Shown here: positions 1-64,000 of the stretch, in pieces | Layout: each line of letters opens with the position of its first letter | Position numbering within the stretch: the stretch's first letter is position 1 | Assembly: GCF_029784135.1 (NCBI RefSeq) | Contig: NC_073746.1 | Location: forward strand, 150,115,056 to 150,179,055 | Direction: 5' to 3' | Origin: Toxorhynchites rutilus septentrionalis | Lineage: Eukaryota > Arthropoda > Insecta > Diptera > Culicidae | DNA: 64,000 nt | Notes under the pieces: generated by a model | Seen by the model: only the letters and a program-made list of their open reading frames with translations | Told to the model about the DNA's origin: nothing | Databases searched by the model: none | Translations under genes and position numbers: made by a program

Positions 1-960
1 GTAACTTTTTTGGACAAGTGTCATTTTTCATATTCTAGAATATTGTTGAATGAAATGTATAAATTAATGCTAGCGACGTGGAATATTAATTGAATATAAT
101 GCATACGATCATTACCAGACTATTCTTATTTGATTTCAGTTCCTTTTGTAACTGGATTGAACGGATCCATATATTAACTATTCGTCGATATATTCGTCGT
201 AAGATTCATACGTTCAAAAGCAAAATATGAATGTTTGGCTTTCGTATAGTTATTCGCTAAATATAATGGTCATACATATACACACTTGTGAAAGAATTTA
301 ACTTGTGGAAGAATTGTAAACAGTAAACTATAAACTAATCAGTGGCTTATGGTAATTTTTAACAGAGCCAGTTTCTGGGATATTTTTTTTATAATGGACA
401 ATATCTACAAGAAAACAAGAAAAAGAAAAGGAAGTTCCTAGAAATCCTTTTATATAATCTTTTTATGCCCTATCTAAAAAACAACATTAATTCTTAGTTT
501 ATTAAGAATACATAGACAAAGAATATTTATATTCCAGAACCTTTATCATCTGATAATTATCTAGAATACGTTATACATTCTTCTCTTTGAATAAAAAACC
601 CAAAAAACATGCAACAACTGCATGAAATGTAAAAAATATGTTTGCTTCGAGCATGCAGTCATGCTATGTTCCGATTCTTACTCCAATGAAACCACAATCA
701 ATGAATACGTTTCTATGTTATTTTATAGCTCTTTATACTTCCATGAATTCAGTTGCTTACATTTAATTAATAACAGTGGAAATTTCGAATTTCGTTATTT
801 GTGTTGGAGTATCAAAAATTACTCTGTTTTGATGAGGCTGAATTAGATGACTATAAAAACATGATGAAGACGAAGAAAACATATTTTTTGAAGTTTTTTC
901 ATTCAATCATACCCTTTTCGGCAATAAAATGCCAATAATGCCTGAAAAATACACAATGGC
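1..960. other. AT-rich intergenic or repeat-derived DNA, no gene seen
   Basis: AT-rich sequence with no recognisable coding motif, tRNA-like box or clear terminal repeat. A short open frame near 622-846 has no family features and is probably chance. Confidence 0.4.
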
Positions 961-990
961 AACATTACACAGAAGTTTAATTTTCGGTCT

Positions 991-1048
991 GTGACACCGT
1001 GCGCGAGTATACGTGTTATGATTTTGCACGCGAGTACAGGAAGGTTAA
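991..1048. repeat. piggyBac-like MITE terminus (TTAA-ended)
   Basis: A ~55-bp block starting GACACCGTGCGCGAGTAT and ending ACAGGAAGG next to TTAA. It recurs at 26258-26313, where it ends ACAGGAGGG-TTAA. Read inwards from TTAA it begins CCC or CCT, as expected of piggyBac-type ends, and it contains a subterminal inverted pair CGCGAGTA/CGCGAGTA-like. Only this terminus is recognisable; a partner end was not found. Confidence 0.4.
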
Positions 1049-1319
1049 ATACTGCATAATACTGATATCAATTAACTTAACATGATATCGATAGCATCAC
1101 TATTATTCACAGCATGAGCTTCTGAAAAATGTCTGGATGTTAATACTCATAACCTTTATGCACTGTCAAGCTTAAAACAAATCGAAGATTATCTATAAAT
1201 TTGGTCCAATCACGTATTGAAACCATTGCAAACATATAAAAACCTAACTTTCTTGCCATTTACTGACGACGATTTACTGATTTCATGATTAAAATGAATT
1301 TAAATAGAAATTAATAAAA

Positions 1320-1534
1320 ATAATTTTGAATCTCGCTTTTAAGTGGGTAGAAATTCAAACATCAACATTTATTTTTCGTTACCACATTCACTTTTTCTTA
1401 CTAAGCGCACGTTCATAGGTCCAATCGCAGAACTGTTCATTGATAGATTTTCTAATCTACCCTTTGAAATTACCTTTTACTATAAAATTCCTAGTACTTC
1501 TATCAAAACTTGTCATTATAATATCAGATCAAGC
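1320..1534 (-). repeat. Helitron 3'-subterminal fragment, inverted
   Basis: The reverse complement of this stretch matches 13577-13710 closely (shared words include GAACAGTTCTGCGATTGGAC and GGGTAGATTAGAA). At 13743-13746 the same sequence runs into a Helitron-type CTAG-T end, so this is a rearranged copy of that subterminal region whose own terminus has been lost. Confidence 0.45.
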
Positions 1535-1536
1535 TA

Positions 1537-2069
1537 ACACTTCGGCTGAAAAGTTCATGAGGTTGACGTCTAGATGGCGCCTCTTGCAAAATTCTACTTG
1601 ACTATCACAAAGCACCATCTTTCAAGGGATACGTGTCAAAATTTGACAGCAATCGGACGATTGGTTCGTGAGTTACAGCATTGAGAGTGAAGCAACTTTT
1701 GTTATTGTAAAAAAAATGGAAAAATCACAAATCAATGGAAACGGTGGCAAAATTGCATGAATTGGGTTTCGAATTGCTTCCGCATCCACCGTATTCTCCA
1801 GATCTGGACCCCAGCGACTATTTTCTGTTCGCAGACCTGGAGAGAACGCTCGCTGGCAATAAATTTAAGACCGATGACGAAGTGATTACCGAAACTGTGG
1901 CCTATTTTGGAAAAACAGAAAGAGTACTATATAAATGGTATCGAAAAGTTGCAAGATCGCTATAATCGCTGTATCGCCCTCGGAGCCAATTATGTTGAAT
2001 AATACAATTGAATTTTACAAAAAAAAAGAGTTTTACTGTGTTACCTTTTAAACTTTTCAGTCGAACTGT
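1537..2069 (+). mobile_element. Internally deleted mariner element (533 bp)
   Basis: TA dinucleotides at 1535-1536 and 2070-2071 flank inverted ends ACACTTCGGCTGAAAAGTT and ACAGTTCGACTGAAAAGTT. The length is well below the ~1.3 kb of full mariners. It keeps only the 3' part of a transposase frame, so it is a non-autonomous deletion derivative. Confidence 0.8.
1735..1965 (+). pseudogene. Mariner transposase C-terminal remnant
   Basis: A 76-residue open frame contains the mariner C-terminal signature HPPYSPDLDPSDYFLF. The Asp of PSDY is the third catalytic residue of the DD34D triad. The helix-turn-helix region, the first two catalytic Asp residues and the native start are absent because of the internal deletion, and the apparent start is simply the first ATG after the junction. 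In intact relatives this enzyme cuts and pastes the element at TA. This fragment cannot be catalytic. Confidence 0.75.
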
Positions 2070-2394
2070 TAAGCTAAACGAATTTTTATAACTTGTCCAA
2101 AGTTTATACAGTTTTCTTTTTTAGTTTGTTTAGTTTATTTATTCATTTATTTAGGCTAAACGTCTTTAAACCATGGCCTGATTCACAATAATTAATTCGA
2201 TTTGTGATTATCTCTCTTCAATTCCGCGGGTATCACGTGCTCCCCATGTCCTACTCTGCTTGATTTATCACCTTGCGCACTGCACTCATCGTCGTCTCGT
2301 ACTCGCCGGACTTCTGATGGACCGGTGTTCTTGAATAGTTGTCCGGTATTCTTGCAACAGATCCTGCTTAGTATTTCCTTCCAGCTTTGGTCAT

Positions 2395-3240
2395 TTTAAG
2401 GATGCTGGGTTCACGGAGATTTTCATGAGCTCGTCGTTCGTTCTTCGCCTCCTGCACATCACCAAAGATGGTTCTTAAAACACGTCACTCAAAGACTCCG
2501 AGTGCTCGCAGGTCCTTCTCAAGTATTGTCCAAGTCTGATTCCTGTACAGAACAATCGGTGTTATGAGCGTTCTGAACAGGGAGGCGATCTGGCATAGTG
2601 GTAACATCCATACCTCTCACGCTGAAGATCACGAGTTCAATTTTCACTCCCGACATTCTTCCAAAAATGGTAGTAAAAGTGACGAACCAGCCAAAAGTGT
2701 TGAAAGTCACTATAATACAGATAAAACAACAACAGAGAATATTTCGTATATTTTGCTGTTCGACCTCAAGTGTTTGTGGAGACCATATCAAGCACGATTG
2801 GCACGATTGTCGGACGTTATAATTCAGCCAAGGTAGACAAACTGGTCCATTATAAAGACCACATTGCCGTCGATAGCTACACTACTGCTTAATCAGACAT
2901 TGTCGAGCTCGAATCCCGAAGCCAGCATGTATTTGGTTTTGTACACATTAATTCTCAGTCCAACTATTTCTGATTCGTGCTTACGTCTGGTCTAATGTTC
3001 AGCTACCGTCTGAAATGTAAAAATAAGCGAAGCAGTACCGATCACTTGTTTTTGGGGTTGTGTTTGATTTGGTGACCTCCAAGTGGAGAAATGTGTGCTA
3101 GAAGAAGGTACTACGTATAGTCATATTCTTGGAGGCAGCGAGATCGATGAGTCGATGAGAAACCTTCTTTCACGATAAATTTTCCGACCAGAACGGGAAT
3201 AGATTTTCTCAATAGAACATGCGGAGCTCCTTTCTTTGTA
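2395..3240 (-). pseudogene. Non-LTR retrotransposon endonuclease/RT remnant, copy 1
   Basis: Read on the minus strand this gives pieces of a jockey/RTE-type polyprotein. First comes an apurinic-type endonuclease segment resembling the family motif 'AASKNMTIRSTFF...TNQIDH' (about 3010-3240). A direct jump then leads to the late reverse-transcriptase and connection region, with words such as VYKTKYML, QFVYLG and YRTLI (about 2750-3000 and 2395-2580). The core RT catalytic region is missing, several frames are broken, and a SINE interrupts the RT part. It is a dead fragment. The exact clade cannot be fixed by eye. Confidence 0.65.
2580..2740 (+). mobile_element. tRNA-derived SINE (type 2), copy 1
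   Basis: The head looks like a tRNA promoter: an A-box-like TGGCATAGTGG near 2590 and a B-box-like GAGTTCAATTTT near 2634. The body then matches the SINE at 23192-23344 (shared word GTGACGAACCAGCC) and ends in an ATA/ACA-rich tail. It lies in the middle of the antisense RT remnant, so it was inserted there before the tandem duplication. Confidence 0.65.
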
Positions 3241-3435
3241 AGTGCCTCGCTAGCAGCTTCAATTCCGCGGGTATCACGTGCTCCCCATGTCCTACTCTGC
3301 TTGATTTATCACCTTGCGCACTGCACTCATCGTCGTCTCGTACTCGCCGGACTTCTGATGGACCGGTGTTCTTGAATAGTTGTCCGGTATTCTTGCAACA
3401 GATCCTGCTTAGTATTTCCTTCCAGCTTTGGTCAT

Positions 3436-4280
3436 TTTAAGGATGCTGGGTTCACGGAGATTTTCATGAGCTCGTCGTTCGTTCTTCGCCTCCTGCACAT
3501 CACCAAAGATGGTTCTTAAAACACGTCACTCAAAGACTCCGAGTGCTCGCAGGTCCTTCTCAAGTATTGTCCAAGTCTGATTCCTGTACAGAACAATCGG
3601 TGTTATGAGCGTTCTGAACAGGGAGGCGATCTGGCATAGTGGTAACATCCATACCTCTCACGCTGAAGATCACGAGTTCAATTTTCACTCCCGACATTCT
3701 TCCAAAAATGGTAGTAAAAGTGACGAACCAGCCAAAAGTGTTGAAAGTCACTATAATACAGATAAAACAACAACAGAGAATATTTCGTATATTTTGCTGT
3801 TCGACCTCAAGTGTTTGTGGAGACCATATCAAGCACGATTGGCACGATTGTCGGACGTTATAATTCAGCCAAGGTAGACAAACTGGTCCATTATAAAGAC
3901 CACATTGCCGTCGATAGCTACACTACTGCTTAATCAGACATTGTCGAGCTCGAATCCCGAAGCCAGCATGTATTTGGTTTTGTACACATTAATTCTCAGT
4001 CCAACTATTTCTGATTCGTGCTTACGTCTGGTCTAATGTTCAGCTACCGTCTGAAATGTAAAAATAAGCGAAGCAGTACCGATCACTTGTTTTTGGGGTT
4101 GTGTTTGATTTGGTGACCTCCAAGTGGAGAAATGTGTGCTAGAAGAAGGTACTACGTATAGTCATATTCTTGGAGGCAGCGAGATCGATGAGTCGATGAG
4201 AAACCTTCTTTCACGATAAATTTTCCGACCAGAACGGGAATAGATTTTCTCAATAGAACATGCGGAGCTCCTTTCTTTGT
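3436..4280 (-). pseudogene. Non-LTR retrotransposon endonuclease/RT remnant, copy 2
   Basis: Second unit of the tandem duplication, with the same antisense endonuclease and late-RT pieces, the same breaks and the same SINE as copy 1. The endonuclease-side open frame reads further (to about 4340) because the unit ends at 4299 and is followed by unrelated sequence. Confidence 0.6.
3621..3781 (+). mobile_element. tRNA-derived SINE (type 2), copy 2
   Basis: The same SINE as at 2580, carried along in the second unit of the 1,041-bp duplication. It is not an independent insertion. Confidence 0.6.
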
Positions 4281-4619
4281 AAGTGCCTCGCTAGCAGCTA
4301 GGCCACTGGTTAGATTAATTTTTATCTCGAAATTTAACATTTGATCCTAGTACAACGTACATATTGTCGAAACGCTCGAGAATAACACAAAGTTGGGATA
4401 AAAATTAGAGTTTTTTTTACACCGTTATCAAAAAATTTTCCCAAATATGCCTCGAATCGATTAAATAACAGTTTATCTAATCATTTTAAAATTATAGGCA
4501 CTATGATTTTCTCATCGGTAAAGATAAACTTTTGTATCCAAAAAACTTTTGCCATTTCCATCTTAACGACTTTTCTGTCGGAAAACGATGGAAAACGAAC
4601 CTTCGTCGCTTTCAGTTGT

Positions 4620-4833
4620 GATATCGTTCCGGCATCACGGGACGTTATACCTCGATACTATGCAGAAGTAAACAAAAAGGAATCTCAATAATATTGAGGA
4701 AATATCATATGAAACATTAAATCGTTATCGATATCGTTCCGGCATCACGGGACGTTATACCTCGATACTATGCAGAAGTAAACAAAAAGGAATCACAATA
4801 ATATTGAGGAAATATCATAGAAAACATTAAATT
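4620..4833. repeat. ~104-bp direct repeat pair, 110-bp offset
   Basis: The block starting ATATCGTTCCGGCATCACGG occurs at 4621 and again at 4731. Each copy runs about 104 bp to GAAACATTAAAT or a close variant, with two or three differences. A 6-bp remnant separates the copies. This is a local tandem duplication in non-coding DNA. Confidence 0.8.
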
Positions 4834-5343
4834 CAATGAAAATCCGATACACTATCGCATCTGTCATCGGAACAGTTTCAAGTGTGGTCACTTTTTCTTA
4901 GTTTTTGAAGAAATAATAACGCACAATATTTAAAAGTATAAAAACGTCGAAATGTGTACGTCGAACAAATCCAGAATTTTTTGAAATTAGGTATTATTAC
5001 ATAACAATTAGGCGATATATTATTCCTGTTATTTTTTTTATGTTGTGATCGGATTACAGAATTCAACATCGTGATAATTTCAAATCCGGTCGGATTCCGG
5101 AATAGTGATGATTATGTCTTTGTTAATGTTGTTTGAAAACTGAAATATTTTACAATCGTAATTTAAAGTCGATCTAAAATATGGATGCTGCCTAATCTGT
5201 TACTAACTATTGGCCGAAAATATCGTTAAAAAAGTAGTGCATTTGTCTCAGTGTCATTCGCCGCTTCTTTCATCAGTGTCACTTGTTTGCTTTTGTTCTT
5301 AGTAATCAACGGAGACTTTTGTCTCGAGTCATTCACTTCCTTT

Positions 5344-6395
5344 TTGACGTAGGACTACGTCTTTCATTTCTATGCTGGGGTGTAAGTTCAAACTTTCGAA
5401 AACGAAAGCGTTACGCCGGAGAACGAGATTTTGAGCATTAATAGTTCCAAAACAACTAAACGAAATAGTATGTTAAACATTTCATTCGAAAGATAAAATG
5501 TTTACGCGTTATATGCTTGTTACTTTTTGATCTAAAAATTTGTTTCAATAGCCCTAAAATTGCTTTCAAAACAGGCTATTGAAATCACACCAATCGGTAT
5601 ATAATCGAGTGCCGCTCGGAAATCCACTCAGTTATAATTGCGCAACAATTGAGGTACGATCGCTGGAATGGATGGATGTTTCCCTAACACAGACTTCAAA
5701 ACCATGGAGCCAGAGGAAACCGGTATTGCAAAATAGATGTGAGCAGTAGATACTTTTATACTCGCTTGCGTGTCTGGAAATGGGAATGTTTCCCTAGCAC
5801 AGACTTCGATACCATGGAGCCTGAGGGAAATCAACATTGCAAAACAGTTTCAAGCTGCGGGTACTTTTGTACTCGCTTGCGTTTCTGGAAATCGAAATGC
5901 TTCCCTAACACAGACTTCAAAATCATGGAGCCAGGGGAAATTGGTATAGCAAATTAGATGCAAGCAACGGGTATTTTGTATTCGTTTGCATTTTTGCAAA
6001 TTGGAATGTTTCCTTAACACAGACATATTGGTTTACGAATGCTGCAATCGATCGTCGTTATTGGGAAGTTTGAATTGTTGGGAAGGTGGTCTTATTTTCG
6101 CTGTGTAATTCCGAGGAGGAATCCATTCCTTCTCAAGCGTTAATAATCCTGCTCCGGATCAACGATGATTCCAATTGTCGGGGCTTGGGGAGTGGGTACT
6201 ATTTGTGCTGGGTATTTCCGAGGAGGAATCGATTCCCCCTTTGAACGTTAAAAATTGTTCTCCGGCTAAACGAAGTGGTATGATAATCACTTTATTCGAA
6301 AGATGAAATATTTAAGATATATACTTGTTACTTATTGATTGTCATTGAAGTCAACGTTAGTCCTACGTCCACCTTGCGGTTATACCAAAGATATA
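5344..6395. mobile_element. Non-coding repeat element of the ACGTAG-palindrome family (variant)
   Basis: The left end carries GACGTAGGACTACGTCTTTC, a variant of the GACGTAG-AA-CTACGTC palindrome seen at 14.7, 15.8, 54.8, 54.9 and 58.9 kb. A ~90-bp direct repeat (5447-5530 and 6250-6342, sharing CGAAAGATRAAAT) brackets the interior, and the right end has GTCCTACGTC. A TATA-like TATATAATCGAG with a downstream CTCAGTT lies near 5598-5635. No coding frame with family features is visible. Confidence 0.45.
5675..6035. repeat. Tandem repeat, ~110-bp unit, four units
   Basis: The word TTCCCTAACACAGACTTC or a close variant starts near 5680, 5790, 5901 and 6010, a period of 109-111 bp. Units also share CATGGAGCC and CTCGCTTGCGT. 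They are diverged (about 75-85 % alike by eye), so this is an old minisatellite inside the surrounding element. Confidence 0.8.
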
Positions 6396-8218
6396 ACCCA
6401 CTTCTAGTTTTTTGAACTTTTCCAAGCAGAAAGTCCACTCCATATTCTGAAGAACTTCCAGCGGTTTGAATACATATTGTCACTAGAAGACATTACTTCA
6501 TTTGCGCTCGAGAATTCGAATGACATATTATTCTGGGCCTAGTTACCTAGATCAACCTAGATCTTTCAAATAACCACTTCACAAATCGAAGGTTTTCCGG
6601 TTACATATCTTTTCAATAATTAGTTTTATGGATATGGTTTGAGTTACAACCAAAACTTCGAAGCTGAAATAAACAAATTGAGTTATCACGGTTCCGTTTT
6701 TGTGGAAGAACTGAGGCTATATTCAGTCTATCGACGGTTTATCAAGCCAATTATAATTTTGAAACTTTTAAAATTCAGTTCGCAGTTGCACAATACATTC
6801 TTTGCTCACATTTATTGAAATAAGCCTCAAAGCCTCAAGGTAAATTTAATGAAATGCACTATATAACAATATAATATTAAAATAAACATTGAATAAGCTA
6901 TCAAACTTTGTTCAAAAGTAAGTTATGAATTTTAGTTTCCCCCGGTATTGTGAAGACATTTTTTCTTACCCTGTGAAGATGTTTGAAAAAATCACCTTTT
7001 GTGAATAAATGTTTCGTAGAAAACGACTCAGTAAAATCGGTGTGCCAACGGATATGTGAAATATTTCAAAATAAACTTTCACATCGGAAGCTCAAATCGG
7101 AAATATTGCGACTGCTCAACGAAATATGCATCGGGTAGCAAGATTTGAATGTTTTCAATTCTGCTGAATGAAAGCACTAAACTGTTATCAAGGATACCGG
7201 TTCCTTTTAGTAAAAAATATGCTTCAACAACATATTATTAAATACATTCTGATTAATTGCTTTAATGATTTTGAAGCTTATATGATCATCTGCCAATGAG
7301 TTTACGCTATCCGAAAGCGCATGTTACGTGCTTATGTTAGTGATATAATTTGTGAAACTATCCTCATTTTTGTTTTGATGCACCAATCGTACCTGGCATT
7401 CATCGTATCCTTCTTCTGAATGTTTGTATCTTTTTCTTTATTTTTGCGTAAATCCGATTTGCGTGTCCTCTGTTGCAACATGTTTTTGGTGTTGAACTTT
7501 TTGCGCTTCCCGTTTTGCTTCAAACACACCTAGTATTTAAATTTCGCAAGAAAAAAACATCGAGTGGACATACCTGAGAGAGGTAGCATTACAAAAAGAG
7601 AGAATGTAGAAAACTAAATTTACCTCTGAAAATTCCTTTCTCTTCTTCAGTTAAATGGTTATAGACGTGTAAGGAACTGTATTTTTATATATTGCCGTAT
7701 TTAAGTGTTGTTTTTGTTTTCCGGCTGTTCTCATACACATTTACTCCAATATTTGCAGATTATATGTTATTTTTCGTACAATGTTTCGTACAATGAATGT
7801 CTTTCAATATGTTTGATGTCCTGCTTCTGCCGTTTCACTGCTAAAGGTGATTAGACGGAAAATACCAGAGTAATTAGATTTTGAAATGATGCTTTGTTTT
7901 TTGAGAATATATCGCATTCCATCGAAAATTAAACACAATATACTTTCAAAATTGTACGTTGTATCGAATTGTACGTTATATCGAAGCATAATAAAGTACT
8001 CACAAACGTAGTCTATAATACATTATTGTGTTGCTGTTTTAGTAAAGTCAATGAATAACTTCAATCAGAAGACGAAGCCAGCCTTTCTCATGATGTTTCC
8101 CTTCGTACTGTTGATTAAAGCATGATTCATTTAGAATCCGGAATTACAAAACCAGCTGTATTTCGGGATTGATTGAAGGTACAAAACTTGTTTTAGCATC
8201 ACAATACAAATAATTCAT

Positions 8219-8220
<2 letters not shown>
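6396..8220. other. AT-rich DNA without recognised features
   Basis: About 1.8 kb of AT-rich sequence. Small open frames on both strands (for example 7332-7529 minus, Lys-rich) show no domain, signal peptide or splice context that would support a gene. No terminal repeat pair was recognised. Confidence 0.4.

Positions 8221-8223
<3 letters not shown>

Positions 8224-8271
<48 letters not shown>
8224..8271. repeat. (TA)n microsatellite
   Basis: About 24 uninterrupted TA dinucleotides end in TATAAATAAG, 75 bp upstream of the small secreted-peptide gene. The 3' edge could double as a TATA box for that gene. Confidence 0.95.
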
Positions 8272-8276
<5 letters not shown>

Positions 8277-8345
8277 GTGCTACAGGCAATTGAGAATCAC
8301 AGTTTACCTGAGTCTGCGCTAATATACAGAACACTTCCACACATA

Positions 8346-8835
8346 ATGATGAAATTTACCGTATTCCTACTGTTCGCAATGATAATTGCTACTGTTACCT
8401 GTTATCCGGGAGGTTAGTATAATTTGACGTTAAAGTGATGAATTTGTTCAAATTATGTGTGCTCTAGGACTGTGCGGCTTCAACGAGATTGCTACATGTG
8501 GAAGGCTCTGGTCTAGATCGTGCGGGTGTTCCTGTGCTCCAGGATACATACGAAGTGTGGTGGGAGTATGCGAATCTAGTACCCTCATACACGAGACGCG
8601 CTATGGATATTCTGGGTGGATTGGCGGGTACGGATATCCTGGCTGGGGATACGGTGGCGGCTACCCATATGCTGGAATTGGTCTGATTAAAATAGTAGAG
8701 AATCCGCACAATTTTCATTTTCACGCCGAAGCAGTTATGTATTCTGAAATTTTGAATAAATGCTTGCGTAGTAATGAATATGTTCTTAAATTTTTACTTT
8801 TTCGAATTCGAATATTCTTAGTTCTATGGCGATAA
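8346..8835 (+). CDS. Small secreted Cys-rich (TIL-like) peptide, two exons
   Basis: Exon 1 (8346-8412) encodes a signal peptide: MMKFTVFLLFAMIIATVTC, charged then hydrophobic, with cleavage likely after the Cys or in the following YPGG. A 55-bp intron (8413-8467) begins GTTAGT and ends CTCTAG. Exon 2 starts at 8468 and keeps frame, giving about 144 residues. The mature N-terminus has six Cys and a segment CSCAPGYIRSVVGVCE that matches the end of trypsin-inhibitor-like (TIL) domains, followed by a Gly/Tyr/Trp-rich stretch (GYGYPGWGYGGGYPYAG). TIL proteins usually have ten Cys, so this is at best a reduced TIL fold. A secreted protease inhibitor or cuticle/defence role is inference. AATAAA at about 8754 falls before the stop at 8833-8835, so the last ~40 codons may be read-through after a frameshift and the true 3' end is uncertain. 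Confidence 0.65.
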
Positions 8836-10110
8836 TTTAGTTACCCTTAATGTCACCCCGCTGCCAATCGGTTCGTGTATTCATAATGCTGATTTCGTTT
8901 CATAACATAGTTCCAGGAATAAACAGAAATTATTGTTGATTGATAAAACGTTGCGGTATGAACATTTCTCTTTGTCCGTTTACTTATCCTAGAAATCGCA
9001 TCTATTTCTTCGCACACTAGCAAGTGCAAGTTACTACGATGGGCACAATTTTAACAATATGCCGGCGTTATAGAGGTGTCAGTTTATTCATGATGAAAAG
9101 GAAAAATTCAATTGAACACAAAACAAGTGAGAGCTGGCAAAATGGCGCACATATCAAAAAATGCTGCTAACTTCATCATTAAAGTACTATTAAGGAACAG
9201 TAATCACATTGTCATAACTAACTTTGTAGTGTGCCAGATTGCAGAATCGATTATAGATATCACCCTTTTAGAATCGTTTATTTATCAGTTTTATTTACTT
9301 ACCATCTAAGACTAAGAACTTTATAATTACTAAAGAATACGAGTTTGATTGGTCGGGGCTAGGATTTAGGAATAGGATGGAGCAAGACAACACCAAACAA
9401 TGTCTCGGTTGTTGTCTTGAGGAAGTTGATTTTTTGTTGGCACTTTAGTTTCAGACGCACAATATGTCCTCTTTGAGTGCATTTAGAGTCGAAAAACCTT
9501 TACATAAAAGTAATACAATAAGCGAAGGCGGATATAGTTTATTTGAGAAACTACCGAACATTCAAGAACAAAATCCATATTTTTCCGACTGCAAAGTCAG
9601 ATGCAATTGTTATGAGTTGGTTCAGTCCATATTTATGCAGTTTATCTGATAATATTTCAATCGAAACAGAATCGAATGTCCCTCTGATATCACGAAAGAT
9701 TGAAGTTATTTTGATTTGAAACGAAATCAACGCCAGCCTCTCCGTGTAATTGCTTCCTCTGAACCCAAACTTCGTACATGAGAGCAAAATGTTCGTTTCT
9801 ACTCATTTGTCTGAAAGCGATGTGTCACGAATGACATTTTGTGCTGGCAAACTTTGGTTCCAGTCTCACATTTTTAGCCCTTTCCAAAGAGTATTCAAAC
9901 TGAACTGCCTCGTTAGACCATTGATGTTTTCTCGTCAATACCCACGATACTTTGCTTTAGTCAAGCTTTTACAGGGTATAACGGGAATTATTGCATGTTT
10001 GTGAAAATGTACGCCAAAGAAGTGATTACGTTTGCTGCTCGAACAGAAGACGCCGCAGAAGATTGCCAAGGTTGCAGGATGTCGCTTGGCCACAGTTTAC
10101 CGCATCAAAA
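8836..10110. other. AT-rich DNA, no gene supported
   Basis: No convincing exon was found. Around 10053-10115 one frame reads PQKIAKVAGCRLATVYRIKK, which resembles a transposase helix-turn-helix, but it is isolated, short and flanked by unrelated AT-rich repeat. It may be a transposase scrap. Confidence 0.35.
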
Positions 10111-10114
10111 AGGC

Positions 10115-10400
10115 TCTACAGTTTACATGGTTTCGGGACCAAATTTTTACATATTTTTTCATGAAAGCTGAGGTTTTTTTTCACATAGGATATCAGTGAA
10201 ATGTGATTTTGATCGTTTTTGAGCTATGATTTTTAAAAATTAACCGATAGTCCGAAAAATCATTTTTTTCTCTTTTGTCCATTAATGACTTTTTTTTCAA
10301 GAAAGAAGAAATTAAAAAAAATATCAAAAATTAGGCGCCCTTGGTCCCGAAACCGTGAAAACTATAAAAAAAACAAATACAATCAATAATTACGACAACT
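10115..10400. repeat. AT-rich repeat family A fragment
   Basis: Contains TTTCGGGACC at the left and GGTCCCGAAACCGTGAAAAC at the right in inverted orientation, plus words such as GAAAGCTGAGG and AACCGATAG. The same words recur at 25.5-26.3, 27.0-27.7 and 45.9-47.2 kb. It is a non-coding foldback-type repeat; the function and superfamily are not known to me. Confidence 0.6.
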
Positions 10401-10869
10401 TGGCAAAATGTAAGCCACCAAAAAGTACGCTACGTAAGCCGATTCTGTTGCTTCCGTTTGAAAAATGAGGAAAAATTATATTTTATATTTCTATATTTTG
10501 ATTTTTTTATATTTTGTATGAAACGACTCAAGTAACATTTTGAGAGTAGAAAATTTAAAAGTTAGCAGTTTTAAGTTGTTGTTATTAATTTTATCCAATA
10601 AATTCATTATAAACTTGATTGTTTCTATAAATTAAATTGAACTCTCTAAACGCTCTATAATTTGTTCTTCGACATCTAACTCGTATGTTTTCTAATTCCG
10701 CTGTAATATAATTTGAACAATTCCTGATGAGCTTTCAACTAGAATCTTCAAAATCCTCCATTGTATGTATAATAACCATTTAACTTTCACCTTAACTTTG
10801 AATTATTGCTTTTTTTCTTGAAAAAAGTCATATTTGAAATATCAAAAAGTCCAAAAAGTTAAATTTTTA

Positions 10870-11330
10870 CCCAAAAAAGATAACAATAACAATAAATCTC
10901 GACGTTTCATGTAATTCTAAGACATTTGGCAGCAAAAAAAAATTGTTTGAAAACCCCGACTTTCTCTATTCCCCCTTGGGTCATTTTTCGATTTTCAGGA
11001 ATTTGAATATTGAGACCAGCGACAATATTAAATGAAATCCGAATGAGCTAATATTTTGCATAGGGTATTTTATCGTGGAAATCAACATTTCGCAGGGAGT
11101 CCCGTATGAAAAATCGATATGACGATTTTCATTGGCACCCTAAACCATACATTTTGCCTCGTATTCCGAAAAAAACGACTAAGAGTGTCGATTTTTGGCA
11201 AATTTTTTTTTTCGAGATGACACTAGCTCTCGACGTTTCATGCAATTTGAAGACATTTGGCATAATTTTTTTTTTTGAAAACCCCGATTTCCCCCTGATT
11301 GGAGGTTTTAAGGTGCAATAAATGTTTTTA
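10870..11330. repeat. hAT-like foldback MITE family B, fragment
   Basis: Carries family B internal words (CTCGACGTTTCATG, AGACATTTGGCA, CGAGATGACACTAGC) found in the complete copies at 19499-20157, 22426-23051 and 45258-45868. Outer termini and TSD are not preserved here. Confidence 0.65.
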
Positions 11331-11835
11331 CGGTGGTTAGAGAGTCTACCCCCTCTCTCTAAGGTAAAGCTGCCATACAAATGAAACACAAATTTCTGCA
11401 TCTGGATCCAAATTTGGCATGCGAAGATTTTAGGGGAGACTTAACGTTTCTATGGTGAATGCACACTCCTCATCTCTCTCTGTGGTGTTTTGGAGGTTAC
11501 TGAACAACTCGAGAACTAATCAAACAAATGGAATCAAACTTAGCATATAGAGGTTTTAGGGATCGATAGACGTTTCCATGGTAGCTCGACACTCCCCCCT
11601 CCTTTATAAAGGGGGGCTCCCATACAAATGGAACACACATTTCTGCATAACTCGAGAACTAATCAAGCAAATGGTGCCAAATTTGGGATGTGAGGGATTT
11701 TTGGTACGAGAAATGCTCCTATGATGGTATGACACCCCTCCCTTCTCAGGAAAGAAGAGGGGCCCCCATAAAAATAATGCACATATTTCAACCAAACATA
11801 TTCCAACCAAACATACAATCAAAATTTTTCGGAAA
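11290..11835. repeat. Minisatellite, 'CATACAAATGAAACAC' unit, about 4 units
   Basis: Diverged tandem units of about 120-140 bp share CCATACAAATGAAACACA, TTTCTGCATAACTCGAGAAC and AATCAAGCAAATGG, each followed by a C-rich 'CCCCTCTCTAAGG' segment. The same unit forms another block at 49740-50170. Confidence 0.8.
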
Positions 11836-12079
11836 ACTCAGAAGGAGAATGGGAAAAATCGAAAAAATATATATTGACAAGCGTTGTTAGTCCTTCTGAT
11901 GGTAGCCGTAACGAAATTGATCATCGTTCGAAAGTGGAAATGGATTTTAATGTGATAAAACGCACTCCTGAATCGTCTTCTATCTATATGAATTAAAATG
12001 GATCGCCGAATATGTTGATAAGAGCAAAACTCGAGAAAGGAATTGTCAGATTTAGGGCTGTCTTCATTGTATCATATTA

Positions 12080-13357
12080 GGCTGTCAAAAAAGTCCTGCG
12101 GTATTATTTTTGAATTTTCATTTGTTCATAAAATTAGTTACAATCATCTGTTTTAAGTCAAATATGCGCCGTTTTGTTCGATGACTTGTTCCCAACGAGA
12201 TGCCAACTTCATAATACCTCTGTTATAGAAGCTCGCTTCCTTATTGGCAAAAAACTTGGATTGCCAATTTTCACAGACCTCTTTTGTGGCTATCTTCTGA
12301 CTACCTAGCTCGTTCGCCATGGACAAAAACAGGTGGTAGTCACTTGGTGCAAGGTCCGGACTATACGGCGGATGCAAAAGAACCTCCCATCCGAGCTCCC
12401 GGAGCTTCTGGCGCGTCACCAAAGAAGTGTGTGGCCTGGCGTTGTCCTGATGGAAGACAATGCGGCCTCTGTTTATCAAAGATGGCCTCTTCTTCATGAG
12501 TGCTACCTTCAAGCGGTCCAGTTGTTGGCAGTACAGGTCCGAATTGAGCGTTTGGCCATAGGGAAGCAGCTCATAATAGATTTTTCCTTGCCTTGACAAT
12601 CCCACCAAACACACAGCAGAACCTTCCTGGCCGTTAATGAGGGCTTGGCCACCGTCTGAGCCGCTTCAGCGGGCTTCGACCACGACCGTTTGCGCTTCAC
12701 GTTGTCGTAAGTGACCCACTTTTCATCGCTAGTCACCATCCGCTTCAGAAACGGGTCGATTTTGTTGCGATTCAGCAGCGATTCACATGCGTCGATACGG
12801 TCAAAGATGTTTTTTTGCGTCAACATGTGTGGCACCCATACATGAGCTTCTTTGTGAATCCAAGCTTCTTCAAATGGTTAATAACGGTTTGATGACTTAT
12901 CCCCAGCTCTTGGCCGAGGCTACGGCTGCTACTATGCCGGTCTTTCTCGGCTAATTTAGCGATTTTGTCGCAATTTTCGACGACAGGCCTTCCGAAGCGT
13001 GGCGCATCTTGGACGACCTCTACACCAGAACGAAAACGTTGAAACCATCGTTGTGCGGTGGAAAAATTTTATTGGCAGCTTGAGATGCATTTCTGCCTTT
13101 GTCATAGTAGTACTGTAAAATATGTCGGATTTTCTCTTTATTTTGCTCCATATTTGCGACACTATAACTCACGAACGACTTAACCAAACAAAACACTGTC
13201 AAGGACTATATTATAGCGCGGAAAGGAAAGGTATTTTTATATATTATAAAAATACCTTTCCAACAAGCTATAGTATGACTCGATACAATGAATACAACTA
13301 GAACTACGCGCTTACAACGACACCTCGCGGAAATACCGCAGGACTTTTTTGACAGCC
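12080..13357 (-). mobile_element. Full-length mariner element (1,278 bp)
   Basis: Perfect inverted ends start GGCTGTCAAAAAAGTCCTGC and extend to about 26 bp. They are flanked by TA at 12078-12079 and 13358-13359. The size equals that of intact mariners. The transposase lies on the minus strand and is broken, so the copy is probably immobile on its own but could still be a substrate. Confidence 0.93.
12153..13151 (-). pseudogene. Mariner transposase (DD34D), frameshifted
   Basis: The start is MEQNKEKIRHILQYYYDKG at 13151, the usual mariner N-terminus. The helix-turn-helix region loses about 15 residues in a small deletion after AANKI, which shifts the frame, and a further 1-nt shift lies near 12835. 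The first catalytic Asp is in TSDEKW and the second in HQDNARPHTS. The third is in LAPSDYHLF and is intact. A frame change near 12590-12615 separates the D1 block from the D2/D3 block. The C-terminus ends EQNGAYLT as in relatives. At least three independent lesions rule out a functional enzyme, but all three catalytic Asp codons survive. Confidence 0.85.
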
Positions 13358-13399
13358 TAATATTTTCTGTATTGAACATTTATTCCATGTAACGGAGAA

Positions 13400-13554
13400 A
13401 CATGTTATTTGCAAGTGGATGAAAAAAAATTACAGGAGGTTGTGTCCAAGATACGACCGCATTGTTGACGTAGAACTACGCTGTTATTTTATATAAGTCG
13501 CTTATTTATATCTTCGGATATCATTCTATAACATGTTATTTGCAAGTGGATGAA
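13400..13554. repeat. 107-bp palindrome-family unit flanked by 24-bp direct repeats
   Basis: The 24-bp word starting ACATGTTATTTGCAAGTGGA is present at 13400-13423 and 13531-13554. Between them lies a 107-bp unit with GGAGGTTGTGTCCAAGATAC and TTGACGTAGAACTACG. The same unit recurs at about 14640-14750 and 54783-54880, and inverted at about 56860-56950. Such a long, exact duplication suggests insertion of the unit with a long TSD. Confidence 0.7.
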
Positions 13555-13576
13555 CAATCTTGCACGAGAATTGTGT

Positions 13577-13746
13577 CTGAAAATAATCTGATATTATAAT
13601 GACGAGTTTTGGTAGAAGTACTGAAATTTTATAGTAAAAAATAATTTTAAAGGGTAGATTAGAAGATCAATCAATGAACAGTTCTGCGATTGGACCCATG
13701 AACATTATTAAATTTAGGGCGGGACGAAGTTCGCCGGGTCAGCTAG
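13577..13746 (+). mobile_element. Helitron 3' end
   Basis: Ends GGCGGGACGAAGTTCGCCGG followed by GTCAGCTAG, with T as the next base. The palindromic GC-rich motif about 10 bp before a terminal CTAG (CTRR) is the Helitron 3' hallmark. The last ~30 bp match the complete Helitron at 48445-48695. The 5' end of this copy was not identified. Confidence 0.75.
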
Positions 13747-13830
13747 TAGATATGTAAAAATGGATTTCTGTCTGTCTTTCTGATTCGAAGTTTGCCGAAA
13801 ATGCTGCTACAAAATGTGTCCAGAATTTGA
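13747..13830 (+). mobile_element. Helitron 5' end, directly abutting the preceding 3' end
   Basis: Sequence TAGATATGTAAAAATGGATT then TCTGTCTGTCTTTCTG is the common insect Helitron 5' start (TC-TATATA-AAAATGGATTTCTGTCTG) with the TC altered to TA. It starts on the base after the previous CTAG, giving a tail-to-head Helitron junction. Confidence 0.55.
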
Positions 13831-14639
13831 ATCATGATTAGAAAAGTTTCCGGAAGATTTGAATCATGATTAGAAAAGTTTCCGGTTGAGTAAATATAGC
13901 ATGATTTATGTGATTCATAACTTATAAGAATGCTTTCTATTTGATGCTATGCTATAGCAATATTTTTGGTAGCTTTTAGTAGTTATTAGTAGTAAGACAA
14001 TAAGTTACCTTTACCTCGACATCTAGCTAATTGGAAAGACCTGTAATTCGACATTTTCGCCACTAATTGGACATTTTTGTAAACATCGGGTTTAAGACCT
14101 AAATTTTGGCCCCAGATTGAAAGTCGTCACCAGACGTCGACACTGTACCACTGTCACCGCAAATGTCCAGGTACAGATCACAATCGCCTCTGAATGGTGC
14201 CTCGGTATGTCGAATTAGAAATAACTTACTGTAGATGGTATCCTTGTGAATGCGTGAAAGCGAAAAGCTGAGGCACATGCTTTTCAAATACATGTGTTGT
14301 CAACATCACAATAAATGTTAATCCGTAAAATCATACTTGTACACCTAATAACGTATGCATTAACAAAAAAAAAAATGAAATGGGCGATTAAAAAAACTAC
14401 AAAAGATAATTCGATGGACCCACTTTTTCTAAAACCCGACGCTTTCGCTTTTCTCCAGAAGGGAGAATATGTTTCAAAGCCCGGATCGGGTGTATCCGAC
14501 GGAAACGAAGTGCCTCACGATGGTCAACTCTTTTGTTCCGGGGTGGAGGTTGCAGTACGAATGAAGCATCGAGCATAGATATATGATTGTTTTCATAATG
14601 GCTGCTGTAAATCAACTGATAAGAGTGTCGAAGCATTAA

Positions 14640-15832
14640 AAAAAATTACAGGAGGTTGTGTCCAAGATACTACCGCATTGTTGACGTAGAACTACACTGT
14701 TTTTTATATAAGTCGCTTGTTTATATCTTCGGATATCATTCTATAACGCTTTGGCGCACAATCTTAACGTCTGCTTCGCCATAACGTCAGTTTAATGCAT
14801 TGATGCATCCTCAAAGGCACCAACGAAGCCCTTATGATGATGGAAAACAAACAATGTTAACTGTTTGGAAAAAGACTGAATTATGCCACACAGCTTGTAA
14901 CCTGCCGTAACACCCTTCGATGCGAATTCGCTGATGAGTTTGTCAAGAGCGACCGCCTTCATCACCAGCGAGGAGAGCTTGATTTGGTTGCTGCCTGGGT
15001 AACGGCGTTTACATGTTCGACCGACGCGCCGAAATCGCCTACTTCGCTGTTGTTCGATGCGGTGTCACACTCGCGAAGGCTCGTTCAGTGCGAGCGCTTT
15101 TCACTGCACCAACATCGCGTGCATCATTAGATGACGCTTACCTCGAAATTTTATTGCCTCTGGCAATGCGTTCGTTTTTTGTAGGGCTCGAACCTGCCTT
15201 CCTCTTCTTCTTGCTCATCACACACTACGCGAAGTGTCCAATTTATGACGCGGAAAGAAGAACACACGATACGAATAACGCCAAAAACGAACTGAAAAAA
15301 CCACACGACGATATCCAAGTTGGATTACCACTGGTGGGGTCCTTAGATCGAAGCGCAGCGAATGCAAAGTGAACTGGATTACTCAACAGTCCGATGCCGA
15401 ATGAAAGTTTGCCTCAGCGAGATCCACTGTTTATACTCTAAGCAAAAATTCCCCTTCATTCTTCTACTTTTTCTTTGTTCACGAAGACTTGAAATCCTAC
15501 GACTTCCCCTCCGTTGGTTGTCGATAAGTTGCTCGTTACTGACTGCTCTGTTCGGGAAAGCACACAAACGTACAGAACAAATGTATGGGAAAATGAAAAC
15601 GCTAAAAGTTTTCATGATTTTTAACCATTTACAAACCAGGGAATTCTAATATAAAGCATATTAAACAAATCTTACGGAATTTCCGATTCGTTTAGTATGC
15701 AAATCGCCAAAATCCTTTCGCGGCAAAAATAGTTATTAACGTTAACTTTATTTCATAAAAACGTGACCTGTTTTCTGATTTGGCACCCTTAATGAAAGAC
15801 GTAGTTCTACGTCAAAAACTTAATAAACGTAG
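14640..15832 (-). mobile_element. ACGTAG-palindrome element, copy I
   Basis: The left end carries the 107-bp unit (TTACAGGAGGTTGTGTCCAA). The right end reads AATGAAAGACGTAGTTCTAC, the inverted palindrome. The interior matches copy II at 57870-58935 over most of its length. On the minus strand a TATA-like TATAAACAG (15427-15435) precedes a Lys/Arg-rich reading MSKKKRKAGSSPTKNERIARG and then the equivalent of the copy II frame, here interrupted by stops. The superfamily is not recognised. Confidence 0.6.
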
Positions 15833-16739
15833 GATTTGATAAAATGTTGTTCCATTGAGTTATCTTATGTAATTTTTATTCTTATCGCCATCCGAAATTA
15901 GCGCATGATAAAAGAAAATTTCATTGGTCCAATACAAAAGATAGTTCAATGCCAAATACCAAATTTTCCTGAAATCCTACGTTCATTAGACAATTGACAA
16001 TTGGTTGAATCGCAAAATATGTTGCAACATTTTTCTGCCAGGCCTTGATAATCAAAAGAGAAAATCAATTCAGAGAATCGATCAAATTAGATAGGTTCTA
16101 TCGAAAAGTTATGCGAGATTTAATCCCGTATCATCACAACATCCGCGATGAAGTAGCTGAATATCACCCTTCTTAAGAATTCCAAACAAACATCTCGCAG
16201 CAGATCACGTTGTTTACCGCTCGCATCAGCTGGGCGCTTGTGAGAGAGAAAGAGCGAACCATGCTGAGCACATTCGAGAGAACCCAGTGATCGCATTGGA
16301 GAAGATCATGATCGCAATGCACTTTCCTTCTTATGTTTGGCCTTTCCTCTGCGTCCACTGCAGTTGCCGCCGCCTTCACAACACGGGAAGGAAGATCAAT
16401 CAGCGCAAAATCTTTGGCTTCGGTTAGTCTTCGTCGGGATCTTTCACAGTACGGACGTGATCGGATGCGCGCGCTCAATTAGACTGGGTCTTTGAAAACG
16501 GTTGTCGCCGAGGACCTCCAAAGCTGTCGGTTTTTGCGGTTTCGAGTTGAATGGGATTTTTGGATCGCCTGTCCGCGTGGTTTTGTTTTCGTGGCTGAAG
16601 ATGTATGGTTTTGTGGTCCTTTTTGACAGATTGCCTTGAATTGTTTCATGTGCTTCGGGGCTGAAGGAAAGTAGTTTACAGAATACGCGCTAAATTAAAG
16701 TACTTGGTGGAGTGTGCGATTTAAATAGACTGCGTTGCG

Positions 16740-17472
16740 GTGTCCGATCAAAGAGCGACGCGGTGAACGCGCACGGTCTGCGTTCGGTCTGTGGTGCGTT
16801 TATTTAGTTCCTTTTTTGTTGCCCTGAACGGATCGAAATAATACGGTGTTAATATGTCAACGGCTTTTCTCGCCAGCCGTCGCGAGTTTAATGTTGTGTT
16901 TTCCCATATAGCCGATGCCAATCCGCAAAATTGCTTATAGATTGAATGAGGATAAAAATAAAAACAAATTTTCAGCCAATCATCGGTTCGGAAAAGTGCG
17001 CAGACGAGGTGGCGAAGAGAGAATTATCCTTTGCGCGTTTCTCGAAGAATGTGTGCTGAATTGAGCCAACAAATCTTCTGCTCTTTTATTGGTCTCGAGA
17101 AGTGAGAAGGTGTAATAAAATCAGGAAAAATAACGAGAAAAAAAGTGAAATGTAGTTAACACAAAAACGAACAATTTTGAGAGTGCAATCGAAACAGAAA
17201 AATTAAGTGCCGTAATCAGGAGGGCAGTGGAAGCAACATGAGTACAGTGTCGATGGTTTCAGTAAAGCAATATCATTCTTTGGCCTAAGATTGTGTCCAA
17301 CTGGAACTTTTGGTATCGACGGTGTTGTGCTGTGGTCGTTGAGAGTGCACTTTTGAATACTCCTGTAGCCGCCGCATCCGCCACCATCGGGCCCTCGAAA
17401 TAAGTGACGGGTCTTACATTGGTTCCCCGTCCTGCGTGAACATTTCTTCTTTCTTCTCGGTGGACCTTCGAA
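16740..17472 (+). other. Candidate non-coding first exon and promoter region of a host gene
   Basis: This stretch is GC-richer than its surroundings, lacks the repeat families seen elsewhere, and has the low-ATG, purine-rich texture of mosquito 5' UTRs (for example AACGAGAAAAAAAGTGAAAT). It ends in a strong splice donor GAA|GTGAGT at 17472/17473. An initiator-like TTCGGTCTG sits near 16783. Together these suggest a 5' UTR exon on the + strand. A matching acceptor and the start codon of a secreted protein appear at 51852/51853. The link is inference, and the exact 5' boundary is a guess. Confidence 0.35.
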
Positions 17473-18480
17473 GTGAGTGTAATTATAGTTGCCCTCTTAT
17501 CAATGTAATGCCATTATTCATCGTCTCGTGTTGCTGCTCCCCGTGGCGAGGGATGTCCAAAACTATCGATTGATTTTGAAACCTATTTTTAGAGAGCGGC
17601 AATTGCGCCTTGCGTATTCAAAAGTGTTCATTTACTTTTAGGCTAGCATTCCATATATCCTCACCTTAGGGATCACAGGTAATCTTGGGCTGTCACACGG
17701 GTAGACTAAATAGACACAGATCTAATGCAAAATACTTCCATGACTTGGAAAATCCCATATGCTTTGATTGTTTCTTTCCTTTCACGTATCCTTCGAACTT
17801 TAGAAGCACCTCTGACTCACATTTGGTGAATCGAGCAGTTCAAATGTAAATTTGTAGGATTTCAGTTAAAAAAAAGAAGCTCGAGCATATGGTTAGCACC
17901 TCTTTGCATAATGATGCTCGATTGCTTTTAATTGTTTTGCATAATCGAGAAAATGTGAAACAGAGCGTTAACCCGCCGGGTGTGTTTGACCGGCCGATAG
18001 CAGTCGCAATCGCGCGTGATCGGAGAATGCAAAAAAAAGAAAGATTACCCGAGAGAACGGTAATAATTGCAGGGTCTAGAACGTGTGCGGGTTTATGTGG
18101 TAAACTGCGATTTCAAGTGGCTCTTAGTCGTGGCGATTGTAGTCGAGATTCTGTATGTATGGAGGGACAATTCAACCGTGAATTTGAAAAAAGATCTTGG
18201 AATGAATGATATTTTTTTTCATTTTCGAGGGATTTCAACCCGCCTTTTGTGTGCACTTCGGTTCAACGGCAGGGGCGTATTTCCTTTCGCACGATTTTGG
18301 TACTCAGGTAGAACAATAACACGGAAATTCGGGCGATTGCCTGTCGTATTTTGAGTGTGTGTTTACGATCGTGGCAATGCATTTGTCAGAATTTTGTTTT
18401 TTAACAATAGTTTAGAGCACACATATTAGTAATTTCGCCGTATTTCAGATGTTGTAGCTGTTCTTGAGGCGTAATGCTTG
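17473..18480 (+). other. Mostly unique intron-like DNA with one weak exon candidate
   Basis: No known repeat was recognised. At 18072/18073 an acceptor-like TAATAATTGCAG precedes a frame GLERVRVYVVNCDFKW followed by a hydrophobic run LLVVAIVVEILYVW, with a donor-like CT|GTATGT at 18152. A membrane-anchor exon is possible, but there is no partner exon or family match. The frame stays open to 18354. Confidence 0.25.
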
Positions 18481-18539
18481 CCTAATAATTGAAAGAATAT
18501 ACACATGGCAGAACTTCTATGCAATTGTGTTTAACTGTA

Positions 18540-19495
18540 TACACCCATACCTCGCTTTACGGCCTAAATCCGTTCCACGAAACTTGGCCGCAAAGTGAAA
18601 AGCTGTATAAGGGATCAATTACAGGCAAATCTTTTTTTGTGCGGGGGATAGGGACCGCACAAAAAAGTCGCATAAAAAAATCGTGCAAAACTTCGCCAGT
18701 AGCTTTAAAAAAATCGTGTTCGGTACACATTTTGAAAAAAACTTTTTTTGTGCGGTAGATAGGGACCGAATAAAAAAAGTTTCCCCCAAAAAAATAACTC
18801 AAATCCACGCCATTCACCGTTCAATTTCCTTTTGTTTCCCTGCTTTGCGATGGGACACTTTGCCTTTTCGGTTGCGCGTGGCTGTTTTGTGCTTTTAGTT
18901 GCGTGTCGAAACGTGTTGCTGTTAGAAATCATGTCATGCAAAAACTGATTTGATTTGTGATCTGATGATTTCAGAAGTGGATAATTGAGACGCAAATTTG
19001 CTTTTTTCGCACTGAAATGCATATAAACCTTCGAAAAAAACTAAATGGACGATAACTTCGTCAAATATGCTTCTTTTCATACACCGCACAAAAAAAATCG
19101 CCAAAAAAAAAACCGCACAAGAACAGGTTTTATTAATTGGTAATTGGTTCAGAAGTGTAAAAGATATGAATTTTTGAAAAAAGTCATTTTTGAAAAACGG
19201 GAAAAAGTTGATTTTTCGGAACACTCTAAAATGTAAATAGGCACCTTTATGAAAAATAAAAAATACTGGACCACTATTTTTCGACAAGGAACAAAACTAC
19301 CACTTTTTCACGAAAATCTGAGAGCTACTACATCGGTTTGACATGGAATGGCTGTATATCGACATCGAAAAAAAGTTTTTACTGCCGTTATAACGAATCA
19401 TTTTGAGTCGTAAATCGAAAATCTGACTCAATTGAAGAGGGCCGTTATAGCGAAATGCCGTATAAAGAGCGGCCGTATAGCGAGGTATGGGTGTA
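18540..19495. mobile_element. TA-flanked MITE with inverted ends TACACCCATACCTCGC
   Basis: Inverted ends TACACCCATACCTCGCT and its complement are perfect, with TA at 18538-18539 and 19496-19497. The interior is poly-A/T-rich, with repeated TTTTTTTGTGCGG words and family A-like segments near 19170-19350. No intact transposase is present, so it is non-autonomous. Confidence 0.75.
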
Positions 19496-19498
19496 TAC

Positions 19499-20157
19499 TA
19501 GAGTGCCAATGGATGTATGGGAAAAAATGACCCTCGAATTTTCAAAGCGAACTTGATTAAAAATGTTGATTCCCATGAAAAACTACCCTTTGGCAAAAAT
19601 CAGCTCAATCGGACTTCATTTACTAGTGTCGCACAGCGGTCGTTATATCGATTTTTCATACGCGAATCCCTGTGAAATGTTAATTTACACGATAAAATAC
19701 CCTCTGCAAAATATTAGTTCATTCGGATTTCATTTACTATTGTCGCAGATGTAGAAATTCAAGTTTTCTGAAAACCGAAAAATCCGAAAAAGGGGGGAGT
19801 AAAGGAAATTGGGGTTTCCAAAAAAAAATTTTTTTGGTGCCAAATGTCTTAGGATTGCATGAAACGTCGAGGTGTACTATTATCTCGAAAAAAAAATTTC
19901 GTCAAAAATCTACGTTTAAGACAAAAACGACCAAGTGCCGAAAAGTCAATATTTGACAATTTTTTTTCTCGAGATAACAGTTAATTTTCAGTTCATTTTT
20001 CGGTTTTCAAAAAACTCAAACTTTGACCGCTGTGCGACACTAGTAAATGAAGTCCGATTGAGTTGATATTTTGCATAGTGTACTTTTTCGTGGGAATCAA
20101 CATTTTTAATCAAGTTCGCTTTGAAAATTCCAGATGACCATTTTCATTGGCACTCTA
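19499..20157. mobile_element. hAT-like foldback MITE family B, complete copy 1
   Basis: A perfect 8-bp duplication GTGTATAC flanks it (19491-19498 and 20158-20165). Terminal repeats start TAGAGTGCCAATG. Long inner arms are also inverted: CAATCGGACTTCATTTACTA near the left and its complement near the right. The 8-bp TSD and TAG-type end fit hAT elements. There is no coding capacity. Confidence 0.85.
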
Positions 20158-20162
20158 GTGTA

Positions 20163-21060
20163 TACAGGTCGGACTCGATTATACATGATTCGATTATATA
20201 CAATTTTAGACTCGGTTACATACAATTAAAAAAAAAATTTTTTTATTTCAAATATGACTTATTCCACATGAAAATTAAATGTGTCAACCTTAAAGTGAAA
20301 GTTGATTGGCTTCTATATGTACAGTGAAATAAAAATCGTGATTTTGGTAAATTCACCAGGAATTGTTTAAAATTATATTGCAGTGAAATTAAAAAAAGAT
20401 AGAAGTTGGGTGAACGAAGTAAGGTGGCTAGAGAGCTTTTATTTGGTTGATAGAAACATTCGAGTTTATTATGCATTTTTTGAATAAAATTAAGAACCTT
20501 AACGTAACCTTCTTCTTGGATGGCACTAACGTTCCCAGTGGAACTTTTGCCTTCTCAACATAGGTGTTCCTTGCGTCATTTTTGTTAGTGGTACTTAGTT
20601 GAGATTTCTATGCCGGATAACACGCCTGGAGTGGCAAGCTCTAGAATACGCGTGACCACAGTGCAAGTCGGAAGAAATTTCTTTGGCCAGAACGGGGATC
20701 GAACCCGAACCCCCGGTATGATTATGTGGGACACTAATCACTTGGCCACGGGAGTACCTTAACGTGACCTACGTAACCTTAAAAACCACTTTGGTGTTTT
20801 TCACTTATAAAATGTTACTTAAATCCACAAATTTTGGAAGTTTTATTATCATCATTATTATTTGTAGCATGTAACAACAAAAGAATGGAAATGCCTTCTG
20901 CAAGATCATATTTGAACAAACGAAAGTGAATTATTCAGAAAGTATTTTATGACTTTAAGGGGATGAGTCTCCTTTTATATTCAAAAAACGAAATATATAT
21001 GTATTAAAAAAAACAAATAAAAACAATCATATTCGGCACCAGTTCAACAAATGAGTCATG
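20163..21060. repeat. GGTCGGACTCGATTATA repeat family, copy A (right end lost)
   Basis: Starts TACAGGTCGGACTCGATTAT and shares a run of matching segments in the same order with 31287-32779 (for example AAAGTGAAAGTTGATTGG versus AAAGTGAAATTTAAGTGG, and CTTTTATATTCAAAAAACGA). The family's right terminus, seen at 32757-32779, is missing. It is interrupted by a SINE at 20511-20755. Confidence 0.6.
20511..20755 (-). mobile_element. tRNA-derived SINE (type 1) with 15-bp TSD
   Basis: On the minus strand it begins with a tRNA-like head: A box TGGCCAAGTGATTAG and a near-perfect B box GGTTCGATCCC. A conserved body follows and it ends in (AAG)n. The 15-bp duplication ACCTTAACGTAACCT (20496-20510, and 20756-20770 with one mismatch) shows target-primed insertion. 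It resembles the Feilai-type tRNA SINEs known from Aedes, but the name is inference. Confidence 0.88.
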
Positions 21061-21131
21061 TCGTCATCTGTTTTTTATTTTGGTAGCTATTAAAAGTGAT
21101 GTGCGAATAAAAAAATCATTAAAACTATGTC

Positions 21132-21179
21132 AGCGCAAAGGGTTAAGATATTATTCTTAATATCTTAACCCTTTGCGCT
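21132..21179. repeat. 48-bp perfect palindrome carrying two outward TTAA-CCC ends
   Basis: Arms of 22 bp (AGCGCAAAGGGTTAAGATAT plus TA) are perfectly inverted around TTCT. Each arm contains TTAA next to CCCTTTGCGCT, the arrangement of piggyBac-like termini. It may be two MITE ends meeting back to back across a duplicated 18-bp target. Confidence 0.7.
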
Positions 21180-21550
21180 CAAATGTCTGCTTTTAGCCAC
21201 TAAACCCTTTTTCACCGTTCCGATCATCTGTCTGCTCTCAGCCACCAAAGCAAGGAATCATACTAATCTTATACTGAATGACCATGAATCCATGTTTACA
21301 CTTTTTCAAAATGAATCTTTTGTCTAGTGAACCTGTTCACGAAACAATACTCATATGCAGAGTTGCAAAATCTCACACTCACTTTACTGACAGCGCAAGA
21401 TATTGACACAACATCAAAATCAACCACCAATGCCCCTGCAGTTCATGACAAATGAACCAAACTTAATTACATGCAACCGACACTCCGTCACGTGGAACAT
21501 TTGGTTTTTGCATTATTCCCCACACTCATTCGTTCTACTGTCTCACTGAG
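21180..21550. other. Unassigned AT-rich DNA
   Basis: No frame, tRNA-like box or clear repeat pair was seen. The left edge may belong to the piggyBac-like MITE whose CCCTTTGCGCTC end is at 21169-21180. Confidence 0.3.
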
Positions 21551-21556
21551 AATTTA

Positions 21557-21888
21557 CCAGGGGTATGACTAAAACGTCAAATCCCTTATATTGCCAGTGT
21601 ACCCAATATTGCTGCGGTTCACTGACATTTTGGTTCCATCAATTACTGTTGTTTACAACACGGTCCGGTTATATAGTCGAATAGTGGCTAACTTGAAACT
21701 CCATGTTAAATGTAAACAGCTCCATGTGAAACCGAAATATGAAAATCGCTCATGCAGTTAGGAATAAAGCATACTATCTCCGTGATTTCAACGATTTCAA
21801 TCCTCGCAAATGATATGTTAGTAAACAAATGACGCCATATTGATTTTGATTTTGGGTAGCCCATATTCAATTGATGTCTAACCCCTGG
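21557..21888. mobile_element. 332-bp MITE with CCAGGGGT ends
   Basis: Inverted ends CCAGGGGTATGAC and CCAGGGGTTAGAC are flanked by a 6-bp direct repeat AATTTA (21551-21556 and 21889-21894). Non-coding. The superfamily is uncertain. Confidence 0.65.
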
Positions 21889-21894
21889 AATTTA

Positions 21895-22417
21895 CGCCCG
21901 AAATTTTCATACGCATCTTCGATCAGCTGACAGTGGAAGGGAACAAAATTCCATACAAGGAAATATTATCTCACTGACACCGCGTCAGACGTTTAAACGC
22001 GTGTTCGTGTGTATGTTTTCCTGGTATGTTTCTAGCCCCGGTCCCATTTTTGTGCCGCTTATTGCACACACATCGATGGGCAACGGCACATTTGAGTGCT
22101 GAGTTTATGGGTGTATGACCAACGAAAATTTCACCAGGACGCAATGAAAGGTGATATTTTCGGCTTGAGCATTCACTGACATCGAGAATGAACTGATATT
22201 TCTGTTGATGGAACGAAAACTATATCAAAACAAACGAGATGGTGAGCCAGCGGTCATAGGCACAGCGGCACCGCGATAGAAAAATGTGAAGAGTGTCGGT
22301 GGAGATATTTTGCACTGATAAAAATTGCTTTTCGATTTCAACATGTTCTTTCGAAATTTTGCATCCTTGCTCATATGCTCATATGAGAACTTCACATGAA
22401 AACACGTTGTTCAGTAA
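21895..22417. other. Unassigned DNA
   Basis: No coding features. The segment TTTCGATTTCAACATGTTCTT at 22335-22355 recurs at 30025-30045, so part of it is a dispersed repeat. Confidence 0.3.
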
Positions 22418-22425
22418 ATGCATAT

Positions 22426-23051
22426 TAGGGTGCCAATGAATGTATGGACAAAATCGACCCTAAAATTTCAAAATGTTACTCTATACAAAATGTTCACCAC
22501 CTCGAAAAAACACCCTATGCCAAATATCAGCTCAATCGGACTTAAGGGAAAGTGGCGCAAAGCGGTCAAAGTTTGGGGTTTTTCATAATCGAAAAATCAC
22601 CCAAGGGGAGAGTAAAGTAAATCGGGGTTTTCGAAAAAAAATTGATGCCTTGAAATTGCATGAAACGTCGAGATCTAGTGTCATCTCGAAAATTTTTTTT
22701 GTCAAAAATCGGCATTCTGGGATTCAGTTTTTTTTGGAGTACGAAACAAAAAGTATGGTTTTGGGTGCCAATAAAAATAGTTTTCTCGATTTTTCATTGG
22801 GAACTTGCTACGAAATGTTGATTTGCACGATAATATACCCTATGCAAAACATTAGCTCATTCGGACTTCATTTACTGGTGTCAAAAACATTTTGCATAAA
22901 TTGTTTTTTTTTCGAAACTCCCGATTTCCTTTACTCCCTTGGGTGATTTTTCGATTTTCCAAAAACTCAAACTTTGTTTTTTCGAGGTGGTGAACATTTT
23001 TTGTGGGGTAACTTTTTGAAATTCGAGATGATCATTTTCATTGGGACCTTA
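22426..23051. mobile_element. hAT-like foldback MITE family B, complete copy 2
   Basis: A perfect 8-bp duplication ATGCATAT lies at 22418-22425 and 23052-23059. Ends TAGGGTGCCAATGAATG and TAAGGTCCCAATGA are imperfectly inverted. The interior carries the family words CATGAAACGTCGAGATC and GGGTGATTTTTCGATTTTC. The longest open frame (22473-22946) has no domain and is fortuitous. Confidence 0.85.
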
Positions 23052-23191
23052 ATGCATATCTATAGTTCATAAAAATAAATAAAAGTGGTTCATAATTTTA
23101 CTTGTTATACATCACTACTCATTCGAGGAAAAAAAATCTGACTAAACGACACTCATGTCCAAATTTAATACGATCGCAAAGAATTAAATGT

Positions 23192-23344
23192 GAGGAGGCG
23201 ATCTTGCGTAGTGGTAACATCTATACCTCTCAGGCAGAGATCATGAGTTCAATTATCCATCCCGATATTTTTCCAAAAATGGAAGTAAACGTGACGAACC
23301 AGCCGAAATGTGTTGAAAGTCACTATAATAGAGAAAAAAAGAGG
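23192..23344 (+). mobile_element. tRNA-derived SINE (type 2) with 9-bp TSD
   Basis: A-box-like TTGCGTAGTGGTAAC and B-box-like GAGTTCAATTAT head a body that matches 2580-2740. The tail is A-rich. ATTAAATGT flanks both sides (23183-23191 and 23345-23353). This copy defines the true ends of the family better than the one inside the retrotransposon remnant. Confidence 0.8.
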
Positions 23345-23359
23345 ATTAAATGTTATTTT

Positions 23360-24027
23360 TATTAGTGAAGAATGGATAGTGCCTTATCCGGATACCGGAT
23401 AACAAACAATCGGGCAGTTTCGAGGCCAAACTCTTGATTTAAGAATGTGAAACTGAGAAAAACTGCATCTGTGCATGAAGCGAACGGAGCGTTAAATTTC
23501 AGGGAGAAATACACAAATTAAATAAAAATTATGAATGAATATTGAAAATTTAGTTTAGAATGAATATCCTGTTTTAAAGTGTTTTCTATACGGAATCTTG
23601 AACAATTTTTTTCTCTGATAACGATTTTACATTCTAATAATTAGGAAATAATTACGTGTTTTATGTATGCAATCAATCAATAATCTTCATTCAAGATGAA
23701 AAAATTCAGGGATAGTTATCTGAGAGAGCTTACTTCACTACAACTCAAAGCTATTGTAGGCAGCTACACACTAACTTATTTCACGATTCAATAGAGAGGC
23801 TTGATGGAATAGTGTGTTAGGCTTTTGCAATCACTTGAAGAAATTACAAAAATTGCAGGATCCGGCCTCTCCTGTATATTCGAGGCAATCCAGTGTGTTG
23901 CTTCATTAAGAATGCGTTTGGAGTATTGGATGAGACTGCACAAAGAACACCGAACCTGTCTTGTACGAGAGCACCTTTTTACGCTGGATTGGAAAGTCGT
24001 TTCAATTACACAAGAGTAGATCCAAAC
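23360..24027. other. Unassigned DNA flanking a Tc1-like element
   Basis: AT-rich, with no supported gene. Short frames around 23788-24057 overlap the transposon end and have no family features. Confidence 0.35.
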
Positions 24028-24029
24028 TA

Positions 24030-25325
24030 AAGGGTGTGTCACATCAAATTGCATCACGGAAAAAAACGCTGTAGAAATTCGCCCAGTAGACCGATCCTTT
24101 TGAAAATTTTAGACAGTAAAATAAAAACTATTAAACAACTTTTGGCATTTTCTTTTTATTCATACTTCGAGCCCAAGCCCGTATGCTCGCACCTTCCTCT
24201 TTACCCCGTCCATAAGGTTCTGTACAACGTCAGGTTGTAGTTTTTTTTGAACAGAAATCCATTTACTCTTGAAGTCCGCCTCCGATTTCACAACTTTTGG
24301 GTTCTTTCGGAGGGCCTGCTTCATAATCGCCCAATATTTCTCTATTGGGCGAAGCTCCGGCGCGTTGGGGTTCATTTCCTTTGGCACGAAGGTGACCCTG
24401 TTGGCTTCGTACCACTCCAACACGTCCTTTGAATAGTGGCACGAAGCGAGATCCGGCTAGAAGATGGTCGAGCCCTCGTGCTGCTTCAATAGTGGTAGTA
24501 AGCGCTTCTGTAGGCACTCCTTAAGGTAAACCTGCCCGTTTATCGTGCCGGTCATCACGAAGGGGGCGCTCCGCTTTCCGCAAGAGCAGATCGCTTGCCA
24601 CACCAAGTACTTTTTGGCAAACTTGGATAGTTTCTGCTTGCGAATCTCCTCCGGAACGCTGAATTTGTCCTCTGCGGAGAAGAACAACAGGCCCGGCAGC
24701 TGACGAAAGTCCGCTTTGACGTAGGTTTCGTCGTCCATTACCAGGCAATGCGGCTTCGTCAGCATTTCGGTGTACAGCTTCCGGGCTCGCGTCTTCCCCA
24801 CCATGTTTTGCCTTTCGTCGCGGTTAGGAGCCTTCTGAACCTTGTATGTACGCAGGCCCTCCCGCTGCTTGGTCCGCTGGACGAATGAACTTGACAAATT
24901 CAGCTTATTGGCGACATCCCGGACCGAACTTCTCGGATCACGTCTAAACTGCTTAACTACGCGCTTGTGATCTTTTTCACTGACGGAGCATCCATTTTTG
25001 CCATTCTTCACCTTCCGGTCGATGGCTAGGTTCTCGAAGTATCGTTTTAGTACTGTGCTGACCGTGGATTGGACGATTCCCAGCATCTTACCGATGTCCC
25101 GATGTGACAACTCTGGATTCTCGAAATGAGTGCACAGGATTAATTCACGACGCTCTTTTTCGTTCGACGACATTTTTCCAAATTTACGAAAAATTGACAG
25201 TGAAGCATGGCCAACGTGATCTATACACTCTTATCTGATTATAAGCGAAATCTGAAGATATAATTCCTAAAAATTAAATTTCTACAGCGTTTTTTCCGTG
25301 ATGCAATTTGATGTGACACACCCTT
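24030..25325 (-). mobile_element. Near-intact Tc1/mariner-type element (DD36E by count)
   Basis: Inverted ends begin AAGGGTGTGTCACATCAAAT and stay matched for about 45 bp. TA flanks at 24028-24029 and 25326-25327. Its 1,296-bp length is full size for the superfamily. A deleted relative lies at 40513-41448. Confidence 0.93.
24160..25173 (-). pseudogene. Tc1-type transposase with a single nonsense codon
   Basis: The frame opens at 25173 (MSSNEKERRELI) and would run 338 codons to 24160, except for one TAG at 24457-24459. That codon sits where relatives have Trp, directly before PDLASCHYSK, which holds the second catalytic Asp. Two N-terminal helix-turn-helix motifs are visible (LSHRDIGKMLGIVQSTV and SSVRDVANKLNLSSSFV). 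The first catalytic Asp is in VMDDETYVK and the Glu in LRPIEKYW. I count 36 residues between the second Asp and the Glu, as in the DD36E (Incomer-type) group, though that assignment is inference. No frameshift was seen. This is the best-preserved transposase in the window and may have decayed recently. Confidence 0.88.
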
Positions 25326-25329
25326 TACC

Positions 25330-26250
25330 CGATTGCAAGTAATTTTTTCCCCTTTTTTTGCACCACAAAAATTCATAACTTTTAAAGTACTGGACCGATT
25401 CAGATGATTGATAGAACAAATTAAAGGCTATGAGATAGTCTTCTTAACAAAAAAAAAACTAACTTGCGAAAAAAAAAAATTTGTCTTGTAATTATTAATT
25501 GTATCTGTTTTTACAGTTTACTCGGTTAAAGATATAGGGCGCTATATTTTTCTATATTTTTCTTGAAAGCTGACGTTTTTTCACACGTTTCATATCCAGA
25601 AATCAGAGAGGCGTTTCCTTTCGTTTCTGAGTTATTATTTTTCATATGCTCTCGTAGGCTTGAATTTGATATTTCAATCATCTGATTCACCTGATGGATA
25701 AAAGGGGAAAAAGTTGATTTTTCCGACCACCCAAAAATGGAAATGGGCAGCGTCATGAAAAAATTAAAAACTACGGGTTTAATATTTTTCGATAAAGATT
25801 AGAACAACCACTTTTTCGAAAAATCCATTTTTTTGCAGTTTTTCGAAAACTCTTCATAACTTCATTTGAAAAGACATCATAACGATTCAGATGGCCGACA
25901 TATCAAATTAAAGCCAATTAGTTATTCTTTTCTGGAAAAGTATTTTTTGGATTTTGGTTTTGTAATTATTGATTCTATTTGTTATTTGTTGTTTTCGTGG
26001 CTTTGGGCTAGAGGGCGCTATATTTTTTTATATTTTTTCTTGAAAGCTGAGGTTTCTTTACATAGCATATCCAAAATCAGAGATGTGATTGTTTTCGTTT
26101 CTAAGTTATGATTTTTCAAAGTTAACCGAAGGGTAAAAATTCAAAATTTTTCCCTATTTTCCAGAAATGATTTTTTTGAAAAAATCATAACTTTTGAACA
26201 ACTGAACCGATTGATACCATCGACCTATCAGATTGATGCCTATGATCTAG
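25330..26250. repeat. AT-rich repeat family A block
   Basis: Contains repeated family words: GATCGATATATCAAATTAAAG-type segments, GAAAGCTGACG/GAAAGCTGAGG, AGGGCGCTATATTTTT and GACCACCCAAAAATGGAAAT. Two overlapping units appear to be present. Non-coding; termini and TSD were not resolved. Confidence 0.55.
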
Positions 26251-26257
26251 TATTTTC

Positions 26258-26313
26258 TGACACCGTGCGCGAGTATGCGAATTATGATTTTGAGCGCGAG
26301 TACAGGAGGGTTA
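26258..26313. repeat. piggyBac-like MITE terminus, second copy
   Basis: GACACCGTGCGCGAGTATGC through ACAGGAGGG ends on TTAA (26310-26313). It matches 991-1048 at nearly every position. Confidence 0.45.
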
Positions 26314-26409
26314 ACCATTCATTATTTTTTTCAGTAGTAATTTTCCAATTTTCCGAAATTTTTATTCGTTAATAAAATTTCGGTTGGTTTTCAATGTACG
26401 TTGTCACAA

Positions 26410-26815
26410 TCTTGTACTTGTACTTAAGACAGAATTCTAGTCTAGACATTTGAAAAAAATCGAAATATTTCATATTTCTAAAGCTATATATGAAGAATAT
26501 ACCCTAGAAAGGACTTTTCTAAAATCCTATTATTTATCGAGCTATAACCATTTTAGTGAAGCGGAATCTAACCTGGTACGGCCTTAACAATAAACTTCAA
26601 ACGCGTTTTTCTCGAAATTAGTTTTTTCCAACTGGCGTACACGATATCTCAAGTTCTACTGAATCGATTCCTGTCGAATTTAAATAAACAAAATCTGCAT
26701 GCATCTCTCTATCGTATGAATCAATAAAAAATGATAGATAGAAGGGCTGGAATCGTGTACGCCATGGCACATCTTTTTTTTGAAAAAAAAAAATCGTGTC
26801 TCTACATTAGGATAC
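26410..26815. repeat. Dispersed repeat family C, copy 1
   Basis: Shares AATTCTAGTCTAGA, TTATTTATCGAGCTATAACC and GTACACGATATCTCAAGTTC with 39465-39990. Non-coding, with the same order and spacing in both copies. Termini were not resolved. Confidence 0.55.
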
Positions 26816-27059
26816 CCCCTTAAAGAGCAACAGTTTTGAAACAAAATCGATGTTTATCTTCTAATCACTTCGTTACTGAAAACTTGGTGATAAAATCCAG
26901 AGTAAAATATATTTTTTCACCGCAAGATATTTTTTTCAATAACACAAATCCTAACATAAACATGCTGGAGGCAAGGATACCAAAATGTCATAGTCATTTT
27001 ACTCACAAGACAATATATTGAGACATTGAGATTGAATACGATCAATCATCAATTTTCTG

Positions 27060-27720
27060 TAGTTCATAGCAAATCTGAATTTGAAAGAATATTTGTACTT
27101 GGCGTTTATTAATTACTTGAAACTTAGTAAATTTTCCGTTACCCAAACTAAACCTTATCATTATAATATAAAATCGTCTTCAGGCACCCCTTTTCATTTA
27201 CATAGCCATTTTTGGAAGAAAGGGCAAAGAATGATTTTTTTCAATCACCGGTTGAATTTGAAAAATTATAACCTAAAAACGAAAACAATCTCTGATTTTT
27301 GGATATGTTATGTAAAAAAATGTCAGCTTTCAAAAAAAATTTAAAATATATATACAGCCGAAGCCATGAAAACACCAAAAAACAAATACAATCTATAATT
27401 ACGAAAACAAAAATCCATTTTTTTGCATGTTTAATATTTTTTCAAAGAAGAATAAGTTATTGGCTTCAACTTGATATATCGATCATCTGAATCGGCCCAG
27501 TAGCTCAAAAGTTATGAAATTTAAAAAAAAAATCATTGAAGGAAAAACGGCAAAAAATGGATTTTTCGGACCACCCTAAAACGAAAATGGGCACCCTACT
27601 GGAAAAATAAAAAAAACGTGTCTTATATCTTGTGATAAAAAAACAAATCTACCACTTTTCACGAAAATCTGTGAACCATTATATCGGTTTGGCATGGAAT
27701 ATGCAAAAAATAATTTTCAT
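27060..27720. repeat. AT-rich repeat family A block, second
   Basis: Family words include AAAAACCAAATAC-type segments, GATCATCTGAATCGGCCCAG, GGACCACCCTAAAACG and the terminal-like ATATCGGTTTGGCATGGAAT at 27680-27699. Orientation is opposite to parts of the preceding block. Non-coding. Confidence 0.55.
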
Positions 27721-27909
27721 TCTCTTTTTTTTTTATTTTCAAAGTTTGTTATTTCACATGAAAAGCCTTTATAATTTTCGCCTCACATATCGAGAACGAA
27801 ACCGTGAATGCATTCAACGCGAATTACACTCACTGAGAACGAACACCCAATATATGTGCACTGTCCGTTTCGTTAGGAAAATTGATCTCTATTACATGTA
27901 ATAGGAGTA

Positions 27910-28975
27910 CCGATAATTTTTTTCCTTTTTTTTCAAAAATGCTTTATTCTGGAAAAATTTAAATTACAAATTTAATTTTCAAAGTACTGCCCATCGCTAG
28001 TCACAACTATCTCCCATCTTTGTGGCACTTCACGAGTTCCTTTGCGGAAATAAGCGGCCGGTTTGTCAGCTAACCACGAAACGATCCAATTTTTGACTTC
28101 ATGCTGGTCAACCAGGTCATGTTGCATCGAATGAAAAAGGTAGTAATCGGACGGAGCAATGTCTGGAGAATATGGCGGGTGGGATAGGACCTCCCATTTC
28201 AGCGTTTCCAAGTGTGTTTTGATCGGTTTCGCGACATGCGACCGAGCATTGTCGTGCTGCAAAATAACTTTATCGTGTCTTTGCTCGTGTTGTGGCCGTT
28301 TTTCCTTCAGTGCACGGCTCAAACGCATTAATTGTCATCGGTGGAGGTCCCCCGTAAAGGTTTCATTCGATTTTAGCAGTTCATAATACATCACACCCAG
28401 CTGGTCCCACCAAATAGACAGCATAACCTTCATCACCAGTAACGATTCGTTGCAAAAAATCCTTTCTTTTAATTCCGTTGGAGCAGTTGTTCGCACGTGA
28501 AAAAACGGCGTTCGACGTCTCGTGGCTTCAATTGTTTTTAAACGATCGGATATGGTTGGCTGGGCTACTCCAAGTGTATCTGCAAGTTCTTGTTGCGGTT
28601 GTGACGGATCATGATCGAGTAAAGCCTCCAATTCTTCATCTTCAAACTTTTTCTCATATTCCAAGTCAAAATTATCACTTTTAAACTGTGGAGCTTGGTC
28701 ACCATAAACTTCCACCAAAATGCGATGACTTTCCGCAGTTTTTTTTCATATTGAAGTAATGAAGTAACACACTCCCCGCAAAAACACTCTCGCTGGTACG
28801 AAATTCGACATATTCGAAGTGGCAAAAAAACTATGTTGTTTACGCTTCAACTTTTTGACACACATTGAAAAGGACGCGCAATGACAGTAGCTTTCAAACG
28901 AATGTCTGGAAATTTGTTTCACTGGAATAATAATCAAGTTACGCCATCTGTTGTAAAACCGAAAAAACTTACCGG
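27910..28975 (-). mobile_element. Internally deleted mariner (1,066 bp), CCGGTAAGTTTTTTCGG ends
   Basis: Ends CCGATAATTTTTTTCC and CCGGTAAGTTTTTTCGG are inverted, with TA at 27908-27909 and 28976-28977. The right ~125 bp is repeated alone at 47785-47914. The transposase on the minus strand lacks a middle segment. Confidence 0.85.
27972..28718 (-). pseudogene. Mariner transposase, deleted and frameshifted
   Basis: The N-terminal piece (28718-28335) has a helix-turn-helix, PQQELADTLGVAQPTISDRL, then jumps over the first catalytic Asp region to LLVMKVMLSIWWDQLGVMYYELL. The second piece (28328-27972, another frame) has HDNARSHVAKP with the second catalytic Asp and HPPYSPDIAPSDYYLF with the third. 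It ends VTSDGQYFEN. Because the D1 region is lost and the frame shifts near 28330, it cannot be active. The N-terminal sequence differs from the 12-kb mariner, so it is a separate lineage. Confidence 0.8.
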
Positions 28976-28995
28976 TACACCTACTATATTAAATC

Positions 28996-29046
28996 GGGGG
29001 TTTTTGAGGAAAAAAATTATGATGACAAATGTCTTCAAATTAGGGG
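28996..29046. repeat. hAT-like foldback MITE family B, short fragment
   Basis: AAATCGGGGGTTTTTGAGGA and ACAAATGTCTTCAAATT match family B interiors. A longer version next to the same mariner end occurs at 47930-48065. Confidence 0.5.
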
Positions 29047-29469
29047 AAAAGGCGGGAATTTGGACCACCTAAGCAAATTGCCTAATATTTCCAAACCTAT
29101 ACGGTCTAAATAAAAAATGTTACTTTGTATACTGAGCTACACTTGTTTTCTCAATAAATAATGTTTAATCATTATATGAAGCTTCAATCTACCAAATATA
29201 GCATAAAATGAAAGAGATGATTTTTGGACATTAAAATTTGATGCGGGGTGATCTGGACCGCCTGTGGGGTGATTTGGTCCAGGTGTTTCATCGAAAAAAA
29301 ATTTACTTATGTTTATGTAAAGTATTTTTGGGATAATGTTGCAATCAGTAACAATGTTTTGGGATCGATACCAGGTGTCTTCGCCAGATTCCAGACCAGA
29401 AAAGTTGGATTGACACCATCTCGAATTCTGCATGAATCTTTTCACTGTTGGTCGAGCATTTTCAAACAA

Positions 29470-29579
29470 TTTTGATGCTTGGTCAAAGGAAATCCGTTCT
29501 CGATGGCTTGCGTTGCTCTTTCAAGCTCTTCCTCCTTCCAACGTTGTCTGTCCATCCTCTTTTTGTAATTCAGCGGCAT
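29470..29579 (-). pseudogene. pogo-type transposase N-terminal (psq HTH) remnant
   Basis: The frame from 29579 reads MPLNYKKRMDRQRWKEEE then LERATQAIENG. This matches the start of the psq-type DNA-binding domain of pogo/jerky transposases (basic YKRK...RW.EE.L..A). It is lost after about 40 codons. Flanking sequence with repeated GGGGTGATTTGGTCC-type words is non-coding and probably belongs to the same element. Domesticated CENP-B-like proteins share this domain, but this piece is only a fragment. Confidence 0.5.
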
Positions 29580-29759
29580 CTGGAATCAGATAGACCAAAG
29601 AAAAGTCTCAAACCTGTAGGACCAATTCACCCCACAGAAACGTGTCCATGTCACCCCACACAACACGCAAAAATTGAAATGCAATTAATTTCATTTATTG
29701 TTATCAAACTTACAGTTTCGCTACGTCAAATTGTTCCTCTTCTGTAGGCGAACAGAACT

Positions 29760-30157
29760 TTACTGCACAATACACGAAAAGTTTGTTTAATTAGCGGGAA
29801 AAACCTTAAAACCACTATCGGAAAACTCACATTTTCTGACGATCAAAGTGCTTGCTGTGTTTATGCTACCGTAGAGGTACTTGTGAAGTTTTACCAAAGT
29901 TTTTCTACTTTAGGTACATACGGTTTAACAGTAGAAGGAAATGACATTATAAAAAAAATTCGAGTTTTTCTAAAACCACGAATGCATTAAGAGAAGTAAA
30001 TGATGGTGGTGTCACTGGTTTCCGATTTCAACATGTTCTTCCCAAATTTCACATCCCTGCTGAAGGCTAATATCAACGCAAGAAACTTCTCTGTGCAGTT
30101 TTGCTAATTCTCGTCAATCATAGAGCTGCAGTCAATCAACTCTACACCACAAACCAC
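29760..30157. other. Unassigned DNA left of the giant foldback element
   Basis: No gene seen. Contains the 20-bp dispersed word also present at 22335 (CGATTTCAACATGTTCTT). The last 9 bp (30158-30166) are the left target duplication of the following element. Confidence 0.35.
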
Positions 30158-30166
30158 AATCCAATG

Positions 30167-31288
30167 ACTTGTGTGAAGTTAGCGGCCAAAATCCAGCGGC
30201 TAAAATCGCATACAAGTCATATGTTGGATGCAACATGCGATAATTTTGTTTTTCGTTATTAATTATTTTAATAATTATAAATTGAACATTCATCGAATAA
30301 ATAACGTTAGATATATACTCATTCGAAAGAGAAATATGTTATCTATCTTCTAGCATGATTTAACCCATCATCAAAGTATCAGAAGGAAGTTATACATCAA
30401 AACGTGCACATGAGTCAATAATTTGAGGAGTACCAATTTCGGAAAATCAAAAAAAGTTGTTCGAAACACCCAAAAACACATTCTTGAAACAATGTTCATT
30501 CGATAGAGAAATATTTTATCTATCTTCCGGCCCCTACTTTCATTGATCGGAAAAGGGTCTAAGGAAAGTTATAGGCCAAGTTGTATGGGGGAAATTAATT
30601 AATTCAAACAACATTGAAAAAAGTTATTAGAAAGCACCCAATACACATTTTCGAGATAATATTCATTCGATAGAGAACATTTTTATCTATCTTTAGCCAT
30701 ATTTTCATTGATCGGAAAAGGGTTCGAGAAAAGTTATAGACCAAAACGTGTACGAGCTATATGGGAGAAAAAATAATTTGAGAAAATGCGTACAAGTTGT
30801 ATGGATGAAGGGAATTATTTTAAAGAAAATGTAAAAAAGTTATTTGAAGGCCCAAATTCACATTTTTGAGATAGTACTCATTCGATAGAGAATATTTTTA
30901 TATATCTTCAACCATATTTTCATTGATCAGAAAAGGGTCTGAGAAATGTTATATGCCAAAATGTGTACAAGTTGTATGGGGGAAATTAATTAAATTAAAG
31001 AACATTGAAAAAAAGTTATTAGAAAGGATCCAATACACATGTTTGAGATAATACTCATTCGATAGAGAATATTTTTATCTATCTTCAACCATATTTTCAT
31101 TGATCGGAAAAGGGTCTGAGAAACGTTATATGCCAAAATGTGTACAAGTTGCATGGGGGAAATTAATTAATTCAAACAACATTGAAAAAAGTTACTAGAA
31201 AAGACCCAATACACATTTTCGAGATAATATTCATTCGATAGAGAACATTTTTATTCATCTTTAGCCACATTTTCATTGATCGGAAAAG
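30167..31288 (+). repeat. Left inverted arm with satellite units
   Basis: After a ~330-bp unique outer part, units of about 190 bp repeat. Key words are TTTTCATTGATCGGAAAAGG, GTGTACAAGTTGTATGGGGG and CATTCGATAGAGAA. About five units are present. The array breaks off at GGAAAAGG where another repeat is inserted. Confidence 0.85.
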
Positions 31289-32779
31289 GTTGGACTCGAT
31301 TATATACTCGACCGAAAAATTAGAGGAACAGAGGGCGATGTCGGAAATTTTAAGTGATTTTTGACATACCTACTGTAACTTCGTGAAAAATCAACGCATA
31401 TCGATGGGGTGCGCATCATTTTAAAGTTATAACTTCCAGTTATTAGAACATTTTACGTATATATTTTTATCTTGAGATGTGTAGGTGTAGTTGGCAACAA
31501 TATCAAGAATAAATGAAAAATCGATTTTTGTTTGTTTTTTTTTTTGAGAATATTCTGGACTAAAACGTTTTTTTTGCTAACCAACTCAATAGTAAATCCA
31601 ATTAACCTTATCAACCAGCTTTCATTCGATTCCAAGAACGTTCCTGTAGGACCTTCCCACACAGAGGTATTTCTGTTTGAGTCTTTGTCTTTGGTGATGA
31701 ATAATTCAATAAAAAACATCGCATCGTAAATCTAACGGCAGTTTTGAAAACTCCAATAAATTCAGCATGAGAATAATTTGTTACTTTGACGAAAAAAAAA
31801 TTATTTGAATTTTTTGTATCGATTTCATAGAAGTGTCAAACCAGGATTTTTATAGTGCTTTACAAAAACCACTGTTATTCTGCAAATATAGTAGTAAGTT
31901 CTAATGTTTGCAGACAATTTTTGTAGCCTAGTGTATTACCTAAACATTTGTGAACGTTTCATATCGATACGTTCAACCGTTTATTCTAGACGATTTTTCA
32001 TAGTTTGGATTAAATTAGAGGAGCATTTAATTGCAAACCGTATCAGAAGTACAAAATTCGACTCCAAAAATGAAAATATGACTTAGTTCAAGCAAAAATG
32101 TAACCTTTCAACGTTAAAGTGAAATTTAAGTGGTTATTGTATGTACAGTGGGGTGAAAATTGTGATTTTTGAAGATTTTGCCTGAATTTTCACAAGGAAT
32201 TGTTTGTATCGATATTTCAACAAAATTAAGGATGATAGAAGTTTAGTATCAAAGAACAAATTGTAGAACTGTTAGAAGCTTTAATTCAATTGATAGAAAC
32301 AATCAAGTTTAAAATAAATTTTTAGGATAACATAAATAATAACACATTAAAAATTACTAACTTTTAAGTTTTTCACTTCCAAAATTTAAATGTTCCAGTA
32401 CTATATCCTATATTATAATTTCTCATTTTTCAAATGGAAGCAACAGAATCGTCTTCCGTACGTAGCGTACTTTTTAATGTAGAATTTGAAGCAACAAAGT
32501 CCGAAACAGAAAAAAAGTTCTATAACTCTCTCATTGTTGAAATTTGAACATATGCGTAGATGGATTTTTTCATCCAATATGATTGTTTATCATCCCCTGA
32601 GAGATTCCGGATAAATTCATTATTTCCATGTGAGAAAGGTGTTTTCTGACTTCAAAGGGATGAATCAAAAATAAAAATCTTCTTTTATATTCAAGAAACG
32701 AAACATATAAGCATAAAAAACGATTTTTTTGTGATATACAGTGAAAAGAAATCCGAGACTGTATCGAGTCCACCCTGTA
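31287..32779. repeat. GGTCGGACTCGATTATA repeat family, copy B
   Basis: Starts GGTTGGACTCGATTATATAC and ends GTATCGAGTCCACCCTGTA, an imperfect inverted pair. The order of internal segments follows copy A at 20163. No coding frame with family features. It sits at the inner edge of the left satellite arm. Confidence 0.6.
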
Positions 32780-33189
32780 TTTTTATTCACTTCAGCCCTG
32801 TACATTTATCCACTTCACTCCAATGACATTTAGTATTGGAAAATTTCCAATATTTTTGGTTTCGTTATTGATTTCGGTGCAGTTGAAAATCATTACCATC
32901 ATAACAACATCCAAATCTATTAGCAATACGTTGGATGTGATTTCGATGCGCGTCTCAATTTTTGCGAGGATCCATATCTGATGAGACCATGCATAAAATA
33001 TGATAGCTGAATAGAAGACATTTTACCGATGAAAAATGATTTAAAATTAATTAATAATCTCACTATATTAAACATACAATACGTTACGAACCGTAAGTGT
33101 TGTTGTTCAGATGATCAGTACTATTTTTGGTAGATATGTTTTGGTGTAATTATATTTTATCTGCACAGTACTCGGGCGATATTCTTGGA

Positions 33190-34800
33190 TGTTTTTTTTA
33201 AATTGGAAATTAACCCTGATTTTTAAAGTACCTCAAAATTCAAACCATTTTTCCTTCATATTTGGTATGATTAAATTTGAACTTTTAAATATTTTGTTTT
33301 GTTTAATGCTCAAGACTTTTGTAGAATTTTTCGAACGGTCTGGCTTGATAAGGAGGTAAAAAGTGACCAATCCAAATCACCAGCTCTATGAAAAATATTG
33401 TATAGGGTTCCAAATAATAAATTTTTGATTTTTTTTTGAATTCTTATAGGTTGGGTGTTGGAACATTTTGATAATTGATTAGGGTATATTTGACGATGTA
33501 TTTTTTGTTGTTGCCGATATAATAACTATTATACTGTTGACAGCTGGGCACGTGGCAGTATTTAAAAATTGGCAATTGTCATTGAATAAAAAATAGCTGT
33601 TTTTTTCAACTAAAAATTCAAAATTTTAAATTTAAAAAATCATATAAATTGAATAATTGAGATAACAAAAAACGACTACGTAAAAATTTAGATAATTCAT
33701 TTTTACATGCTAGAAAAAAAATTCAGTCAAATTGTGAAATAAATGTACCACCAGCTGGAAAAAACATGATTTCAAAAAAAAAAAACGCGCTTAAATGATG
33801 CGTACAAAAATGCTACTTCACTTGGCGTAACCTCATAGTCTTTGCAGTAACTTTTCAACGAGATGCAAAATCGAAAAATCCTTTCCACATAACATTTTTT
33901 AAGGCTTCCGAAAATGCAAAAATTTCCTCTTTTATTTTTAAAAATCACAAATTTAGAATCACAAGAAATTGTACCGTGCAATGTTCTGAAATTCTGAAAA
34001 AAAACCCAAACTAAAAACACATTCATTCAAATAAAAATTATGTTTTTGTTTTCATGGCACTTACGTTCTCAGTGGATATTTTGGCTTCTCAACGTAGGTG
34101 TTACTTACAGAATAATTATCAAAAAACACATACGAACATATTTTAATATAAATTAGAATAGTACTGGATCTCAAAATTCTAAAAAATCAGAATTTGAAAA
34201 CCGAAAAAAAAAAATTTTTGTGCTGCGCCAAATTTTGAAAACACTGAGAAAAAATCATACATGTCTAGAAAAGGCGTGAGAACACATTTGAGATCAAATT
34301 AGAGGAGTTCGGATTTTTTTTGCAAAATTTCCAAATTTTTTCTTGGTATTCAAATTGTTGATGAATTTTTTTTCGATACATCATAGTAAATAGTAATTAG
34401 TAAAAACAGTAAATAGTAAAATGAATTTTCAGTATTTTCTTTCTTATTTTTATCTCTAAGTTATTGAGAATGGCGTGAAAAATGAGAAGTGAATTTTTCA
34501 TCATGAATTATATAGTGAACATCAGAGATTCAAAATATAGTCATTTTTTCATTTAGTACCCTATACAATATTTACCATAGAGCTCGTGATTTGGTTTGGG
34601 AGCACTTTTAACTTCCTTAACCAGCCAGCCTCTATCAACTATTCTAAGAACACACGTATTACGATTATGTAATATAATGTAGGAGGAAAATAATGGTTAT
34701 GGAATTATTAAAAATTTGGTGCAAATTTTCATTTCTTGTTTTCCGAAAAAGTGTGTATTTTTTTAACAAACTCATATTAGTACAACTCGTTTCTAGACTA
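33190..34800. repeat. Foldback-type repeat with inverted arms
   Basis: Segments 33363-33417 and 34548-34605 are inverted copies, sharing CTCTATG-AAATATTGTATAGGGT, with flanking similarity beyond. The interior is AT-rich and non-coding and includes a SINE fragment at 34052-34110. Outer ends were not fixed. Confidence 0.5.
34052..34110 (-). mobile_element. tRNA SINE (type 1) 3' fragment
   Basis: CATGGCACTTACGTTCTCAG and GGCTTCTCAACGTAGGTGTT match the 3' part of the SINE at 20511-20755. The tRNA-like head is absent, which is usual for 5'-truncated retroposed copies. Confidence 0.7.
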
Positions 34801-35117
34801 TTTTTGTGTACAGTCAGAGGTTTCCGAACTATAATTTTTTAATAAAGATCTTGCTTGCGTCGTTTTAATAAATTACACGTGATAAAAAAAATCATTCCTT
34901 TTGTGGAAAAGCTCAGTTTCATAGTCCAAATTTATGTGTAATACTCTATCACAATCAATAAAACTGATAAAAACTTCGCATATTTTCAAAATATTCTGGC
35001 AGAAAATTCCCTACACAAAAACATGTTGTAAAAACTGAATTTTTAGAACACATACCGAAAATTAAATTCACTAGGAAGTGTGTCGTTTTACTTAGCGATA
35101 TTTTCTTTTCAGCTAAA

Positions 35118-36060
35118 ATGGTTAAGTCGAGGAAGCAGACTGTTCTTCAAGAAAATCGAGACAGAGATCATTTCGAATCGAAATACGGTGGTCTATGGAT
35201 GAATCATTTGAATACGCATGATCCCGAAGCGTACACCGTATTGGGGGTGAAATTTACAGAATCCAATCACTTGAAGATTCTGACCCTGATCAGAAAATTT
35301 CAAAAGTCTTCTGTTATTAATGTGGGTGTGGAAAATTATGAGAAACATCATCTTTCTAAATTGCCTTCATTTGATGAAATACACCTAATTGACAAGGCTT
35401 CATTATCCCTCTCAACTGTTAGAGGTTCATCATTATTTATTGATAGTGATGATTCAATTTATAATGACGCACATTTTACGAATCCAAATAAAACATTGCT
35501 TTAACCAAAAATAATAAATTTGTTAGTACAGGAGCAAACTGCGTCATTAATTGTAACTTTGAAAGTTGTGAAACAACTAGTACATTGTCACAACAGGAAG
35601 TTTTCAGTTTTGAGGAAGGTAGCAGCACTGATATACAAGATGAAGTGTTAAGTTTAGATGAGGTTCAGAACAGTATATTGAATGCGCAGGACATTGATGC
35701 AAGTAATGTGATAAATAAATCAATTGTACAAACAACTATTGGTAAGGTAGACGATATGAACTCTACTAATTTACCGCAAAGGGACACTAGATTTAACGAA
35801 TTTAAAATGAAAGATTTCTGGGATTCGGGAAAAGCTCTCGTTTGGAAACGAGAGCAACTCCAATGTTTGTTGGATGGGGAAAACAAATTAATTAGGTTCA
35901 AGACTGGATATAAAGAGCGAATTAAATTCGACACTTTTCAAGAGCAAGAATCATATACAACATTCCATGATTTAATCCGACATCCTAATGATACATGTCA
36001 TGTTTATTTCAAAGGTGTAAAAGATTACGTTCCATTGAAAAAAAACCAAACGAACGATTA
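35118..36060 (+). pseudogene. N-terminal region of the Foldback-element transposase
   Basis: The first frame opens at ATG 35118 just after an acceptor-like TTTTCTTTTCAG. It runs to about 35504, then a frameshift leads into a second frame to 36060. No standard domain was recognised. Visible features are a basic start (MVKSRKQTVLQENRDRDHFE), an acidic middle (about 35620-35700) and a Cys pair NCVINCNFESC near 35540. The segment DFWDSGKALVWKREQLQ near 35810 may open the conserved transposase body. It joins the DDE region downstream by position and strand. Confidence 0.55.
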
Positions 36061-37735
36061 AAGTTTTTGCACGTTGCATGTTTCTTCCATGTAAACGTTT
36101 TATGTTCATCACTACATTTGATCCATTGAAAAATGATGCCATAACTTTCAAAATTCTGCATGACATGGATGATATTCATCATCCAACTCCATTGGCTCCA
36201 CAAATTCGGGGAAAACATAGAATTAAATTACAACAAGAAATTTTGAAAACTACCACTCGTGATTTCATTTCAAACCAAATTGACACTCTTCATGATAATC
36301 AAACTTTGTTCGATTTGGATAGAAATCTTCGAGGATGATACAGCCAGAAAGATGGCTTCTGAGGCAAGATATAAGCTCCGAGAAGATAAGAATGTCTTCT
36401 CTGCTCTTGTAGAGTTGTTGAGCAAGCCTGAGACTTCAATTATGTTTTTGCAATACAAACCTATTAATATTCTTCTTATGACGAAAGCACAGCTTGATAT
36501 TTTCAATAACATTTCAGTAGAATCTGGTCTAATTGACTTTCATTGACTTCCACTGGTATTCAGTGGTATTCTATATCCGGTAAGAGTATGCTTCTGTATA
36601 GTTTAATCGCACGTGTTCAAATTTGTCCTCGTGATAAATTAAAACCATTTCCTATCGCCAATTTTTTTACTGAAAATCACTACACCTGGAATATTGAGAC
36701 TAATTTGGGTTTCATAAAACAATTTATAGTCAATAACACGAAAAAAAGTCTCCCTTCTATTTTTCGAACTGTCACAACAGATTTTTCACTAGCTGAGATA
36801 AATGCTCTTATGACATCTTTTAATGGAATGTCCATAATGCAGTATCTCAAAGCTTGTGAAGCGTGGGTTCTAGACAAAAACTTGAATCAAAAATTATATT
36901 TTGTTGTTATCAAGTTGTGTAGCTCTCATTTGACGAAAATGTTTTATAGGGATGTAGACAAATTCATACCTGAAAAATATCATCCGAATAACAATTTTTT
37001 GTAAAATTGTGTTTGCGTCTTTGTTCAATATAAGATACGCAGCCACGATTTACGATATTTTAAAATTATTTTTCACATATTTATTGACTAAAAAGACAAA
37101 TACCAAATTAGATTCATATGGATGTTTGTCAAAATATTTAAATTTATTAAAAGAAGATGTATCAATACCTAGTGATACAGAATCTTGCACTGTAAGTAAC
37201 GTTTTTGATACAGAAAATTGTGATGATTTCAAGACAATTTATCAGTCAAGTCCTTTTTATCAACGAGGATTGATTGATTTCAAATCTGTGGTGAATGAAG
37301 AAGTGGGTGATTTTGGGATAGCAGCATCAGAAACAAACTCAATTTATACATTTATCAACACATTTTTGAAAAAATATATTACATATTTACCTTTCTGGAC
37401 CCCTTTATTATCCAGAAACGCAGATCGTTGAATTGAAGCAAAGATTCAATCGATCAAATAATGGGACTATTCAAGAATATCACAAGGACATAAAATGTGA
37501 TATTAAAAATTGCACCTTTATTGGCAATCAAGATCGGGTGAGAATCGATGATTATATTTTACATATTCATGAAAATAATGTAAATACGATCGTCAAGAGA
37601 TTCAAATTGCGAGTACCAAATACGCGAAATACAAAAATGAAGAATTTTGAACGACCTGATGCAACACCTTTCTTGAATAAAACTTCCCGAAAACGAAAAC
37701 TGTCAAATTCTGAATCATTCGTTACTCCAGCCTGA
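36060..37735 (+). pseudogene. DDE transposase core with CxxH motif (MULE/Foldback type)
   Basis: The protein is readable across at least five frames. An N-terminal piece (MFLPCKRFMFITTFDPLKND, about 36078) is followed by a helical segment ending SVESGLIDFH at 36546. A 1-nt insertion falls exactly in the motif that should read D-S-T-G, the first catalytic Asp. Next come YSLIARVQICPRDKLKPFPI, then FRTVTTDFSLAEINALM with the second Asp (about 36780), then IKLCSSHLTKMFYRDV with the CxxH typical of MULE/hAT-related folds (about 36910). After a frame change, PFWTPLL and QIVELKQRFN give the likely catalytic Glu at 37430-37432. The D...D...CxxH...E order supports a Mutator-superfamily or KDZ-like enzyme. 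It is inactivated by frameshifts and stops. The residue assignments are inference from motif order. Confidence 0.65.
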
Positions 37736-37950
37736 TGAAGCAAACCCCTCTTAGTAAAATGCGTATTTCAGAATTGTACAGAGAAAAAGAAAAATTAAAG
37801 AAAGGCAAGAGTAGAAGAAAGCTTCCGTTTTGTGATAAAAAATTAGATTCATTGGAATGTATTTCTAAATGGTGGGGAAAATATAAAATTGATAACGGAA
37901 AGCAAAACCTTGTTGAAGAAGGCGTCCAAGCTGTGAAGCCTGACAATTAA
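37735..37950 (+). pseudogene. Basic linker region between transposase and protease
   Basis: A 71-codon frame is Lys/Arg-rich (YREKEKLKKGKSRRKLPF) and has ISKWWGKYK. It lies between the DDE core and the Ulp1-like part on the same strand. Probably one continuous polyprotein or a spliced gene originally; no domain recognised. Confidence 0.4.
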
Positions 37951-38164
37951 ATAATGAATTAAATTTGAATTCTGTTAGCAAGATTCGTCTTATTGTAGAA
38001 TAGATGAATCTGTCTCCGAAGAATTGTAGATTATTATACTGCTCCAAGAACCGAAAAATGTGATGGCATAAAATTAATCTACAGAGAATCTACCTTACAA
38101 TAGGGTGATCTCAAGACACTTTTCGAATGTGGATGGAACAGTTATTTAACGAATTTTCTTGTAG

Positions 38165-38648
38165 ATGTTTTACATAGAGAACATAATATGTTCCATTGCT
38201 CGTAATGCACATAGAATATTCTGCGACCAAACTCCAATGTTATTTGGGCTTTCTCCAGTCGATCTTAATATTCTAGAGAATATTTGTTTGAATATAAATA
38301 ATGCTGAAATGTCAGTTTTACCTATGTTATTCAAGGCTCATTTCACTTTAGCCCTTATCAATTTAAAGGAAAAAAACATTTATCTTCATAGATTCTAAAC
38401 ATGTGTATAGGTCGGATCAAATGTTCAACATTATCAAAACTAATCTAAACAAATACACCAGGAATCGTGAAACTTCAAATTTTTTAAATATTTTAAATAA
38501 ATTCACTCCCATTGATATGAAATGCAATTTTCAACCAGATGGAGTAAACTGTGGAGTTCATGTTCTTTATAATATTGAGATGTATCTCACCAATCAAAAT
38601 CTTTTAAGTACTTCATTCGATCCAAAATATGAGCGGATGAGAATTTAG
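38165..38648 (+). pseudogene. Ulp1/SENP-type cysteine protease domain
   Basis: Two overlapping frames join at about 38385. The catalytic set of the C48 (Ulp1) fold can be placed: His in FKAHFTLALIN (CAT 38339-38341), Asp in IDSKHVYRSD (GAT 38391-38393), Gln and Cys in FQPDGVNCGVHVLYN (CAA 38533-38535, TGT 38551-38553). Such proteases cleave SUMO-like conjugates or polyproteins. Several large DNA transposon families (some MULEs, KDZ, Ginger-type) carry them. One frameshift separates His from Asp, so it is not functional. It lies 0.4 kb downstream of the transposase core in the same element. Confidence 0.75.
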
Positions 38649-38684
38649 AAAAACATTATTTTAAATTCCAATAATGTTGAAAAG

Positions 38685-38876
38685 ATGTGTCCGGGCTGCG
38701 GAGTAACCGAGAATGACACATCGTTTTCGGAACAGTGAATTTGGCAAAGTGTAATAAATGCAACAGGGTGTGGCATGTGAATTGCATCAGGGATAAAATA
38801 TTACTTAAAAATTCCACACATTCTTCTTGCGTAATGTGTGTTGGAATCAAGTACGATTTCAAGAAGTAAATAAAAA
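38685..38876 (+). pseudogene. PHD-type zinc finger at transposase C-terminus
   Basis: Starts CPGCGVTEND in one frame and continues, after a 1-nt shift, as KCNKCNRVWHVNCI and SSCVMC before a TAA at about 38874. The Cys/His order C-x2-C, C-x2-C, x4-H-x2-C, C-x2-C is a C4HC3 PHD-like finger, a histone-tail reader fold found at the ends of some insect DNA transposases. AATAAA overlaps the stop region (about 38876). The finger closes the coding series that began at 35118. Confidence 0.6.
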
Positions 38877-38984
38877 TGACCAACAATTTTATATTCAAAT
38901 GAAATATTTTTTTCTACCATACAAGAAGTGGGACTCAACAATTTTTATATAACTTTTTTATAAGCATCAGTTGGATTCAACTCC

Positions 38985-39115
38985 GCCAGCCTTTTAATAA
39001 AAATTATACGCTGACGGTTCCAAGTCCGTGAGGGAGGAGGAAATTCAACAATACTTCATAAAAGAATTTAATGCTTTGGAATCAAGGAAGTTCAAAATGG
39101 AGAAAAGTAAATAAA
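38985..39115 (+). other. Possible further exon of the Foldback element
   Basis: A frame reading LYADGSKSVREEEIQQYFIK and then EFNALESRKFKMEKSK ends at TAA near 39112. An acceptor-like TGAATATTTGCAG follows at about 39170. It is uniform in texture with the preceding genes but matches no domain. Confidence 0.25.
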
Positions 39116-39464
39116 TAAAAGTATTGTTTTAATTTACCAACCTGTCAACACTCATTATTGAATATTTGCAGGAACTATTGTAGCTTCTCTGAAAGCTAAC
39201 TTTTTTATGATGTTGAAACAAGAAGGTAAATTTCACACTTAAAATTAGAGATTATTATATTATTATTATTTTAGATGGAACGTATATTCCGTAACTCAAT
39301 TATAACCCAATTATATATACTATCCGGTTGCATAATGAGTATTGGAAAAAAAACCTTCCATTAAAACGAAATAAATCATAACACAACAACTAAACATCAT
39401 TCATTACTGTCATGTCAGAAATATTATTAAAATGAATGAAATAAAAGAGTTACAGTATCAAGAG

Positions 39465-39990
39465 AGTATTCTAGTCTAGAAATTTGAAAAATATAAAAAA
39501 TATCTTTTATTTTTGAAGTTTAGCTAGTTTTTTTGCAAATCCCGTTATTTATCGAGTGATAGCCATTTTATTGATGAGGTATATAATCTAGTAGGGCCTT
39601 GACTCCAAACTTGAAGCACGTTTTATTTTTTTAAACAGACGTACACGATATCTCAAGTTCTACAGAATCGATCAATTGCAAATGAATGTGAATGTGTGAT
39701 GTAAATAATTATTTATACATCCCTCTATCGCATAAACCAAAGAAAAAATTTTTTTTTAATTTTATTATTTTCGAAAAAAAATTGTCGTAAAAACGTTCAA
39801 AAATGCAAATTATTTTATCAAATGGCCACCATTTGGTCAAAACTGATTTTTTTTATTTGTCCGAGGTTCATACGATAGCGGTATCTGTACTGATTCATAA
39901 TTATTTCGATTTTTATGTTTAAGATAAGCAGAAAGACTGAAATCGCGTTCGCCATGGCATAACTTATTTTTAAACCCCCTCACAACACCA
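39465..39990. repeat. Dispersed repeat family C, copy 2
   Basis: Matches 26410-26815 in order: ATTCTAGTCTAGA, ATTTATCGAGTGATAGCC, GTACACGATATCTCAAGTTC. Non-coding. Confidence 0.55.
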
Positions 39991-40117
39991 GCTTGTAACT
40001 ACTTTAATTTCGAATTTCCCGTTTAGTTCTCGTTGTATTGTCAGAAGATAAATAAAGAATTAATGAAATAATTGATGGTGAAAATATTCTTTGTTTTCTT
40101 TGTTCAGAAACTCGAGT

Positions 40118-40165
40118 CCTAGAATCCTAGATCCTTAATCCTAGAATCCTAGAATCCTTAATTTA
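40118..40165. repeat. Short tandem repeat (CCTAGAAT)n-like
   Basis: CCTAGAATCCTAGATCC then TTAATCCTAGAATCCTAG repeats an 8-9-bp unit about five times, imperfectly. Confidence 0.8.
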
Positions 40166-40512
40166 TTATCAGTACTCAACAATAAACTAGTTGTATATTA
40201 TAATGAAAGAATAATAATTTTTCAACAGTAGTAAATATTACTGCAAAGGGCTTAAAGATGAACTAGTTAACTATTGTTTTCCTTTGCCACTTCGTTGAAA
40301 CAGTCCCAAAACGTGTCGTGAGCTTCGCATGTTACGTATGATTGTTTCTCTTTCCGTTTAACAGGTGTTGAAGACGGCAATGAGCTGTTACTCTTAAAAG
40401 ATTCGTAGCAAAATATTTCTGTATTATCCATTTAGATTTTTTGTCAGGCTGTCTCCGTTTGGAGATCTTCCATAGAACATCGTATCTAAAAATGTTGCAA
40501 TATGGTTATTTA

Positions 40513-41448
40513 GACCTTCTGTGTTACATCAAATTGCATCACGGAAAAAACGCTGTAGAAATTCTCCCAGTAGACCGATCCTTTTGAAAATTTTAGACAA
40601 TAAAATAAAAACTATTAAACAACTTTTGGCATTTTCTTTTTATTCATACTTCGAGCCCAAGCCCGTATGCTCGCACCTTCCTCTCTACCCCGTCCATAAG
40701 GTTCTGTACAACGTCAGGTTGTAGTTTTTTTTGAACAGAAATCCATTTTCTCTTGAAGTCCGCCTCCGATTTGACAACTTTTGGGTTCTTCCGGAGGGCC
40801 TGCTTCATAATCCCCCAATATTTCTCTATTGGGCGAAGCTCCGGCGCGTTGGGGAATTCATTTCTAGGCAATGCGGCTTCGTCAGCATTTCGGTGTACAG
40901 CTTCCGGGCTCGCGTCTTCCCCACCATATTTTGCCTTTCGTCGCGGTTAGGAGCCTTCTGAACCTTAAATGTACGCAGGCCCTCCCGCTGCTTGGTCCGC
41001 TGGACGAATGAACTAGACAAATTCAGCTTATTGGCGACATCCCGGACCGAACTTCTCGGATCACGTCTAAACTGCTTAACTACGCGCTTGTGATCTTCTT
41101 CACTGACGGAGCATCCATTTTTGCCGTTCTTCACCTTCCGGTCGATGGTTAGGTTCTCGAAGTATCGTTTTAGTACTCTGCTGACCGTGGATTGGACGAT
41201 TCCCAGCATCTTACCGATGTCCCGATGTGACAACTCCGGATTCTCGAAATGAGTGCGCTGGATTAAATCACGACGCTCTTTTTCGTTCGACGACATTTTT
41301 CCAAATTTACGAAAAATTGACAGTGAAGCATGGCCAACGTGATCTATACACTCTTATCTGATTATAAGCGAAAGCTGAAGATATAATTCCTAAAAATTAA
41401 ATTTCTACAGCGTTTTTTCCGTGATGCAATTTGATGTGACACACCCTT
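40513..41448 (-). mobile_element. Deleted copy of the DD36E Tc1-type element
   Basis: The right end is identical in type to 24030-25325 (AAGGGTGTGTCACATC inward from 41448, then TA at 41449-41450). The left end is altered in its outer ~12 bp but matches from ACATCAAATTGCATCACGG on. At about 936 bp it lacks roughly 360 bp of the full element. It lies inside the giant Foldback element. Confidence 0.88.
40644..41296 (-). pseudogene. Tc1-type transposase lacking the catalytic middle
   Basis: N-terminal frame 41296-40855 (MSSNEKERRDLIQRTHFENP) keeps both helix-turn-helix motifs and ends MLTKPHCL. The deletion joins this to a second frame with PNAPELRPIEKYWGIMKQAL, so the first two catalytic Asp residues are missing and only the Glu region remains. 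The remaining sequence is very close to the 24-kb copy. A truncated DNA-binding protein could in principle still bind the ends; this is inference. Confidence 0.85.
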
Positions 41449-41974
41449 TAATTAGTGAGCGTGTCGCTTTAATGTGTAGTGAAGTAAGTCTCCCTCTCTC
41501 GGCTTAGCTTCCTTGAAATCGGTTATAATGTTTTTTTCAATCTTGAATGAAAATAATTAATTGATATTCTTCGTTCACTCAAAATTCCAAATCCAAAATG
41601 AAAACACACACATATCCAAACAAATTGCATTATTATGTTATTTTAAAAAACATTGAGATTCTTTGTAGGAAACTTGGTGCACTATTAAATATTATATCTA
41701 CTCTAAGCGAAAAAAAAAATATACGTTCATGATTTTTATGTGTCTGTGTTTATGATATGTTCTGTAAAATTCAAATCTGTAAAATTTTATTACACTGATT
41801 TTATTTACGCGACTGATGCGTGTGCGCAAAAAAAAAGGCATAATAACAGAATTCCCCTTCACCGGCGCGCGCTCGTCAGATCACGTATTTTCAAGAAAAT
41901 CGCAAATTTCGAGAGAATCGCGTAGATAAAATCACGGAAAAAAATCGCGTAAAAAGAATACAGTTTATACTTAT

Positions 41975-42056
41975 TTATAGAGCCATTCCATGCCAAACTG
42001 AAAAGTGGGTCTTAGATTTTAGTGAAAAGTGGTAGTTTTGTTCTTTTTCGCAAAAC
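41975..42056. repeat. AT-rich repeat family A terminus fragment
   Basis: GCCATTCCATGCCAAACTGA and GTGAAAAGTGGTAGTTTTGT match the family A end seen at 45877. It abuts the inner edge of the right satellite arm. Confidence 0.6.
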
Positions 42057-44017
42057 AATAGCATTTCTCAGACCCTTTTCCGATCAATGAAAATATGGTT
42101 GAAGATAGATAAAAATATTCTCTATCGAATGAGTACTATCTCAAAAATGTGTAATTGGGCCTTCAAATAACTTTTTTACATTTTCTTTAAAATAATTCCC
42201 TTCACCCATACAACTTGTACGCATTTTCTCAAATTATTTTTTCTCCCATATGACTTGTACACGTTTTGGCCTACAACTATTCTCGAACCCTTTTCCGATC
42301 AATGAAAATGTGGCTAAAGATTGATAAAAATGTTCTCTATCGAATGAGTAGTATCTCAAACATGTGTATTGGATCCTTTCTAATAACTTTTTTTCAATGT
42401 TCTTTAAATTAATTATTTTCCCCATACAACTTGTACACATTTTGACATATAACATTTCTCAGACCCTTTTCCGATCAATGAAAATATGGTTGAAGATAGA
42501 TAAAAATATTTTCTATCGAATGAGTACTATCTCAAACATGTGTAATTGAGCCTTCAAATAACTTTTTTACATTTTCTTTAAAATAATTCCCTTCGCCCAT
42601 ACAACTTGTACGCATTTTCTCAAATTATTTTTTCTCCCATATGACTTGTACACGTTTTGGTCTATAACTTTTCTCGAACCCTTTTCCGATCAATGAAAAT
42701 GTGGCTAAAGATTGATAAAAATGTTCTCTATCGAATGAGTATTATCTCAAACATGTGTATTGGATCCTTTCTAATAACTTTTTTTCAATGTTCTTTAAAT
42801 TAATTAATTTCCCCCATACAACTTGTACACATTTTGGCATATAACATTTCTCAGACCCTTTTCTGATCAATGAAAATATGGTTGGAGATATATAAAAATA
42901 TTCTCTATCGAATGAGTACTATCTCAAAAATGTGTAATTGGGCCTTCAAATAACTTTTTTACATTTTCTTCAAAATAATTCCCTTCACCCATACAACTTG
43001 TACGCATTTTCTCAAATTATTTTTTCTCCCATATGACTTGTACACGTTTTGGCCTATAACTTTTCTCGAACCCTTTTCCGATCAATGAAAATGTGGCTAA
43101 AGATTGATAAAAATGTTCTCTATCGAATGAGTACTATCTCAAACATGTGTATTGGATCCTTTCTAATAACTTTTTTTCAATGTTCTTTAAATTAATTATT
43201 TTCCCCATACAACTTGTACACATTTTGGCATATAACATTTCTCAGACCCTTTTCCGATCAATGAAAATATGGTTGAAGATAGATAAAAATATTTTCTATC
43301 GAATGAGTACTATCTCAAACATGTGTGATTGAGCCTTCAAATAACTTTTTTACATTTTCTTTAAAATAATTCCCTTCGCCCATACAACTTGTACGCATTT
43401 TCTCAAATTATTTTTTCTCCCATATGACTTGTACACGTTTTGGTCTATAACTTTTCTCGAACCCTTTTCCGATCAATGAAAATGTGGCTAAAGATAGATA
43501 AAAATGTTCTCTATCGAATGAATATTATCTCGAAAATGTGTATTGGGTGCTTTCTAATAACTTTTTTCAATGTTGTTTGAATTAATTAATTTCCCCCATA
43601 CAACTTGGCCTATAACTTTCCTTAGACCCTTTTCCGATCAATGAAAGTAGGGGCCGGAAGATAGATAAAATATTTCTCTATCGAATGAACATTGTTTCAA
43701 GAATGTGTTTTTGGGTGTTTCGAACAACTTTTTTTGATTTTCCGAAATTGGTACTCCTCAAATTATTGACTCATGTGCACGTTTTGATGTATAACTTCCT
43801 TCTGATACTTTGATGATGGGTTAAATCACGCTAGAAGATAGATAACATATTTCTCTTTCGAATGAGTATATATCTAACGTTATTTATTCGATGAATGTTC
43901 AATTTATAATTATTGAAATAATTAATAACGAAAAACAAAATTATCGCATGTTGCATCCAACATATGACTTGTATGCGATTTTAGCCGCTGGATTTTGGCC
44001 GCTAACTTCACACAAGT
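42057..44017 (-). repeat. Right inverted arm with satellite units, dimeric order
   Basis: About ten ~190-bp units are inverted relative to the left arm. Alternate units are more alike: ATGTGTATTGGATCCTTTC recurs at about 42362, 42752 and 43145, a 391-393-bp period, so the array has a dimeric higher-order unit. The outer ~420 bp are nearly identical to the complement of the left arm. Confidence 0.88.
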
Positions 44018-44026
44018 AATCCAATG

Positions 44027-44930
44027 GGTCGGGTCCACAGCTTTCATAAGTTATTATTAGCATTGACGCAATAAACCGCCGAGTCAAGAGAGAATAAAGC
44101 CCCTCTCATCACTGGACAATAATTTGAAGAATAAATTGCTGTCGAGAGTTAATTCAACTGAATCATGAAGTGATGATCCCCCGTCCCATATCCTCCAAAT
44201 TCTTCGGATAGTTTACCAACGAAACCGATATTCCCGAGACCGAAGAGCGAAACTCGCTTCGTATATAAAACAAGCGTTTTCACACCCGAATAACGGCAAA
44301 TTTGCATAATCCCCCTATTTAACGTTCCACCGTGAAACAAAGACGGTGATGGGCTAAGCTCTTCGACGTAGATTTGCCAGCCCGCGGCCTGCGACAGATT
44401 AGCGAAATCCATGCGATAGCATCGATGACCCAAATCGCCACGCGCCACGCCAGACAGCATTGATGAGCGTGACTGTTCACTAACCGGTCATCGATTTCAT
44501 GCTCCCACTCCCTTCGCCATTCCTTCGTCCAGAACCTTCTTGTCACTCACCTTGTTTTGCTTTTAAAATCTATCGGAAAGGTCCCGACGAGAGGCGTCAC
44601 GGTGTATTTTACGATCAAATTTACCTTAAAATGAGGAATAAATCGAAGGAATAAGCACCCGTCTGATGGGGGAAACTGGTTTTCGGAAAAGGGTTCCGTT
44701 CCCCGCGTTCCGGAGCGCTATCGCTGTCAATCCACTAATTTCGATTGGCTGCGTATTCAAATGAGTGTATGAGAAATGGAATTGATAATCGGGCTGGACG
44801 CGCTGATTGCAGTTGTGAGCCACAGCTCGATAGTGCCTATCCGCTCAGGGCAGCAGATACTTCGAAGCTGATTGGTGAAGAAAATGATTATTAGGATTCA
44901 AAAATGATAATTAATCATATCTATGCAGTG
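44027..44930. other. GC-richer unique island, candidate cis-regulatory DNA
   Basis: No repeat family seen elsewhere in the window occurs here, and base composition is clearly less AT-rich. A perfect octamer ATTTGCAT (POU site) is at 44300-44307. Open frames on the minus strand (44149-44460 and others) have no domain. It would lie within the intron of the proposed 16.7-52.6 kb gene, where enhancer function is plausible but unproven. Confidence 0.35.
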
Positions 44931-45257
44931 CGACAGAAGTAAGTTTTTTTTGTTCATAATCATGTTTATAATAACATAAAGTTAACTAATGACCCATCAA
45001 GATACGTATAATCAAGAAGGTATGGATAATATTATTCATGTGTCATAGACAACATGATTTCTAAGTTCAATAGAACAAATAAAAACCGAGTACCTAACTG
45101 AAATATTAATATTACAATTGCGAATTTACGAGACTTCAGTTGCAACGTTTCTCTTAGAGGCATCGAAGTGCCTGCAGCAGTTGTTATTTTGAATAGGAAC
45201 AATACAAGTGAAGTATCTTCAAGTCTTCTTCAATTGAATGGTTTTATCTATATACAG

Positions 45258-45868
45258 TAGAGTGTCAATGGATGTAGTAAATCTCGTAAATCTTGACGTT
45301 TCATGCAATTCTAAGACATTTGGCATCAAAAAACTTTTTTTTTAAAAACCCATTCACTCCCCCCTAGGGTGATTTATCAATTTTCAGAAAACTAAAATTT
45401 TGAGATCTGCGACAATAGTAAATGAAGTCCGTATGAGCCAGTATTTTGCAGAGGGTATTTTATCGTGCAAATCAACATTTCGCAGCAAGTTCCGAATGAA
45501 AAATCGATATAATTATTTTTATTGGCACTTAAAACCATACGTTTCGTCTCGTATTCCGAAAAGAATAAGTCCCAGAGTGTCGATTTTTGACAAATTTTTT
45601 TTTCGAGATGACATTGGATCTCGACGTTTCATGCAATTTGAAGACATTTAGCATCAAACTTTTTTTTTTTGCAAACCCCGATTTCCTTTACTCCCCCCTT
45701 GGGTGATTTTTCGGTTTTCCAAAAATTCAAACTTTGACCGCTTTGCGACATTAGTAAACGAAGTCCGATTGAGCTGATATTTTGCATAGGGTAGTTTTTC
45801 GTGGGAATGAACATTTTTAATCAAGTTCGCTTTGAAAATTCGAGATGACCATTTTCATTGGCAATCTA
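45258..45868. mobile_element. hAT-like foldback MITE family B, complete copy 3
   Basis: The 8-bp duplication ATATACAG is exact at 45250-45257 and 45869-45876. Ends TAGAGTGTCAATGG and TAGATTGCCAATG are inverted. Internal words match copies 1 and 2. It is inserted at the terminus of the following family A element. Confidence 0.85.
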
Positions 45869-45871
45869 ATA

Positions 45872-47250
45872 TACAGCCATTCCATGCCAAACCGATATAG
45901 TGGTACCCAGATTTTCGTGAAATGTGGTTTGTTCTTTATCACTAAACATTTGACCCGTATTTTTTTTTTATTTTTTCAGTAGGGTGACCATTTTCATTTT
46001 AGGGTTGTCCGAAAAAGGAAGTTTTTCCTTTTTTTTTCAAAAATGAGCGACATATCAAATTAAAGCCAATCACCTGGTCTTTTTTGAATGCTGCAACTCC
46101 AGAAAATTCGAATTCTGTTCTCGTTTTTATTGATTGTATTCGTTTTTTCTTGTGTTCATAGTCTCGGGACCAAGGGCGCTATATTTTTTTTCTATTTTTT
46201 CTGGAAAGCTGAGGATTTTTCACATAACATATGTCGAAACCAGAGAGACGTTTTCTTGGTTTTTGAGTTATGGTTTTTCAAAGTTAACCGATGGTACACA
46301 AAATCATTCATCACTTTTTTCCAAAAATGTTCTTTGTTCAAAAATGTATTACTTTTGAACTACTGAACCGACTCAGATGATCGATATATCAAATTAAAGC
46401 CAATTATCTAGTCTTTTTTTTTAAAATGACAAATTGGTCAATTAATTGAATTCTAGTCGCATACATACAGTCTAGTTGCATAGAAATATTGAACGAAGAC
46501 TGAAGACATGTTAATTTTGAAAAATCATAACTTAAAAACGAAAACTGACACATCTCTGATTTTTTGATTATTGTTATGTAAAAAAATCTCAGCTTTCAAG
46601 AGAAAAAATATAAAAAAACATAGCATCCTTGGTCCCGAAACCATGTAAACTATAAAAAACAAATGCAATAAATATTTACGAAATCAAAATCCATTTTTTT
46701 TTCGCAAGTCTAATATTTAAAAAAAAAACTAATTGGCTTTCATTTTCGATCATCTGAATCGGTCCAGGAGATCGAAAGTTATGAATTCTTGTGTTGAAAA
46801 AAGAGGAAAAGAATGATTTTTCGAACCATCGGTCAGCTTTGAAGAATCATAACTCAAAAACGAAAAAAACGCCTCTCAGGTTTCGACATATGTTATGTAA
46901 AAAAAAAATATAGGAAAATATAGCGTCTTTGGTCCCGAGACTATGAAAATAATAAAAAAACGAATACAATCAATAATAACGAGAGCAGAATTCGAATTTT
47001 CTGGAGGTATGGTATGGAGGTATGGCCAGGTTATTGGCTTTAATTTGATTTGTCGATCATCTGAATCGGTCTAGTTGTTCAAAGGTTATGAATTTTTGAA
47101 AAAAGTCTTTTTTGGAAAAAAGAGGAAAAAGTTGATTTTTCGGACAACCCTAAAATGGAAATGGCCACCTTAATGGAAAAATAAAATAAATACGGGTCAA
47201 ATGTTTTGCGATAAAGAACAAAACTACCAACTTTCACGAAAATCTTTTTG
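45872..47250. mobile_element. Family A foldback element
   Basis: Near the left end: GACCCGTATTTTTTTTTATT, then GACCATTTTCATTTTAGGG. Near the right end the complements occur in reverse order (GGACAACCCTAAAATGG, then ATACGGGTCAAATG), giving long inverted arms of 150 bp or more. The interior repeats GGTCCCGAAACCATG-type words several times. Non-coding. The 3' terminus is truncated near TCTTTTTGTAGC. Confidence 0.6.
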
Positions 47251-47577
47251 TAGCAAACGAGCATAAAAATTCAACAACAGTTCATTCGTTTGATACATTA
47301 TTACACCTGCAGCTCACATATATAAACATGATACATTTCATGAAAGTGGCAAAAAGTTATGAGGTAAAAAGAGTTTTGCGATGTTTTGATCTATTTTTTA
47401 ATTTTGGGAATGTAAATAGTTCTAAAATAATTGGAAAGTTCGAAACTACACAGTTTCGATTAGTTCAAAAATTGCTTGTGGGGCGAAAGTTCAAACCATC
47501 ATTTTGCTCTCAAAAAAATTATAAAATGTTTTCAACCAAATTTTTAACGGGATCCACAAGAAGAAAACTGATTTGAA

Positions 47578-47692
47578 GAAATGCACTCCAGAAATGCTGT
47601 CGGACCGACAGATGCTTCGGGAGAGAGTCTCGAAGCGTCGGATTGCGGTAGACCCCGGTATTTCTGAATCAGTTCTGAGGAAGAGGCTCATA
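47578..47692 (+). pseudogene. pogo/jerky-type transposase psq-HTH exon remnant
   Basis: The frame KCTPEMLSDRQMLRERVSKR is followed by RIAVDPGISESVLRKRLIP. 'GISES.LRKRL' is the recognition helix region of psq-type HTH domains in pogo and jerky proteins. It ends at a good donor CCA|GTAAGT. The continuation (VFTSEQ...) appears at 48066 after two inserted repeat pieces, so this looks like a spliced pogo-type gene whose intron collected insertions. Confidence 0.5.
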
Positions 47693-47784
47693 CCAGTAAG
47701 TGATTTATGATTTGAATCTTCGTTTATTGACATTTCTACTTCTGCTGGGATGTGCCAGCGAGCACCTAGGACGGTTCGGACCAG

Positions 47785-47914
47785 TTGAACTTTTTGACAT
47801 ATGCTGAAAAGGACGCGCAATGACAGTAGCTTTCAAACGAATGTCTGGAAATTTGATTCACTGGAATAATAATCAAGTTACGCCATCTGTTGTAAAACCT
47901 AAGAAACTTACCGG
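47785..47914. mobile_element. Solo mariner end (same family as 27910-28975)
   Basis: The sequence from AACTTTTTGACA to AAACTTACCGG matches 28846-28975, including the terminal CCGGTAAGTTT and the flanking TA (47915-47916). Only one end is present, so it is a recombined or truncated copy. Confidence 0.8.
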
Positions 47915-47931
47915 TACATCTAATTTATTAA

Positions 47932-48062
47932 ATCGGGGTTTTCAAGAAAAAAAATTCTGATGTCAAATGTCTACAAATTACATGAAACGTTGAGATCTAC
48001 TGTCATCTCGAAAATTTGTTTTTTGTCAAAAATAGACTCTCTGGGACTCATTTTCAGGGTGT
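47932..48062. repeat. hAT-like foldback MITE family B, fragment
   Basis: AATCGGGGTTTTCAAGAAAA, GAAACGTTGAGATCTACTGT and CATCTCGAAAATTTG are family B words. The fragment ends at the acceptor-like TTTTCAG before the pogo remnant. Confidence 0.65.
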
Positions 48063-48065
48063 ATT

Positions 48066-48284
48066 TACGAGTGAGCAGTCTCCAGCACGAATTCAACCAA
48101 GTTGCAAAACTGGCAGGAAAGGATTGGGCTTTTAGCTTCATGAGGAACCATGATCTGTTTCTTCGAACCCCAGAACAGCGCAACGAAGCAACCGCGCTCC
48201 AATGCAAAGCGTCGGAATCCTCAAAACCGACATCCATGATAAGGAATAAAAATAAACAATTGCTCCAAAATAATTCAAAATGAA
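48066..48284 (+). pseudogene. pogo/jerky-type CENP-B HTH exon remnant
   Basis: After CATTTTCAG the frame opens GVFTSEQ, and then, in a shifted frame, EFNQVAKLAGKDWAFSFMRN and LFLRTPEQRNEA. 'F N...K.AGKDW..SFM.RH...LRTPEA' is the CENP-B-type second DNA-binding helix-turn-helix of pogo/Tigger and jerky proteins. A stretch of ~40 residues between VFTSEQ and EFNQ is deleted. The catalytic DDE part is not present in the following sequence. A domesticated-gene origin cannot be excluded. Confidence 0.6.
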
Positions 48285-48444
48285 TTTCAAATGAAAATTG
48301 TTTTTATTTTCACCATGCATTCAATTCAATAACGGTTAAGTTTCGTTTATGTTAATGTTTTCACAATGAACTTCAAATAAATGTTGTTTTTTTCAACAAT
48401 GAGTTTCAAATAAATCAAGTGAAGCTATGTATTTACAAACTTGA

Positions 48445-48695
48445 TCTTTAAAAATAAAAATGATTTGGTGTCTGTTCCTCACGATTTAACTCAAGAACGG
48501 AGCAACGGATTTAAACAGTCAGTATCAGGATTGATGCGTCTTAGTCTACATGAGGTTTATATGCCAAAAAAGAAATTATATACCGCGAGTATAGATTACG
48601 TACATAAAAATAATTTCTGTGGGAACTTGAGTGTTCGTAATGGTTTATATCAATATATTAATCGTGGGTGGGACGAAGTTCGCCGAGTCAGCTAG
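48445..48695 (+). mobile_element. Complete 251-bp non-autonomous Helitron
   Basis: Begins TCTTTAAAAATAAAAATG after A (48444) and ends GGGACGAAGTTCGCCGAGTC then AGCTAG before T (48696). The TC...CTAG termini inserted between A and T, the 5' TATAAAAATG-type start and the palindromic 3' motif satisfy all Helitron criteria. It has no coding capacity and must use replication-initiator helicase in trans. Confidence 0.88.
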
Positions 48696-48699
48696 TTTG

Positions 48700-49030
48700 A
48701 CAATAAAAATAATTCTGTTTCAAATGTTGGACATTTTCAGGTATCTTATATTGTCAGTGTCCATCCTCCCAAAAATTTCCACGTGATATATTCGACCATT
48801 ACACCCACCCATCTTCACCCATAAAACATCATACAACACCCCCGTCCTCCCCACTGGATGGTGCCAAGTTACATCAGAAGTACAATTCAATAAGTGCGCA
48901 CTTTTGCCCCGTACGGTGCGCAGCTTTGCCCCCACTATAGGGCAAAAGTACGCATTTGTCATTTTGTATTAAAATAGGTTATTGTTCAACTACAAACAAA
49001 ACTCGACAAATTATTGTACTACGTTTCGAA
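48700..49030. other. Unassigned DNA with a short inverted repeat
   Basis: GTGCGCACTTTTGCCCC (about 48895) and GGGCAAAAGTACGC (about 48940) are inverted with a GC-rich loop. This may be a MITE end. No gene seen. Confidence 0.4.
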
Positions 49031-49037
49031 GGTAATA

Positions 49038-49672
49038 TACCGTTCTGAATCATATTTCGGACGCTTAAGGCATATGATGCAAAAAAAACAGATCTAAACT
49101 TTATGCACTAATACATGTTGATATTTCCAATAAATTAGTTCAATATGCATTCAAGCTTTCTACTTTGGTACCTATTCGATTGAAAACATAAAAAAATAAT
49201 CGAATAAAATGCTTTTCAAATGGAGCGAATAAAAATCAAACTTCGGACACTAAATCAAATTTCGGACACTTTATTTTGTAATTTTATGGACGAAAATTAC
49301 ATTACACTTGTTTATATTTTATAATCAACTGCAAAACACTTACCAAGCAATCACAGTAAACTGTTAACGATGATGAAAACTGATGAAACACGGGAGAAAT
49401 TTAAAAATTTATGAACGGGAAATTCTACGTGCTCACGATAAGCAAACGTCAAACACAAACGATAATGCGTGGATTTTGGATTTTGGATCGATTTCTCCCT
49501 ACTATGTAATAATTCAAATGTAATTCTCAAATGAAGTGATAGTGAAACCAAGGGATTACTCTAAAGAAGCAATTGTGATATTAATTTTACAGTTCTATCA
49601 TCAGTGCATTAAGCATTTCAAGATATTAGTGTCCGAAATATGATGTTGTCCGAAATATGATTCAGAACGGTA
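49038..49672. mobile_element. 635-bp TA-flanked MITE, perfect inverted ends
   Basis: TACCGTTCTGAATCATATTT (26 bp or more) is perfectly inverted at both ends, with TA duplicated outside. Subterminal CGGACACTAAATC-type words repeat inside. No transposase frame; the 49351-49551 frame has no features. Tc1/mariner/pogo type by TSD. Confidence 0.85.
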
Positions 49673-49739
49673 TATAGTTACAATTTGGTCAGCAAACTGA
49701 ATTTTATTTGCTTTTATTTCAAGAGTTTTTGGACAACAG

Positions 49740-50170
49740 TTAGGTTAGGACATGAAAATTGGTATGTAGGGGTTTTTGGGTTCGGGGAAGGTTCTTATGA
49801 TAGTTCGAAACCCCTCCCCCTCCTCTCTAAGGGGGGACTGCCATACAAATGAAACACAAATTTTTGCATTACTCGAGAATTAATCAAGTAAATGAAACCA
49901 TATTTAGCATGTGAAGGTTTTAGGGTGCAATGAATGTTTTTAAGGTGGTTAGGCACTCCACCCCCTCTCTAAGGGGGAGCTGCCATACAAATGAAAAACA
50001 AATTTCTGCATAACTCGAAAACTAATCAAGCAAATGGAGCCAAATTAAGCATATGGAGATGTTTCTATGGCGGTTAGGCCTTCCACCCGCTTCTCTAAGT
50101 ACTACCATACGAATGAAGCATACATTTCTGCATAATTCAAAAACCAATCAAGCAAACGGAACCAAATTTG
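49740..50170. repeat. Minisatellite, 'CATACAAATGAAACAC' unit, about 3 units
   Basis: The same unit as at 11290-11835: GCCATACAAATGAAACAC, TTTTGCATTACTCGAGAA, AATCAAGTAAATG, then a C-rich 'CCCCTCTCTAAGGGG' block. Confidence 0.82.
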
Positions 50171-50689
50171 GCTGAAGCTACTCGTCCGTGTGAAAAAACA
50201 AAAAATTTGAAGTATCTCGGATGGCTTTTTTCTGAATCGATTCGTGATCGTTTTTACCGATTCAGTAGAATCAGCAGTAACTGAAAACATCTAAACATGG
50301 TATAATGCATCGGCTCCGCCGTCGTTACTTGTGGGTATAAATAAGCAATTTGCCATTTCAAATTACAGTTTTAATCCAGCTAGTGAACATTTTATCTAAT
50401 TCTGATATCACAAACACAGAGATTTTTATCGATACAATTAATGGATGGAATGTATCGCAAACAGCGGTTCGATCGAAGCACCATGTCAATTTTCTTGCCG
50501 TCTGGTATAGAATGCTTCTGTGTTTTTGCATCACACGCACACATTGTTGTTGATTTTATGTTATTTTATGAACTAGGAGACGAAAGAGGCGCTAACACTG
50601 GAATATATCTTCGTGTTTGTTGTGGTACATGCGTTCGTTGGATCTGAGAAATTCTTGTATTGGGTGTGTTATTAGCTGACGTTCCGTAC

Positions 50690-50872
50690 CTACACTTCAG
50701 AATAAATTCCGGGCACTTAGGACATTCGTGACCGGTTGACGAATGATCTTCGCCGCAATGAATGCACTGCGTAGTTGTATTTTCTTTAATACATCATTTG
50801 TGTGATGCTTACATCCGCATGAATTGCAACTGTTGTTAACAACACAGTGCAGTTTTGTTCGGTGGAAGCACC
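50690..50872 (-). pseudogene. Retrotransposon ORF1/gag zinc-knuckle remnant
   Basis: The minus strand reads NSCNSCGCKHHTND, and in a second frame QCIHCGEDHSSTGHECPKCP, two CCHC-type knuckles in the order expected of I/jockey-type ORF1 nucleic-acid-binding proteins. A frameshift separates them. Flanks (50171-50689 and 50873-51850) show no other coding signature. Confidence 0.5.
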
Positions 50873-51850
50873 GCGCGAATTATCGAATTAACGCCTTTTT
50901 TAAATTTTTGGTTTTTAATTTTTTTACGCGGATTTACCTGTTTCCGCGTGTAAAAATCTGTGTACAGTGTACAGATCGACAACAGATCGTTATGCATGAT
51001 CTCATGAATTCTGATATGAATCCTTCGTTGATATATACATAGCAATATGAAAATCCTTTTAGACTGATTTACCATTTTACCATTCTCGTTAAATGTTTTG
51101 AGATGAAGTCCAAGATTTTCCTGGTCTTGAAATTACCTTGCCAGGTCTTTGTTGTTTCAACCTAAATCTTAAGCAGAATAAACGATCTGAATTTGCAACA
51201 GGAATAACTTTCAATGTCACCTACTTTACTTTTTATAAGCCTACTCACGTGTATTTCGCCCACGATTTTAAAATTTCCTTTGTAAACTCTCGGTGGCGCT
51301 TAGGGAGAGGTTGTATATTAAATTATTAAATTGAAATTCCGCGCCTCGCTCTCCCCAGACGAATGTTGAATCCAAATCGAGTTTATACTTGTCGATACTA
51401 TACATATTAATTGCATCGTGTCTTAACAATAAAGACTTTGTTATCGAGAATAATCATTTAATCGTTTGAGGAAATACCGATTAGTGATTGTGAATTGACT
51501 GGCAAATTACAGCAGAATTAATAGTTGATTCATTTGGATTCGGACAACGGAAAACTGTTCATTGCGACTTTAAGATTGTCAATCTCTAATCGGACACCAA
51601 ACGTGAAGACCTGTAAAATATACCACTCTTTATGTTAATTACGAGGTTTACCACTTGTTTTGCCTTCATCAAGGAATGATTCGCGCTATGCATCTGACCG
51701 CCAGGCGCTCCACTGGAGATGCCCTAGATGCAAAAATGTGCGCTCTGAAAATATTTTACCAGCAACACCAGACCATCCATCCGCCTGAGTTTTATTTGCG
51801 TCTCATCATAAATATTTTTGCAGATGTTTATTTATCTATTTTCATCTTTC
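50873..51850. other. Mostly unique DNA upstream of a host exon
   Basis: No repeat family recognised. Short frames without domains. It ends in a pyrimidine-rich tract TTATCTATTTTCATCTTTC leading to an AG at 51851-51852, interpreted as a splice acceptor. Confidence 0.35.
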
Positions 51851-51852
51851 AG

Positions 51853-52564
51853 AACGGTGATTTTATTGGATAAAAAAACGAATCTCGAGTGCTGCGTTCT
51901 TTGGAAGGCAACGATGAGGAACTGTCGTGAGTTTAATATGCTAATCAACTGTAGCTGCTGCTGCCGTTGGCCATCGGAAAAGTCGAAATCGTCGTCGATC
52001 ATTTGCGGGCAGCCCTAGACCTATTCCGCAGGCGGAACCAAAGTGCACCAAATGCGAGAAGAGCCACATATGCAGACAAGAAGGCAACGTTTGCATAAAT
52101 CATGATAAAGTGAAAACAAAAGAATACCATTTAGAAGCGTGTGTAGAAAGTAGTAAAAGTTTATCAGAGCGAAGAGCGAAGGGAGTCGAGTGATTAGTTA
52201 TCGTTTAATGGTCGAAGTGGGTGTGCAAAAAGCGAGATATAAATAGAGAATACGAAGCAGGAAGCGCGATAAGTGGATTTTGCAACCGGGAAAATGTGGT
52301 CAATTAGTGGCCTATTGGTGGCCTTCTTGGGCGCGTGCTGTCTGCTGGCGGCCACTGCCCGTGGAAAGCTAGGTCGGGACGATGTGGATATCGAGGAGTG
52401 GCGAAGGGATGATGATTTATTCGGCTATCAACAGGACGGCGAGAACTATCATCCAACCGAATCGGATGAAACACGGATTGCGCAGCCTCTGCGCCATCGC
52501 AACGGTCGAATGCGGATTGGACAGTTTCGCCGAGCTGGACATCGGGCGCGGCATTCCAAAAATG
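51853..52564 (+). CDS. First coding exon of a secreted or membrane host protein (coding from 52294)
   Basis: The exon is bounded by an acceptor (TTTCATCTTTCAG|AACGG) and a strong donor AATG|GTGAGT at 52564/52565. The start codon is ATG 52294; an in-frame GTG seven codons earlier is ignored. It encodes 90 codons plus one base (phase 1). Residues 1-22 form a signal peptide (MWSISGLLVAFLGACCLLAA). An acidic stretch (DDVDIEEWRRDDD) follows, then a basic one (RHRNGRMRIGQFRRAGHRAR). No domain is visible because the rest lies in later exons beyond the window. A TATA-like TATAAATA at 52238-52245 offers an alternative local promoter only ~50 bp before the ATG. Codon use and GC content stand out as genic. 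I do not recognise the protein. Confidence 0.6.
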
Positions 52565-53305
52565 GTGAGTTTTGTTTTTCATACTCCTATCCCGGCCTCA
52601 GAGTTCGGAAGCTGTGAAATTATGACGGTCGTAAAATTTTAAGGGCTCATTCGGTTATTAATTTCGAAGATAAGTTGCGCCAGCTATCGTGCGTTCAATA
52701 TTGTTGTTTTTATGGATCATTTGCATAACGATCAAGGTCGGCCGTGTCGGAGTGCTTTCCGTCGTAATTCGTCGTGATTCTGGAATTTGTGGCACTGTGT
52801 TTATTGCGATGGACTCGAGTGCTAATGAAGCCACAAATCGATCGAAAATGATTGTCTCCTGGCAGGTGAATGTAGTAATGGCAAGGGAAATGGGTGTTCA
52901 GGAATATATTAAATATTGATAAGTTCGCCAGGGTTGCCTTTTTATGTAGGTTGAATATTTTTCAGTATTTGTAAGTGAAATATAACAGAAAAAGATACTT
53001 GTCTATTTTGTCCATTTTGTCCAACTTCCAACACGGCTTGACTATGAAATACATGAAATACACACGGGAACGCTATTTTCACTCATGATATTAATTTTAA
53101 ATGCGACGTAAATGATTGTGCTTATATTTAGCTAACTACTGCTTCCATGTGAAAATACTATTTTAAGTGATTTTTTTTTATCAATTAATAACAGTTGTTT
53201 CTCGAATGGTCACTGAGTGTGAGTTTAACATCAGATAATATAATGTATTTGGGTGCTATTTTTACTCATTCACCTTCATAGAAACAAACCAATTGTCATT
53301 ATTCA
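52565..53305 (+). other. Start of the following intron, no repeat recognised
   Basis: Follows the GTGAGT donor. No acceptor plus open frame was convincing up to the next MITE, so the downstream exon lies outside what can be identified here. Confidence 0.35.
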
Positions 53306-53309
53306 ACTA

Positions 53310-53746
53310 CAGTAATCGTTCGCTAACTGGTCCTGGTTTAACTGGTCTGCTGTTTAACTGGGCGAACGTTAACTGGTCTTTGGACCAGTGAAAAAGCAGA
53401 ATTTCGTAAACAATCTACGCCATATTCAAATGGAAGATTTGCTGTGAGGGGCATTCGAATGTAATTTAAAATGTTATGAGAATAGACATTATTTTCGCAC
53501 GACAAAAACATTGATGAAACTACAGAAAAATAATTTTCTCAAATCATATGTCATACCTGTTATCGCACTCAATGCGAAACATCCATTGGAATCCTCCGAA
53601 ATTTATCCAATTACAGGAACAATGCGAATCAAACAATTCATTGAAGTTTCCCTCGATTTTATTTGACGTTTAACATGCCGGACCAGTTAAAACGCGAATG
53701 TCGATAAGTGGTCTTCCCTTTTCGCCCAGTTAGTGAATGTTTACTG
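53310..53746. mobile_element. pogo/Tigger-like MITE (437 bp)
   Basis: Ends CAGTAATCGTTCGCTAACTGG and CAGTAAACATTCACTAACTGG are inverted, with TA at 53308-53309 and 53747-53748. 'CAGT...(T)AACTGG' ends and TA targets are typical of pogo/Tigger. Repeated AACTGGTC words lie near both ends. No coding frame. Confidence 0.82.
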
Positions 53747-54077
53747 TATTAAAGAAGATTATTTCTGAGCTCACAGTGCACAGGAGATGTATTTAAGTGG
53801 AAATTTGTATTTAGAGCTCGACAGTTATTCTCTAGACAAAAACTATCTTCATCAAAGTTGTTACATATGATAGAGCACTTATTTTTTTGTTATCAAAAAT
53901 AGGGTGACTAAAATTTCCGATGAAATAACAAATCTAACTTTCTTTCCTTTATAGATAGGGGTAAACATAGTTGGACAATGTTGTATCCCCAGTTATTCCA
54001 AGCAATTTTGTAGAACAAATTTTTTTTTTCTATCTCTTAAAATAACCGGTATAGCGTTTTTTCTCTAAGTTGAGTTA

Positions 54078-54434
54078 GGGTGACCATGAAAAAAAACAGG
54101 TTTTTTTTGCTCTACTTCAAAACTGTCTTCAAACGACTTTTAGAGCTAACTACGACTAATATTTTGCGTTGCATAACATATTTTTTTTATTGACGGCATA
54201 TAAAAGATCATATTTCATTCTACATAATGTAAGATTTTCAAAACCATGCTATTTTTTATATTTGAGTAAATTAGCGAAAACCCATAAATAACTTTTGGTA
54301 GGGTTTAGATATTTACAAGTTCTGCATCGCAAAATGTTGGTCTTGATAAGCTCTAAAAGTTGTGCGAAGACAATTATACTGTAGAATTTGAAATTAAAAA
54401 ATTAGAGCAAAAAACCCGTTTTTGATGGTCACCC
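54078..54434. mobile_element. MITE with GGGTGACCAT ends
   Basis: GGGTGACCATGAAAAA and the complement of TTTTTGATGGTCACCC flank 357 bp, with TA just outside (54076-54077 and 54435-54436). A TTTTTTGCTCTA segment is repeated subterminally. A third similar end (CATGGTGACCCTAA) at about 54745 and related words at 53930 and 60090 show that the family is locally common. Confidence 0.65.
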
Positions 54435-54782
54435 TAATGCAACATAGATAGGAAGCGCTTTCAATTTTAATTGACTCTAATACTAAAAATAACATGGTTT
54501 TGAAAATCTCATGTTATGTAGAGTGAAATATGCTTTTTCAAATGCAGCCATTAAACATTGTTTATATTTGCCCCAGAGAGAGTGACAAACAAATGAAGAG
54601 AGCGTATTTTTGGGAAGATATATCAATAACTTTCAGTAGACAAGTTATGCACCGCAAAATGTTTATATTAGTAAGCTCTGAAAGTCTTTGTAGCATTTGA
54701 AATATGAAAGTTAGAGCGAAAAAAAACAGTTTCGCAGTCTCATGGTGACCCTAACGCAAATTAGAAAAAAAATTATAGGAGG

Positions 54783-54880
54783 TTGTGTCCAAGATACGAC
54801 CGCATTGTTGACGTAGAACTACGCTGTTATTTTATATAAGTCGCTTGTTTATACCTTCGGATATTATTCTATAATGCTGT
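54783..54880. repeat. 107-bp-type palindrome-family unit
   Basis: AGGAGGTTGTGTCCAAGATA and GACGTAGAACTACGCTGTTA match the unit at 13424-13530. Confidence 0.7.
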
Positions 54881-55093
54881 GAAATTTTAGAAACAACTGC
54901 TTAGTAGAATAATCTCTGAAATGATTTTTGACGTAGAACTACGTCTTTCATTAAGGGTACCAAATTAGAAAACAGGTCACGATTTTATGAAATAAAGTTA
55001 ACGTTAATTACTATTTTTGTCGCGAACAAATTTAGACGATTTATATACTAAACAATTCGGAAATTCCCCAAGATTTGTTTTTTATGCTATATA

Positions 55094-55815
55094 CGAGGGT
55101 CACTATTTATATTTCGGGAATAGGAACAAAAAAAATAGTTAAGCTGCGAATATATTTTTATTGTTTTTCAAAATACTCGCCACGATGATCGATACACTTT
55201 GCGCTTAAACCAATTTTCAAAGCATTTATTCCAATCGACACGAGCCTTTTTTTTAGCGATTGTCAAATTATGTGGGATCCAACGTGAACATAATTTTCGC
55301 ACAACTAAGTGTTCATGTAAAATCGCATATATGCTGGTGGAACTAATGCTTAGGGATGCCTCAATCTCACAATAGGTTACATGACGATCTTGCTTAATTA
55401 TTTCGTGCACAGCATCGATGTTTTCTGGCACTACAGTCGATTTTGGACGACCTTCACGAAACTCGTCGGACAGCGAACTGCGACCACGATTGAATTCACT
55501 ATACCAGCGATACACAGTGGTTTTTGATGGAGCTTCATCGCCAAAAGTCAAATTAAGTTGATTGACGCACTCTTGTTGTGATAATCCACGTCGAAAGTCG
55601 TAAAAAATCATCGCACGAAAATGTTCACGATTCAGTTCAATTTTTTTGCCGAGACCAAACTTTCAACTAAATATAAAATGAACAAATAGCGTCCGTATGA
55701 CAAAATGTTCTGAGTACGTATATCGTCAAAAATGTCAAACTTTACGATGGATCCGTCAGATGGACTCACATGACATCAGTGTTGCCAATTCCCGAAATAT
55801 AAATAGTGACCCTCG
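55094..55815 (-). mobile_element. Deleted mori-type mariner (722 bp)
   Basis: Perfect inverted ends CGAGGGTCACTATTTATATT, continuing to about 28 bp. TA at 55092-55093 and 55816-55817. About 60 % of the usual length. Inserted inside the palindrome element. Confidence 0.92.
55168..55611 (-). pseudogene. mori-type mariner transposase without catalytic core
   Basis: The frame reads MIFYDFRRGLSQQECVNQLN and continues through the paired helix-turn-helix region (DEAPSKTTVYRWYSEFNRG, then VTYCEIEASLSISSTSIYAI) to KKKARVDW. There it jumps straight to KCFENWFKR, the C-terminal motif, so the whole catalytic DDD region is deleted. The native start probably lies about 11 codons upstream (KIELNREHFRA can be read), where a mutated start codon is suspected. 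The DNA-binding half is open for 147 codons. It resembles the Bmmar/mori group of insect mariners. Confidence 0.88.
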
Positions 55816-55966
55816 TATTACAATCTTCTGTTGTGTAAACGGTTTGAATTGAAGGAAACTAGAAGCATCTCCATTTTTCCATACATTTCTTCTGCTCATT
55901 TGTGAGCTTCCCTACCCATGCCGTCAATAACGAGCAACTTATCGGCGATCAACGAACGGGAATGAA

Positions 55967-56375
55967 TAGTGATGTCTAAATTTTTCATTTATTCGACTAT
56001 CGATTAATCTTTGGGGCATTTTTCAATATTCGATTCATTCGAATAATTGTCTTTCAATATTCGATTAATCGAACGAGTATTTATTTCTTGAAATAATCAC
56101 GTATCACGTTGTCATTCTTGTCGCGTGGTCTATCGGGTTGTCGATGTTAGATGGTTTGATAAAAAATGTTGGATAACAAAAATTATATAGCCTAATTCTT
56201 AGTCTAAAAATGCATTAACCTTGAGAAAGATTCCTCCTTTCATTAATTGCGATTACAGTGACAATTATTCGATGTATTCATATTTTGATTTCAAATTATT
56301 CGATACAAAATTAATCGGTTATAACTTCAGATATTCGATTATTTGAATTAATCGAACGATTAACCGACGTCTCTA
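55967..56375. mobile_element. hAT-like MITE (409 bp)
   Basis: Ends TAGTGATGTC and TAGAGACGTC are inverted, with 8-bp duplications GGAATGAA and GGAATGAT (7 of 8 match) outside. The interior is rich in ATTCGATTAATCGAA palindromes. No coding frame. Confidence 0.72.
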
Positions 56376-56955
56376 GGAATGATTTAAAGTCTCCGTGAAC
56401 AAAGAAAAGAGGAAGAAGCATAACGAACGAGAATATTTGCATAGAGCATAAATATTGGATCTCGCTGAGGCGAATTTTCAGTATCGTGCTAGACGCGAAG
56501 CAATGAACATCGCTTGTTCTTCCTTATTTTGCCTTCGTTTCGGATCGTGCTGTTATCAAATTACTTACTCGCTGATGTCTCTGGCATTGCAATCATTAAG
56601 TCAAACTGACGCCATTCCATTAAGGTTCTGAACTACACAATTGTGTGGGGAATCATCAAACTAGGCTATCATCGGCTCACCAACAAGTTAATTGGTCAAA
56701 AATTTTGTGTGTGAATTGATTCCGCATGACAGCAGCAAAACTATCTCCACCAAGGATGACAGTTAAGCTAATCGATACTGGAAATAATAATAGAAAGGGC
56801 TTCTGCTGAGAAGAGCGCAAAGCGGAGATAAGTGTGTGTGTGTAAAACAATATCCGAAGTTATTAACAAGCGACTTGAACTAAATAACAGGGTAATTCTA
56901 CGTCAACAAAGTGGTCGTGTCTTGGACACAACCTGCTATAATTTTTTTCATTGTA

Positions 56956-57640
56956 GAATCAGTTGACGATAATTGATTGATGATTCATTCTTGCCCTCGT
57001 AAAACAATCGTATGTCGCAATTTATTTCATGTCAATGCATTGAAAATTTACCTCGAAGGCTATTCCGGTGGCCTTTTTTGAAATTGACATAGACTCGGCT
57101 ACAGTCGATTATATACATGTTGCACCAGCACCATTATTCCATATCTCATAACTACATCAATACATCTTTGGCACCGCATGTAAACAACAACAATGACAAC
57201 ACTTGCATGTATCAAATATCATGCTACATGTTATTTAGTATTGCCTCAAAGGAATCGCACCTCTAGATATCGTTCGTACAAACTAAGCGTAAACCAAGCG
57301 CCAAACAAGCGTTCACCATAGCATGCATACAGAGCCATACATTGGTGGCTTGAAACTACTAGCAATATAAACATTTCTCATCATTTTGCGCTATTCTCAA
57401 AAGAAACGCTTCTGTGAATATTACTGGCCTCGAAAAGAGTTGCATTACTTTCTCATGCTCGAGGGAAGCGCAGCTGTCACCTTTGGGGGGGAAGTTTTGC
57501 TACTGGCAAGCAAAACCTAATCACATACAAAATTCCAGAACATTTACTTTCTTGATGACTAAACAAGAGAAATAAACTCTTTTTGTTAATAACAACCTCG
57601 AAAACAGTAGCAATGGTTCATTATGATCAATATTAGATTT
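56956..57640. other. Unassigned DNA with one family fragment
   Basis: GACTCGGCTACAGTCGATTA at about 57091 resembles the GGTCGGACTCGATTATA family. The rest shows no gene or repeat. Confidence 0.35.
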
Positions 57641-57641
57641 G

Positions 57642-57807
57642 GACGATGCCAGTCAGCGCTCTAGTTGAAGTATCCAGTGAATAGAGAACAGACACTCTGT
57701 TCAGGTTAGAGGCCAATAACTTGTTCGATACTGGTACAAGTAACTTGAAAAGATTGTCTGTTCTCTGTTCACTGGATACTTCAACTAGAGCGCTGACTGG
57801 CATCGTC
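57642..57807. repeat. Strong hairpin: 53-bp inverted arms, 60-bp loop
   Basis: Arms 57642-57694 and 57755-57807 (GACGATGCCAGTCAGCGCTC...) are complementary at 52 of 53 positions. The loop contains a second small inverted pair ACTTGT...ACAAGT. It could be a MITE core or an expressed hairpin precursor (miRNA/siRNA). No coding. Confidence 0.9.
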
Positions 57808-57822
57808 TAAATCAGCCTTAAC

Positions 57823-58224
57823 TTATAACATTCCAGTAAGACATTCAAGATGCTTGGTATTCCCAAATAATTTTTTGGTGCACAACCTTAACGTCTGCTT
57901 CGCCATAACGTCAGTTTCATGCATTGATGCATTCTCAAAGGCACCAACGAAGCCCTTATGAAGACGGAAAATAAACAATGTTAACTGCTTGGAAAAAGAC
58001 TGAATTATGCCACAAAGCTTGTACTCTGCTGTAACACCCATCGATGCGAATTCGCTGATGAGTTTGTCAAGAGCGACCGTCTTCACCACCAGCGGGGGGA
58101 GCTTGATTTTGGTTGCTGCCTGGGCGTTTGCATTTTCGACCGACGCGCCGAAATCGCCTACTTCGCTGTTGTTCGGTGCGGTGTCACATTCGCGAAGGCT
58201 CGGTTCAGTGCGAGCGCTTTTCAC
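57823..58224 (-). pseudogene. Unknown 133-codon frame of the palindrome element
   Basis: An open frame in copy II starts MKSARTEPSLRECDTAPNNS and includes LVVKTVALDKLISEFASMGV and KGFVGAFENASMH. The matching region of copy I has several stops, so the frame is not conserved. Upstream on the same strand a TATA-like TATAAACAG (58550-58558) and a Lys/Arg-rich reading MSKKKRKAGSSPAKNERIAR precede a possible small intron (GTAAGC...GCAG), but the phases do not join. It may be a captured or decayed gene. No family recognised. Confidence 0.35.
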
Positions 58225-58940
58225 TGCACCAACATCGCGTGCATCATTAGATGACGCTTACCTCTAAATTTTATTGCCCCTGGCAATGCGTTCGTTTTTT
58301 GCAGGGCTCGAACCTGCCTTCCTCTTCTTCTTGCTCATAACACACTACGCGAAGCGTCCAATTTATGACGCGGAAAGAAGAACACACGATACGAATAACG
58401 CGAAAAACGAACAGAAAAATCAAACGACGATTTCCAAGTTGGATTACCACTGGTGGGGTCCAATCTTAGATCGAAGCGCAGCGAAAGCAAAGTGAACTTG
58501 ATTACTCAACAGTCCGATGCCGAATGAAAGTTTGCCTCAGCGAGATCCACTGTTTATACTCTAGGCAAGTATTCCCCTTCATTCTTCTTTTTTTCCTTTG
58601 TTCACGGAGACTTTAAATCCTACGATTTCCCCTCCTTTGGTCGTCGATAAGTTGCTCGTTATTGATAGCTCTGTTCGGGAAAGTACTCAAATGGACAGAA
58701 CAAATGTATGGGAAAATAGAAACACTTAAAGTTTTCATGAATTTTAACCATTTACTAACCAGGGGATTATAATGTATGGCACAAATCTTACGGAATTACC
58801 GATTCGTTTAGTATGCAAATCGCCAAAATCCGTTCGCGGCAAAAATAGTTATTAACGTTAACTTTATTTCTTAAAAACGTGACCTGTTTTCTGATTTGAT
58901 ACCCTTAATGAAAGACGTAGTTCTACGTCAAAAGCGCTAT
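57870..58940 (-). mobile_element. ACGTAG-palindrome element, copy II
   Basis: Matches copy I (14750-15832) from GTCTGCTTCGCCATAACGTC to AATGAAAGACGTAGTTCTAC, with about 90 % identity by eye. The 107-bp end unit is missing on the left. Confidence 0.65.
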
Positions 58941-58960
58941 ATCTGTTATTTCAAGAGATA

Positions 58961-59952
58961 TTGGGTTGGGGAAAAAGAAATGTCGTATATTGTCCACCAA
59001 GCAAGAAATCCTCCATATTTTACGTTTTTACTACCTGCGAGGTAAAACTGCAACGAAGGCGACCGAATTCGTGTAGTTAATGGACCCGATACTGTAACGA
59101 TTCGCACAGCACAGCGTTGGTTTGATCGATTTCGTTCTGGAACTGGATATAGACCATAAAACCGTTTGGAACCATTTGCAGAAGATTGGATTCCAAAAAA
59201 AAAGCTGGATGTATGGGTGCCACACGAGTTGACGCAAAAAATCTTTTAGACCGAATCAACGCATGCGATGCACTGCTGAAACGGAACGAACTCGACCCAT
59301 TTTTGAAGAAGATGGTGACTGGTGATGAAAAGTGGATCACGTACGACAACCTAAAGCGAAAAAAATCGTGGTCGAAGCGCGGTGAGCCGGCCCAAACCAT
59401 CGCCAAGCCCGGCCAGGAAGGTTTTGCTATAAGTTTGGTAGGATTGGAACGGAATCATCCACTCTGAGCTGCTTAACTATGGCCAGACCCTCAACTCGGT
59501 TCTCTACTGTGAGCAGCTTGACCGTTTGGAGCAGGCGATTGACCAGAAGCGGCCAGAAATGATCAATAGGAATGGTGTTGTTTTCCACCAGGATAACGCT
59601 CGGCCTCACACATCTTTGATAACTCGCCAGAAGCTACGGGAGCTCGGATGGGGTATCCTATTGCACCCACCGTATAGTCCAGACCTGGCTCCAAGTAATT
59701 ATCATCTCTTCCGGTCCATGCAAAACGCTCTTGGTGATACTAAGTTGGCCTCAAAAGAGGCTTGCGAAAACTGGCTGTCTGAGTTTTTTTTTGCAAATAA
59801 GGGGGGGGGGGTATAATGAGGTTGCCTTCTAAATGGCAACAAGTTTGCGAACAAAACGGCGCATATTTGACTTAAATTGGATAATTTTAAGTATGTTAAA
59901 TAAAGCGTCAAATTTCGATAAGAAATACGACATTTCTTTTTCCCCAACCCTA
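58961..59952 (+). mobile_element. Deleted mariner (about 992 bp)
   Basis: Ends TTGGGTTGGGGAAAAAGAAA and TAGGGTTGGGGAAAAAGAAA are inverted (26 bp or more). TA at 58959-58960 and 59953-59954. Near 59140 the frame jumps from RFRSGTG to a later point, removing about 230-290 bp. Confidence 0.88.
58998..59875 (+). pseudogene. Mariner transposase with D-to-N change at the third catalytic site
   Basis: Fragments run in order: QEILHILRFYYLRGKTATKA (N-terminus), GFQKKSWMYG, NACDALLKRNELDPFLKKM, then TGDEKWITYDN with the first catalytic Asp. After a frameshift near 59430, VVFHQDNARPHTSL holds the second Asp. The third site reads LAPSNYHLF where mariners have PSDYHLF, so the last catalytic Asp is Asn (I count 34 residues between, as in DD34D). 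A run of ten G near 59803 expands the C-terminal region. The end EQNGAYLT is kept. Deletion, frameshifts and the active-site change each inactivate it. Confidence 0.85.
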
Positions 59953-59959
59953 TATAACA

Positions 59960-60203
59960 AAACTTTCTTCTATTTCTACTTCTACTGTATCTCAAATAAT
60001 TGAGGCTACAATATTGTTGAATTATATTTTCCTCTATCTATAAAGATAAGAAACTCATATTATATTTTTTATTTAATTGACAATTTTGGTCACCCTATTT
60101 ATGGTAACACAAAATTGAGCACTCTATTAGTGGTGATGAAGCAACTGATCGACTATAGAGTCGACTTCAAAGTAGTTACTTCAGAGTGATTAATTCCGCT
60201 CTA
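59960..60203. other. Repeat-derived flank of the next element
   Basis: GGTCACCCTATTTATGGT near 60090 is related to the GGGTGACC MITE ends at 54 kb. The last bases (about 60191-60201, ATTCCGCTC) belong to the ankyrin remnant split by the transposon. Confidence 0.45.
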
Positions 60204-61456
60204 ACGGGTGTTAAATAAAAAATGAGAATTTTTTCAATCACATAAAAAAAAAATTTTTTTTCATCGATTTCAGTATTTTTTATTAATAACATAATGTATT
60301 TTCTTCAAAAAAATGTCAGTGAATGTTTGAGTAAGGGCCGTGGTCTGCTGTTCGACGCAACTTTGTCGCGATGCTCTCACAAGAACGTTGTACGGCACTT
60401 ACGTCCATTTTCCGGATACAATTCCGGATTCTTGTAGTCAGTTGCTTCGTGTCCTTGGCCCTCCAATTGTTTTTATACACTAGGGCACTGAGTGAGCCAA
60501 AGAAATCCTCTATTGGGCGGCACTGGGGCAAGTTTGTTGGGTTACGTTCTTTCGGCACGAACGGTATCTTTTTCTCCTCAAGATACGCCAGCGTCTTCTT
60601 GGCGTAATGGGAAGACGCCTTGTCCGGCCAGAAGACGTACTTCCCATCCGCGTGATGCTCGTTCAGGAACGGTAGCAGAATTTTATCGAGGCACTCTTCT
60701 CGATAGATTTGTTGGTTGATTGCCAGACCGCTCGGCTTAAACCAAGGCTTTGAAATGCCCCGGTCGGAAATGGCGATGTACAACATAACATTTTTCTCAA
60801 ACTTGTGTTTGAACTTGTATTCCTCTTCAGGCGGTGTGGATGACTTGTCGCTGGAGTAGTAATTATCATTTCCTGGAATATGCGTTTTGGACAGCGGAAA
60901 ATTTCGTCGTCCAGAACGAAAGACGTCCCGCGGTATTTTTTGGTCATCCACCGACACTGTGATTTAACCGTCTCAATCTGCTCCTCTGTGTACTCCGGCG
61001 ACCTCGTCTTCTTCCTGCAGACGATTCTTTCCATCTTGAGGGTCCGATGGATCAATACGTGGGAGCAGCCATATCAAAAAGCTTCTTTAACGATGTCTTC
61101 CTCTGCTTCGTAATTATCGTCACCGGACGACCACTTCCGACCTTCCGCTCTACGTTCAGGGAACCCAGGATACGATATACCGTACTGAAAGGTATATTTT
61201 CGTCCTTAAAATGTGCCACAGTGAACTTTTTTCCTTGCTGGAAATGCGTTTCGTAGAACCGTACAATGCGTTCGCGGAGTACGTGCTGTTTCGACGCCAT
61301 CTTTGCTTTGACTAAATTCAAACTAGCACAACCAAACACGCCTACTGTTTCTAGGGAGCCTAAAGAGCAATTTTCTTGGAGAAAGAAAATTTTACGCTCT
61401 TTATTTGAGTTACTGAAAGGTATTGAAAAAATTCTCATTTTTTATTTAACACCCGT
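60204..61456 (-). mobile_element. DD37E Tc1-type transposon (1,253 bp)
   Basis: Ends ACGGGTGTTAAATAAAAAAT and its complement are matched for about 34 bp, with TA at 60202-60203 and 61457-61458. Full length for the group. The spacing of the catalytic residues matches the ITmD37E group described from mosquitoes; that name is from established knowledge. Confidence 0.92.
60316..61300 (-). pseudogene. DD37E transposase, two frameshifts
   Basis: The start is MASKQHVLRERIVRFYETHF at 61300. The helix-turn-helix (KFTVAHFKDENIPFSTVYRI) and GRP linker (VGSGRPVTI) are intact. A 1-nt shift near 61070 follows, then KSQCRWMTKKYRGTSFVLDD with the first catalytic Asp. A second shift comes right after it. The last frame holds FWPDKASSHYAKKT (second Asp) and PQCRPIEDFFG (Glu), with 37 residues between them by my count. 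It ends HGPYSNIH at 60316. All catalytic codons survive and only two small indels break it, so the element is fairly young. Confidence 0.88.
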
Positions 61457-61632
61457 TATATGGCGGCTCGAAATGGTTACGTGGAAGTAGTCGAACATTC
61501 GGCCGCACTACTCGATATAGTCAATAACATAGACGGTGATGGACGGACTCCGCTTCATTTTGCCACTGAATTTGGTCATATCGACACAGCTGAAATATTA
61601 ATGAAAAAGCGTGCCAACGTAAATCCCTAGGG
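61457..61632 (+). pseudogene. Ankyrin-repeat coding remnant split by the DD37E element
   Basis: Removing the transposon and one TA joins ATTCCGCTC to TATATGGCGG, giving PLYMAARNGYVEVVE and then GRTPLHFATEFGHIDTAEIL, with KKRANVN before a stop (TAG, about 61628). Two ankyrin units with the canonical TPLH.A...GH...A..L pattern are readable. The upstream frame closes within a few codons, so it is a fragment. It could be a host ankyrin gene piece or part of a larger broken gene. Confidence 0.7.
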
Positions 61633-61639
61633 GCACGGA

Positions 61640-61978
61640 CGGGTACTTGACGTAGGAATGTGATTGTTAGTGGTAGTTACATTTGAATTGATTTTTTTAT
61701 TGTTCTGAAATCTGTAATTTTTACTCTCTTGATACATCAAATGGAGGTCCTGGAAAAATAGTTTCTTATATTGATTGACACTATTTGATTTTTTATTTCG
61801 ATGCTCAAAAACGTACAAAATACCATTATAGCCATCACCACCCTTTTCTTCTATTTTTTTTTAATTATGTAGAAGAGGACAAAGAGTCATCATTTATCAG
61901 TGCATTTTTGAACAAAAGTCTAAATTGATTAGATCTACATAGATAAGTCTAATAAATCAATAACTACAGAAAGATAGT
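61640..61978. other. AT-rich DNA, no feature
   Basis: No repeat or frame of note. The last ~40 bp (AATAAATCAATAACTACAGA) have 5' UTR-like texture before the next exon candidate. Confidence 0.35.
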
Positions 61979-62075
61979 ATGGATAAAAATAGCATTTTAT
62001 CCTACGTTGCGACGTTGTCCGGAATATTGTTTGTAGTTCTGTTTATTTATAGAGAAGGGAATGGAGAACAGACAG
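61979..62075 (+). CDS. Candidate first coding exon: signal peptide or anchor
   Basis: ATG 61979 opens MDKNSILSYVATLSGILF followed by VVLFIYREGNGEQTG. That is 32 codons plus one base, ending at a strong donor CAG|GTGAGT (62075/62076). The hydrophobic core (residues 7-25) fits a signal peptide or signal anchor, and phase-1 introns after signal peptides are common. No later exon could be identified, so the product is unknown. Short length and lack of a partner exon keep confidence moderate. Confidence 0.4.
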
Positions 62076-62291
62076 GTGAGTTCACGGAAGTGAAGCATGC
62101 AAAATAATAACATAATTACTTCTAAGTAAGACATATATGGGAAACATAATATTATGAGCGCGACTACTTAAGCTATCATGATCTGACATATGTAGCCTCT
62201 ACATCAGCAGCCGCAGCCGGTTGAATTCTTTAATTGCTTTCCTCACATTACCAAACAACATTGTCGATATCATAATATCCTGGACCACAAT

Positions 62292-62548
62292 TGAGGGTCT
62301 TAGAATGAAAGGGGTGTAAGTGATTTCATCGATTTCTCTTCATCGACTCTCTCTTTTGGTCATAACTTAGCTGCAAACTCATTCCATGCTGTATTTGACA
62401 ATGTGGAAAGTAGGTTAGAATCTCATCTATCGGATTCTATAGCAAACTCAAATTGGAATGTTTTTGCAGTTGAGTTATTAACCAAAGAAAATTTTGACGA
62501 AGAGAAATCGATCAAGTCACTTAAACCCGTTTCATTCTAAGCCCCTCA
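62292..62548. mobile_element. MITE with 45-bp inverted ends (257 bp)
   Basis: GAGGGTCTTAGAATGAAAGG and GAGGGGCTTAGAATGAAACG are the ends. Similarity continues through GATTTCATCGATTTCTCTTC to about 48 bp. The TSD is not clear. Non-coding. It would fall in the intron of the 61979 gene model. Confidence 0.72.
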
Positions 62549-62549
62549 A

Positions 62550-64000
62550 ATACAGAAATTGTTAGTAGCAGGATCTACACGATAAAACGTGAATTGAACA
62601 CGAATTGATTGGACAATATACAATACAACAGCTGATAAATGCCTATTATAGGCAATTGGAGAATAATTCATAATATGCATCGATTCACATTGTGAGCTAA
62701 CGCCCGAATGTAGGCAAAAAGAGTTCTAAAGTTCTGAAGTCGTTTGATCTTTTTTTTTATTGAGATCTGATCTAATGTTTCTATGACTGAAAAATAATTT
62801 CTGATATTTCATCAATCGAGTACTTTTCATCGCTGCAATTAAAATGACCTTACTGTTTGATCCTCCAAAGTGCACTCAATTATCACTGCATTCATCAAAC
62901 GAATCTCAAGAATTTGTGGCAGCAATTTCCAACATTACAGCAACCGAGAAGAAACCACATTTACTAGGTGCGGCCGATGTTGATTGATGAACCCCGTCGA
63001 TGCTGAAACGATACATATTATCTGGTGCGAAAGTGTGCTGCAAGATTATGCTGTTGTGACGGAGTTCCTAAACATAGTATTTTCTGTATTGTATGGCAAG
63101 CGGTAGGAGGTTTGCTCACATTTTTTTGCGGTAGCATTGCTGTCTACGAGGAACCGCGCTGCTGCTTTGGGTAATAAAAACATCCGGTTTGAAATAGTTT
63201 GGCACCGAGGAAACGTCAATTTTTATGCTTCATAGCATCATACTATTCTGATCGTCTGACTCGAAGAATGGCATATCTTTTGCAACAACATAGCCACATA
63301 AACGCGTCCCAGCTTCATTTCCGTCTGCCTCGATGGTTTTCAATTTTCCTCCGCACAAAAAAAAAATATATCCATTCACGTGTCCGTCCAACTCCAGTGC
63401 ACGCACATTTATGCTCTCGATGTTACGATCGGCTTTATGGTTCTAAATATATTACCTCCTGACCGCGCAGTTTCGTGGTTCCATGATCACGGTGTGGAAC
63501 GGAGCGGCTCGTGTGTGAGCGATAGTTTTTCAATGTAGGACTATGTGTAGCTTTAGGTTCGCGGGACACGATTGAATGATGATCTTCAAGATACGATACA
63601 TGATGGAATGTTTTTTTTCGGTTGACAGTTTGACTAAATTAGGTTACGTATTGAAAATCGTTTCGTGTTGGCGATTTTATGCTTTTAAGTATGAAAGCTT
63701 TTGAGACTACAATGGAACTTATGAGACCACGGGTATTTATAAGGTTGAATTTTTCAAACGTGTAGATTTTTAAAAAACATTGTAATACTGATTGTATGTT
63801 GAAAAAAATAGAAAATTGTTCCCAGGACTAAATCAACTTCGTGCCTGAAACATTTCTTTTTTTGCCAAGACTTTTTCAACACTGAAATGTATAGGAAACT
63901 TACTGAGAAGCAGTCACAAAAACCGTACTATTGTTCCATTATTTCATTTATTTTATATTGCATCATCAAACCTTCGCGTGTAAGGAGGTTCGAGCGTATG
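62550..64000. other. Mostly unique DNA, no gene resolved
   Basis: A short frame from ATG 62844 (MTLLFDPPKCTQLSLHSSNE) ends within about 50 codons, and another at 63199-63462 has no domain. GC-richer patches at 63100-63180 and 63460-63540 could be exonic or regulatory, but no splice pair plus frame was convincing. Confidence 0.3.

Follow-up and report, generated by a model that had tools for sequence, protein, structure and literature searches.

The window analysed here, a 64-kb stretch of DNA, contains a 13,851 bp element (30167–44017) that is bounded on each side by an exact 9 bp target-site duplication, AATCCAATG (30158–30166 and 44018–44026, neither with an assigned strand). This 9-mer occurs exactly twice in the whole window, both times directly abutting the 19 bp ends of the element, ACTTGTGTGAAGTTAGCGG (30167–30185, + strand) and its inverted complement (43999–44017). 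The left inverted arm (30167–31289, + strand; 1.12 kb) begins with a ~150 bp non-repeated end followed by satellite units in steps of 177, 167, 215, 177 and 176 bp, and the longer right arm (42058–44017, − strand; 1.96 kb) is made of four ~391 bp satellite dimers plus the end (Tandem Repeats Finder: period 391, 4.0 copies, 96%). The two arms are 91.5% identical over 1,164 columns (30167–31289 versus 42857–44017), with 96–100% identity per 100 columns in the outer 600 bp and 75–97% further inward. These features bear out a preliminary description of a 13.85-kb element with an exact 9 bp duplication and inverted arms of at least 1.1 kb. That description was also right about the satellite build of the arms, but not about a single tandem unit of ~190 bp: units of 215 bp and 176–177 bp alternate to form the ~391 bp dimer, after two initial steps of 177 and 167 bp. 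The 64-kb window contains no N that would mark an assembly gap, and yields no Rfam and no tRNA matches.

Between the arms, the motifs of a transposase gene span ~35.12–38.87 kb, all on one strand (+), as had been proposed. The DDE part (35118–37732, + strand) is broken and was assembled from frame pieces p1–p7, with residues compared over 11 copies. Its second Asp (TDFS, 36780–36782), CxxH motif (CSSH, 36918–36929) and Glu (NNGTIxEY, 37475–37477) are in place, in agreement with the preliminary description; the first Asp (36546–36548), which that description had included, is lost, the site reading LTSTG in the window copy and LDATG in relatives, where the D, D, CxxH and E motifs are all present. 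A linker (37729–37947, + strand) leads from the DDE part to a Ulp1/Peptidase_C48 part in a broken frame (38059–38645, + strand). The predicted Ulp1-type protease holds up: the four catalytic residues are present (His 38339–38341, Asp 38391–38393, Gln 38532–38534, Cys 38550–38552), and the typed frame pieces, with X at the breaks, match Pfam PF02902 with E=6.2e-07 and 29.9 bits against a cut-off of 20.7. The Ulp1 part of one diverged copy, L034, matches SENP3 (E=0.0018) and SENP2 (E about 0.05). The expected C4HC3 finger (38685–38842, + strand) is likewise confirmed by its ligand residues, all eight of which occur in 8/8 aligned copies of the window type, and also in both aligned diverged copies that reach the finger (one with an internal stop; a third ends before it). 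Matches of the finger to PHD-family Pfam models fall below the curated cut-offs, and we call it PHD-like. For the DDE part, Pfam returned no family among the gene pieces searched, protein-database searches gave no match among 5,517 and 1,212 candidates, and a single-sequence structure prediction of 36540–37001 was uninformative (mean pLDDT 37.9).

The window gene is dead: its frame is broken many times, the breaks are common to other copies, and the first catalytic Asp is gone. Gene matches were found at 25 places, of which 20 were read: 14 resolve into 10 window-type copies (window included) and 6 into five diverged copies (L032, L033, L034, L037 and L038). Of these, 8 window-type copies were aligned, and 3 diverged copies entered the residue comparison and 4 the dN/dS analysis. 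Frame breaks occur in 10/10 window-type and 5/5 diverged gene copies read, so that the element cannot be called autonomous on this evidence, contrary to the preliminary description. In L034 a single frame, interrupted by one stop, connects the Glu motif with Ulp1 by way of the linker, and Ulp1 and the finger share a frame in L033. The junction between CxxH and Glu is open in no copy read, being shifted in 10/10 window-type copies and interrupted or shifted in the diverged ones; a single continuous gene across this junction is thus an extrapolation, and an intron may lie there.

Genome-wide searches support the view that the element has moved. They returned 44 terminal matches, 27 strong and 17 partial or weaker, with 40 of 104 terminal candidates scored. 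All but 3 of the 27 strong matches fall into 12 inverted pairs, whose ends lie 2.2–28.6 kb apart. Exact, abutting 9 bp duplications, all different, flank seven of the 12 pairs, which answers the earlier call for further copies with such duplications; one more pair has a duplication with a 4-nt offset, and four have none. When flanks were swapped between copies, at most 2–3 abutting bases were in common, or at most 5–6 if offsets were allowed. The gene, whole or partial, is enclosed by 10 of the 12 pairs, and two elements with exact duplications, L041 (2,247 bp) and L044 (4,167 bp), lack it, L044 consisting of arms only. The number of anchor motifs per arm ranges from 2 to 22 across copies. The window copy and the C1:116.3 copy have both lost the first Asp and have most frame breaks in common, but each is flanked by an exact duplication of its own; since these copies are dead yet separately inserted, they appear to have been moved in trans. 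No exact match to the element end was found in viral contigs, where three pattern matches gave no confirmed case. Two partial or weaker terminal matches at C2:128.61 Mb may represent one more decayed pair.

A second subfamily carries a related gene and related arms. In one of its copies the gene is ~83% identical and is followed by a 185-bp-satellite arm that ends in the identical 19 bp, ACTTGTGTGAAGTTAGCGG; the left end of this copy was not found within the stretch retrieved around it. Related satellite units also adjoin the gene in L033, L034 and L037. Between subfamilies the gene evolved under purifying selection, which acted on the DDE core and mostly also on Ulp1 with dN/dS near 0.2. In comparisons that omit codons with stops, gaps or three differences, dN/dS is 0.21–0.26 for the DDE core (p3–p7), and for Ulp1 it is 0.20–0.22 in three of four comparisons and 0.55 in the fourth; the four are non-independent, having most of one branch in common. 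The outlying comparison involves d2_112 (linker 1.07, Ulp1 0.55), a copy of which part is other sequence, and its rows were kept. Within the window subfamily, Ulp1 gives 0.24–0.72 from 4 to 9 changes, and a loss of constraint is therefore clear for the DDE core only.

Repbase lists Rehavkus, exemplified by Rehavkus-1_TC of Tribolium, as a superfamily beside or inside the MULEs, and Repbase Rehavkus corresponds to RepeatMasker MULE-NOF. Drosophila FB has a 9 bp duplication and satellite arms, and FB-NOF is reportedly termed non-autonomous in the title of one paper. Foldback elements have been proposed as members of Mutator (PMC4079207, in the part that treats them), and the passages on Rehavkus in two accounts (PMC6446971, PMC10218199) credit it with a 9 bp duplication, a PHD finger and inverted ends that carry satellite. 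The present element displays all three of these features, together with the long inverted tandem-repeat arms and gene-less members (L041, L044) of the foldback structural class. It is probably a satellite-armed foldback DNA transposon, non-autonomous and of Rehavkus/MULE-NOF type, a likeness drawn from published descriptions. As in Rehavkus, the satellite lies in the inverted ends, here in units of ~167–215 bp. Rehavkus ends are given as 26–400 bp in the relevant passage of PMC6446971, whereas the arms here reach 1–2 kb in the window, with up to 22 anchor motifs and a 215+177-bp dimer. A further difference is the Ulp1 part, on which the Rehavkus passages of PMC6446971 and PMC10218199 are silent. 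Similar to FB-NOF and Foldback, by description only, the family has long tandem-repeat inverted arms and both gene-bearing non-autonomous and gene-less forms.

Other systems resemble the element in part. Ulp1 and PHD domains of Ginger1 and Mutator transposases have been aligned (PMC2836005, Fig. 1e), one Ginger1 carries both (Table 1 there), and in the parts of that paper that cover these transposases Ulp1 lies towards the C-terminus and is accompanied by a PHD finger, as here. However, Ginger1 has a Gypsy-type integrase and 4 bp CCGG/CCGT duplications, whereas the present element has 9 bp duplications and no Pfam integrase family. Foldback satellite arms go unmentioned in the sections of PMC2836005 on the Ulp1-bearing Mutators of hydra, lancelet and plants. 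The available passages on Tetris of Drosophila virilis report foldback ends, ~220 bp internal tandem repeats and 8–10 bp duplications, all reminiscent of our element, although Tetris is presumed to depend on a different autonomous element for its movement and here a gene is present, if broken. Foldbacks of the Galileo/P superfamily have a THAP domain, a P-type transposase and a shorter duplication; Pfam found no THAP domain in the gene pieces searched, and the duplications here are 9 bp. Elements of the KDZ/Zisupton group have a KDZ-type transposase and an 8 bp duplication, not one of 9 bp. A foldback-type, 9-bp-duplicating transposon with DDE, Ulp1 and PHD-like parts, as originally envisaged, is supported by the pairs, arms and gene motifs. 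The accompanying view that this combination is undescribed is not sustained, since Rehavkus (PMC6446971, PMC10218199) and the Ulp1 and PHD domains of Mutator transposases (PMC2836005) are in print, to the extent of the passages cited. The family looks like a genuine mobile one and a well-documented addition to the described Rehavkus/NOF-type foldbacks, with no new class involved.

The most serious competitor keeps the foldback and assigns its transposase either to another complex-ended Mutator group (Phantom or Muta type) or to a sister group of Rehavkus that has no name yet, an unlikely assignment that nonetheless deserves some weight. Muta of Aedes has 8–9 bp duplications and tandem repeats in its ends, Tm1 combines a Phantom-like transposase with foldback ends, and the DDE part here matches no Pfam family and no database protein. 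The Muta repeats, however, measure 9–15 bp against ~180 bp here, and Table 1 of PMC6446971, in its entries for the two groups, gives the finger of Rehavkus as PHD, with FLYWCH, SWIM or no finger listed under Phantom. Among the gene pieces submitted to Pfam, neither FLYWCH nor SWIM turned up, although both are also absent from some Phantom members. Assignment to Rehavkus/MULE-NOF thus remains the preferred reading.

Much less probable is an accidental combination, in which a DDE-Ulp1-PHD transposon with its own ends jumped into an unrelated satellite foldback. A quoted view holds that foldback arms and transposases may evolve separately, non-coding stretches of 3–4 kb separate gene and arms, and the left end of the second-subfamily copy is missing from the retrieved stretch. 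Yet an inverted-repeat scan of 31290–42057 found no pair resembling transposon ends around the gene, and in the second-subfamily copy, too, the gene is accompanied by a related satellite arm with the same 19 bp end; given these two results, such nesting is unlikely. The satellite units adjoining the gene in three diverged copies and the enclosure of at least part of the gene by most inverted pairs point the same way. Least credible of all is mimicry of a transposon by a pair of unconnected satellite arrays or by a misjoined assembly. The four pairs without a duplication and the three unpaired strong matches would fit it, but the pairing of 24 of 27 strong matches, the seven exact and different duplications and the gap-free window make such an artefact very unlikely. 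Observations that might have overturned the original proposal, so far as they were sought, left the element standing: there is no gap, the ends recur as inverted pairs with new flanks, and the second-subfamily gene is followed by a related arm and the same 19 bp end.

For this probable Rehavkus/MULE-NOF-type foldback, a mechanism of movement can be proposed. The transposase would bind the 19 bp ends, probably also the repeated ATTCGATAGAGAA motif of each satellite unit, excise the element and join it to a 9 bp staggered break. The Ulp1 part may act on the transpososome, or on proteins of chromatin and repair, by stripping them of SUMO or a similar modifier, while the finger may dock on chromatin. 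The window copy, coding for no working protein, would have been moved by transposase from another copy. Tentatively, and with some doubt, we suggest further that the transposase cannot do without its SUMO-type protease: between subfamilies, three of four non-independent comparisons give Ulp1 the same dN/dS as the DDE core, so that transposition would require the removal of SUMO or a related modifier. On this reading the PHD-like finger would target marked chromatin, and the satellite arms would serve as arrays of extra binding sites. This one genome shows gene-bearing copies, gene-less copies, exact 9 bp duplications and two satellite-arm subfamilies together, and it may provide a usable case for asking why some transposases have SUMO/ubiquitin-type proteases and how transposon ends turn into satellite DNA.

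Several smaller features bear on the history of individual copies. Unequal exchange would lengthen and shorten the satellite arms. A comparison of ends gave no support for the idea that the arms within a copy homogenise each other: in the C2:155.4, C3:44.9, C1:116.3 and window copies the ends are not clearly closer within than between copies, and C2:152.5, whose two ends are 100% alike and plainly resemble one another more than they do the ends of other copies, is the sole such case. In the C2:21.6 copy the left-flank 9-mer reappears inverted, 5 bp from the right end, which we take as chance because the flanks have no longer inverted match. Finally, a nested, internally deleted mariner-type element with 44 bp inverted ends and HTH/transposase domains lies at 40520–41443 on the − strand. 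Among nine other copies, this insertion was not reached in one, was not seen at that place in two, and occupies the same place in six.

The foldback transposon at 30167–44017 is 13,851 bp long and is flanked by an exact 9 bp duplication, AATCCAATG, at 30158–30166 and 44018–44026, with no further copy of that sequence in the 64 kb window. A 19 bp end and its complement abut the two duplication copies. The inverted arms (30167–31289 and 42857–44017) are 91.5% identical over 1,164 aligned columns; in 100-column blocks, identity is 96–100% in the outer 600 bp, 93–97% to ~900 bp, and 75–85% beyond. Tandem Repeats Finder reports a 177 bp unit in the left arm (2.9 copies, 87%) and a 391 bp unit in the right arm (4.0 copies, 96%). 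Measured from CATTCGATAGAGAA, an anchor motif repeated in each satellite unit, successive spacings in both arms are 177 and 167 bp, followed by 215 and 176/177 bp.

Searches of the host genome (902.6 Mb in 514 contigs, three of them large) matched the DDE region (35100–36100) at 25 places and the terminal 314 bp at 44 or more (40 of 104 candidates scored). Among the matches listed, 27 terminal matches are strong (identity ≥94%); 26 start at terminal base 1 or 3 and one at base 29, and 24 form 12 inverted pairs, leaving three unpaired. The pairs span 2.2, 4.2, 13.9, 14.1, 15.3, 15.4, 17.5, 18.1, 21.2, 24.8, 28.2 and 28.6 kb. Flanks were examined in all 12, and seven are directly abutted by an exact duplication, 9 bp long in every case and different in sequence each time: AATCCAATG in the window, and AGCTGGTTG, CATGTACGA, TGAAAATAT, AAGATAATT, CTCGTTGGG and GTCGTAGTG elsewhere. 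Copies with 9 bp duplications, for which the preliminary description proposed a search by terminal sequence, are thus present in the host genome. One further pair, at 152.5 Mb on contig C2, has the duplication ATAACTTCC with its right side offset by 4 extra bases. The examined flanks of the other four (C2:155.4, C2:21.6, C3:130.7 and C1:107.2) contain no duplication, likely as a result of recombination between copies. When flanks were exchanged between copies as a control, abutting matches reached at most 2 and at most 3 bases in two runs; with offsets allowed, matches reached at most 6 bases for offsets up to 4 and at most 5 for offsets up to 6. The foldback element is real, mobile and well anchored. 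At the two-ended copy at C2:21.58–21.60 Mb (L017/L018), which has no direct duplication, the 9 bases of the left flank reappear reverse-complemented 5 bp from the right end.

The number of anchor motifs per arm ranges from 2 to 22 across copies. Two foldback forms lack the gene, each with an exact 9 bp duplication: L044 (4,167 bp) consists of two satellite arms head to head with nearly nothing between them, and L041 (2,247 bp) combines short arms with a little internal sequence. The other 10 of the 12 pairs enclose the gene at least in part. In the window, this gene is broken into 13 frame pieces. Among the 10 window-type gene copies, a shift at the CxxH–Glu junction occurs in 10, a pre-linker shift in nine, and shifts after the CxxH part and inside Ulp1 in seven each; a stop in the first Ulp1 part is counted in all 10, at an identical position in the eight aligned. 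The window and C1:116.3 copies have most gene lesions and the loss of the first Asp in common and occupy unrelated sites with their own duplications, which implies that both moved after the damage. Such movement points to protein supplied from elsewhere, which would have mobilised both damaged copies.

Comparison of copies restores the reading frame in segments. At C2:21.6 a single frame, interrupted by one stop, covers the N-terminal pieces as far as the second Asp. In the diverged copy L033, one frame with a single stop spans the two-Asp part and the CxxH part after it, and the later Ulp1 part and finger are joined in one 630 bp frame. In L034, also diverged, a single frame runs from the Glu motif via the linker into Ulp1, interrupted by one stop after 819 bp and continuing for 369 bp, as far as the stretch extends. 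The CxxH–Glu junction is open in none of the copies read, so a single gene spanning it is putative. L034 contains an insertion of ~600 bp at this junction (~2460–3066), with an identical frame on both sides. It is possible that the junction harbors an intron, and that the L034 stretch is an intron rather than an insertion.

Catalytic residues were compared in 11 aligned copies, eight window-type (window included) and three diverged. The first DDE Asp (LDATG or LDGTG) is present in the three diverged copies, C3:44.9 and C2:21.6, and lost in six of the eight window-type copies, including the window. The second Asp is found in 10 of 11, and CxxH and Glu in all 11. For Ulp1, His is present in 10 and Asp in all 11, and Gln and Cys in all eight window-type copies and the diverged copy d1_88; d2_112 has lost the Cys, and d1_96 is cut off before it. 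All eight window-type copies retain the finger ligands, as do the two diverged copies extending that far, one with an internal stop. Ulp1 is supported by Pfam (E=6.2e-07) and by matches of the diverged relative L034 to SENP3 (E=0.0018) and SENP2 (E about 0.05), although Pfam reports no Ulp1 in the piece from that relative. The transposase part matched no Pfam family, and its putative DDE assignment rests on motifs.

A second subfamily provides evidence on how these parts are associated. The C1:88.18 copy (L032, L035 and L036) has a gene 83% identical to the window gene over 3.06 kb, followed by arrays of a 185 bp unit (11.4 copies at 93% and a further 2.6 copies) that is ~65–80% identical to the window satellite. 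These arrays terminate in exactly the same 19 bp; no left end was detected in the 5.9 kb retrieved ahead of the gene. Related satellite units also adjoin the gene in L033, L034 and L037. Gene, satellite and 19 bp end belong together. Past these 19 bp, the subfamilies differ strongly in their terminal region, and ATTCGATAGAGAA is retained in the unit consensus of both, a pattern expected if the transposase recognises the 19 bp end and perhaps also the repeated motif.

Nei–Gojobori dN/dS values, with the window copy as reference against d1_88, d2_112, d1_96 and d2_82 in that order, are 0.26, 0.21, 0.25 and 0.24 in the DDE core, 0.20, 0.55, 0.20 and 0.22 in Ulp1 (0.55 reflecting d2_112, which is partly other sequence), 0.41, 1.07, 0.57 and 0.58 in the linker, and 0.51–0.63 in the N-terminal part, with 0.40, 0.41 and 0.26 for the three copies reaching the finger; most of one branch is common to all four comparisons, which hence are not independent. 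Between subfamilies, Ulp1 was therefore about as constrained as the catalytic core. Against four copies of the window subfamily, the values, based on few changes, are 0.97, 1.08, 0.47 and 0.90 for the DDE core and 0.63, 0.24, 0.40 and 0.72 for Ulp1; they show relaxed constraint on the core, and for Ulp1 this is not clear.

Rehavkus elements of arthropods and annelids are described with 9 bp duplications, inverted ends of 26–400 bp, a PHD finger and a minisatellite ahead of the 3' end (PMC6446971). Ulp1 is reported in Mutator transposons from hydra, lancelet and plants, and together with PHD in one Ginger1; the same source includes Mutator transposases in its Ulp1 and PHD alignment and proposes a role for such proteases in transposition (PMC2836005). 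The ends of Tetris contain ~220 bp repeats (PMC4079207). A search of the open-access literature found no report of a mosquito Rehavkus with Ulp1, which does not prove absence. The foldback family is most likely a further representative of an already described kind of transposon, and the window element is very probably a non-autonomous, satellite-armed foldback DNA transposon of the Rehavkus / MULE-NOF type, a reading held slightly less firmly since one junction of the gene is open in none of the copies read.

Other repeats occur in and around the element. A mariner at 40520–41443 occupies the identical place in six of nine other copies read and has travelled along with the foldback element; it is not seen there in C1:107.2 or C2:155.4, and C2:175.6 was not reached. 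Closely related mariner/Tc1-type transposase fragments lie at 24460–25230 (-) and 40829–41353 (-), the latter nested in the foldback element, and the same family occurs at another place within the C1:107, C2:175 and C3:130 copies. Other mariner-type fragments are located at 12153–12662 (-) and 55171–55662 (-) (Transposase_1, E=2.4e-09; Mos1-type HTH_48, E=1.2e-11). An open frame of 215 aa at 60319–60963 (-) has no Pfam match at E≤0.01. Within the element, 32074–32475 is a dispersed repeat 67–70% like 10420–10835 and 20250–20496, and a 68 nt inverted pair (33367–33434 and 34532–34599; 79%), 1.1 kb apart, is perhaps a small nested transposon.
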